Shown here piece after piece: positions 1 to 33,580 of a stretch of 33,580 nucleotides of DNA (position 1 is the stretch's first letter; every line of letters begins with the position of its first letter). The DNA comes from Chloroflexota bacterium (lineage in GTDB: Bacteria > Chloroflexota > Dehalococcoidia > SZUA-161). The notes below the pieces were generated by a model. It saw only the letters and a program-made list of their open reading frames with translations. It was not told the DNA's origin and did not search any database. Both the position numbers and the translations under genes were made by a program. Location of the stretch: NCBI GenBank assembly GCA_021787935.1, contig JAJYLC010000002.1, positions 1 to 33,580 on the forward strand, given 5' to 3'.

Positions 1-73
1 TTCTAAGTCAGCCCATCGCATGTTAAGTATGCGGTAGGCATGGTCTTGAGAGTGAAGGAACAGGAGGAACGAG

Positions 74-862
74 ATGAAGAGATTCAAAAACAAAGTGGTC
101 TTAATCACCGGCTGTGCGGAGGGAATGGGTCATGCCATCACGCTGGCTTTCGCCCGGGAGGGTGCCATCGTGGTGCCCACAGACATCAACACGAAGTTGC
201 TGGCGAAAACTGCAAAAGAAGCCTCTAAATTGAGTGGTTGCCCAGTTGACTGGTTCAAGATGGATGTTACCAAGAAAGACGAGATTGCAAAGGTGGTGAA
301 GGCGATTATAGACAAGCACGGCCGCATCGACGTTCTGGTTAACAACGCCGGGGTCTCTACCATGAACCCGGTAGTGGACTTGACCGAGGAAGAATGGGAC
401 TTCTGCATGGACGTGAACGCAAAAGGTCCGTTTTTGGTGACAAAGGCAGTCCTGCCCCACATGATTGCCGCCAAGAGCGGCAAAATCGTCAACACTGCTT
501 CAGTTGCCGGTAAAGGCGCAACCGCCTTTCAGGCGCACTACGGAGCTTCCAAGGCAGCGGTTATCGCCTTCACCCAGGCGTTGTCGAAGGAAGTCGGTGA
601 GTATCATATCAATGTCAATGCAGTGTGCCCCGGAATGATTAAGACTGCCATGCAGGACCGCGAGATGGTCTGGGAGGGCAAGCTGCGTGGCATGAATCCC
701 GAAGACCTGCGCTTTATGGGTTGTCAGTTCATACCCTGGGGTCGCAATGGGGAACCTGAAGATGTGGCGAAGGTGGTCCTTTTCCTGGCATCACCGGATG
801 CGGAATACATCACTGGGCAGGCCATCAACGTCACCGGTGGTTTGATCATGGTCACGCATTAG
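74..862 (+). CDS. SDR family NAD(P)-dependent oxidoreductase
   Basis: Classical short-chain dehydrogenase/reductase of 262 aa, the usual length for the family. Seen: the cofactor glycine motif TGCAEGMG (residues 12-19), an acidic residue at the end of beta-2 (PTDIN, D37) that favours NAD(H), NNAG at 90-93, and the catalytic set N115, S143 and YGASK (Y156, K160). VCPGMIKT and the C-terminal ITGQAINVTGG are also typical. The ATG at 74 is set by AGGAGG six bases upstream. The gene ends five bases before the ORF of the M20 amidohydrolase, so the two are probably co-transcribed and act on related substrates. By family it oxidises or reduces an alcohol/ketone in the cytoplasm; the substrate is unknown. 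Confidence 0.93.
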   Translation: MKRFKNKVVLITGCAEGMGHAITLAFAREGAIVVPTDINTKLLAKTAKEASKLSGCPVDWFKMDVTKKDEIAKVVKAIIDKHGRIDVLVNNAGVSTMNPVVDLTEEEWDFCMDVNAKGPFLVTKAVLPHMIAAKSGKIVNTASVAGKGATAFQAHYGASKAAVIAFTQALSKEVGEYHINVNAVCPGMIKTAMQDREMVWEGKLRGMNPEDLRFMGCQFIPWGRNGEPEDVAKVVLFLASPDAEYITGQAINVTGGLIMVTH

Positions 863-894
863 GCTGAATGCTATCCCCCAATAGGAGGGCCAAC

Positions 895-2208
895 GTGATC
901 GATGCTAAGGTTCGCACGAATATCCTGCGGGCGGTTGACGGCCTGAAGGACGAGCTGGTGCAGTTGGTCTGCGACACGGTCCGTATCCCAAGTTGCACTT
1001 CGATGCCCGAGGGTTCGAACTCTGGCGATACCACGGTCGATATGAGCGGGGAAACACGGGTCAACCATGCCTTCAAGCGGGTTATGGAATCCTGCGGCCT
1101 GGAGACCGACATGTGGGAAGTGGCGAAAGGCCGGGCCAATCTGGTAGGAATCTGGCGCGGGAAAGGAAGAGGTCGCTCCCTCCTCTTCAACGGGCATGTG
1201 GATGTCGTGCCGCCTGGCCCTGTCGAGAAATGGACTGTGGCTGATCCCTGGAGCGGGGAAATCATCGCTGGGAAGATTTACGGCCGCGGCTCGACCGACA
1301 TGAAAGGCGGGGTAGCAGCCGCTGTTTTTGCCATGAAGGCGCTGCTGAAAGCCGGTTATCGCCCCAAGGGGGACGCTTTCATCCAGAGTGTGGTTGGAGA
1401 AGAGACCATGGAGACAGATGCGGGAACCGGCGCGGCGCTTCAGCGCGGCTACAGAGCCGACGCGGCTATTGTGTGCGAGCCGTCGAGCCCGCCTCAGCGG
1501 TTCTCCATCAACATTGCATCGCCAGGGCTGGTCTTGATGCAGGTCAAAGTGAGAGGCAAGGCAGCGCACATCTCAATGCGCTCTGAACTGATCAGGCCCG
1601 GAGGCCTGGGTGCTGCCGTGGGCGTATCAGCCATTGACAAGACGTTCTTGGTCTACCAGGCTCTGCTCAAATTGGAGGAGGAGTGGGGGCAGACGAAACG
1701 CCACCCTGCTTTCACTCGTCCCGGCCATTTCGTCCTTTTCCCCGAAGTTATCCAGGGTGGGGACATGTTGGCAGCTTCCATCCCTGAGGAATGCTACATG
1801 ATTTACATCATCTGGCACCCTCCGCAGGATACTGCGGAGAGCGTAGGCGAGGAAATCAAAGCTCATATAGCGCGCTTTGCGCAGACCGACCCCTGGCTCC
1901 GTGAGAACCCACCTGAAGTGTACGTACCGTTATTCAGCTGGCCGCCATTTGAGACTTCGCCGGAGGAACCCATCTGCAAAGCTGCTGCTATAGCGAGCGA
2001 GGCGGTATTCCATCGACCGGCAATGTTGTATGGTGGTGGCTTCACCAGCGATGCCAGTTTCATCCGGCAGGCAGGAATTCCCACGATTGTGATGGGTCCG
2101 GGCACCACCGGAGTAGCGCACGGATTTAATGAGTACATCGAGATTCAAGACCTTGTGGATGCGGCCAAGCTATATGCCATGACTATTGTCGAATGGTGCG
2201 GCATCTAA
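895..2208 (+). CDS. M20 family metallo-amidohydrolase (ArgE/DapE/carboxypeptidase G2-like)
   Basis: Zinc-dependent amidohydrolase of the M20 family, predicted to cleave an N-acyl amino acid or small peptide amide in the cytoplasm. The metal and catalytic motifs are visible: GHVDVVPPG (His near residue 101), GSTDMKGG (Asp near 135), GEET (tandem Glu near 169), CEPSS, and the C-terminal HGFNEYI histidine. The ORF track begins at 868, but GGAGG lies at 884-888, six bases before an in-frame GTG at 895. That start gives 437 aa and avoids translating the ribosome site itself. The gene closely follows the SDR gene, suggesting one transcript. The family includes ArgE, DapE and acylase-type enzymes, and I cannot choose among them. 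Confidence 0.9.
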   Translation: MIDAKVRTNILRAVDGLKDELVQLVCDTVRIPSCTSMPEGSNSGDTTVDMSGETRVNHAFKRVMESCGLETDMWEVAKGRANLVGIWRGKGRGRSLLFNGHVDVVPPGPVEKWTVADPWSGEIIAGKIYGRGSTDMKGGVAAAVFAMKALLKAGYRPKGDAFIQSVVGEETMETDAGTGAALQRGYRADAAIVCEPSSPPQRFSINIASPGLVLMQVKVRGKAAHISMRSELIRPGGLGAAVGVSAIDKTFLVYQALLKLEEEWGQTKRHPAFTRPGHFVLFPEVIQGGDMLAASIPEECYMIYIIWHPPQDTAESVGEEIKAHIARFAQTDPWLRENPPEVYVPLFSWPPFETSPEEPICKAAAIASEAVFHRPAMLYGGGFTSDASFIRQAGIPTIVMGPGTTGVAHGFNEYIEIQDLVDAAKLYAMTIVEWCGI

Positions 2209-2269
2209 AAGGCACGTCAGACCGCCATCCTAAAGCGGATGAGGCAACCCTTCATTATTCCGATTTCTC

Positions 2270-3193
2270 CTAATCATCCGTCTGCCAATCGGACTTCACA
2301 TATTCCTGATTTCTACCAACGCCTTCTTCCACAAGCTGTTCGCTGGAGAATCTGGCCAGGAGTATTGTTCCCAAAAGGATCGCAGCCAGGCCGCCGAGCC
2401 GCAAATCACGGTATAGCAACTCCCGCGGGAAAGCCTCCCTCAGAGCAAACACCCCCATGAAAATAGTGATTAGCCGCGAACAGAAATCCGATACAGCCGT
2501 TACCACAATGGCTCTGCCCTGCTGGTATCCACGAGAGATCAAAAGAACGCCGACAAGATAAAACAATATCAAGAAAGGCGGAACAAGCCCAAGAGCGATG
2601 ATATTTGCTTTCTCATTTATGGAATCCATCATAGACTTGGTTAGAACATCACCCAATCCCAGCAGTACCCCGGCAAAAATACTGAACACGACAAGCCAGT
2701 TAAAACCGAAACCAAATATTCTCTTGGCTGCGTAGATAACAAAGCAAATTGCAATGACCGCCGCCACAGCCGGAACCAGACGCGAGGGAATCATCACACT
2801 AGCAGTCTGATTTCCACTCGACTCACTGAATCCCAGTGCGATAATACCTGCGGTAACAATAATCACTCCCATCCACTCCCAGGCCTTTAGACGGTGGTGC
2901 AGGAAGAATATGGAGAAAAAAGCAAGAATTACAAACCCAGACCCCTGGATGGAACGGGCCAGGGAAACGGGGGTATAATTCAATGCGAACACAAATAGGC
3001 CCCAACCAAACCCGGATATAAGCATACCGCCAATCCATTTTCTGGAAAATACAAATGCCTTGATAACCTTGGATAACTTCCGGCTCACCTCAATTTTGGG
3101 CAGTGTGTCGGCTGCCTGTTTCTGCCATACCACCCCCACGTCCCAGCAAACAGCGCAAACGGTGATCAACAGGATGCTTATCCAGATAGACAC
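2270..3193 (-). CDS. EamA/DMT-superfamily transporter-like membrane protein
   Basis: Integral membrane protein of 307 aa with about ten hydrophobic segments arranged as two similar halves, as in drug/metabolite transporters. Hydrophobic stretches start at the N-terminus (ISILLITVCAVCW) and recur through the protein, with the half-repeat feature RSIQGSGFVILAFFSIFFLHHRL near the end of the first half and a matching VTAVSDFCSRLITIFMGVFALRE in the second. The last ~25 residues are hydrophilic and acidic. The gene lies downstream of tRNA-Arg on the same strand and converges with the M20 gene, 61 bases apart. The transported compound is unknown. NIPA-like magnesium transporters share this fold and are an alternative. 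Confidence 0.8.
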   Translation of the reverse strand: MSIWISILLITVCAVCWDVGVVWQKQAADTLPKIEVSRKLSKVIKAFVFSRKWIGGMLISGFGWGLFVFALNYTPVSLARSIQGSGFVILAFFSIFFLHHRLKAWEWMGVIIVTAGIIALGFSESSGNQTASVMIPSRLVPAVAAVIAICFVIYAAKRIFGFGFNWLVVFSIFAGVLLGLGDVLTKSMMDSINEKANIIALGLVPPFLILFYLVGVLLISRGYQQGRAIVVTAVSDFCSRLITIFMGVFALREAFPRELLYRDLRLGGLAAILLGTILLARFSSEQLVEEGVGRNQEYVKSDWQTDD

Positions 3194-3333
3194 TTTTTAC
3201 TTCTTTCTTCTTTTCAGTTCATCTTGGCCACCCGGCCTCACTCAAACAACCCACGAAGTTGTATCTTTGGGAGCGGGCACTAGTAGAAAACTTAGCGGCA
3301 ATTGGTTGAGGTAAATAGATTACCAAACCATTA

Positions 3334-3408
3334 TGGCACCCCTGGCGGGACTCGAACCCGCGCTCCTGGCTCCGGAGGCCAGTGCTCTATCCTCTGAGCT
3401 ACAGGGGC
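3334..3408 (-). tRNA. tRNA-Arg (anticodon CCG)
   Basis: On the minus strand the sequence folds as a cloverleaf: acceptor GCCCCTG pairing with CAGGGGT, D-arm GCTC...GAGC, anticodon arm CTGGC-CTCCGGA-GCCAG, T-arm GCGGG-TTCGAGT-CCCGC, discriminator G, and an encoded CCA. The anticodon CCG reads the arginine codon CGG. The first acceptor pair is a G-U wobble. Total length is 75 nt including CCA. Confidence 0.96.
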
Positions 3409-3416
3409 ACAGCAGT

Positions 3417-3445
3417 ATAATACTCTTACGTAGTTACGCTTTCAA
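3417..3445 (-). promoter_or_regulatory. sigma70-type promoter for tRNA-Arg
   Basis: Read on the minus strand: TTGAAA, a 17-base spacer, then TATTAT. The expected start lies only a few bases before the tRNA 5' end, so the primary transcript would carry almost no leader. Confidence 0.6.
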
Positions 3446-3454
3446 GATTGAGAG

Positions 3455-4273
3455 TTATTTCCTGAGGGCGTATTCCTCGCCCGTAACACGCACCCTGTTC
3501 TCTTTGACCAGCTTCCTCAGGTGAGCCAGCACCTGCCTTCGTGCCAGCTCCAGAAGACGCTGGTCCAACTCCGGGTATATCTCAGCTACCAGCTTCGCTA
3601 TAGTCTTCTTGCCCTGCCTCAGGCTGGATAAGACCTGCCGCTCCCTCTCGCCGCGGTGCTCAATCAGCTCCTCGATTTTGCGCTCGGGTTCATGTATCGG
3701 CGGGCCGTGTCCAGGGCATATCATACGGATATCGTATTTCAGAAGCTTCTTCAGGGAGTCTATGTACTGCGTCATGTCGCCATCAGGAGCATCCACGACT
3801 GTAGTGCCTATGCCCAGGATATGGTCTCCGGTGAATAGAATCTTACTCTCCCGCATATAGACGCAGATGCTGCCGGGGCTGTGGCCCGGCGTGTAGACCG
3901 TTTCCAGGCGTATGCCGCCCAAATCCAGGACATCACCATCCCCGACCAGCATGTCGCCCGTAACGTGATACACCATTCTCGCCTTGCCGGCGGCAAGGGA
4001 ATGCATCACGATTTGAGCGCCAGTCGCTTTCTTGATGGTGCGGCAGCCACCGATGTGGTCAGGATGGGGATGGGTGATTATTATATATGCCAGCTTCAGC
4101 GGGGCCAGGCCCTTAATGTACTCAATCCTGCACCTGGCTGCCTCTCTGTCTTCAAAGCCTGTATCTATGAGCGCAGCCTCTTTACCCGCCACAAGGTATA
4201 CGTTGGGCACATATACACCCATAAAGGTCCAGGTGGGCACCTGAATCGAGTGAACGCCAGGCTCTATTTCCAT
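3455..4273 (-). CDS. MBL fold metallo-hydrolase
   Basis: Metallo-beta-lactamase superfamily hydrolase of 272 aa. Metal-binding motifs are all present: THPHPDHIGG (HxHxDH), the downstream histidine of GHSPGS, the aspartate of FTGDHIL and the final histidine of CPGHGPP. The last ~70 residues form a basic helical domain (LAHLRKLVKENRVRVTG) resembling the winged-helix tail seen in beta-lactamase-like protein 2 (LACTB2-type) hydrolases. The gene follows TerC by 22 bases on the same strand, so the two may be co-transcribed. Members of this group hydrolyse thioesters, phosphodiesters or RNA, and the substrate here is not predictable. Confidence 0.9.
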   Translation of the reverse strand: MEIEPGVHSIQVPTWTFMGVYVPNVYLVAGKEAALIDTGFEDREAARCRIEYIKGLAPLKLAYIIITHPHPDHIGGCRTIKKATGAQIVMHSLAAGKARMVYHVTGDMLVGDGDVLDLGGIRLETVYTPGHSPGSICVYMRESKILFTGDHILGIGTTVVDAPDGDMTQYIDSLKKLLKYDIRMICPGHGPPIHEPERKIEELIEHRGERERQVLSSLRQGKKTIAKLVAEIYPELDQRLLELARRQVLAHLRKLVKENRVRVTGEEYALRK

Positions 4274-4295
4274 GTTTTCTACTTACTCGCTCCAA

Positions 4296-5270
4296 CTACG
4301 ATGGGTGCTCTGGCTTCTTTCTCCCATCAGGCAACTGCGAGGGCACTGGAATCATCCCCTGTTTTCGCGGCCAGATGATAGAGGCCACCACAGCAATGAA
4401 TAGTACACCAGCAACCACGCCCAGTGCAATCTCTGTCGGTATCTCATAGATATTAGTAATCAGCATCTTGGCCCCCACAAAGATGAGGACAGCTATAAGC
4501 CCGTAACGGAGATAATAGAACAATCGCATTATCCCGGCCAGCGCGAAGTAAAGCGACCTCAGCCCCAGAATAGCGAATATATTGGAGGTGTAGACTATAA
4601 AAGGATTCAACGTAATAGCAAGCACCGCCGGGATAGAGTCCAGGGCGAACACGATATCGGTGGTTTCAATGACCAGCACCACAATCAATAGCGGCGTGGC
4701 AAGCCAGAGCCCCACCCTCCTTGTCACGAACTTACCGTCTTCGTAGTTTTCCGTCACCCCTACAAATCGCCGGAATAACCTCAGCACCGGGTTCCTTTCC
4801 GGCTCTATTTTCTCGTCCTTTTGAACAGCCATCCTCAAAGCAGTTATGACAATGAATGCTCCAAAAATATAGAACACCCAGTCGAATTTGTTCAACAGCT
4901 CTATGCCTGCCACAATGAAAACTAATCGCATGACAATCGCGCCGATGATGCCCCAGTAAAGCACTTTATGCTGATACATGGGAGGCACGGCAAAGTAGGC
5001 AAAGATGAGCAGAAAGACAAAAAGGTTGTCTATGCTGAGGGATTCCTCGATCAGGTAACAGGTCAGAAACTCCAGGGCATCGCCGTGGCCGCGCCACAGG
5101 TAAATCGCCAGGCCAAACAAGAGAGCCAGAGAAATCCAGAAAGCAGTCCACAGTAGAGCCTCTTTGACTTTGATCTCGTGAGCCCGGCGATTAAAAACCC
5201 TGAGGTCCAGGGTCAGCATCACGAACACGAAGACACCGAAGCTCACCCACCACAGAACCTGGCTGGACAT
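4296..5270 (-). CDS. TerC family integral membrane protein
   Basis: TerC-type membrane protein of 324 aa with about eight membrane segments. The family signatures are clear: EESLSIDNLFVFLLIF in the first half, and ETTDIVFALDSIPAVLAI followed by SNIFAILGLRSLYF in the second. The acidic residues inside these segments are the expected cation-coordinating positions. TerC proteins are linked to tellurite resistance and, in several bacteria, to manganese export or metal loading of exoenzymes. The C-terminus is short and charged. The 207-base gap upstream was checked for the manganese riboswitch often found before such genes and none was recognised. Confidence 0.93.
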   Translation of the reverse strand: MSSQVLWWVSFGVFVFVMLTLDLRVFNRRAHEIKVKEALLWTAFWISLALLFGLAIYLWRGHGDALEFLTCYLIEESLSIDNLFVFLLIFAYFAVPPMYQHKVLYWGIIGAIVMRLVFIVAGIELLNKFDWVFYIFGAFIVITALRMAVQKDEKIEPERNPVLRLFRRFVGVTENYEDGKFVTRRVGLWLATPLLIVVLVIETTDIVFALDSIPAVLAITLNPFIVYTSNIFAILGLRSLYFALAGIMRLFYYLRYGLIAVLIFVGAKMLITNIYEIPTEIALGVVAGVLFIAVVASIIWPRKQGMIPVPSQLPDGRKKPEHPS

Positions 5271-5477
5271 TAAAGCTGCACCTTCTTTTCTATACTGCGG
5301 CTGTAAAGTAAAGTCGGTGAAGGGATGAACGGTAAAAAGCTGCGCTGAGGAAGAAATACTCTAGTGTTCCTGGGGAAATTCTCTATGACAATGGGAGATG
5401 CTCGTGCAATAGCCGCCATCGGGTTCAGGGCATACATAAAGAGGATATTCCCGATATATTTACCTCACACCCCGGGT

Positions 5478-6872
5478 TTAAGTGAATACCCCTGCCTTCT
5501 TAAGCTCGCGGAGCTTCTTCACTATCCCCTGTTCCTCCACAAAGTGCGTGGTGTAATCTCCCTTGCGGAACGACTCGTTGTCCAGGGCCACTATATGGAA
5601 CGGGATATTAGTTTTAACCCCCTCTATCTGATATTCCTTAAGCGCCCTCTTCATGGTCTCAATGGCTTCATTGCGATTTCTGCCCCAGGACAACAGCTTG
5701 GCTATCAGAGGGTCATATTCAAATGGTATAGCGTATCCTGCGTATACGCCACCATCAACTCTGACTCCGAAACCGCCGGGCGGATTGTACGCTATGAGTT
5801 TGGCTGGCGCAGGCATGAAATTCATGAACGGATCCTCGGCATTGATCCTGCACTCTATGCTCCACCCCCGGAGTTTAATATCCTGCTGACTGTAGCCAAG
5901 CTCCTCGCCAGCAGCAACCCTTATCTGCTCCTTGACCAGATTGATACCAGTCAGAAGCTCAGTGATAGGATGCTCTACCTGAAGACGGGTATTCACTTCG
6001 TTGAAGTAGTACTCGTTATTGTCCATCGAATAGATGAACTCGACAGTCAGCGCATTGACATATTTCAATATCCTGGCCACCTTAACGGCATCAGCCCCCA
6101 TCCTCTCGCGCAGATCAGGAGTCATTATCGGAGAAGGGCCCTCCTCGATGAGCTTCTGATACCTTCTCTGAACCGAGCACTCGCGGTCGCTTACATAGAC
6201 GGTGTTGCCTTTTTTGTCAGCCAGAATCTGAAACTCCATATGCTTGGCTCTGGTGATATATTTCTCGATATAGAAAGCCGGCAAACCGAAAGCCTCGCTG
6301 CCCAGCGATTTGGCATAGTCCATGGCTGCCTGCAGCTCCTCCTTGTTCTTGGCTACTTTCATGCCTATTCCGCCGCCAGCGCCGCTTGGCTTCACAATCA
6401 CGGGGTAGCCGATGCCATCCGCAACCTCGAAAGCTTTGACCATGCCGCTGGCATCGTCTATAGCGCCATCAGAGCCGGGCGATACGGGAACGCCGTTTTT
6501 CTTCATAAGGTCACGTGACTTATGCTTGGGCTTAGCCTCGTGCATAGAATAGCTGGGAGGTCCGATGAATACAATACCCCGGGCCTCGCAGGCTTCGACA
6601 AACTTCGGATTTTCAGCCAGAAAACCGTATCCCGGGTAAATAGCTTCAACCTGGGCTTTTTCGGCTATGCCCAGTATTTTCTCAATATTCAGATAGCTGG
6701 AATTGGGTTCCGGGTCACCCAAGGGATAGGACTCATCGGCATTTTTTACGAATAGCGCTGCAGCATCCTTGTCTGAGAAAACAGCCACGGACCGTATGCC
6801 CATCTCCCTGCATTCCCTTATTGCCCGGAGTGCGATTTCCCCACGATTAGCTACCAGGATCTTTTTGAACAT
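5478..6872 (-). CDS. accC: Biotin carboxylase subunit of an acyl-CoA carboxylase
   Basis: ATP-dependent biotin carboxylase of 464 aa that would carboxylate the biotin on the neighbouring carrier protein. Domains in order: biotin carboxylase N-terminal (KKILVANRGEIALRAIR), ATP-grasp (AGGGIGMKV near residue 175; YVSDRECSVQRRYQKLIEEGPSP near 225-245), catalytic EVNTRLQVEHPITE near 290-305, and the C-terminal domain (ECRINAEDP). Two places deviate from the common consensus: HEAKPKHKSRDLM where GDK..AK is usual, and KPSGAGGGIGM where KAS.GGGG.GM is usual. The gene begins 36 bases after the carrier gene, in one operon with it. The acyl-CoA acted on is set by a carboxyltransferase, three of which lie in this window. 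Confidence 0.94.
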   Translation of the reverse strand: MFKKILVANRGEIALRAIRECREMGIRSVAVFSDKDAAALFVKNADESYPLGDPEPNSSYLNIEKILGIAEKAQVEAIYPGYGFLAENPKFVEACEARGIVFIGPPSYSMHEAKPKHKSRDLMKKNGVPVSPGSDGAIDDASGMVKAFEVADGIGYPVIVKPSGAGGGIGMKVAKNKEELQAAMDYAKSLGSEAFGLPAFYIEKYITRAKHMEFQILADKKGNTVYVSDRECSVQRRYQKLIEEGPSPIMTPDLRERMGADAVKVARILKYVNALTVEFIYSMDNNEYYFNEVNTRLQVEHPITELLTGINLVKEQIRVAAGEELGYSQQDIKLRGWSIECRINAEDPFMNFMPAPAKLIAYNPPGGFGVRVDGGVYAGYAIPFEYDPLIAKLLSWGRNRNEAIETMKRALKEYQIEGVKTNIPFHIVALDNESFRKGDYTTHFVEEQGIVKKLRELKKAGVFT

Positions 6873-6908
6873 TATCCCTTACCTTTCTAATCTGGGTGAT
6901 TAAGCTCC

Positions 6909-7130
6909 TTAACATTCGATAAGCGCGATAAGGTCTCCCGTTTCCACCGTCTGTCCCGCGGCGACCTTCACCTCCACAACCGTACCCTCTACGGGCGACA
7001 AAATCGGGTTCTGCATCTTCATAGACTGCAAGACGCAGATTTCCCCATCCTCCGTTATCGAGCAACCGGCAGTCACAGCAACACTGACTATTTTGCCCGG
7101 TATCGGAGCCTCGATTCTTTCTTGCGACAT
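6909..7130 (-). CDS. Biotin/lipoyl-binding carrier protein (minimal BCCP)
   Basis: A 73-aa protein that is only a biotinyl domain, without the N-terminal extension or Ala/Pro linker of classical AccB. The hammerhead fold pattern is complete: IEAPIPGKIV, a biotinylation loop VLQSMKMQNPI with the acceptor lysine between two methionines (Ser replaces the commoner Ala), and PVEGTVVEVKVAAGQTVETGDLIALIE. It should shuttle carboxybiotin between the biotin carboxylase encoded just downstream and a carboxyltransferase. A ribosome site (AAGGAG) precedes the ATG by 11 bases. It is the first gene of the minus-strand operon and diverges from the 7496 carboxyltransferase. Confidence 0.9.
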   Translation of the reverse strand: MSQERIEAPIPGKIVSVAVTAGCSITEDGEICVLQSMKMQNPILSPVEGTVVEVKVAAGQTVETGDLIALIEC

Positions 7131-7190
7131 CTTTACTTACACTCCTTTATCTTTCTCAGATTTCCTCCTGAAAAGACATGAACCTGAATT

Positions 7191-7219
7191 AGTTTATACT
7201 GAGTGTCATTCCGTGTCAA
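7191..7219 (-). promoter_or_regulatory. sigma70-type promoter for the biotin carrier / biotin carboxylase operon
   Basis: On the minus strand: TTGACA, 17-base spacer, TAAACT. It lies about 60 bases before the carrier ATG and in the same intergenic region as the divergent carboxyltransferase promoter. Confidence 0.6.
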
Positions 7220-7285
7220 GAAAAAAACGTTCGAGGTCGCGTATCAAGGGAAGCGCAATTACCTGCAGCAAAGCGCTGACGCCTA

Positions 7286-7383
7286 TGTCATTGCGAGCGT
7301 GAGCGAAGCAATCCCCGTACTCGTATATTGTGGAAGAGGCACAAGAGATTGCCGCGGCCTCCTTCGGATGGCCTCGCAATGAC
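7286..7383. repeat. Imperfect inverted repeat with TCATTGCGAG ends
   Basis: A ~98-base element whose ends are exact inverted copies (TCATTGCGAG at 7288-7297 and CTCGCAATGA at 7373-7382). Inner arms also pair partly (GAAGCAATC versus GATTGCCGCGG). It carries no ORF of its own and sits between the divergent biotin-carrier and carboxyltransferase genes, between their two promoters. The form is that of a small non-autonomous palindromic element; its mobility is unproven. Confidence 0.75.
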
Positions 7384-7423
7384 GCATGGTTCAGACTGGA
7401 CTAACCAATTTCTTTCAAGATAA

Positions 7424-7452
7424 TTGACGCCAGCTTCAGGAAATACTAAAAT
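7424..7452 (+). promoter_or_regulatory. sigma70-type promoter for the 7496 carboxyltransferase
   Basis: TTGACG, 17-base spacer, TAAAAT, predicting a start about 35 bases before the ATG. The same two hexamers with the same spacing occur in front of the paralogous carboxyltransferase gene at 22814. Confidence 0.62.
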
Positions 7453-7495
7453 ATAATTTAATGTCCCAAATTCAAGCACTGCCTGAAGAATCAAT

Positions 7496-9043
7496 ATGAG
7501 TTCGAAACAATTGAGGCAAAAGCTCCTTGCACTTGACAAGATGGGCCACAGGCTCCGGCAGGGAGGCAGTCTTGCCAGGATAGAGAAACACCGCGCCAGA
7601 GGGAAGCTCACAGCGCGCGAGAGGATAGGTAAGCTTCTCGACCCCGGCACTTTTCAGGAGCTCGACCTCTGGGGCACGCCGATGGCTACAGGGACCCTTA
7701 CCGACTATAAAAAGGGCCCGGCGGACGGCGTTGCTGTGGGGTACGGTGAGGTAAACGGCCGCCCTATCTATGTCTGGTCACAGGATTTTACCGTCTTCGG
7801 GGGCACAGTAGCCACGGTCCATGCCCGTAAGATAACTATGGTGATAGAGAAGGCCATACAGGCCAGAGTTCCCATAGTGGGCATTATTGACTCCGAAGGG
7901 CCTCGAATCGAAGATACTATTCAATACTACCGTTTTTACTCCCCCGAATCTATGGTCTACTTCCAGACCATGGCCTCGGGTGTAATCCCTCAAATCTCTC
8001 TGATTATGGGGCCATGCTTCGGCGAGATGGCTATTTCCGCCTCGCTGGCTGATTTCGTCTTCATGGTAAAAAATACCAGCTACATGCATATAGCACCGCC
8101 TCCTGAGGGCAAGACGGCTGAGAAAGTAGGCGAAGCGCTGGCGCATACACAGGACACAGGCTGCTGCGACGTTCTGGCTGAATACGATGAAGACTGCCTC
8201 CAAATGTGTCGCGAACTGTTGAGCTTCCTCCCATCGAATAATAAAGAGAAGCCGCCGATAGTAGACACCGGAGACAACCCCAATCGCAGGGAGGAGGAGC
8301 TTCTGGAGATAGTGCCCTTCAATATGAAGAAGGCATTCGACATGCGCCGGATAATCTCCCTAGTTGTAGATAATGGTAAGCTCTTCGAGATAAAGCAGCA
8401 GTGGGCAACCAATCTGATAACCGGGTTTGCCCGCCTAGGCGGGCAAACCGCAGGCATTATAGCCAATAACCCGCAGTCCCTGGGCGGCTCCCTGACCCTT
8501 GACGCAGCGGACAAGATGGCGCGCTTCGTCAGGTTCTGCGACGCCTTCAATATACCACTCATCTGGCTGGCGGACACTCCCGCCTTTATGCCAGCAGTTG
8601 AAGAGGAGACCAGGGGACTGATACGGCACGGCTGCAAAGTGGTGTTCTCCAACACTGAGGCTTCGGTGCCTCAGATAACCATTGCCATACGCAAGCTTTA
8701 CGGAGGAGGTGGAGTCGCCATGCCCGGCACAACACTGGGAGGCGATCTCGATATAGCCTGGCCTTCTGTAGAGCGCGGCTTGATGGGTGCAGAAGCAGCG
8801 GCCGCCATAATATACAAGAGAGAGCTGAGAGCCCTTAAAGAAAAAGACGAAGCCGCATTAAAAGCGAGGCACGCCCAGCTTGTCTCCGAGATGCAGCGTA
8901 AACTGAGGGGACTGGAGCGCGAGTGGGGGCAAGAGTTCATCGACCCCCGCGACACCCGTCGCTTCCTCATCGAAGCCCTAAAGGTCTTTGCTGAAAGATT
9001 GGAAAAACGCCCCCGCCGCAAGCACGAGAACATCCGCTTGTAA
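7496..9043 (+). CDS. Acyl-CoA carboxylase carboxyltransferase subunit (PccB/MmdA-like), paralogue 1
   Basis: Carboxyltransferase of 515 aa with two crotonase-like halves, the normal size for propionyl-CoA carboxylase beta or methylmalonyl-CoA decarboxylase alpha. Seen: GKLTARERIGKLLDPGTFQELD at the N-terminus, GPADGVAVGYGEVNGRPIYVWSQDFTVFGG, and the C-terminal GREWGQEFIDPRDTR-type ending. Key motifs deviate from consensus: IIDSEGPRIED replaces DSGGARIQE, and MGPCFGEMAISAS (residues 171-182) replaces GPCAGGAVYSPA, so the first oxyanion hole lacks the usual Gly-Gly. It is strongly similar along its whole length to the 21270-22814 product, including the same KHENIRL terminus. It diverges from the biotin carrier and biotin carboxylase genes, its likely partners. 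The substrate is unknown. Confidence 0.92.
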   Translation: MSSKQLRQKLLALDKMGHRLRQGGSLARIEKHRARGKLTARERIGKLLDPGTFQELDLWGTPMATGTLTDYKKGPADGVAVGYGEVNGRPIYVWSQDFTVFGGTVATVHARKITMVIEKAIQARVPIVGIIDSEGPRIEDTIQYYRFYSPESMVYFQTMASGVIPQISLIMGPCFGEMAISASLADFVFMVKNTSYMHIAPPPEGKTAEKVGEALAHTQDTGCCDVLAEYDEDCLQMCRELLSFLPSNNKEKPPIVDTGDNPNRREEELLEIVPFNMKKAFDMRRIISLVVDNGKLFEIKQQWATNLITGFARLGGQTAGIIANNPQSLGGSLTLDAADKMARFVRFCDAFNIPLIWLADTPAFMPAVEEETRGLIRHGCKVVFSNTEASVPQITIAIRKLYGGGGVAMPGTTLGGDLDIAWPSVERGLMGAEAAAAIIYKRELRALKEKDEAALKARHAQLVSEMQRKLRGLEREWGQEFIDPRDTRRFLIEALKVFAERLEKRPRRKHENIRL

Positions 9044-9074
9044 TTACTCAAGCGCAAGTCTCTGTACCTATTTA

Positions 9075-9102
9075 CCCCCTTTTCTAAAGGGGGGCTTTGT
9101 TT
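9075..9102 (+). terminator. Hairpin terminator after the 7496 carboxyltransferase
   Basis: CCCCCTTT and AAAGGGGG pair around a TCT loop, followed by a T-rich stretch (GGCTTTGTTT). It lies 31 bases after the stop codon. The T-run is interrupted, so strength is uncertain. Confidence 0.55.
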
Positions 9103-9391
9103 CCAAAGCTTCCAAAACCAGCCGAGATAACTAAAATGACATATGCTGGCATATCAGCAAGCTCGTGAGCGAAAGTATAACTATAGTCATAGCATGTGTC
9201 AATCGCACAAGACAAAACAGAGAAAGTGTGGTATTATATCCCTGCTCGCAATTTGTTGGAGGAAGGAGAAATGCCACGTTGAGATTGCGATAAATCCGAA
9301 ATGGGAATCTGACGATAACATTGGTTATCTCAAAAGAGTGGATACCAGCGAAAACAAGGAAGGTATTATTTAAGGTAATCCGCGTATCTGA
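9103..9391. other. Intergenic stretch with no convincing gene
   Basis: The ORF track lists a 76-aa plus-strand and a 99-aa minus-strand frame here, but neither has a family signature or a good ribosome site at its start. A weak promoter-like pair (AAGACA, 17 bases, TATTAT at 9209-9237) could drive the island at 9430. A strong purine-rich ribosome site at 9257-9269 is followed by an ORF of only three codons (ATG CCA CGT TGA), which could be a remnant of a lost gene or a regulatory mini-ORF. Confidence 0.4.
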
Positions 9392-9429
9392 ATGACTTTT
9401 GGAGGCAAAATAAAAGGAGGATTTTGGCA

Positions 9430-9897
9430 ATGAAGATAGAACATCAAGAAATACTCTCAGCCTTTCAACAATTCAAAGAAGTGCGCGAAGTATTCGCAAA
9501 GTATGAAGGCAAGTGGTTCAGTGGTAATGACAATCATATAGGCGACATCGGAGAGTATTGGGCAATGCGCTACTTTGAAGATAGAAATCCCAAGATAGCG
9601 CCTAGCCGAACTTCTAACTACGATATTGAATTGGGTGATGGGACTCGACTATCAGTAAAAACAATGTCGGAATGGAATAAGAGGGGACAAGGAGGCCCAG
9701 TAAAAGGCATAGATAGCGCGTTTTGGAATTACTTGGTTGCAGTCAAACTTGATAATGACCTTAACGTTGAAAAATTTTGTATTGTACCCCATGAGCAAGT
9801 AAAGAAGAGGGGGATTAAGGAAAGGAAACCTTTCAGATGGTGGTCTTGGTTAGATGAATTTTCAAAGCCGTTTAGTATCGCACAAGGTGATGCTTAA
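9430..9897 (+). CDS. Hypothetical protein with a PD-(D/E)XK nuclease-like pattern
   Basis: A 155-aa soluble protein. I see an arrangement like the restriction-endonuclease fold: a helix with GDIGEYWAMRYF, then NYDIEL (candidate Asp), then RLSVKTM (candidate xxK), spaced as in PD-(D/E)XK enzymes. The C-terminus is basic and tryptophan-rich (KERKPFRWWSWLDEF). The track starts at a TTG (9424), but AGGAGG at 9415-9420 fits the ATG at 9430 better, at nine bases' spacing. A 13-codon ORF just upstream ends in an ATGA overlap with this ATG, hinting at coupled translation. Base composition is more AT-rich than neighbours, suggesting transfer. A defence or DNA-repair role is possible but not shown. Confidence 0.7.
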   Translation: MKIEHQEILSAFQQFKEVREVFAKYEGKWFSGNDNHIGDIGEYWAMRYFEDRNPKIAPSRTSNYDIELGDGTRLSVKTMSEWNKRGQGGPVKGIDSAFWNYLVAVKLDNDLNVEKFCIVPHEQVKKRGIKERKPFRWWSWLDEFSKPFSIAQGDA

Positions 9898-9944
9898 TGA
9901 CTTTTGGAGCAGAAAGGCCAGTTGTTCATTAAAGGAGGGGGGCA

Positions 9945-10220
9945 ATGGCAGGGACAAGGATAAGGAAAGTAGGCACACAGAAAGAATTTGATAGTGTGGT
10001 TGATGATTACATTACTCAGGGATATCATATTATGAGCCAAGGAGAGAAAACTACTATGCTTCGGAAGAATTCATGGGGTAGTGGTGCGGGTCACTTATTC
10101 ACAGCACTGCTTACCATTTGGTGGACTCTCGGCATAGGTAATGCAATCTATGCAATCGCCAGCCATTTTATGGCGGAAAAGGTGCTAGTGAGAATAAGCA
10201 CTGAGGCAGAGGCAAAATAG
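9945..10220 (+). CDS. Small hypothetical membrane protein
   Basis: A 91-aa protein not recognised as a named family. The first ~50 residues are soluble and basic (TRIRKVGTQKEFDSVVDDYITQGYHI). One long hydrophobic stretch follows, HLFTALLTIWWTLGIGNAIYAIASHFMA, enough for one long or two short membrane passes. The tail is charged. GGAGGGGGGC precedes the ATG. It follows the nuclease-like gene by 47 bases, and both share the upstream leader motif AATGACTTTTGGAG, so they probably form one unit. Function unknown. Confidence 0.65.
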   Translation: MAGTRIRKVGTQKEFDSVVDDYITQGYHIMSQGEKTTMLRKNSWGSGAGHLFTALLTIWWTLGIGNAIYAIASHFMAEKVLVRISTEAEAK

Positions 10221-10295
10221 AGCAGAAAATTACGATTGGTGACTTCTGGGAAAAGAAGCACTTGAGGAGCAAAGCCTTAAAGGGAGCAAGGGGGA

Positions 10296-11102
10296 TTAGC
10301 GCCCCCGAGGTAAAACACTCCAGTTCCTTCTGGACTCATCCGCCGCCAGAACAGCCGCTCCCACAGCCCCAATAACATCGGGTTCTACGGGAAACTTTAC
10401 GAATTCTGTCTCTAGTTCCCTTTCGAGATATTTGAACACACCTTCGTTCTTCGCCATCCCGCCCGTCATGGCGATATCATTCCTGGGCCCCAATCCCCGT
10501 ACCAATTGAAGGATATAGCGCGCCGCGCTTTCATTTATTCCGGCGGCGATGTCAGCCCGGTTTCTTCCCTCCAGGACCAGGCGCTTGATATCGATTTGAG
10601 TCAGGATGCAGCAGAGCTTGTTCAAGACAATAGGGTCCCGTGCCTCTTGAGATAGCGGTCCCAGCCGGGAAACATCGACACCCAGGCTCTCCGCCATCAT
10701 CTCGAGTGCCCTGCCTGTGCCGGCGGCGCACTTCACGTTCATACGGAAGTCAACCAACGTTCCGTGCTTATCAACGCGCAGCGCTTTGCAGTCCTGACCA
10801 CCGCCATCGATGATTGTCCGGACGCTAGGTACCAGCCAGTTCGCGCCTCGCCCGTGGCACGATATCTCGCTCATATTGCTGTGGGCAAACGGTATCAGGC
10901 TGCGCCCGTAACCGGTGCTCACGCAAAAGTCGATTTGCTCATAGGAAAGGCCAAGCCTAGCCAGCAGCCTGTCCATAACATCGAAGGCGGACTGAACAGC
11001 CTTTGCCCTCGACCGTACCACCGCGGTTCCGAGGAGGACATCATCCTTTATGACTGCGGCTTTTGTGGTCAGAGCTCCCACATCGCATCCGGCGGTGAGC
11101 AT
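10296..11102 (-). CDS. BadF/BadG/HgdC-family ATPase (2-hydroxyacyl-CoA dehydratase or benzoyl-CoA reductase activator), subunit with canonical motifs
   Basis: ASKHA-fold iron-sulfur ATPase of 268 aa, close to HgdC length. It carries the N-terminal phosphate loop GCDVGALTTKAAV, the STGYGR segment, the second phosphate loop IIDGGGQDCKAL (~97-107), and the cluster-binding cysteine in VKCAAGTGR (C125), with a second at NKLCCIL (C164/C165). In the family, a [4Fe-4S] cluster is held at the dimer interface and ATP hydrolysis drives an electron into the dehydratase or reductase. Its ATG lies one base after the stop codon of the 11104-11943 gene, so the two are translationally linked. The dehydratase at 25-27 kb is a plausible partner, but this is inference. 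Confidence 0.92.
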   Translation of the reverse strand: MLTAGCDVGALTTKAAVIKDDVLLGTAVVRSRAKAVQSAFDVMDRLLARLGLSYEQIDFCVSTGYGRSLIPFAHSNMSEISCHGRGANWLVPSVRTIIDGGGQDCKALRVDKHGTLVDFRMNVKCAAGTGRALEMMAESLGVDVSRLGPLSQEARDPIVLNKLCCILTQIDIKRLVLEGRNRADIAAGINESAARYILQLVRGLGPRNDIAMTGGMAKNEGVFKYLERELETEFVKFPVEPDVIGAVGAAVLAADESRRNWSVLPRGR

Positions 11103-11103
11103 A

Positions 11104-11943
11104 TTATTGGCCCCTCCGTCCGTAGAAGCGCTCGGCTAAAATCATACTGATTGTCTCTATACTAAGGTCGCGGCTCTCCCTGGCGACAAGCGCAGCCCCA
11201 TAAGCCTCGAGGAGCTGGGGGTCAAAGCCGTTAAGGCTGGCCAGCCTCAACCCGAGCTTTTCCTCGAGGTCCCCCACCACGATGCTGTTCTTGGCGACTC
11301 CACCCACCAGGGCCACCTCCTCAATAACATCTATCCTTCTGACAAGTCCGACTATCCTGTCAGCGACAGCGGAAGCAACCCCAGCAAAGATGTCGAATTT
11401 ATCACAGCCTTCGTTTATCAGGGAGATTACCTCGCTCTCGGCAAACACGACACACTGACTGGCTATGGGAAGAGGGTTCTTTGAGCTGAGCGAAGCCTGA
11501 ATCAGCTTATCGAGCGGCATCTCCAGAGCATTGGCTATTACTTCGATAAACATCCCCAGCCCGGCAACGCATATATCGGTAACGGCAGCCTCTCCTACTA
11601 CCCCCTGCGTGTCAATACTAAAAGCCTCGGTGCACTGGCCGCCGATGTCGATTATGGTTCGTACCCGGGGATTGAACTGCCTCACAGCCCGGCTCAGACA
11701 TACTGTCTCAGGTACGACCCCTTCCGAATAAGGTACAGCCTTACCTCCGATTCCGGTAGACAGGCAGCGGTCTATCTTTTTGCCCGAGAGCCCTGCCTTA
11801 GCCAGGGCATTTGCCATAGCGTCAACTGCTGCCTGAGGGGTGGGGCTTTTGTAGGGTATTATGTCGAAGGCGAGGCTGCCATTGTCAGTGACAATGGCAG
11901 CCTTCGCCGCAGAAACCCCTAAATCACACCCGGCGTATATCAA
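11104..11943 (-). CDS. BadF/BadG/HgdC-family ATPase, divergent partner subunit
   Basis: A 279-aa paralogue of the adjacent activator. It keeps the fold and both candidate cluster cysteines at the same positions (C125 in TDICVAGLG, C164 in SQCVVFAES) and the N-terminal loop GCDLGVSAAKAAIV. It has lost consensus residues in the nucleotide loops: GGQCTEAFS in place of GGQDxKA, and AGLGMF in place of AGTGRF. The pair may therefore be an unequal heterodimer, as with BcrA/BcrD of benzoyl-CoA reductase, with this subunit a weaker or inactive ATPase. It is fourth in the five-gene minus-strand operon, 37 bases after the lipocalin-like gene. Confidence 0.88.
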   Translation of the reverse strand: MIYAGCDLGVSAAKAAIVTDNGSLAFDIIPYKSPTPQAAVDAMANALAKAGLSGKKIDRCLSTGIGGKAVPYSEGVVPETVCLSRAVRQFNPRVRTIIDIGGQCTEAFSIDTQGVVGEAAVTDICVAGLGMFIEVIANALEMPLDKLIQASLSSKNPLPIASQCVVFAESEVISLINEGCDKFDIFAGVASAVADRIVGLVRRIDVIEEVALVGGVAKNSIVVGDLEEKLGLRLASLNGFDPQLLEAYGAALVARESRDLSIETISMILAERFYGRRGQ

Positions 11944-11980
11944 ATCTACTACCTTTATCCATGCCTTTCCAGTGTATTAG

Positions 11981-13435
11981 CTAAATACGGCTGATAAAGT
12001 CGCGGCACAAATCGGACAGGCTCGCCGCAGGCGCTCCGGTCATTTCCACCTTGATGTTCTGTGAAATAAACGCTAAATCGGCGTTTAACAGTTCTTTCGC
12101 CCTTGATTTGTCCCCTACCTGGACAGCGGTAAGGATTTCTTCCAGGTCGTTGTTCAGCTTTCGCTGAATAGCAGCACGGTTTCCGATAAAGGCTTGATCG
12201 GGGAGATTCTTGAAAGTATTGCGCATCATCTCTATGAATTCGTGCTCCTGGTGATACAGCTTGGTGCCCTCCAGAAAGCCGGTACCGTAGACCTCTTTGC
12301 CGCGCGCCTTTCCGGTTATCTCTACCGGGCCGAAGAAATATTCCACAAAAACAGCCTGCGTGTTGTCCTCCAGGACCGGCGTTATGACAAGATCAGCGTC
12401 CCACTCGGGAACAGTTAGCCTGACCGCATGAGGAATATAGCTGTTTTTGGGAGCCGTGCGGAATATAGGCCCCGCTTCCTTGGGCCACACTCGATTCTGA
12501 TAATAGCTTATGGGCTCGAAGGTGTAGCTGTTTGTCGTTGCCATAGTATTATCTTCGAAGAGAGCGAAGATGCCGGAGAAAGGCAGGAGGCGGTTATACC
12601 TCAGCGTATCATACTGCCTCCAGAGGCCGAAATCCCAACCGTTGCTGAGGTTCCCTCCCAGATACTGATGTTTGATTCTTCTTATCGGCTTGTTCCGGCT
12701 GCCAAACTGTTTGGGCGCCCACTGCAACCCCACCTTGCCCACGCCTTCGATGTGCTCCGTCTTGCCCGCTATCTCAAGAGTGCCTTGCACCTTGACCCTG
12801 GGGCTCAGGCAGAAAGCAAAAGTATATGGCTGGCCAAACATGGTGAGCATGCCGCCGTAATCCATGCCTCCATCCAATAGAGGCGGCTTTAAAGCCTCCA
12901 GATCGACAGAAAGCTTCGTCTGCACTGCCGATTTTGGATTGCTCGAAGCTTCCAGGTGATACTCGAAAGGAACTAGATTGCCGCTGGAGTCCTTCTTCGG
13001 ATACCACTTGTCTACGCTGCCGCCCCGCGGGTGATACGTGATATCGAGATTCCCCTCTTTTACTTCAAAAGGAGGTTTATAGACAATGGGGAATGGCCTG
13101 AAATGGTATCTTCTATCAACATAGCGCTTTTTCTCCGAGATATCAGCCACATTAAGCATCCGGCAGTTGAAGCCGAAAAGCTTGCCCATGGCGTTGTAGC
13201 TGTATATGTGGACGAAGGTGTATATCTTCCCTGTTTCCTTTGACTTGACATACGCTTCGATATCCCAGGACTGAGATTCGTACCCCGGATGCCACCCTAT
13301 AGCTGAAGGTAACGTAAAATTTTTCTCAGCGCCTTTGTAGGCGAAGGGGTAGTGTTTCCACGATTTGTCCTTCCAGAAAGGTAAGGATTGCATATCTCCT
13401 GTCTGCAAGATAAGGGCATCGCTTTCAGGCTTCAT
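11981..13435 (-). CDS. Lipocalin-like protein of the CrtC/AttH (hydroxyneurosporene synthase) type
   Basis: A 484-aa beta-rich soluble protein without signal peptide. It resembles the two-barrel CrtC/AttH family: an N-terminal AIGWHPGYESQSWDIEAYVKSKETGKIYTFVHIY region, a central VGLQWAPKQFG...NGWDFGLWRQYD block, and a second barrel ending in VYGTGFLEGTKLYHQ. The last ~85 residues form a separate helical tail (KLNNDLEEILTAVQVGDKSRAKELLNADL) that is not part of the barrels. AGGAGG lies five bases before the ATG. CrtC proteins hydrate carotenoids and AttH is of unknown role. Its location between a DUF6125 gene and two BadF ATPases is unusual. Assignment rests on recognised motifs only. Confidence 0.7.
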   Translation of the reverse strand: MKPESDALILQTGDMQSLPFWKDKSWKHYPFAYKGAEKNFTLPSAIGWHPGYESQSWDIEAYVKSKETGKIYTFVHIYSYNAMGKLFGFNCRMLNVADISEKKRYVDRRYHFRPFPIVYKPPFEVKEGNLDITYHPRGGSVDKWYPKKDSSGNLVPFEYHLEASSNPKSAVQTKLSVDLEALKPPLLDGGMDYGGMLTMFGQPYTFAFCLSPRVKVQGTLEIAGKTEHIEGVGKVGLQWAPKQFGSRNKPIRRIKHQYLGGNLSNGWDFGLWRQYDTLRYNRLLPFSGIFALFEDNTMATTNSYTFEPISYYQNRVWPKEAGPIFRTAPKNSYIPHAVRLTVPEWDADLVITPVLEDNTQAVFVEYFFGPVEITGKARGKEVYGTGFLEGTKLYHQEHEFIEMMRNTFKNLPDQAFIGNRAAIQRKLNNDLEEILTAVQVGDKSRAKELLNADLAFISQNIKVEMTGAPAASLSDLCRDFISRI

Positions 13436-13490
13436 AGTACCCTCCTTTCGAACTCAGCAGGCGTTAATCAGAATGTACCTTTTTTGTCCC

Positions 13491-14057
13491 TCACTCCTCT
13501 ATCTTGAGTTCCCACCGGCAAAAAGGCTCATTGGGGTTTTTCCGCGGGGGTCTCTCCAGCGGCGTCACTTTTATCTTCGGGTTGTGCAAAAACTTCTCCA
13601 TCACGGGTTGCTCCATCTTGTAACAAAGCTGCTGTATCTTTTCGGGGGCGAACGCTTCCAGGAACTCACACGTGATGCATTTGGTGGTAGTGGAGATAAC
13701 GTGATTGGGGCTCTTGATATCGACTTCGCCGCCGAAAAGCTCCGACTCCGTATGACCGTCTGGAGCCAGTTGAATCACCTTCAGGGAATCGAGGACAGTA
13801 TTCAGCTTGATGTTACCCAGCTCGACCCAAACGGGGATCATCCTGTCGGCCTGAATAAGCAGTGCTTGCAGAGCGCAGTCGTCAGCAGCATCGGAGCCGA
13901 ATTTCTCCGAGACTACTTGAACCCAGGCCCCCTGAATGCCCAGATAGGCACCCTGCCATGATTTTATCAGCTTGACCAGAAACTCCTTGGAAAAATCCTC
14001 CCATTTCAGGTGATGGTTGTACGGACCGCTGTAGTCTTTTAGCTCCTTTTTCGCCAT
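13491..14057 (-). CDS. DUF6125-like protein
   Basis: A 188-aa soluble protein that I recognise as resembling the DUF6125 family (opening ELKDYSGPYNHHLKWEDFSKEFLVKLIKSW). A cysteine set in the second half, KCITCEF, LCYKME and PFCRWEL (CxxC...C...C), looks like a metal or cofactor site. The family is common in anaerobes and has no established function; some relatives are annotated as L-2-amino-thiazoline-4-carboxylate hydrolase-like. AAGGAGATAC before the ATG is a good ribosome site. It lies 19 bases after the phosphorylase and 55 before the lipocalin-like gene, inside one operon. Confidence 0.7.
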   Translation of the reverse strand: MAKKELKDYSGPYNHHLKWEDFSKEFLVKLIKSWQGAYLGIQGAWVQVVSEKFGSDAADDCALQALLIQADRMIPVWVELGNIKLNTVLDSLKVIQLAPDGHTESELFGGEVDIKSPNHVISTTTKCITCEFLEAFAPEKIQQLCYKMEQPVMEKFLHNPKIKVTPLERPPRKNPNEPFCRWELKIEE

Positions 14058-14076
14058 GTATCTCCTTTCTGTGCCT

Positions 14077-14808
14077 TCAAATTTTAGTTACCAGGTCACT
14101 CACGAAAGCGGCCAGGTTTCTCTTCGCCAGCCGCGTGTTTCTGTACAGGGTAAACACGTTGAGTAAATACCAGGGATGTAGCAGGAAACAAAGCGCTGCT
14201 TCCTTCCAGAGCAATTCACCATCAGTGTTGAGAATCCGGTCGAAAGGCTGCACGCTGCTCTGTATGTTGTCCGAAACGGAGCGAACAGTTATGAAGGGAA
14301 TCCCCCGCGCTGAGGCTATTCTGGCGATCCAGTAGCTTTCCATGTCTACAATATCGGCATGGAAAGTCTCCCTCAACACATGCATCTTCTGAGCACTGGA
14401 ATTCAGTTGCAGTACCGAGACATCGCTGCCCAGTCTCCCACCGGGTCCCTGCGATGCCAGAGAAAACAGATGCTCATCTGGGGCTAAGGGTTCTAGCTCT
14501 TCCTGCTCCGACCCAGGCTGGCCATACAGCGTTGAGCAGACCACAACAGCGCCAATCTCGATCTCCGGATTCAGTGCCCCGGCAAAGCCAAGAGAGATTA
14601 TTGCTGTAACAGGATAGCGCTCCAGAGCGAACCGGGTTGCGTTCTCAGCCCTCTGCTTGCCCATCCCGGTTTGTACCAGCAGGGTGTCCTTGTTTTTGAG
14701 CTTGCCGCGGTACAGTCTGAAACCCCGTCCGGCGACCGTCTCCTCGATGACCATCTGTCTGCGCAGGTCTATTATCTCCTGCCCGAATGCACCCATGACA
14801 GCCAGCAC
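14077..14808 (-). CDS. Nucleoside phosphorylase / MTA-SAH nucleosidase-like protein
   Basis: PNP/UDP phosphorylase superfamily protein of 243 aa. Seen: N-terminal VLAVMGAFGQEI, the phosphate/ribose region TGMGKQRAENATRF and SLGFAGALNPEIEIG, and the purine-binding VDMESYWIARIASARGIPFITVRSVSD with the Met-Glu and Asp expected for nucleoside binding. It would cleave or phosphorolyse an N-glycosidic bond of a nucleoside such as methylthioadenosine. The hopanoid-associated phosphorylase HpnG is an alternative relative. The track starts at GTG 14814, but GGAGG abuts that codon, so GTG 14808, five bases further on, is the better start. It opens the five-gene operon down to 10296. Confidence 0.82.
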   Translation of the reverse strand: MLAVMGAFGQEIIDLRRQMVIEETVAGRGFRLYRGKLKNKDTLLVQTGMGKQRAENATRFALERYPVTAIISLGFAGALNPEIEIGAVVVCSTLYGQPGSEQEELEPLAPDEHLFSLASQGPGGRLGSDVSVLQLNSSAQKMHVLRETFHADIVDMESYWIARIASARGIPFITVRSVSDNIQSSVQPFDRILNTDGELLWKEAALCFLLHPWYLLNVFTLYRNTRLAKRNLAAFVSDLVTKI

Positions 14809-14838
14809 CGACACCTCCGGACGAGCAGAGCTACATGT

Positions 14839-14867
14839 CTTATGCCAGTATTACTCAGGTTTGTCAA
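14839..14867 (-). promoter_or_regulatory. sigma70-type promoter for the phosphorylase-DUF6125-lipocalin-BadF operon
   Basis: On the minus strand: TTGACA, 17-base spacer, CATAAG, about 30 bases upstream of the first start codon. The -35 box is perfect and the -10 box is moderate. Confidence 0.5.
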
Positions 14868-14978
14868 GTATACATCATGGCCAAGCACAGGTAAAATTGG
14901 GCAAAGAAGGATTCGTATTCATCGAACGCTTGGTGAAGAAACAATTATGGCACTGATGTCAGTGAGGGGAACCACATA

Positions 14979-15009
14979 ACAAGGAACCCTCTGACAGGGG
15001 GTTCCTTGT
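14979..15009. terminator. Hairpin between operons (possible terminator for the 15090-15584 genes)
   Basis: ACAAGGAACCC and GGGTTCCTTGT form an 11-bp stem around a 9-base loop. It lies downstream of the minus-strand membrane mini-protein genes. No T-run follows on either strand, so it may be a processing or attenuating hairpin rather than a true terminator. Confidence 0.45.
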
Positions 15010-15089
15010 GGCCTAAACCTAACAACCTGGGGCTCCATAGAGACGGCTGTGAAATGACCTGCAACTGTGCTGAAAGCCCGGAGCTGCAG

Positions 15090-15380
15090 CTAATTTTCAT
15101 AGTCAATGGTGTCGGAGTAGTCCCATCTCCCGAAATAGACGCGCAAAGTAATCGCCAATACCCACAGGGCAACCCATGCTATGACACCGAGGCCTACAGG
15201 GTACAGGTCTGTGCATACGGGAACGATGAAGAACAGAAACCCGAGGCCAAACAGGAGGACGGTGAAGGCATTCGCCTCGCGCGCTATGCAATATCGCCCC
15301 AACGGGCGTCGCCTCTCTCCCTCTACTTTGTACTCCCGGTAGGGGACTGTCGTTCTGGCATCGAACTCCCTGGTCACCAT
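15090..15380 (-). CDS. Small hypothetical membrane protein (paralogue A)
   Basis: A 96-aa protein with a basic N-terminal half (TTVPYREYKVEGERRRPLGRY) and two adjacent hydrophobic helices (FTVLLFGLGFLFFIVPVC and GLGVIAWVALWVLAITL), then a charged tail. The track starts at GTG 15389, but GGAGG places the start at ATG 15380, eight bases downstream. Its N-terminal half matches the neighbouring 53-aa protein (YR..KVE.E pattern followed by a hydrophobic helix), so the two look like tandem duplicates. Family and function not recognised. Confidence 0.6.
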   Translation of the reverse strand: MVTREFDARTTVPYREYKVEGERRRPLGRYCIAREANAFTVLLFGLGFLFFIVPVCTDLYPVGLGVIAWVALWVLAITLRVYFGRWDYSDTIDYEN

Positions 15381-15422
15381 TGTTCTCACCTCCTCTCCAT
15401 CTCAGATTTTGGCAGTGCTATG

Positions 15423-15584
15423 TCAGCGAGGGTCCAACTTCAGCAGAAGATCGAACAGGATAACTAACAAAGCCATCGGCCCGTGCGGGAGCTGATATCT
15501 GGCTATCTTCTGTTGTTCCTCTCTCTCAACCTTGTTTGTTCGGTACGTGACTTTTGCTTCGCTATAGAGTTCTTTCGTCGTCAT
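15423..15584 (-). CDS. Mini membrane protein (shortened paralogue B)
   Basis: A 53-aa protein: MTTKELYSEAKVTYRTNKVEREEQQ, then one hydrophobic helix (PMALLVILFDLLLKL) and a stop. It resembles the first half of paralogue A, encoded 42 bases downstream, but lacks the second helix. GGGAGGA lies five bases before the ATG at 15584, which is better supported than the track start at 15611. It may be a truncated duplicate or a functional single-helix partner. Confidence 0.55.
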   Translation of the reverse strand: MTTKELYSEAKVTYRTNKVEREEQQKIARYQLPHGPMALLVILFDLLLKLDPR

Positions 15585-15665
15585 TGTCGTCCTCCCACCA
15601 CACCTTTTCATTACCTTTCTGCCTTGGATTGTAATGAGACCTGAAGGCGAGTGTTATCAAGCAGG

Positions 15666-15682
15666 TTACATAAATAATGTAA
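15666..15682. promoter_or_regulatory. Perfect palindrome TTACAT-N5-ATGTAA, candidate operator
   Basis: A 17-base dyad with 6-base perfect arms, ~80 bases upstream of the mini-protein pair. It overlaps a possible minus-strand -35 (TTTACA) followed 18 bases on by TGATAA. Position and symmetry suit a dimeric repressor site. The regulator is not identified. Confidence 0.4.
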
Positions 15683-15754
15683 AGTTGATTACAATTGGGA
15701 AGCGGTTTTTTTGTAGCAAGGAAGTCGAAGGGCTTGATTTAGCTTCGTGGAGAC

Positions 15755-15805
15755 AGGTGCACTCACCAAAATCCCTTTCTGGAGGGGTGACAAAGGGGTG
15801 CACCT
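15755..15805. repeat. Inverted repeat AGGTGCAC...GTGCACCT
   Basis: Exact 8-base arms separated by 35 bases, in the 326-base gap between the YCII-like gene and the mini-protein pair. No gene was found in this gap. It could be a small palindromic element or an RNA structure at the 3' side of neither gene. Confidence 0.45.
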
Positions 15806-15910
15806 TTGTAGAGCGGCCCCAAATCCACTCGCCCTTGACGGAGAGAGTTAGAGTGGAGCCGTTAACAACAGGCTCGCTGTTGCTTTGTTATCCTCGGTTT
15901 TATGCTATAC

Positions 15911-16228
15911 CTACTCCATAGGCGCCAAAGGATAAACTGCCACCTGCATGCCTTCCGCTATATCCGGGTGGCTTTTGGCCATTGCTATCGCGGCATCGAG
16001 GCTGCCGGCCTGCAAAATAGTGTATCCGGCAACGGGTTTAGCGCCGGTGCTTTTTACGCCACTCTTGGTGACAAGTCTACCCGGTTGAGTCGGCGCGCCC
16101 ATGTCCACGACAGCCTTGCCGAGGGCTGCGAACCATTTCGACCAGACAGCCATTGCCTTCTCAACCACCTTAGGGTCGGGGTTGGTGTCCATCTGACCAC
16201 CGTAGTACACAAGTAAATATTTTGCCAT
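15911..16228 (-). CDS. YCII-related domain protein
   Basis: A 105-aa protein of the YCII/DGPF type, a ferredoxin-like fold. Seen: MAKYLLVYYGG at the start (first strand), a central helix (VVEKAMAVWSKWFAALGKAVVD), and the typical second half GYTILQAGSLDAAIAMAKSHPDI....VAVYPL. The track start at 16336 adds 36 residues with no family match. AGGAGG six bases before ATG 16228 supports the shorter form. Family members are small dimeric proteins of generally unknown function, often fused to or near sigma factors, but none is visible here. Confidence 0.85.
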   Translation of the reverse strand: MAKYLLVYYGGQMDTNPDPKVVEKAMAVWSKWFAALGKAVVDMGAPTQPGRLVTKSGVKSTGAKPVAGYTILQAGSLDAAIAMAKSHPDIAEGMQVAVYPLAPME

Positions 16229-16643
16229 CTCATCCTCCTTCCAAGTAGGTGTAGAACCTTCACACCGATTCAAAGGCCTGACACTTTGTAACGCCAATAT
16301 AAAAAATATTTTACGTAGCCAAAATAAAGAAGTCATAAAATTGAGGAAGGAAAGGTTAATTAGTTATAACATCTTGTCGAAGTGCAAATCCGCCCTCTTT
16401 TTGTAGGTGATTGCGTTTACGCAGTTCGAATCATTATTCGCGAGGCTGCGGGTACCCTCAGTCCGGACAACCACCGGCGAAACGAGCAACGCAATTAGAT
16501 GACCATTGCCTATTTTTAGTGGGGCAAGTGAAGTAAAAGGTAATCCTCCTATCTGCCACACGAATGTTCCGTTTTCTCACCGATTTTTATTAACTTTTTG
16601 ACAAAATTAGCTTCAATAGGGGCGAAAGTTAAGTAAATTGAAA
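16229..16643. other. Intergenic stretch with no convincing gene
   Basis: AT-rich in its left part. The 65-aa minus-strand frame at 16364-16561 has no ribosome site or recognisable family. Probably holds the promoter for the YCII-like gene, but no clear -35/-10 pair was found. Confidence 0.4.
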
Positions 16644-16672
16644 TTGACCAGCCCCAGAGTTGTATTTATACT
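16644..16672 (+). promoter_or_regulatory. sigma70-type promoter upstream of a candidate small RNA
   Basis: TTGACC, 17-base spacer, TATACT: both boxes differ from consensus by one base or so and the spacing is optimal. The predicted start is near 16679. Confidence 0.6.
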
Positions 16673-16678
16673 GGCAAA

Positions 16679-16800
16679 TGTGCTAACAGATTCTTACAGG
16701 AGCATTGCCTTGTGGAGCATTGTGTTACAGGTTTGGGGTTGTTTCAAGACAGCTAGACGCCTCCAGTAAGCCGACCTTGCAGGTCGGCTTCTTCATTTTT
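16679..16800 (+). ncRNA. Candidate small RNA or attenuated leader
   Basis: Between the promoter at 16644-16672 and the hairpin terminator at 16768-16800 lies ~120 bases without a credible protein. It contains a repeated segment (GGAGCATTG twice, at about 16700 and 16715) and two TTACAGG copies. It could be a free small RNA, or a leader whose terminator controls read-through into the exported-protein gene at 16914. No known Rfam class was recognised. Confidence 0.4.
16768..16800 (+). terminator. Rho-independent terminator
   Basis: AAGCCGACCT and AGGTCGGCTT form a perfect 10-bp stem with a TGC loop, followed by CTTCATTTTT. It lies upstream, not downstream, of the nearest plus-strand gene, so it must end a short transcript or act as an attenuator. 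Confidence 0.75.
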
Positions 16801-16913
16801 GAGCGTGCTATCCGAAAGTACTCTATCTTAAGAAGCTTACTATGTCTTGCATTTTGCCCTAGGTCGAGGGGCCGAGGTAGCGAACCTTCGCAAAGAAAGG
16901 AGGTGAGAAAAGA

Positions 16914-17525
16914 ATGAAGAAGCTGATTATGGTTGCGGTTATTGCGGCACTGGCTGCAAGCGCAGTCATTGGCGTAGCTTACGCTGGCAACAATCTCAAT
17001 GGCAACGGAGCCCCAAGCGGTCCTCACTACAACCTTAATCTCATCGGGGTACCCAAAGACAAGACCGCTGACTTGACTGAAAGCAATGGGCATGTCATCT
17101 TTGTGAGCCTTAACGGCAACACCAAGATATTGCTTTACCCGGGCAACTTCACGGTATTGGATGCGAACGGCACTGACGGCACTGCCAGCTTCCAATTACC
17201 TAACCCTGACCCGACCAATAGCGGTTACACTTTGTACTCCGTCTATGCCCGCTTTCTAGGCAAACCGGGTGGCTGGGGCAACATAACCTCAGGGTTTACA
17301 GATGGGAATACCACGTGGTTCTCAACAAATAGCTACGTCGAGGTCCGCAGCACTGGTAAGAGTACTTTCACCAATGTGAGCAAGGATCTGCTGTACGTCT
17401 ACGTAAACGGCACAAGATACCCGCTGTTCACTAACAACCTGTACCAGTACTTCTGGAACTACGATAACAACGGGTGCAAGCTGGTGCAACTTCGCTTCTA
17501 CCAGGTATCCACCAACGTGAACTAG
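16914..17525 (+). CDS. Exported hypothetical protein
   Basis: A 203-aa protein with a clear Sec signal peptide: MKK, a hydrophobic core LIMVAVIAALAASAVIGVA, and a likely cleavage after AYA before GNNLNGNG. The mature part is rich in Asn, Gly, Thr and Tyr and looks beta-stranded (HYNLNLIGVPKDK, HVIFVSLNGNTKILLYPGNFTV, YLYVYVNGTRYPLF-type strands). No lipobox or anchoring helix is present, so it is probably released or periplasmic. AAAGGAGGTGAG provides a strong ribosome site. It is preceded by the candidate small RNA/terminator and followed by a perfect hairpin. Family and function not recognised. Confidence 0.8.
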   Translation: MKKLIMVAVIAALAASAVIGVAYAGNNLNGNGAPSGPHYNLNLIGVPKDKTADLTESNGHVIFVSLNGNTKILLYPGNFTVLDANGTDGTASFQLPNPDPTNSGYTLYSVYARFLGKPGGWGNITSGFTDGNTTWFSTNSYVEVRSTGKSTFTNVSKDLLYVYVNGTRYPLFTNNLYQYFWNYDNNGCKLVQLRFYQVSTNVN

Positions 17526-17543
17526 CAGCTATGCCACGTCGAG

Positions 17544-17579
17544 GAGAGAGGGAATCCCTTCCCAGGGATTCCCTCTCTC
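17544..17579. terminator. Perfect 16-bp hairpin after the exported-protein gene
   Basis: GAGAGAGGGAATCCCT and AGGGATTCCCTCTCTC pair exactly around a TCCC loop, 18 bases after the stop codon. It would form a very stable RNA stem. Only a weak T-rich tail follows (ATTTT some bases later), so it may protect the 3' end as well as terminate. Confidence 0.6.
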
Positions 17580-17763
17580 GCTAATTAAGATTTTACAAAG
17601 TAGAGTAAAACAGGATTCAGTCCATACTCCGCGAGCCCTTCGAAAGATAAGGAGCATAATTCCCTTTTTTCTAAACCTGTCCCTAACCGCCGCTTATCTG
17701 CACCTCGCAATAAAAAATCGGGAGGTCTTGATAGGTCCGGTAATGCGATATTGTCTGGAAATA

Positions 17764-18003
17764 CTATTGTCTAGAGCCACTATAGTATAATAATATTTGT
17801 GCGAAATGGAGAGTTGGTGTTTTAGTCATGGTAGTGTTGTAGCTAACGGACGGGATTTGTGGATAGTCTGACTTGCAATAAGACCTCACAATCCCCATTC
17901 TAGGATGGGCTTCCTGCTCTTCCCTACCCTGCTCTAAAATAAAATCTATGGGGGATATTGTTCGCTCCGGGAGAACGCCCGGTTGGGTAACATCGTTCCC
18001 CAT
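17764..18003 (-). CDS. Doubtful small ORF in an otherwise empty intergenic stretch
   Basis: A 79-aa frame with a fair ribosome site (GGGAG seven bases before ATG) but no recognised family, membrane segment or motif. It lies in the 475-base gap before the flippase-like gene. The region also has an AT-rich TATAATAAT at 17786 and a direct repeat TATTGTCT (17750 and 17766). Most likely non-coding, but listed because nothing else explains this stretch. Confidence 0.22.
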   Translation of the reverse strand: MGNDVTQPGVLPERTISPIDFILEQGREEQEAHPRMGIVRSYCKSDYPQIPSVSYNTTMTKTPTLHFAQILLYYSGSRQ

Positions 18004-18054
18004 AAAAATCTCCCTGTAGTCTCCTGTATTTATGTGTAGAATTTAAAGAATACG

Positions 18055-19086
18055 ATGACAAGAAAAAGACTATTTTCACTGCTCTGGGTGGCCGCAGGCA
18101 TCATCTTGGGCTCGGTATTAGGATGGCTGGTGCTGCGAAGTGTTAACTGGAGCGATATGGTGAGCGCCTTCAGCAGGGTATCCTGGGACACACTCGTCCC
18201 AGCGGCAGCCGCTGTAGTCGCTTCGTTGTTTATGCAGGCAGTCCGGTTGAAGCTGATGCTGCCTAAGGAGCGGGTCTCTACAACGCGGCTTTTCTTTGTA
18301 CGAAATGCCGGCCTCAGCCTCAACAACCTGAGCTTTGCGCAGGGCGGGGGCGTTCTGGGCGACGCTTCGGAACTCGCCATGCTCACCAGGTCAGACAAGA
18401 TAGATGGCAGCAAGGTTGTCGCCAGCCTGTTCATGAGCCGTGTACTGGACTTTGTGATTACATCGATATTCGTCCTTGCCGGCTTTTTCATCATCCCCCA
18501 GCTCTCTGTATTCAAGCCAGTGATAATACCCATGCTGGTAGTTGTGGCTTTGCTCATTCTATTTGTACTGTTCACCAGAAAAGTCAGCAAATTCCCGCTG
18601 CTAAACAAGATAAAGGTCATCCAATCATCACTGAATGCGGTCACCTTTCTGCGCGATCGCAAGCTTATTTTTTGGCTCTCAATATTTGTGACCATCATAG
18701 CCTGGATGCTTCTGGGCACCGCAGCCTGGCTCGTAGCTCAAGCCATCGGGATCCAGATGCCGTTCTGGATGATTAGCATCCTGCTTGTTGGTATGACCCT
18801 GTTCTCAGGAGCTATTCCGGCTGCACCCAGTGCCATAGGCACATACGAATTCGTCACTGTATACCTACTCGGGTTGTTCGCCGTCAACAAGTCCGATGCT
18901 TTTACATTCGCCCTGGTAGTTCACGCACTGGTTATGTTACCTCCCAACCTTATGGGAATCCCTACTATATCGAAGGAGTGGAAGACGTTTCGCCAAGTCG
19001 CCCATCAAGTCAGTGCTTTGCTCAAGCTGCATGTTTTCCGGCGCAGGGACGTCGCGACCCAGCCGGCTAAAAATATCAACGTGTAA
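18055..19086 (+). CDS. Lysylphosphatidylglycerol synthase TM region / flippase-like membrane protein
   Basis: A 343-aa polytopic membrane protein with about eight hydrophobic helices, matching the UPF0104/AglD2-like family (the MprF flippase domain). Seen: LLWVAAGIILGSVLGWLVL as first helix, the amphipathic FFVRNAGLSLNNLSFAQGGGVLGDASELAMLTR segment typical of the family, and the C-terminal AIPAAPSAIGTYEFVTVYLLGLFAVNKSDAFTFALVVHALVMLPPNLMGI, with the conserved P.PG.xGxxE-like helix. It has no attached synthetase domain. Proteins of this type are proposed to move lipid-linked substrates across the membrane. It is monocistronic and converges on the 19396 gene. Confidence 0.85.
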   Translation: MTRKRLFSLLWVAAGIILGSVLGWLVLRSVNWSDMVSAFSRVSWDTLVPAAAAVVASLFMQAVRLKLMLPKERVSTTRLFFVRNAGLSLNNLSFAQGGGVLGDASELAMLTRSDKIDGSKVVASLFMSRVLDFVITSIFVLAGFFIIPQLSVFKPVIIPMLVVVALLILFVLFTRKVSKFPLLNKIKVIQSSLNAVTFLRDRKLIFWLSIFVTIIAWMLLGTAAWLVAQAIGIQMPFWMISILLVGMTLFSGAIPAAPSAIGTYEFVTVYLLGLFAVNKSDAFTFALVVHALVMLPPNLMGIPTISKEWKTFRQVAHQVSALLKLHVFRRRDVATQPAKNINV

Positions 19087-19287
19087 ACAGACGCTTAACA
19101 GAGCGGTAACAAACCCCTCACCCCACCTGATCCCGTCAGAACAATTCACCATTCCGCCAAGTTCAATTCAATCAAACGCACTTCAATTTATAGCTGTAGG
19201 ACAGATGGCTAGCACTAGAATGGTGGGTGAAGTGAAACGCGAACCACCAACCCTATAGTGGAAATTGGGAAGACAAAATATTGGATT

Positions 19288-19366
19288 GGGCGAGGAAACC
19301 TCGCCCCTACATTTGGTAATGAGCTTTCGACTAATAAGCGTAGGGGCGACTCAGTGAGTCGCCCCT
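19288..19366. repeat. Pair of palindromes in a convergent intergenic region
   Basis: GGGCGAGG-AAA-CCTCGCCC (19288-19306) and AGGGGCGACTCA-GTGAGTCGCCCCT (19342-19366) lie 35 bases apart, each flanked by CCCCTAC or GTAGGGG. The region (19087-19395) has no gene. It separates two converging genes and could act as a bidirectional terminator as well as being a repetitive palindromic element. Confidence 0.7.
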
Positions 19367-19395
19367 ATAAATAACAATCACAAACACTGTTTCAA

Positions 19396-21015
19396 TTAAA
19401 GCGGTATCAGGGAGTGCTTCCGCCACGGCCTCGTCGGCCCGGGGCCCAGCTTTTCCCAGTGTTCCATCTTCTGGGACAGCCTCTCCAGCGTGTTCACCAG
19501 TATAGGCCGCGTCCTTCGGGGGTCGATGATGTCATCAGCGCCCTGGATGCCTGCCAGGTGATACGCCGAGGCGTACTTCTCGTGTACCTGCTCCATGAAC
19601 TGACGGCGCAGCTCCTCGGGATGCTCGGCAACCGCCAGCTCGCCCCGGTAAAGCGCGTCTGCTGCTCTATCGTAGCCCTCCACCCTGATGTCGGCAGTGG
19701 GCCAGGTGTACACAGCGTCAACGCCCATGCGCTCGGTGCCCATGACCAGCCGCGCTGCGCCCCAGCATCTTCTTATGTAAACTGTTATCCTGGGCGTGGT
19801 GGCCTCGCAGATGGCGAACACCGGCTTGGCAGCATTCCTCTCCAGTCCGTCCCTGTGCTGCTCCTGCTCCAGGCTGGGCAGGAACCCCGGGCTGTCTACC
19901 AGCGTGATTATCGGTATGTTGAAGCAGTCGCAGAACCTGATGAACCGCGCCTGCTTGTCTCCGGTATAAACATCGAGGCAGCCATCCCCGGCAGCCGGGT
20001 TATTAGCTACAATGCCCACCGTCTTTCCAGCCAGCCGTCCGAAGCCGATTATCATGCTGGGCGCATATAGTGCCTGCAGTTCGAAGAAGTCTCCCTTGTC
20101 CACAATAGATGCGATGACCTTGTGCATGTCATAGGGCTGGCTTATATCGGCGGGCACCATGTTTAGAAGATGCTCATCGGTTCGATTGGGGTCATCGCCC
20201 GTGTTGACTACGGGGGACTTGTCCCGCCAGTTGGAGGGCAGGAAGCTGAGCAGCTTTTTGCTGGCGTCTATAGCCTCCTCATCGCTGTCGACCAGCAGGT
20301 CGTTAGAACCGGTAACCGTGGAGTGCAGCAGCGCGCCTCCGATCTCCTCTTCGGTGACATCTCTGAACGTTACCGCCTTCAAAATAGGCGGCGAGGCTAC
20401 TGACATGAAGGCTATATTCCTGCGCATGATGACGAAGTCAGCCATTATGGGAGAGTAGGCCGAGCCTGCATAGCAGGGACCCAGCATCAGGCTGATGTGA
20501 GGCACCACACCCGACATGAGCGGAGGATAATACATGAACCCCCCGCCGCCGCCCACCGGGCTGCCCCTTACGGGGACCTTGAACCCGTTCCTGCCGAACA
20601 GGTCATGGATTCTGATAGCGCCCGAATCGATCATCCCCACCAGGGGAATGCCCTCCTCCATAGCCTGCTCCATGGCACGGGCTACCTTGCTGTTCTGGAT
20701 CATGGACTGCGTGCCTGCCAGCACGGTGAAGTCGTGGGCATAGGAGTAAACGGTGCGCCCGTTGACCTTTCCATATCCCACAATCACGGAATCGCGCGGC
20801 AGCTCTCTATCGTCGATATCGAAGCCTGTCTTCATAGGCTGTGTCCACAAGCCTATCTCGTGGAATGTGCCTGGATCGAAAAGCCTCTGTATCCTTTCCC
20901 AGGCTGTCAGCTTGCCCTTGCCATGCTGTTTGTCTATCGCAGTCTTATCTCCGCCGGGCAGCCATCTTTTCCTGTGCTCTTCAACTTTTTCCAGCTTTAC
21001 CTTCGCGTCTGCCAT
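19396..21015 (-). CDS. Acyl-CoA carboxylase carboxyltransferase subunit, divergent paralogue 3
   Basis: A 539-aa carboxyltransferase of the PccB/MmdA group. It has the N-terminal GKLTAWERIQRLFDPGTFHEIGLW, the first-half YAHDFTVLAGTQ and GMIDSGAIRIHD, and the C-terminal TWPTADIRVEGYDRAADALYRGEL followed by IIDPRRTRPIL. Consensus residues are changed at the acyl sites: GPCYAGSAYSPIMADF for GPCAGGAVYSPALTDF, and RRCWGAARLVMG for RKAYGGAY.VM. It is clearly more distant from the other two carboxyltransferases here than they are from each other. GGAGGGATCAG gives a good ribosome site. It is 254 bases downstream of the 21270 gene on the same strand. Substrate unknown. Confidence 0.9.
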   Translation of the reverse strand: MADAKVKLEKVEEHRKRWLPGGDKTAIDKQHGKGKLTAWERIQRLFDPGTFHEIGLWTQPMKTGFDIDDRELPRDSVIVGYGKVNGRTVYSYAHDFTVLAGTQSMIQNSKVARAMEQAMEEGIPLVGMIDSGAIRIHDLFGRNGFKVPVRGSPVGGGGGFMYYPPLMSGVVPHISLMLGPCYAGSAYSPIMADFVIMRRNIAFMSVASPPILKAVTFRDVTEEEIGGALLHSTVTGSNDLLVDSDEEAIDASKKLLSFLPSNWRDKSPVVNTGDDPNRTDEHLLNMVPADISQPYDMHKVIASIVDKGDFFELQALYAPSMIIGFGRLAGKTVGIVANNPAAGDGCLDVYTGDKQARFIRFCDCFNIPIITLVDSPGFLPSLEQEQHRDGLERNAAKPVFAICEATTPRITVYIRRCWGAARLVMGTERMGVDAVYTWPTADIRVEGYDRAADALYRGELAVAEHPEELRRQFMEQVHEKYASAYHLAGIQGADDIIDPRRTRPILVNTLERLSQKMEHWEKLGPGPTRPWRKHSLIPL

Positions 21016-21121
21016 CTGATCCCTCCGAAATTAATTACACTGAATAGGATTTACCATCCGATGTTGTTTACTAAACCTGATTTCAATCGATTTTTCAACC
21101 TGCGTTTCACCCTCACCTAAC

Positions 21122-21177
21122 CTCTCCCCTCAAGGGAGAGGAATTTTGATAGTCCTCTCTCCCCTGGAGGGAGAGAG
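21122..21177. repeat. Two adjacent purine/pyrimidine hairpins
   Basis: CTCTCCC-N5-GGGAGAG (21122-21140) and CTCTCTCCC-N5-GGGAGAGAG (21155-21177) form two neighbouring stems between the carboxyltransferase genes. The segment CAAGGGAGAGGAAT recurs at 30702-30715, so this belongs to a dispersed family. Confidence 0.7.
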
Positions 21178-21269
21178 TAAGAGTGAGGGGGATAGATTTT
21201 TCCCCTCAACCTTACGACAGTCCTTCGACAATCCAAAGCCCCTTTGCACTCTCCATTTTCCAAGGGCTC

Positions 21270-22814
21270 TTATAACCTGATGTTTTCGTGCTTTCTGGGC
21301 GGCCTTCCTTCGTCCCTGCTGGCAAATGTCTTGAGCGCCTGTATCAGGAACGGCCTGGTATCCCTGGGGTCGATGAAGCCCTGTCCCCATTCACGCTCCA
21401 GGGCACGCAACTTGTGCCTCATCTCTACAGTGCGCTGCTCCAGTTTCTGCGTCCTCGCACTCTCGTCCTCAATGGACTGCAACTCCCTCTTGTAGATGAT
21501 AGATACCGCCCCCTCCGCTCCCATCAACCCACGCTCCACAGAAGGCCAGGCCACGTCGAGGTCGCCTCCCAGCGTTGTGCCCGGCATGGCCAACTGCCCG
21601 CCTCCGAAAAGCTTCCGAATGGCGATGGTAATCTGAGGCACGGTGCATTCAACGTTCGAGAATACCAGCTTGCAGCCGTGCCGTATCAGTCCCCTGGTCT
21701 CCTCATCGATAGCCGGCAAGAAGGCCGGGGTATCCGCCAGCCAGACCACTGGTATATTGAAGGCATCGCAGAACCTGACAAAACGCGCCATCTTGTCCGC
21801 TGCGTCAAGCGTTAGCGCGCCGCCCATAGACTGGGGATTATTAGCTACAAAACCCACCGTCTGCCCGGCCATCCTGCCGAAGCCGGTTATCAGATTGTTC
21901 GCCCACTGTCGTTTAAGCTCCAAGAACTCGCCCTTATCTACTACCAGAGAGATAAGCTTGGTCATACTATAGGGCTTGTTGGTATCGAGGGGAGCGACAG
22001 CCAGAAGCTCCTCTTCCCTGCGATTGGGTGGATCGCCAGTGTCCACTATCGGCGGTTTCTCCTTATTGTTCGAGGGCAGGTAACTCAGCAGCTTGCGGCA
22101 ACTCTCTATACATTCATTGTCGTCTTTAGCTAAGAAATCGCAGCAGCCCGTTTTGCGGAAGTGCCCCGACGGGTCGCCCACTTCCTCGGAGGTCTTACCC
22201 TGGGGCGGCGATGCTACGTGCATATAGCTGGTCTTCCTGACCATGAAAACGAAATCCGCCATCGAGGCGGAGATTGCCATTTCCCCGATACATGGCCCCA
22301 TTATCAGAGAGATTTGGGGGATCACGCCTGAGGCCATGGTCTGGAAATAGACCATAGATTCCGGAGAGTAAAAGCGATAATACTGGATGGCGTCTTCGAT
22401 TCTGGCACCCTCTGAATCTATAATAGCGACAATAGGTATGCGGGCATGAATGGCCTTCTCCATAGCTCCTGATATCTTGCGAATATGAATGTTGGCCCAT
22501 GTTCCGCCGAAAACAGTGGCGTCCTGCGACCAGACGTAGATTGGGCGGCCGTTTACCTGACCGTATCCCACAGCAACGCCGTCCGCAGGGCCTTCTGTTT
22601 TATCGATGTCGAACCCTGTAGCCATCGGCGTGCCGAACAGGTCAAGCTCCTGAAAAGTGCCGGGATCCAGAAGCTTCTCTATCCTCTCGCGAGCTGTGAG
22701 TTTACCTTTCTTATGCTGCTTCTCAACCTCAGCGGTGCCGCCACCCTGTTTCAGCCTGCCCCTCAACCCATCAAGCTCAGAAAGCTTCTGATTCATCATA
22801 TCCAAATCGCTCAT
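21270..22814 (-). CDS. Acyl-CoA carboxylase carboxyltransferase subunit, paralogue 2
   Basis: A 514-aa carboxyltransferase very like the 7496 product in every block: GKLTARERIEKLLDPGTFQELDLFG, GPADGVAVGYGQVNGRPIYVWSQDATVFGG, DSEGARIEDAIQYYRFYSPESM, MGPCIGEMAISASMADFVFM, TLDAADKMARFVRFCDAFNIP, MPGTTLGGDLDVAWPSVERGLMGAE and a final KHENIRL. It shares the same non-consensus first oxyanion-hole sequence (CIGEMAIS). GGGAGGACTT precedes the ATG. It diverges from the CoA-transferase at 23213, which suggests that its acyl-CoA substrate may be made by that enzyme. No biotin carboxylase is beside it, so it may share the one at 5478-7130. Confidence 0.92.
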   Translation of the reverse strand: MSDLDMMNQKLSELDGLRGRLKQGGGTAEVEKQHKKGKLTARERIEKLLDPGTFQELDLFGTPMATGFDIDKTEGPADGVAVGYGQVNGRPIYVWSQDATVFGGTWANIHIRKISGAMEKAIHARIPIVAIIDSEGARIEDAIQYYRFYSPESMVYFQTMASGVIPQISLIMGPCIGEMAISASMADFVFMVRKTSYMHVASPPQGKTSEEVGDPSGHFRKTGCCDFLAKDDNECIESCRKLLSYLPSNNKEKPPIVDTGDPPNRREEELLAVAPLDTNKPYSMTKLISLVVDKGEFLELKRQWANNLITGFGRMAGQTVGFVANNPQSMGGALTLDAADKMARFVRFCDAFNIPVVWLADTPAFLPAIDEETRGLIRHGCKLVFSNVECTVPQITIAIRKLFGGGQLAMPGTTLGGDLDVAWPSVERGLMGAEGAVSIIYKRELQSIEDESARTQKLEQRTVEMRHKLRALEREWGQGFIDPRDTRPFLIQALKTFASRDEGRPPRKHENIRL

Positions 22815-22852
22815 AAGTCCTCCCTATGAAACCTATTATGCCGACGGGCTAA

Positions 22853-22881
22853 ATTTTAGACCTTCCCCATGCCATCGTCAA
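22853..22881 (-). promoter_or_regulatory. sigma70-type promoter for the 21270-22814 carboxyltransferase
   Basis: On the minus strand: TTGACG, 17-base spacer, TAAAAT. Identical boxes and spacing to the promoter of the 7496 paralogue. Confidence 0.6.
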
Positions 22882-22950
22882 CCACGTGTACGAGAACTAT
22901 CATCGGGAAAGCTACCAATGGTCATTGCGTCGGGCAATTAGGGAAAATCC

Positions 22951-22979
22951 TTGACAAAAACACAGCGACTGGGTACGAT
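22951..22979 (+). promoter_or_regulatory. sigma70-type promoter for the 23213 CoA-transferase
   Basis: TTGACA, 17-base spacer, TACGAT. It predicts a start near 22986 and hence an untranslated leader of about 225 bases before the coding sequence. Confidence 0.6.
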
Positions 22980-23212
22980 TCTTTATACCTGGCTGGTAAA
23001 AACACATTCCATAGCTCTCCAGACATTAGGCTATTTTTGTTCCGCCCGTTTAGGGTGTGACCGAGTTTGCAAGCTAAGCTGTGAGGCATCGGCAAAAAGC
23101 GTTGCCTGGCTGATATCGTTTCGTTGAAAGGGAATAGGTATCCTCTTTATCTTTCTTTCGCTCCTTAGATTCTGGAATCTATTAATTGGTTCTTGCCAAC
23201 AGGGGGCTGTCA

Positions 23213-24742
23213 ATGAGGTTTACAGATGTCAACGAGCGCAAAGAACATAAAAGAGATTGGAAAGAAGATTACAAAAGGAAACTGGTCTCGGCTGAAGAGG
23301 CAGCCAGAGCTGTCAAGCCGGGTGACAGAGTTGCTTTGCCTTTTGCTCATCCCACAGCAGTGCCGCTGGCCTTGGGAAAGCGTAAGGACGAACTGAGAAA
23401 TGTATACCTTGAGATTAATGCTCCCTGGCTCGACCCTTGCTGGCTGCAGCCGGGCTGCGAAGAGAACTTCTTCGTCGGCGCTATTAACTTCCTCGGTCCT
23501 GTAGGACGGCCTTCTCATGACGCCAAGATATGCTCCTTCATCCCCTGCCTGATGTCTATGAGGGCAAAGCTATGCGATGAAGACAGGCTGCATGGACGAA
23601 GGGACGTCGACGTTTTCATGACCAATGTCTCACCCCCGGATAAACACGGCTTCTGCAGCTTCGGTCCACACATGTGGAACAAGAAAAGCTATGCCAAGCG
23701 GGCCAGGACGGTTATTGCTGAAATAGACGAGAATATGGTCTATCCATATCGAGGCGACAATTTCATTCACGTATCGGATGTTGATTACTTCGTGGAGGCG
23801 CCTACAGCCCGTTTTACCGATAAGCAGCTTAGAGACCTCGTCAAAGAAACAGTTACCGATGAAAAAAAGCGGCAAGAATGGATAGATGCCCTGTTAATGG
23901 CAAATAAGCACGAGCCGGAATACATAGGGCGTTCAGCCAGCCTGATAGCGCCCATGATGAATCTAATGTCTCCCGATTTTTTCACCGGGCTCATAGGGCT
24001 GGAAGAACCTTACCCCGAGGCCATAACTATAGCAGGCTATGTAGGCGAACTAATCAAGAACGGCGACACTATCGAGATCGGCGCCGGCAGGCCCAGCACC
24101 TGGCTGCCGCGGGTAGGCCTCTTCGATAACTTTGAAGACCTGGGGATTCACTCCGAGATGTCTGCCTGGGGACAGCATGAGCTAATCAAGTCAGGCGTAT
24201 TTAACGGGAAAAGAAAGACGCTTCATCCCGGAAAGGCAATTTTTACAGCTCTGGACGGAGCCGGTTGGGAAGGGTATCAGTGGATGAGCGATAACCCTCT
24301 CGTCGAGATGTACGACTGTGAGTATGTCCATAATCCTACCGTCATCGCCCGAAACGATAACATGGTTTCTATTAACAGCATCCTTCAGGTCGACCTTACC
24401 GGGCAGATAACGTGCGAGACGCAGTTCGGGCCCCGCATGATCAACGGGCCGGGAGGGCAGCTAGACTTCCATCTAGGGGCTTTTATGGCCAAAGGAGGGC
24501 GGGCAATCAGCGTGCTGCGCAGTCTCGCCTTCGGTGGAAGCTCTACTATCGTTCCCCAGATGTCCGAAGGCTCGCTGGTAACCATTCCGCGTCAGTTCGC
24601 CGATTATGTGGTCACGGAATACGGCATAGCCAGCCTGGCCGGTAAAAGCCACAGGGAAAGAGCCGAGGAGCTTATCGCCATCGCTCATCCCGACTTTCGG
24701 GCCGAGCTTAAAAAAGAAGCGCGCAAGCTGTTCTGGTCGTGA
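23213..24742 (+). CDS. Acetyl-CoA hydrolase/transferase family (family I CoA-transferase)
   Basis: A 509-aa enzyme of the Cat1/4-hydroxybutyrate CoA-transferase type, which moves CoA between carboxylic acids through a glutamyl-CoA thioester. Seen: the N-terminal domain (VSAEEAARAVKPGDRVALPFAHPTAVPLAL), the centre with LGIHSEMSAWGQHELIKSG containing the probable catalytic Glu (the HxEM motif), NDNMVSINSILQVDLTGQ, and the C-terminal AFGGSSTIVPQMSEGSLVTIPRQFADYVVTEYGIASL. The usual GIGAIP motif reads GAGRPSTWLP. The track start (TTG 23186) is replaced by ATG 23213, six bases after AGGGGG. It is longer than AbfT-type enzymes (about 440 aa). It diverges from a carboxyltransferase; substrates unknown. 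Confidence 0.9.
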   Translation: MRFTDVNERKEHKRDWKEDYKRKLVSAEEAARAVKPGDRVALPFAHPTAVPLALGKRKDELRNVYLEINAPWLDPCWLQPGCEENFFVGAINFLGPVGRPSHDAKICSFIPCLMSMRAKLCDEDRLHGRRDVDVFMTNVSPPDKHGFCSFGPHMWNKKSYAKRARTVIAEIDENMVYPYRGDNFIHVSDVDYFVEAPTARFTDKQLRDLVKETVTDEKKRQEWIDALLMANKHEPEYIGRSASLIAPMMNLMSPDFFTGLIGLEEPYPEAITIAGYVGELIKNGDTIEIGAGRPSTWLPRVGLFDNFEDLGIHSEMSAWGQHELIKSGVFNGKRKTLHPGKAIFTALDGAGWEGYQWMSDNPLVEMYDCEYVHNPTVIARNDNMVSINSILQVDLTGQITCETQFGPRMINGPGGQLDFHLGAFMAKGGRAISVLRSLAFGGSSTIVPQMSEGSLVTIPRQFADYVVTEYGIASLAGKSHRERAEELIAIAHPDFRAELKKEARKLFWS

Positions 24743-24745
24743 GGT

Positions 24746-24868
24746 CGTTTAGCAAACTGGGGAGTCCAAAGGGGCAAAGCCCCTCTGGTGGGGGTCTGTA
24801 GGTACCCCCCCAGACCTAAAAGTCCCCCAATACTGGGGATTTAGGGGGTTGAAAAGCGTTGCTAAACG
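24746..24868. repeat. Palindrome-rich repeat element with inverted ends
   Basis: Bounded by near-inverted CGTTTAGCAAAC (24746) and GTTGCTAAACG (24858). Inside are AGGGGCAAAGCCCCT (24770-24784), a GGGGGTCTG...CCCCCCAGACC pairing, and a GTCCCCCAATACTGGGGATT-like stem. It begins four bases after the CoA-transferase stop and ends just before the dehydratase promoter. No ORF. It looks like a small dispersed palindromic element and may also terminate transcription. Confidence 0.75.
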
Positions 24869-24883
24869 CTCTGCTTGTTGTAG

Positions 24884-24911
24884 TTGACAAGGCTTCGAAT
24901 ATAGTGATAAC
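24884..24911 (+). promoter_or_regulatory. sigma70-type promoter for the dehydratase-OFOR operon
   Basis: TTGACA, 16-base spacer, GATAAC, about 90 bases before the first start codon of the long operon. The -35 box is perfect and the -10 box is moderate. Confidence 0.5.
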
Positions 24912-25003
24912 TTGGAATTGCTGAAAGCATTATGGCAAATGGGTAATTAATAGCGCCCGGGAACTAATCGGAGGTTTGCCATCTAGAAAAGAGCAGGTGA
25001 TTT

Positions 25004-26149
25004 GTGGCCAAAGTAGCTCAGCGAGGGCTGATTAAAGCCCAGGAGCTATATGAGCATCGGCAGACGAGAGCAAAAGAGCTGGCAAAAAAGGGCAAAAAGG
25101 TAATAGGGTATTTCTGTTCCTACACACCGGTAGAAATATTTACCGCACTTGATCTGGTGCCTTTCCGCATCCAGGGTAAGGTGGGCAAGCCCGTCGAGCA
25201 GGCTGGACAATACCTCGAAAGCATAGTCTGCCCCTATGTACGCAGTTGCTTTGATATCGCATTGGGCGGTGAATTAGACTTCCTCTCCGGCGTCGTTATC
25301 CCCCACACCTGTGATGCTATGCACCGTCTCTATGATATCTGGAAGTACCATCTCAAGCCGCCCTACAGCTATTCGCTGTACGTCCCGCATATGACTCACC
25401 AGGCTTCCTTCGACTTTTTCCAGAAGGAAATAGAAAATCTCAAGACAGGCCTAGAGCAATTCGTGGGGCGTTCTGCATCCGAGCAAGACTTAATCAAAGC
25501 TATCGGCCTCCATAATCGCAGCCGTGCTCTTCTCAAAGAGCTTTACGAACTGAGGAAGCCAGAGCCGCCGCTCATCTCCGGCTCTGAGATTATCCAGGTG
25601 CTGGTGGCAGGGATGACCATTCCTATTGAGGAATTCAACGAACTCCTCGAGGATATCCTGGTGGAGGTGCACAGCCGGAACCCCAGCGCTGAAAATAAGC
25701 CCCGGCTACTGATTTCGGGCAGCGAGGTTGACGATGACTCATTGATACGGCTGGTTGAGGAGTGCGGAGCCGATGTGGTGATGGATGACCTGTGCACTGG
25801 CAGCCGCTTCTTCTGGCACGATGTTGACCCGTCTAAAGAGGCGATAGCCGGCCTCGCCGAACGCTACCTGAAAATCACATGCCCGCGTACTTACAGACCG
25901 GGCAAGGCTGCCCAGCGCTTCAACTATTTAGGCGACTTTATCCGCGAGTGGAAAGCGCAGGGGGTTATTCTGTATACAATCAGATTCTGCGACACATATC
26001 AGTTGGATGCCCCTGAGATGATGGACTATATACAGAGCCTGGGCCTGCCCGTACTCTTCCTTGAGGATACCTATATCACATCTCCTCTAGGGCAGTGGAA
26101 GACCAGGGTCGAAGCCTTTCTGGAAACGATTGAGGCACGGAGGGAATAA
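25004..26149 (+). CDS. 2-hydroxyacyl-CoA dehydratase subunit (HgdB/FldC/BcrC-like)
   Basis: A 381-aa subunit of the radical iron-sulfur 2-hydroxyacyl-CoA dehydratase/benzoyl-CoA reductase family. Conserved cysteines are in the expected places: GYFCSYTPVEIF (C38), IVCPYVRSCFD (C76, C82), HTCDAMHRLYDIW (C103), and a late IRFCDTYQLDAP. The region GTRPLLISGSEVDD-like (PRLLISGSEVDDDSLIRLVEECGADVV) is also typical. These subunits hold a [4Fe-4S] cluster that passes an ATP-energised electron to the acyl-CoA. It starts at GTG 25004 and leads the operon. Four bases separate it from the partner subunit. Size and motifs resemble phenyllactyl-CoA dehydratase subunits, but the substrate is unproven. Confidence 0.93.
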   Translation: MAKVAQRGLIKAQELYEHRQTRAKELAKKGKKVIGYFCSYTPVEIFTALDLVPFRIQGKVGKPVEQAGQYLESIVCPYVRSCFDIALGGELDFLSGVVIPHTCDAMHRLYDIWKYHLKPPYSYSLYVPHMTHQASFDFFQKEIENLKTGLEQFVGRSASEQDLIKAIGLHNRSRALLKELYELRKPEPPLISGSEIIQVLVAGMTIPIEEFNELLEDILVEVHSRNPSAENKPRLLISGSEVDDDSLIRLVEECGADVVMDDLCTGSRFFWHDVDPSKEAIAGLAERYLKITCPRTYRPGKAAQRFNYLGDFIREWKAQGVILYTIRFCDTYQLDAPEMMDYIQSLGLPVLFLEDTYITSPLGQWKTRVEAFLETIEARRE

Positions 26150-26152
26150 AGC

Positions 26153-27484
26153 ATGGCAGAAGAGACTAAAACAGAGCCAAAGCAGAAAACGAGTTCTGCC
26201 AAATCCACAGAGTCAGCAGGCAAAATACGCCAAATAGTTAAACGCATGTATAAAAAAGCACAACAGGCCAAGGAAGAGAACCGCAAAATAGCCTACTGCA
26301 TGGTCATGTGCAACTACGAGGAAATCCTGGAGGCTATGGACGTGGTGCAGGTCTACACCGAGAACTACGCCGGACTCTGCGCCGTCAAAAGAGAAGCCGA
26401 GCAGTATATGAAGAAGGCGCAGGCTGTGGGGTATTCCGATGTTCTCTGCGGCTACGCTCAGGTGGGTATAGGATTCGATGCCTGGAGGCACGAACTGGGA
26501 GCCATGCCGCCCGATGCCCCCGACGGCGGTATGCCGGAACCGGATATGCTCCTCGGGTGCAGTATGGGCTGCGACCCCCGCTGGAAATGGTATCAGGCAC
26601 TGGGACGCTATAAGGACACTCCAATCTATAACATGGAAGTCCTCATGCCTCCTAGCGATGCCGATTTCGATGCTATCAGGGCTTACTATGTTCGCTACAT
26701 GGCTGAGGAGCTCAGAGGTTTAATAGCATTCCTGGAAAAACAGACTGGCAAGAAGATGGACTATGACCGATTGACGTCGATTGTTAAACAGGTAGAGGAA
26801 ACACGACAGTGGTGGCGCAAAGCGTACGAACTGAGAAAAGCCATCCCTTGCCCGATGTCGACACAGGACCATTTTGTGATATTCGTGCCTCACCATATGC
26901 TGCTCACCGACCCCATGACCCTGGACTTTTACAAAGGCCTGTACCAGGAACTGAAGGAGAGGGTAGATAATGAAATAGGTGTTATCGATGATGAGAAGTA
27001 CCGCCTGCTCTGGGGAGTAGGGATACCTCCCTGGCACAGCATGTACATACTCGATTATTTCCAGAGCTTCGGCGCAGTCTTCGCCGCCGAGACAGCCTAC
27101 ATGATACCGGAGCCTTTCGAGATGCCATACGACATTACCGACCCCGTGGAGCTAATCGCACTGCGCGCCTTTGAACGAAATAGTGCGATACAGCGGCGCG
27201 GCAAGGAAGCAGGCGGCGTCCCGCCCCTGGCCCAGGCGCACCTGGAACGGATAAAGGATTTCACCATCGACGGTGTAGTTATGCATATCACACGCTCCTG
27301 CAGAGCGGCTACCATGGGCCAGATTCTGGTCAGGAATGTGATACGTGATTATTACCCTCGATTGCCTGTGATGTTCATGGAAAGCGACATCGTTGACGTC
27401 GAAACCTATTCGGAAGCCGAGACCAAGAACCAGATAGATACTTTCATGGAAATGGTGGACGTATACAGAAAATCGCATAGATAG
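26153..27484 (+). CDS. 2-hydroxyacyl-CoA dehydratase subunit (HgdA/FldB-like), second subunit
   Basis: A 443-aa partner of the preceding subunit. The N-terminal 45 residues are a hydrophilic Lys/Glu-rich extension. The family part follows, with IAYCMVMCNYEEILEAMDVV (C49, C53), YAGLCAVKREAEQYM (C76), VLCGYAQVGIGFDAW (C99), LLGCSMGCDPRWKWYQ (C136, C140), and the late MHITRSCRAATMGQI. The number and spacing of cysteines depart from the simple three-ligand pattern of HgdA/FldB, and LCGYAQVGIG resembles the LCSYVR..G site. GGAGGGAATAAAGC precedes the ATG. It would form the heterodimeric dehydratase core with the 25004 product; the activator is probably one of the 10-12 kb ATPases. Confidence 0.9.
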   Translation: MAEETKTEPKQKTSSAKSTESAGKIRQIVKRMYKKAQQAKEENRKIAYCMVMCNYEEILEAMDVVQVYTENYAGLCAVKREAEQYMKKAQAVGYSDVLCGYAQVGIGFDAWRHELGAMPPDAPDGGMPEPDMLLGCSMGCDPRWKWYQALGRYKDTPIYNMEVLMPPSDADFDAIRAYYVRYMAEELRGLIAFLEKQTGKKMDYDRLTSIVKQVEETRQWWRKAYELRKAIPCPMSTQDHFVIFVPHHMLLTDPMTLDFYKGLYQELKERVDNEIGVIDDEKYRLLWGVGIPPWHSMYILDYFQSFGAVFAAETAYMIPEPFEMPYDITDPVELIALRAFERNSAIQRRGKEAGGVPPLAQAHLERIKDFTIDGVVMHITRSCRAATMGQILVRNVIRDYYPRLPVMFMESDIVDVETYSEAETKNQIDTFMEMVDVYRKSHR

Positions 27485-27498
27485 CAGAGGAGGCGCCA

Positions 27499-28701
27499 AT
27501 GCCGAAGAAGCCGCTGCAAGGTATCAGAGTGCTGGACTGGACAGCCTGGCAGGCAGGGCCCGTCGCCACCGCTCTGTTGGCAGACATGGGCGCTGAGGTA
27601 ATCAAGATAGAGCCGCCAGAGGGCGAGCCCGGACGCGGCATGCTGAAGATGTACGGGGCTGAGTTGCCACTGAATTTCTATTACCAGAACCAGAATCGGG
27701 GCAAGAAAGGCATCGTGCTGAACCTGGCGACGAAGAAAGGCAAAGAGGTCCTCTATGATCTGGTAAAGAAGTCCGACGTCTTCGTAACCAACTTCCGCGA
27801 AAGCGTGACCAACAGGCTGAAGGTTGACTACAACACCTTAAAGAAATATAACCCCAAACTCATCTACTGCTTAAGCTCAGGCCTCGGACCTAAGGGACCT
27901 GAAACCGATAGAATGTTTGCCGATTTCGCCGGTCAGGCGAGAGGCGGCTTACTTAGCATCACTCAATCTGAAGATGATGTGCCGACATTTATTGGAGCTG
28001 GTTTCGCCGACGAGGTCGGCGGATTATTAGCAGCCTATGGAGTGATACTAGCGCTCTTTGCCCGAGAACGATATGGGATTGGGCAAAGGGTGGATGCCTC
28101 GCTGCTGGGCGGGCAGATCGAGATTGGACGTCTCCAGTTGCAGATGTACTTTATGATGGGCATGCTACCTCCGACTTCAGTAATGAAAGCTATCAGAAAC
28201 CCGCTTTATTATGTCTACCAGGACTGCGATGGTAAATGGTTCGTTCTAGCAGCATTACAGGCAGACAGGTTCTGGTCTGATTTCTGCAAGGTATTCTGCA
28301 TTGAAGAGCTGGAGAATGACCCCAAGTATTGCAACCAGGTGTGCAGAGGCCAGAACTTTGATGAGCTTAAGCCCAGACTGTTCGAGATAACGCGCAGCAA
28401 GCCGAGGAGCTACTGGCTGGAGAGGCTCGACAAGGCCGGAATACCCTGTGCGCCTGTTAACGATTACTCCGATGTGGAGAATGACCCCCAGGTGATAGCT
28501 AATGAATATGTCGTGGAAATAGACGACGCTATCCATGGAAAGGTCAAGGTGCCGGGCATCCCTGTGAAATTGAGTAAGACGCCGGGCAAGGTAGAGAAAC
28601 TTGCCCCGGAGCTTGGCCAGCATACGGAAGAGGTATTAATGGAAATACTGGGCTATACCTGGGACGACCTGGCGAAATTGAGAGAAGCAGGAGTTTACTG
28701 A
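27499..28701 (+). CDS. Class III CoA-transferase (CaiB/BaiF/Frc family)
   Basis: A 400-aa class III CoA-transferase. Seen: LQGIRVLDWTAWQAGPVATALLADMGAEVIKIEPPEGEPGR at the N-terminus, NRGKKGIVLNLATKKGKEVLYDLVKKSDVFVTNFRESV, and the active-site region FADFAGQARGGLL whose Asp corresponds to the catalytic aspartate of formyl-CoA transferase. The family forms an aspartyl-CoA anhydride and swaps CoA between acids. In phenyllactate fermentation the equivalent (FldA) activates the 2-hydroxyacid for the dehydratase. Position directly after the two dehydratase subunits supports that role here. Its stop codon overlaps the next ATG (TGATG), so it is tightly coupled to the oxidoreductase genes. Confidence 0.93.
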   Translation: MPKKPLQGIRVLDWTAWQAGPVATALLADMGAEVIKIEPPEGEPGRGMLKMYGAELPLNFYYQNQNRGKKGIVLNLATKKGKEVLYDLVKKSDVFVTNFRESVTNRLKVDYNTLKKYNPKLIYCLSSGLGPKGPETDRMFADFAGQARGGLLSITQSEDDVPTFIGAGFADEVGGLLAAYGVILALFARERYGIGQRVDASLLGGQIEIGRLQLQMYFMMGMLPPTSVMKAIRNPLYYVYQDCDGKWFVLAALQADRFWSDFCKVFCIEELENDPKYCNQVCRGQNFDELKPRLFEITRSKPRSYWLERLDKAGIPCAPVNDYSDVENDPQVIANEYVVEIDDAIHGKVKVPGIPVKLSKTPGKVEKLAPELGQHTEEVLMEILGYTWDDLAKLREAGVY

Positions 28702-29777
28702 TGACAAAGAGGATTCTTGCCGAGGGCAACGAGGCTGTAGGTTGGGGAGCGCTGAGCGCAGGATGTAAATGCTTTTTCGGCTACCCTATCACGCCGCAAA
28801 ACGAAGTCATGGAACTGCTTGCGAAAGAGCTGCCTGAGCGGGGCGGCGTATTCGTCCAGTCCCAATGCGAGACCGGCGCCATAAATATGCTTTACGGGGC
28901 TGCCGCAGGCGGCGTCAGAGCGATGACCTCGACTGCCAGCCCAGGATGGGCGCTGATGCAGGAGGGCGTATCCGACATGGCAGCCGCCAACCTGCCCGGC
29001 GTTATCGTAGTAGTGCAGAGAATCGGGCCCGGTGTTCAAAGGGTAGAGCATGCCCAGATGGACTATAACAGCGTAACCAAAGGCGGGGTCGGCGGTTATA
29101 AGACCATCGTTCTGGCTCCATCGTCAGTTCAGGAGACTCACGACTTCATGCAGCTTGCCTTCCATCTAGCCGACAAGTACCGCCACCCCGTGATAGTGCT
29201 GAGCGAAGGAATCCTGGGACATATAATTGAGCCTCTGGAGATTAAAACTATAGACTTCGAACCGCTTCCGGAAAAGGACTGGGCAGTGGCCGGTCATGGC
29301 CCTCACAGAGATGGCAAGTTTCGCGAGCTTGGCCCCAGCTATCATCCTCTATACGATGGGACATATCTGAATTACCTGAATGCATACAGAGAAAAATACA
29401 AGGCTATGCAGTCTGAGCTGAGGTATGAGGAATATAAGACGCGGGGAGCTAAGGTCATCCTGGTAGCTTACGGATATTGTGCACGGGTAGCCAAGGAAGC
29501 AGTGGACATGGCTCGTGCTGAGGGGCTCAAGGCAGGGTTGCTGCGTCCTATAACACTCTGGCCGTTCCCGTCTCAGCCGCTCCGCGACAAAGCGGGCAGA
29601 GGACGCAAGTTCATTGCGGTAGAGGACAGCCTGGGACAGATGGTCGATGACGTTAAAGCGGCTGTCGAAGGTAAATCGGAGGTGTGCCTAGCAGACGTAA
29701 CCTTCCGGCACATGCCTTCCGAAGAGGGAATGATACTCCCGGGCAGGTTATTGCAGGAGATAAGGAGACTGATATGA
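28701..29777 (+). CDS. vorB: 2-oxoacid:ferredoxin oxidoreductase, alpha subunit (VorB-like)
   Basis: A 358-aa alpha subunit of a 2-oxoacid:ferredoxin oxidoreductase. Seen: GNEAVGWGALSAGCKCFFGYPITPQNEVMELL, ETGAINMLYGAAAGGVRAMTSTASPGWALMQEGVSDMAAANLPGVIVVVQR, and the C-terminal domain ILVAYGYCARVAKEAVDMARAEGLKAGLLRPITLWPFP. This subunit supplies the pyrimidine-side and CoA-interacting domains for oxidative decarboxylation of a 2-oxoacid to acyl-CoA with reduction of ferredoxin. It resembles VorB/KorA more than pyruvate enzymes. The end overlaps the beta-subunit start (ATGA). Its substrate may be a branched-chain or aromatic 2-oxoacid. Confidence 0.92.
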   Translation: MTKRILAEGNEAVGWGALSAGCKCFFGYPITPQNEVMELLAKELPERGGVFVQSQCETGAINMLYGAAAGGVRAMTSTASPGWALMQEGVSDMAAANLPGVIVVVQRIGPGVQRVEHAQMDYNSVTKGGVGGYKTIVLAPSSVQETHDFMQLAFHLADKYRHPVIVLSEGILGHIIEPLEIKTIDFEPLPEKDWAVAGHGPHRDGKFRELGPSYHPLYDGTYLNYLNAYREKYKAMQSELRYEEYKTRGAKVILVAYGYCARVAKEAVDMARAEGLKAGLLRPITLWPFPSQPLRDKAGRGRKFIAVEDSLGQMVDDVKAAVEGKSEVCLADVTFRHMPSEEGMILPGRLLQEIRRLI

Positions 29778-30565
29778 GCGAGACGACAAAGAACATTACC
29801 AGGGAAGTAGTCGTTGAAAAACCACTGCTGCTGCGAGGCGAGGAGTGGATGGATATTTTGTGGGACCTTTTCTGCCCCGGCTGCCAGATACCGCTAGTAG
29901 GCCGCCTTATCGCTGAGTCCCTTGAGGAACTAGGCGTGGGCAGTAATGCTATTATGGTAGGCTGCGTTGGCTGCACGGGCATTTTGATCGCAAGCCTCAC
30001 TATGGATAGAGTGAGCCCGGCTCACGGCAGGGGGCCTGATGTAGCTACTGCGCTCAAGCGGGTTCATCCTGATACCGTTGTGTACACCGTGCAGGGTGAC
30101 GGAGACTGCATCGCCATCGGGGCTGGCCCGCTCATCGGAGCCATGACCCGCGCCGAGAAGATTACGGTGATCATGGTAAATAATACCAACTACGGCACAA
30201 CCGGCGGCCAGCTTGCCCCCACAACACTCATAGGACAGGTAACCAGCACCACTCCAAAGGGAAGAAACCCTGACCTCGAAGGCTATCCCGTACACACTGC
30301 CGAGCTGGCAGCTACATTCAAGGGGACCGCCTACAGCGCCCGCGGGTCACTGCATACTCCAGCCGAGTATCAGCGCACAAAGAAATATATCAGGACTGCT
30401 TTCCAGAAGCAAATAGAAGGGGTGGGCTTTAGCTTCGTTGAGGTTATCACCGCCTGTGCCGTCAACTGGCACATGACTCCGGTGAAAGCTCTGGAATGGA
30501 TAGGGGAAAAGGTAGTCCCCGAATTTCCTCTGGGCGAGTTTAAGAACGTTACTCACATCAAATAG
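29774..30565 (+). CDS. 2-oxoacid:ferredoxin oxidoreductase, beta subunit (ThDP-binding)
   Basis: A 263-aa beta subunit. It carries the ThDP/Mg motif VQGDGDCIAIG...NNTNYGTTGGQLAPTT and cysteines FCPGC (C34, C37), MVGCVGC (C64, C67) and TACAVNW, which supply the ligands of the single [4Fe-4S] cluster expected in this subunit. The track start at 29684 lies inside the alpha gene; ATG 29774 overlaps its stop codon (ATGA) and gives a normal start MSETTKN. The common PCPTNW motif reads ACAVNW here. The gamma subunit follows after a repeat-containing gap of 196 bases. Confidence 0.92.
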   Translation: MSETTKNITREVVVEKPLLLRGEEWMDILWDLFCPGCQIPLVGRLIAESLEELGVGSNAIMVGCVGCTGILIASLTMDRVSPAHGRGPDVATALKRVHPDTVVYTVQGDGDCIAIGAGPLIGAMTRAEKITVIMVNNTNYGTTGGQLAPTTLIGQVTSTTPKGRNPDLEGYPVHTAELAATFKGTAYSARGSLHTPAEYQRTKKYIRTAFQKQIEGVGFSFVEVITACAVNWHMTPVKALEWIGEKVVPEFPLGEFKNVTHIK

Positions 30566-30761
30566 TAAGGGAAGTAAGAAGTTCTCCCTCCCCTTGAGGG
30601 AGGGAGTCAGAGGGAGGGGGAAGGGTTTTCACCCTCATCCTTCGACAAGCTCAGGACAGGCTCTGACCACTCCGTTCGGCTGAGCTCACGGCGAAGCCCG
30701 TCAAGGGAGAGGAATCTTTAAGGGCAAAAGTATTTCAAGAATCGAACTTGAGGTAAATATT
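30566..30761. repeat. Repeat-rich insertion between oxidoreductase subunit genes
   Basis: A 196-base non-coding stretch: CTCCCTCCCCTTGAGGGAGGGAG near-palindrome, then a CTTCGACAAGCTCAGGACAGGCTC segment, TTCGGCTGAGCTCACGGCGAAGCC, and CAAGGGAGAGGAAT (30702-30715), which is shared with 21131-21144. It separates the beta and gamma subunit genes, which are normally adjacent. It looks like a composite palindromic element inserted in the operon. Confidence 0.7.
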
Positions 30762-31343
30762 ATGGCAGTGAAAAGTAGCAATCAGACCAAAAATTCCAGA
30801 GGCGAACTGATTATAGCCGGCCTCGGAGGTATGGGCGTTCTCTCAGCCGGGCAGGTCTTACTAGAGGCAGCCTTCCAACAGTTCAAGTATGTATCTTATA
30901 CCCCGACATACGGTTTCGCCAAGCGGGGCGGACTCTGCCAGTGCACGGTTATTTTCTCCGATAAAGAGATTACCTCTCCACTAGTGGAGCAGGTGCAGAC
31001 AGTGATGTTCCTCGATAGCTCACAGTACGGCACCTTTGAACCCAGGGTACGCCCCGGGGGAGTCATCATTGCCGAGAAAGCCAGCATGTACGCCGAGAGG
31101 GAACGGACAGACTATAAGTTGTATGAACTGCCCGGGCTTGAGATCGCTGTAAGCATGGGCTCGAGCCAGGTCAACAATTTCATCATGCTGGGGGCTTATA
31201 TCGCGATTACAGGGGCAGTGTCACCGGCACTTATCGAAAGCGAGCTAGAGAGAAGATACGGGACAAACCAGAAAGTATACGAGAGAAATCTCGATGCTTT
31301 CAAGCGCGGCCTGGAGTTGGGGCAGAGCGCTAAATGCAGTTAA
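30762..31343 (+). CDS. 2-oxoacid:ferredoxin oxidoreductase, gamma subunit
   Basis: A 193-aa gamma subunit. Seen: ELIIAGLGGMGVLSAGQVLLEAA at the N-terminus (G.GG.GV consensus), YTPTYGFAKRGGLCQCTVIFSDKEITSPLVEQVQTVMFLDS, and a C-terminal NNFIMLGAYIAITGAVSPALIESELERRYG. It completes the alpha-beta-gamma core. No separate 2x[4Fe-4S] ferredoxin-like delta subunit is encoded in the operon. Spacing to the next gene is 15 bases. Confidence 0.92.
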   Translation: MAVKSSNQTKNSRGELIIAGLGGMGVLSAGQVLLEAAFQQFKYVSYTPTYGFAKRGGLCQCTVIFSDKEITSPLVEQVQTVMFLDSSQYGTFEPRVRPGGVIIAEKASMYAERERTDYKLYELPGLEIAVSMGSSQVNNFIMLGAYIAITGAVSPALIESELERRYGTNQKVYERNLDAFKRGLELGQSAKCS

Positions 31344-31358
31344 GATTAAGAGGATGAA

Positions 31359-33041
31359 ATGACCGGAGCCGAGGCTGTCTGCAATATCCTGAAGAACGAG
31401 GGCGTAAAGTACGTCTTCGGCGTCCCCGGCAACAGCGAAGTACCTCTCCTGGACGCCCTGGCTAATACTAAAGGGATAAAATATATCAGCGCGGTCCACG
31501 AGTTGGTATCGGTAGGGATGGCGGACGGCTATGCCCGCGCCTCGAGAAAAGTTGGTGTTGTTTTAGTGCACACTACTCCGGGGACTGCCAATATTATGGG
31601 AAACTTGAGCAATGCCTATGATGCCGGCACGCCTCTTGTAGTCATAGCAGGACAGCAAGACTCCCGTCTCCAGTGGTGCGATTCTCTGCTGGACTCCGAC
31701 GTTCTGCCCATGGTAAGCCAGCACACCAAGGAGCGCTGGCAGGTAAGCCGCGTCGAGGATATAGCGATAGCAGTGACCCGGGCGTTCAAAGAGGCCACGA
31801 CCCCGCCAACGGGGCCGGTATTTCTGGTGATTCCCAGAGACCTGCAGGCGCAGACCGTGACTTCTGAGTACCTACCGCCTTCCCACCGCCGTGTACCCAT
31901 GTCCGTCAGGCCGGACCGGGAGTATTTAAGAAAAGCAGCCCAACTTCTGGTTGCTGCAGAGCGGCCTGCCATCCTGGCTGGCTCTGAAGTGCCCGGCGAC
32001 GATGCCCTGGCCGAGCTTACCGAACTGGCAGAAATCCTCGGTGCCCCGGTATTCACCACCGGGCTTGTTCCCACGTTTATTTTCCCTACCAATCACCCGA
32101 TCTATTACGGCAGAGTGCCGCCGATAGGATTCGGATTGCCCGGGCTGGACAGTCCCGCCGATGTGCTTGTGGCAATAGGAAGCGGGCTGTTCAAGCAGCT
32201 ATTTTATATCGAGGGACCGATAGTACCCCCTGCTACCAAATTGATTCACATTGACCATGACCCCAGGACATTGTCTAGAGAGTGTCCGGCTGAGGTAGCG
32301 CTAGTAGGCAGTCCCAAGGCTGTCCTTGCCGAGCTGGTTGCTGAGGTAACTAAGCTTATGTCGCCCCGGCAGCGCCAGAAGAGCCGTCAGAGATTCAAAA
32401 AGCTGCAACAGGGACATGAACAGGCCAGGGCAGTCTGCGAAGCAGATTTTAAGAAAGAATGTAACGACGTGCCTTTGCGGCCTTCGCGAGCCGTTAAAGA
32501 GATCGCCAATGCCTTGCCGCAGGACAGCGTAGTAGTGGATGAGGCGGTGATGCTGACCAGCTACGTGGCAAGCATCATGCAGTTCACCAGGCCGGGGAGC
32601 TACTTCTGCTCCATAACTTGCCTGGGGTGGGGCCTGCCCGCCTCCCTTGGAGTAGGTCTGGCCAATTCCAGCAAGCCCGTAGTGGCGCTGGTGGGAGACG
32701 GCTCTGCCCTCTTCGGCATCCAGGCTCTGTGGTCGGCAGCCAAATACCGGATACCCGTTATCATTATAGTGCTCAACAACAGGGGCTATGCTGCTATTAA
32801 GTGGGGCTTCGCCTCGTATCTCAACAGGAAATCAAAAGAAGGGGCTGACCTGGGCTACGACCTGGGAAATGTCGATTTTCCCAAGCTGGCGCAGTCTTTC
32901 GGCATCAATGGCCAGCGCATTGAGAAGCCGGACCAGATCGGGACTGCTCTGAAAAAAGCTATCAGGGCAAAGAAACCGGCTTTGCTCGACATCATGGTCG
33001 ACCCCAGCGATATCGGCTATGGTATGCCCAGGTTATCTTGA
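31359..33041 (+). CDS. Thiamine-diphosphate-dependent enzyme (benzoylformate decarboxylase / acetolactate synthase-like)
   Basis: A 560-aa enzyme with three domains: N-terminal ThDP-PYR (GVKYVFGVPGNSEVPLLDALANTKGIKYISAVHELVSVGMADGYARAS, with the activating Glu at residue 48), a central domain near 190-330, and C-terminal ThDP-PP with GDGSALFGIQALWSAAKYRIPVIIIVLNNRGYAAIKWG near residue 445. Of known relatives, the MADGYARAS/GQQDSRLQ context looks closest to benzoylformate decarboxylase rather than to acetolactate synthase; no FAD-linked signature was noted. It would decarboxylate or ligate a 2-oxoacid. Being between a 2-oxoacid oxidoreductase and a 2-hydroxyacid dehydrogenase implies a shared 2-oxoacid substrate. 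Confidence 0.88.
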   Translation: MTGAEAVCNILKNEGVKYVFGVPGNSEVPLLDALANTKGIKYISAVHELVSVGMADGYARASRKVGVVLVHTTPGTANIMGNLSNAYDAGTPLVVIAGQQDSRLQWCDSLLDSDVLPMVSQHTKERWQVSRVEDIAIAVTRAFKEATTPPTGPVFLVIPRDLQAQTVTSEYLPPSHRRVPMSVRPDREYLRKAAQLLVAAERPAILAGSEVPGDDALAELTELAEILGAPVFTTGLVPTFIFPTNHPIYYGRVPPIGFGLPGLDSPADVLVAIGSGLFKQLFYIEGPIVPPATKLIHIDHDPRTLSRECPAEVALVGSPKAVLAELVAEVTKLMSPRQRQKSRQRFKKLQQGHEQARAVCEADFKKECNDVPLRPSRAVKEIANALPQDSVVVDEAVMLTSYVASIMQFTRPGSYFCSITCLGWGLPASLGVGLANSSKPVVALVGDGSALFGIQALWSAAKYRIPVIIIVLNNRGYAAIKWGFASYLNRKSKEGADLGYDLGNVDFPKLAQSFGINGQRIEKPDQIGTALKKAIRAKKPALLDIMVDPSDIGYGMPRLS

Positions 33042-33080
33042 ATCACAGAAGTTGAAAAATTCAGTCTGAAGGGAGGAGCG

Positions 33081-33580
33081 ATGACCTTTAAGGCAGTTGA
33101 CGTCCTGGGGATTTCCTTCTTGCAGGACTACGCCAAGATGTTCAAGGATGCCGGAGTAAACGTTGAACTCATAGTGAATCCCTGTCCCCTTGGAGCTACC
33201 GAGGCGGAACTTAGCACTGCGGGCAAAGATGGTGATGCCATAATTGCGCAGGCTTCTTACCAGACCATCACCGGAAAAGTGCTGGCCAACTGGAAGAACT
33301 GCAAGATGGTTACCAGCATCGGCATTGGCTATGAAAACATAGACGTATGTGCCGCCAACGACCTGGGCATTATGGTTGTTAATGTGCCCGATGCCAACAT
33401 TGAAGATGTCTCAGACCATACTATGGGGCTTATACTGGCGTGCACCAGGAGGATCGTACAGCTGAACACCGCTGTTAAGAAAGGGAAATGGGAATCGCAA
33501 GCTTCGCCCGGCATCGCCGGCGAGATATGGCCCAAACTATCGAGACTGAGAGGGCAAACCCTTGGCCTCATCGCCTTTGG
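33081..33580 (+). CDS. D-isomer specific 2-hydroxyacid dehydrogenase (partial, cut by window end)
   Basis: Not in the ORF track because it runs off the window; at least 166 residues are visible. GGGAGGAGCG precedes ATG 33081. Seen: MTFKAVDVLGISFLQDYAKMF, DGDAIIAQASYQTITGKVLANWKNCKMVTSIGIGYENIDVCAANDLGIMVVNVPDANIEDVSDHTMGLILACTRRI, and LRGQTLGLIAFG at the edge, which is the start of the NAD-binding GxGxxG domain. These blocks are typical of D-2-hydroxyacid dehydrogenases (substrate-binding GIGYENID and the VS.H first helix). It would interconvert a 2-oxoacid and a D-2-hydroxyacid, the substrate of the CoA-transferase and dehydratase upstream. Confidence 0.92.
   Translation, partial: MTFKAVDVLGISFLQDYAKMFKDAGVNVELIVNPCPLGATEAELSTAGKDGDAIIAQASYQTITGKVLANWKNCKMVTSIGIGYENIDVCAANDLGIMVVNVPDANIEDVSDHTMGLILACTRRIVQLNTAVKKGKWESQASPGIAGEIWPKLSRLRGQTLGLIAF

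Follow-up and report, generated by a model that had tools for sequence, protein, structure and literature searches.

The window analysed here is a 33,580-nucleotide stretch of contig JAJYLC010000002.1 from a Chloroflexota bacterium of the class Dehalococcoidia. Its minus strand carries five genes in series, separated by 19, 55, 37, and 1 bases:

14814-14077, minus strand: PNP, phosphorylase-superfamily nucleosidase, GTG start
14057-13491, minus strand: second gene, DUF6125-like protein with a V4R/H-NOX-like predicted fold and three family-invariant cysteines (127, 145, and 180)
13435-11981, minus strand: third gene, LIPO, AttH/CrtC-like protein with two lipocalin domains and a helical extension at the C-terminus
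11943-11104, minus strand: ACT2, degenerate activase subunit, TTG start, motif DIGGQC, cluster cysteines 125 and 164
11102-10296, minus strand: last gene, ACT1, canonical activase subunit, motif DGGGQD, cluster cysteines 125 and 164

The coordinates bear out the preliminary description of five same-strand genes with gaps of 1-55 bases, and purifying selection acts on every compared gene (pN/pS 0.14-0.36). The "one good promoter" assigned to them is a 9/12 consensus match at 14895-14867, but it is weak against the shuffled background, since 10 matches of this level occur in 6.6 kb, compared with 5.9 +/- 2.1 in shuffled sequences.

Distribution of the five genes in related genomes

The array had been taken for one functional operon, a view that did not survive comparison. 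A conserved five-gene operon was rejected after inspection of four genomes (G001, G008, G003, and G004) and a search of the class, and the array splits into three modules: ACT2-ACT1, DUF6125-LIPO, and PNP. The longest common stretch is LIPO-ACT2-ACT1, found in one congeneric genome (G001), with the genes adjacent on the same strand and the contig beginning inside LIPO. The preliminary description had named a lack of conservation beyond near-identical genomes as grounds for rejection, and on this count the comparison goes against the five-gene unit. The DUF6125-LIPO pair (14057-11981) is common to one other genus; there, in G008, it stands without activases, and a hydrogenase gene precedes ACT2. 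The G008 record consists of contigs joined by 100-N gaps, and the separation of the modules holds within gap-free stretches. PNP is sporadic, being found in only two other genomes among those searched, both of which lack LIPO and this activase pair. In the three families that carry the activase pair, its neighbours differ from those in the window. The compared genomes are fragmented MAGs, whose completeness limits claims of absence. With moderate confidence, we regard the array as a chance neighbourhood of the three modules, the informative one being a conserved orphan heterodimeric activase, whose function would be unrelated to those of PNP, the DUF6125-like protein, and LIPO.

PNP, the DUF6125-like protein, and LIPO

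PNP belongs to the phosphorylase superfamily (PF01048, E=4e-30). Its nearest models are HpnG (90.5 versus a cut-off of 187.1) and MTA/SAH nucleosidase NF004079 (87.2 versus 169), and it falls below every equivalog cut-off.

The assignment of the second product to DUF6125 is supported by its relatives, 36 of 38 aligned members matching PF19620 (E<=1), but the protein itself scores 16.6 against the required 27 bits. Twelve aligned members of this set also match ATC_hydrolase (PF14196) weakly. The nearest predicted folds are V4R/H-NOX-like ligand-binding domains (Foldseek E ~0.01, TM ~0.5); the matches to TRAPPC3, MopR/PoxR, and H-NOX range over E 0.01-0.1 with TM up to ~0.5, and none falls below 0.001. 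No mention of DUF6125 was found in the papers searched. An association of DUF6125 with BadF pairs in other genomes was not seen either, as no BadF label occurs within three genes on either side of other DUF6125 genes. One DUF6125 gene, in G008, adjoins an HGD-D fragment.

The Lipocalin_9 score of LIPO is below the cut-off (23.6 versus 26.2 bits), but all nine aligned members match Lipocalin_9 and eight of the nine match CrtC, in keeping with the original reading of a CrtC/AttH-like lipocalin. Foldseek matches the predicted structure, a low-confidence model (pLDDT 57), to AttH (2ich, E=5e-15), within a fold group that also comprises CrtC, kievitone hydratase, lipocalin-like Diels-Alderases, and 25-phosphosteroid lyase. 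Unlike this group, LIPO has an extra helical C-terminus and lacks the His of the HxW site: DHQW in relatives reads GLQW in LIPO, with Leu at the position of the catalytic His of CrtC. His239 and Trp241 are essential in CrtC (PMC4717167), and the loss of the catalytic His weakens the case for LIPO as a working CrtC-type hydratase.

The tandem activase pair

Both activase subunits pass the NCBIfam TIGR00241 cut-off of 125.4 bits (ACT1, 206; ACT2, 159) and score far above the PF01869 gathering threshold of 31.5 (176.6, E=9.4e-52, and 123.9, respectively). The best PDB match of ACT1 is 4eht (E=4.9e-56). The columns of Cys125 and Cys164, predicted ligands of a bridging [4Fe-4S] cluster, are kept in ACT1, ACT2, and their orthologues. 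The phosphate-2 motif DxGGQD is intact in ACT1 and lost in ACT2, most orthologues of which carry GGHS or GGHT at this site, while ACT1 orthologues have long conserved a clade-specific DGGGQD with a CC motif. The presence of GGQD in one subunit and its absence from the other is common to all 29 readable tandem activase pairs.

Judged from the motifs, activases of class I benzoyl-CoA reductases show this same asymmetry. In MbdQ/MbdP, which serves 3-methylbenzoyl-CoA reductase, one subunit has GGQD and the other GGQT; MbdQ/MbdP and BzdQ/BzdP are likewise encoded as pairs of dissimilar BadF-type subunits, both with cluster cysteines, and ACT1/ACT2 would share their ATP-dependent electron injection. 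In contrast to class I benzoyl-CoA reductases, the pair stands apart from catalytic subunits at 13 loci. ACT1 is below the equivalog cut-offs of BzdQ (175.8/380.2), BcrA (135.7/578), and BcrD (124.1/312.85), and the tree puts ACT1/ACT2 and the activases of the BzdNO-like set C102 in separate groups. HgdC and HadI, activators of 2-hydroxyacyl-CoA dehydratases, share the fold family and include the best PDB match of ACT1, but are single-gene homodimers with an intact motif, whereas ACT1/ACT2 comprises two diverged genes, one of them degenerate, with no adjacent dehydratase. A further parallel is DCCP, an HGD-D-family protein fed by a BadF-type activase, as proposed here; its activase is, however, a single gene with a weaker sequence match (7yyl).

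The ACT2-ACT1 unit, with gene order kept, was found at 13 loci in 12 genomes of three families, all of one class (Dehalococcoidia, as judged from one named relative); nine of these genomes belong to the two families other than the window's. The carriers are related sediment bacteria. No HGD-D gene lies beside the pair in the fetched flanks of the 13 loci, and neighbours are common only to congeners, except that Mo-oxidoreductases with a loose relationship to each other occur in two genera. The preliminary description was thus correct that no dehydratase adjoins the activators, but it overlooked an HGD-D pair on the opposite strand of the window, at a distance of 13 kb. The lack of a linked dehydratase is conserved along with the pair and is not peculiar to this contig.

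The 11 orphan ACT1 proteins form one clade and the 12 orphan ACT2 proteins another (support 100/100 for both), and the two trees match each other in several places. The nearest non-orphan pair (G006:C61), located directly behind HGDa-HGDb genes, branches as the sister of each clade (99/95 and 97/96), an arrangement that makes a four-gene BCR/HAD operon, split later, the probable ancestral state. The HGDab of G006:C61 was considered as the lost partner and rejected: the window's genome contains no close orthologue (best 32%).

Candidate partner and alternative targets

The HGD-D pair in the window is part of a gene set on the plus strand:

25004-26149, plus strand: HGDa, BzdN-like subunit, candidate partner in trans
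26153-27484, plus strand: HGDb, BzdO-like catalytic subunit, candidate partner in trans
27499-31343, plus strand: genes for a CaiB-type CoA-transferase and a three-subunit 2-oxoacid:ferredoxin oxidoreductase, in line with HGDab

HGDa (PF06050, E=1.4e-94) matches BzdN (8s02_B, E=3e-57) and has Cys at all six positions corresponding to the [8Fe-9S] ligands of BzdN, namely 36, 73, 100, 263, 293, and 327 (PMC11971306), the double-cubane ligand set. HGDb (PF06050, E=1.3e-55) matches BzdO (8s02_A, E=7.6e-31) and keeps the positions of Cys95/128/380, Glu65, and Tyr97, with Arg at that of His131, where the local alignment is ambiguous. Most family genomes repeat the first part of this set, namely CoA-transferase, HGDa, and HGDb. 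Where family genomes were examined, the HGDab operon had no activase beside it, which means that those genomes must activate the enzyme in trans; association of BZD-type activase and catalytic modules is thought to be only transient (PMC11971306). HGDab would be the most economical target of ACT1/ACT2 in this organism, activated in trans. Its orthologues (79-95%) are also present in G002-G007, which lack ACT1/ACT2 orthologues, indicating that HGDab is independent of this pair in those genomes.

In the proposed mechanism, ACT1 and ACT2 would form an asymmetric heterodimer around one bridging [4Fe-4S] cluster held by two Cys per subunit. ACT1 would bind and hydrolyze ATP, and ACT2, with its damaged phosphate-2 loop, would be the structural, electron-carrying partner. 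Ferredoxin, perhaps supplied by the 2-oxoacid:ferredoxin oxidoreductase encoded downstream of HGDab, would reduce the bridging cluster, the potential of which would then be lowered by ATP hydrolysis. The electron would pass to a BCR/HAD-family radical enzyme whose genes lie at another site in the genome; in the organism studied here, it would go to the predicted [8Fe-9S] cluster of HGDa and on to the [4Fe-4S] cluster of HGDb, which would then reduce or dehydrate an acyl-CoA.

That the pair instead serves LIPO and/or the DUF6125-like protein, in a recently assembled true operon for low-potential chemistry on a hydrophobic ligand, appears quite unlikely. The genes are adjacent on one strand in the window, as are LIPO-ACT2-ACT1 in G001; the presence pattern across nine family genomes is identical for ACT1/ACT2, LIPO, and (where visible) DUF6125, with three carriers, and it holds in G008 despite the lack of linkage, so that this co-presence could reflect a real functional link. 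At locus C157 of the window's own genome, moreover, a DUF6125 paralogue lies near an AttH-like protein. However, the activase pair occurs in nine genomes of two other families, whereas LIPO (E<=1e-15) was detected in only 3 of the 393 class genomes searched and was not seen beside the pairs of those families; a scan of genome contigs with narrow LIPO patterns matched only CP070819 (the G008 genome). The modules are apart in G008, other DUF6125 genes have no labelled BadF neighbours among the three genes on either side, and neither LIPO nor the DUF6125-like protein contains a recognised redox cofactor motif. The redox chemistry that the preliminary description envisaged for a substrate of LIPO or DUF6125 thus comes down to adjacency and the matching presence in three of nine genomes; as a five-gene system it is not supported, while the orphan activase is real.

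It is doubtful that the orphan pairs are redundant spare activases, promiscuous for several HGD-D enzymes of the cell. Most genomes do contain many HGD-D genes, some without a local activase, and the widely conserved HGDab functions in genomes equipped with different sets of activases, but the long-kept motifs of each clade (DGGGQD with CC in ACT1, GGHS/GGHT in ACT2) suggest a specialised role. A target outside the HGD-D family, such as a molybdenum/tungsten oxidoreductase or some other metalloenzyme of low potential, seems rather improbable. It would account for G068 (95% complete), where two orphan pairs accompany a single HGD-D pair that has its own single activase, so that another target is possible. 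In G137 and G068, genes for a DMSO-reductase-family enzyme and an FeS subunit adjoin orphan pairs, those of G137 being 46-49% identical to the pair beside the nearest of the DUF6125 paralogues in the window's own genome. Yet the Mo enzymes beside orphan pairs are distant from each other (~26% identity), most loci have none, MAG completeness limits claims of absence, and the established targets of the BadF/HgdC activase family are HGD-D-type proteins. The narrower proposal of a dedicated ATP-driven donor to a non-HGD-D enzyme class, possibly DMSO-reductase-family or DUF6125-associated, is decidedly unlikely; if true, it would add a new kind of target to those of BadF-type activation.

At the expense of ATP, BadF-type activases produce electrons whose potential is among the lowest in biology. 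To our knowledge, the activases with known function all serve HGD-D-family enzymes, usually encoded alongside. A pair kept across three families apart from its enzyme implies either activation in trans or a new target, and G068 makes this question testable. The combination of an intact with a degenerate ATPase subunit in tandem pairs, apparently reached several times, bears on the ATP cost per electron.

Layout and conservation of the five genes

The preliminary description placed five genes in one redox operon. They do lie on one strand, at intervals of 1 to 55 bases (19, 55, 37 and 1, in order):

14814-14077, minus strand: phosphorylase-superfamily nucleosidase PNP (PF01048)
14057-13491, minus strand: DUF6125-like protein, below the Pfam gathering score, assigned via relatives
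13435-11981, minus strand: AttH/CrtC-like lipocalin protein LIPO, with Lipocalin_9 below the Pfam gathering score, assigned via relatives
11943-11104, minus strand: BadF/HgdC-type activase ACT2 (PF01869/TIGR00241)
11102-10296, minus strand: BadF/HgdC-type activase ACT1 (PF01869/TIGR00241)

The family names given to PNP and the activases are upheld, while those of the other two products lie under the Pfam gathering scores, and the good promoter assumed for all five genes is a weak match. Every gene compared is under purifying selection.

Conservation as a single unit is contradicted by comparison with other genomes. The congeneric genome G001 keeps the order LIPO-ACT2-ACT1 adjoining the same carboxyltransferase gene, with LIPO cut by the contig end. 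The record of G008 (CP070819, Dehalococcoidia bin1158) consists of contigs chained via 100-N gaps, and its analysis was therefore confined to gap-free stretches; in this genome DUF6125 (77% identity) adjoins LIPO (70%) among unrelated flanking genes, hydrogenase genes precede ACT2, and ACT1 is truncated by such a gap. PNP orthologues were found, among 11 genomes searched, only in G003 and G004, which have neither LIPO nor the ACT2-ACT1 pair; in G004 the PNP gene stands tail to tail with a distant DUF6125 gene. LIPO was detected at E<=1e-15 in 3 of the 393 genomes of the class. These patterns indicate three modules, not one unit. The presence of ACT1/2 and LIPO in the identical three of nine family genomes is a weak hint of a functional link.

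The stretch at 9424-10220, between ACT1 and the carboxyltransferase gene, contains a pair of small ORFs, of which one resembles DUF6998 at a score below cut-off; both are missing from the equivalent place in G001 (L032). The window also encodes three biotin-dependent carboxyltransferases (7496-9043, 19396-21015 and 21270-22814) and a biotin carboxylase (5478-6872).

The orphan activase pair

ACT2 orthologues (47-61% identity) were found by class-wide search in families f46 and f22. ACT2 followed by ACT1 was read at 13 loci in 12 genomes: the window, G001, G008, G068 (two loci), G127, G137, G158, G159, G179, G198, G208 and G217. As had been noted for the window, no HGD-D dehydratase gene matched in the fetched flanks of the 13 loci, some on short contigs (3.2 kb in G179, 4.2 kb in G208); an HGD-D pair elsewhere in the window (25004-27484) had, however, been overlooked. 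Apart from Mo-oxidoreductase genes, neighbours of the pair are common only to members of a genus. The literature searched, limited in extent, contained no description of such an orphan pair.

In the tree, ACT1 and ACT2 orthologues each form one clade (100/100 each), and the paired activases located behind HGDa-HGDb in G006:C61 are sister to both. The orphan pair is most likely the activase half of an ancestral four-gene operon, since become independent. The window's pair is closer to those of G068 and G217, of another family, than to that of G008 of the same family, making transfer or differential loss likely.

All 29 readable tandem BadF-type pairs carry the GGQD phosphate-2 motif in one subunit and not in the other (L034, L035, L053, L055, L058, L061, L062, L065-L067, L069-L071, L075, L076, L205, L221-L230, L237, L245). 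The same asymmetry distinguishes MbdQ (GGQD) from MbdP (GGQT) of the solved 3-methylbenzoyl-CoA reductase. The degenerate partners are scattered over several separate tree positions, so that more than one origin of the asymmetry seems likely. Within the orphan clade, ACT1 has DGGGQD and mostly two adjacent cysteines (CC) at the position ahead of FAES that holds a single Cys in other activases, ACT2 mostly has GGHS or GGHT, and both retain both cluster cysteines. These motifs and cysteines would be consistent with a heterodimer in which one ATPase site is active.

Candidate targets of the pair

The overlooked genes, HGDa and HGDb, are followed by those for a CaiB-type CoA-transferase and 2-oxoacid:ferredoxin oxidoreductase; the whole BzdNO-like set, with CaiB, POR and TPP-enzyme genes, spans 25004-33041. 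HGDa matches BzdN (E=3e-57) and retains all six cysteines that hold its [8Fe-9S] double cubane (PMC11971306), unlike the dehydratase (HAD) subunit in the same comparison, in which at least Cys263 has no counterpart. In HGDb, which matches BzdO, the Cys95/128/380 and Glu65 positions are retained, with Arg in place of the catalytic His131 (PMC11971306). Owing to this likeness, a benzoyl-CoA-reductase-like radical enzyme, acting on some CoA ester, is predicted to be encoded near the activases. Class I benzoyl-CoA reductase genes (bzdNOPQ) had earlier been reported from deep-sea Chloroflexi (PMC5736913). HGDb has orthologues in each of the eight other genomes of the family (79-95% identity), where the start of the gene set is likewise conserved. 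No activase adjoins this operon in the family stretches read, where some contigs end inside it.

Activation of an HGD-D enzyme in trans best explains the orphan pair, with HGDa-HGDb as the nearest candidate target. HGDa-HGDb is, however, retained in genomes devoid of ACT1/2, and G068 has two orphan pairs, yet its sole HGD-D pair already has its own activase behind it. Mo-oxidoreductase genes flank orphan pairs in G137 and G068, and those of G137 resemble the genes flanking the closest DUF6125 paralogue of the window's genome. For these reasons a target outside the HGD-D family was considered as well, although we regard it as improbable; an HGD-D enzyme activated in trans ranks first.

The Mo enzyme (DMSO reductase family) and FeS subunit adjoining the DUF6125 paralogue (L110:2721-5513) are 49 and 46% identical to their relatives at the G137 pair (L230:11303-13323).

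DUF6125 and the lipocalin

The DUF6125 structure model is confident (pLDDT 94); among solved folds it comes closest to TRAPPC3, to the phenol-sensor domain of MopR/PoxR and to H-NOX, at E about 0.01. Three cysteines are invariant over 38 sequences. The protein may bind a ligand and a metal. Its genes are much expanded in related genomes (23 matches, some partial, in G011; 14 in G012). Inspection of gene starts by eye places them near CoA-ester catabolism genes. Neighbours at L114, L162-L165, L170, L175 and other loci include genes resembling glycyl radical enzymes and aldehyde ferredoxin oxidoreductases, besides CaiB and acyl-CoA dehydrogenase genes, several assigned by eye.

A low-confidence model places LIPO in the AttH/CrtC fold group, which also takes in kievitone hydratase, Diels-Alderases and 25-phosphosteroid lyase; LIPO lacks the histidine essential in CrtC (PMC4717167). 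Elsewhere in the window's genome, L111:4522-13248 combines a DUF6125 paralogue, two CrtI-like flavoproteins and an AttH-like lipocalin with genes that by eye resemble those for thiolase, MaoC and acyl-CoA dehydrogenase. It is a second DUF6125-lipocalin neighbourhood, perhaps for lipid or terpenoid catabolism.

Follow-up and report, generated by a model that had tools for sequence, protein, structure and literature searches.

The question raised by the intergenic region at 16229–16913 is what a promoter-like site and an intrinsic terminator are doing there with only about 120 bases of apparently non-coding DNA between them. The original prediction offered two answers, a small RNA or an attenuator for the exported protein encoded just downstream. 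The window, that is, the whole 33,580-nt stretch analysed, belongs to contig C146 of a 2.7-Mb draft genome. The genes on both sides of the intergenic region are divergent. To the left is a YCII-like gene on the minus strand (16228–15911, start at 16228). To the right is the exported-protein gene on the plus strand (16914–17525), encoding 203 aa with a signal peptide; it begins with ATG at 16914 and has the Shine–Dalgarno (SD) sequence AAAGGAGGTGA. On the plus strand, no gene or ORF lies upstream of the promoter-like site and the terminator. Background rates were taken from a 368-kb sample of the genome, collected as stretches, of which the non-coding part used as the promoter background amounts to 65 kb.

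The sigma-70-type promoter-like site TTGACC-17-TATACT is present on the plus strand at 16644–16672 as had been claimed, with TTGACC at 16644–16649, a 17-nt spacer and TATACT at 16667–16672, and it matches the consensus at 10 of 12 positions. It is the top sigma-70 match across 15500–18000, and a sigma-70 consensus scan from 16800 to the exported-protein ATG found no good promoter. Going by the consensus match, the predicted RNA start is at about 16679–16680. Since the 65 kb of non-coding sample contains 73 sites scoring at least 10/12, the match is near the background rate and is weak evidence alone. By our own arithmetic, about 15% of terminators are expected to have such a promoter-like site 40–300 nt upstream.

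The terminator, in contrast to a chance hairpin, is real. It is a perfect 10-bp stem with a 3-nt loop, AAGCCGACCT-TGC-AGGTCGGCTT, on the plus strand at 16768–16790, continued by the tail CTTCATTTTT to 16797, and it stands about 116 nt upstream of the exported-protein ATG. The predicted hairpin energy is -15.7 kcal/mol. The stem and the T-run are thus as first described, except that the T-tail is interrupted. The hairpin is significant because only 0.0035 perfect stems of at least 10 bp are expected per simulated copy of the intergenic region; the 10-bp stems that arose in 60 simulated sequences of window size all lacked such a T-tail. Stems of at least 8 bp with a comparable tail number only 14 in the 368-kb sample, and nine of these follow a same-strand ORF. 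Promoter–terminator cassettes without a large ORF occur twice in the 368 kb. The segment 16644–16797 is one of the two, and the only one without a same-strand ORF ahead of it. A second strong T-tailed terminator with no large same-strand ORF before it is found at 2770–2992 of locus L066 (G000:C91); the terminator itself, at 2966–2992, comes after a short ORF, about 50 codons long, that resembles a membrane protein. The window also has long perfect stems lacking T-tails at 19341–19367 and 11873–11903, and a perfect 16-bp stem without a T-run at 17544–17579, directly after the exported-protein gene.

The statement that no credible protein lies between promoter and terminator stands up. The sole frame on the plus strand is a doubtful 29-codon one (16680–16769), starting at GTG without an SD sequence. 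One could suppose that it is a tiny leaderless protein gene, running from GTG 16680 to TAA 16769 and ended by its own terminator. Its GTG coincides with the predicted RNA start, its TAA runs into the first pairs of the terminator stem, and the L066 terminator, also without a large ORF ahead, does follow a short ORF. However, the open frame as a whole spans 16638–16769, and one of 29-codon length has about a 1 in 4 chance per frame. The best family match, to DUF5652, has an E value of 0.044 and is below the cut-off for that family, and there is no homologous DNA in the class. We consider a gene here very improbable. The internal duplications that had been pointed out are there, GGAGCATTG at 16699 and 16714 and TTACAGG at 16694 and 16725 (together 16694–16731, plus strand), but they are near chance and form no structure. 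By our own arithmetic, the number expected per 150 nt is about 0.04 for the 9-base duplication and about 0.7 for a 7-base one, and the 89 nt ahead of the stem show no more folding stability than shuffled sequences do (z +0.80).

By sequence match, a promoter and terminator of its own with no ORF between them is the layout of a small-RNA gene, and its rarity in the 368-kb sample adds to the case for one. The product would be a free-standing RNA, about 120 nt long, that either has its targets elsewhere or acts on the neighboring mRNA in trans by way of its U-rich 3′ end, which is predicted to be able to pair with the neighboring start codon (CUUCAUUUUU against AAGAAUGAAG). Against this, the pairing strand is mostly locked inside the terminator stem, and the RNA has no internal structure besides the terminator. 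Rfam gives no match in the region, either at the gathering threshold or relaxed to an E value of 5, and nothing at the gathering threshold in the homologous loci. The element has no copy or other DNA homolog in its own genome, the genus or 393 genomes of the class; the weak matches in the class are short, 21 to 32 bases, and the best two sit in unrelated sequence. We therefore discarded both a conserved small RNA and a known riboswitch or Rfam leader as candidates, and a free-standing small RNA seems improbable to us. Phages, plasmids and viral contigs also gave no match, which speaks against a phage or plasmid origin.

The strongest reason to link the terminator with the gene at 16914 is a complementarity that the earlier reading missed and that is new here. 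The 3′ arm of the terminator together with the U-tract, GGTCGGCTTCTTCATTTTT at 16782–16800, is complementary to the start-codon region of the exported-protein gene, AAGAATGAAGAAGCTGATT at 16910–16928, both on the plus strand, over 19 continuous pairs if G-U pairs are included and over only 11 nt if Watson–Crick pairs alone count. The helix was spotted after the fact, in a list of inverted repeats. The link is nevertheless statistically unusual. Of 500 dinucleotide-shuffled leaders, none reached 17 pairs, and one of 3000 Markov-simulated leaders reached 19. Among 410 genes from samples of both same-genus genomes, the next-best helix of a gene with its own leader has 13 pairs; the 11-nt Watson–Crick length, taken by itself, is also reached by one other gene. 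Other leaders make at most 15 pairs with the 16910–16928 start region, and this leader makes at most 16 with the starts of other genes. When the readthrough RNA is folded, the strand complementary to the translation start dominates the predicted structure: the anti-start helix has a probability of 0.91–0.96, the terminator has largely disappeared, and the start region is 3% unpaired, versus 39% when the RNA begins at 16801. By this prediction, readthrough RNA keeps the start codon of the exported protein buried. Neither a similar leader nor the anti-start helix was seen in any homolog of the exported protein. A mobile-element origin for the inverted repeat at 16784–16926 was dropped, since its right arm simply encodes MKKLI, an ordinary beginning for a signal peptide.

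Since the terminator is real, no ORF lies ahead of it and there is no other good promoter before the gene, a short transcript is favored, which may be the start of the mRNA of the gene at 16914. To this extent, the original proposal of a small RNA or attenuator survives, while an antiterminator, conservation, an Rfam match and structure in the duplications were not found. The features seen directly are the promoter-like site, the terminator, the lack of an antiterminator and the unusual 19-nt complementarity. Our preferred reading, to which we assign a probability of roughly 0.45, is that 16644–16913 comprises a promoter and a 5′ leader that limits the amount of exported protein in two ways, by ending transcription early and by masking the start codon. 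Transcription would start near 16679 and mostly stop at the intrinsic terminator at about 16797, leaving a short RNA of about 120 nt. In the RNA that reads through, the 3′ arm of the terminator and the U-tract would be freed and pair with the start codon and first codons. Protein output would then stay low except where some other factor opens the leader or the gene is served by an internal promoter. We infer promoter activity, readthrough, lowered translation by masking and regulation by a signal. That one strand does two mutually exclusive repressive jobs, stopping transcription and, in the transcripts that escape, covering the start codon, is a more specific proposition, and we hold it to be doubtful. 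One point against the leader reading is that both layers repress and the model has no known ON switch. A ribosome on the 29-codon frame, which ends inside the stem, is a speculative trigger, as that frame has no SD sequence and is maybe there by chance. We mention it because one account describes a terminator a few base pairs after a translated gene as repressed (PMC4824070), and a ribosome there might open the leader in the same way.

An alternative antiterminator fold had been asked for as a check on an attenuator, and we found none. In predicted folding, the leader comes to -37.5 kcal/mol with the terminator and -20.5 without it, so that the terminator fold is ahead of the best alternative by 17 kcal/mol, and that alternative leaves both terminator arms unpaired. 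Nothing upstream is predicted to compete strongly with the 5′ arm of the terminator, and no sensor structure was found in the leader. As far as these predicted folds go, the missing antiterminator weakens the attenuator claim for RNA-only switches only, because attenuators driven by a protein or a ribosome need no such fold.

It is possible instead, though we lean against it, that the arrangement is inert: the terminator would be left over from a neighbor that was lost or horizontally acquired, much like mobile attenuators, the promoter-like site would be one of the chance sites expected near about 15% of terminators, and the true promoter of the gene would have gone undetected within 16800–16890. 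Cases of mobile-element terminators being exapted have been documented (PMC2965389). The history of the locus gives this some weight. In the same-genus genome, the alignment to the window before the flippase-like gene begins only at about 17700; further upstream is the end of a different gene instead, and the exported protein is missing. The locus thus differs within the genus and is absent from the one same-genus genome compared. Neither Pfam nor NCBIfam has a match for the exported protein itself or a model for its family, and no solved structure is a convincing relative. The protein belongs to a family with the motif GNGAPSGxHYNLNIIGVPKDKTAD (loci L008–L020, L089–L092 and L094–L099) that is patchy, with members in Chloroflexi, Zixibacteria, Moranbacteria, Colwellbacteria and others, and in six of the 393 class genomes with its own genome counted. 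The patchy occurrence suggests horizontal transfer, fitting a locus that varies within the genus. The inert arrangement, however, leaves the 19-nt match to the start codon without explanation, no transposase or gene remnant was seen in 16500–16800, and there is no good promoter after 16800.

The same absence of the locus bears on the conservation search in relatives, which found no homolog. Because the whole locus is missing in the relatives, the lack of conservation does not refute the element. Close orthologs of the exported-protein gene were not found in the genomes compared. An intrinsic terminator does lie between promoter, by consensus match only, and gene on the same strand, as in an attenuator, but it does not recur upstream of orthologous genes. 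The leaders of the protein family share no terminator, and none of the homologs examined has a comparable promoter–terminator leader upstream. Several homologs do have a second SD-like stretch, AAAGGRGGT, 60–140 nt upstream of their starts (relative to the start codon, L010 -142, L012 -88, L089 -108, L090 -92, L015 -65 and L016 -62). From the sequences, either chance or a leader feature common to these homologs could account for it; in the window, AAAGGRGGT is merely the SD sequence of the exported-protein gene.

Two other elements are present in the same intergenic region. The first is a dispersed conserved promoter element of about 50 bp at 16308–16377, in the minus-strand promoter region of the YCII-like gene. 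On the gene strand, it reads ATGTGATAACTTTTTAACCTTTT-n8-CATTTTATGACT(-35)-17-TATCAT(-10). With a strict pattern, there are 25 copies in its own genome and 22 in the same-genus genome, from one to nine in six of seven other genomes of the family, and two in each of four other genomes of the class; a reversed control pattern gave none. Downstream of the copies are genes for rubrerythrin, MsrA, AhpC/TSA peroxiredoxin, DJ-1/PfpI, flavin reductase, cysteine desulfurase, disulfide oxidoreductase, glyoxalase-like and NfeD-like proteins, and an FtsH-like protease recognized from its translation only. Judged by pattern and gene content, this looks like an undescribed regulon for redox or envelope stress, with activator sites in the form of direct repeats, and it is probably a more rewarding lead than the terminator finding. 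The second is a palindrome-like element of about 85 bp at 16411–16494 (TTGCGTTTACGCAGTTCGAATC...CGAAACGAGCAACGCAA). An intergenic copy with 72% identity lies at an unrelated position of the same-genus genome (G001:C91:2222–2310, or L081 2222–2310) and folds well (z -3.57); the element is possibly a small mobile hairpin.

If the leader works as we propose, a secreted protein is held down at two levels, transcription and translation, by a single stretch of RNA. If in addition the strand does have its two jobs, it would be a compact two-step attenuator without an antiterminator, in a lineage whose RNA regulation has been little studied. If the leader reading fails, what is left, one terminator in an intergenic region that varies, is only of local interest.

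Premature terminators acting as attenuators are common, and their sequence conservation is no higher than that of ordinary terminators (PMC2965389). The 5′ terminators of Naville and Gautheret have a mean energy of -16.5 kcal/mol, similar to the -15.7 found here, and their premature terminators and mobile attenuators resemble this one in that a Rho-independent terminator occupies a gene's 5′ region; the cases they accepted are found repeatedly in different species (PMC2965389), whereas the terminator at 16768–16797 has been seen in one genome only. In Listeria, the terminated riboswitch SreA acts in trans as well (PMC8079631). Unlike SreA, the RNA here has no aptamer or Rfam riboswitch match and its candidate target is the adjacent gene; like SreA, it would be a short terminated leader RNA with the potential to pair near a translation start (PMC8079631). 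The nearest worked example is the Bacillus subtilis vmlR leader, which attenuates both transcription and translation: a terminator is followed in series by a hairpin that masks the start in transcripts escaping termination (PMC9226507), and 16644–16913 would share this two-layer layout. The vmlR leader contains, besides a proven uORF, both an antiterminator and an anti-antiterminator, and it sequesters the SD with a separate hairpin (PMC9226507), whereas 16644–16913, as read from its sequence, has no antiterminator, a doubtful uORF and a masking strand that would be the 3′ half of the terminator itself. Common to both is a short upstream frame ahead of the terminator (PMC9226507).
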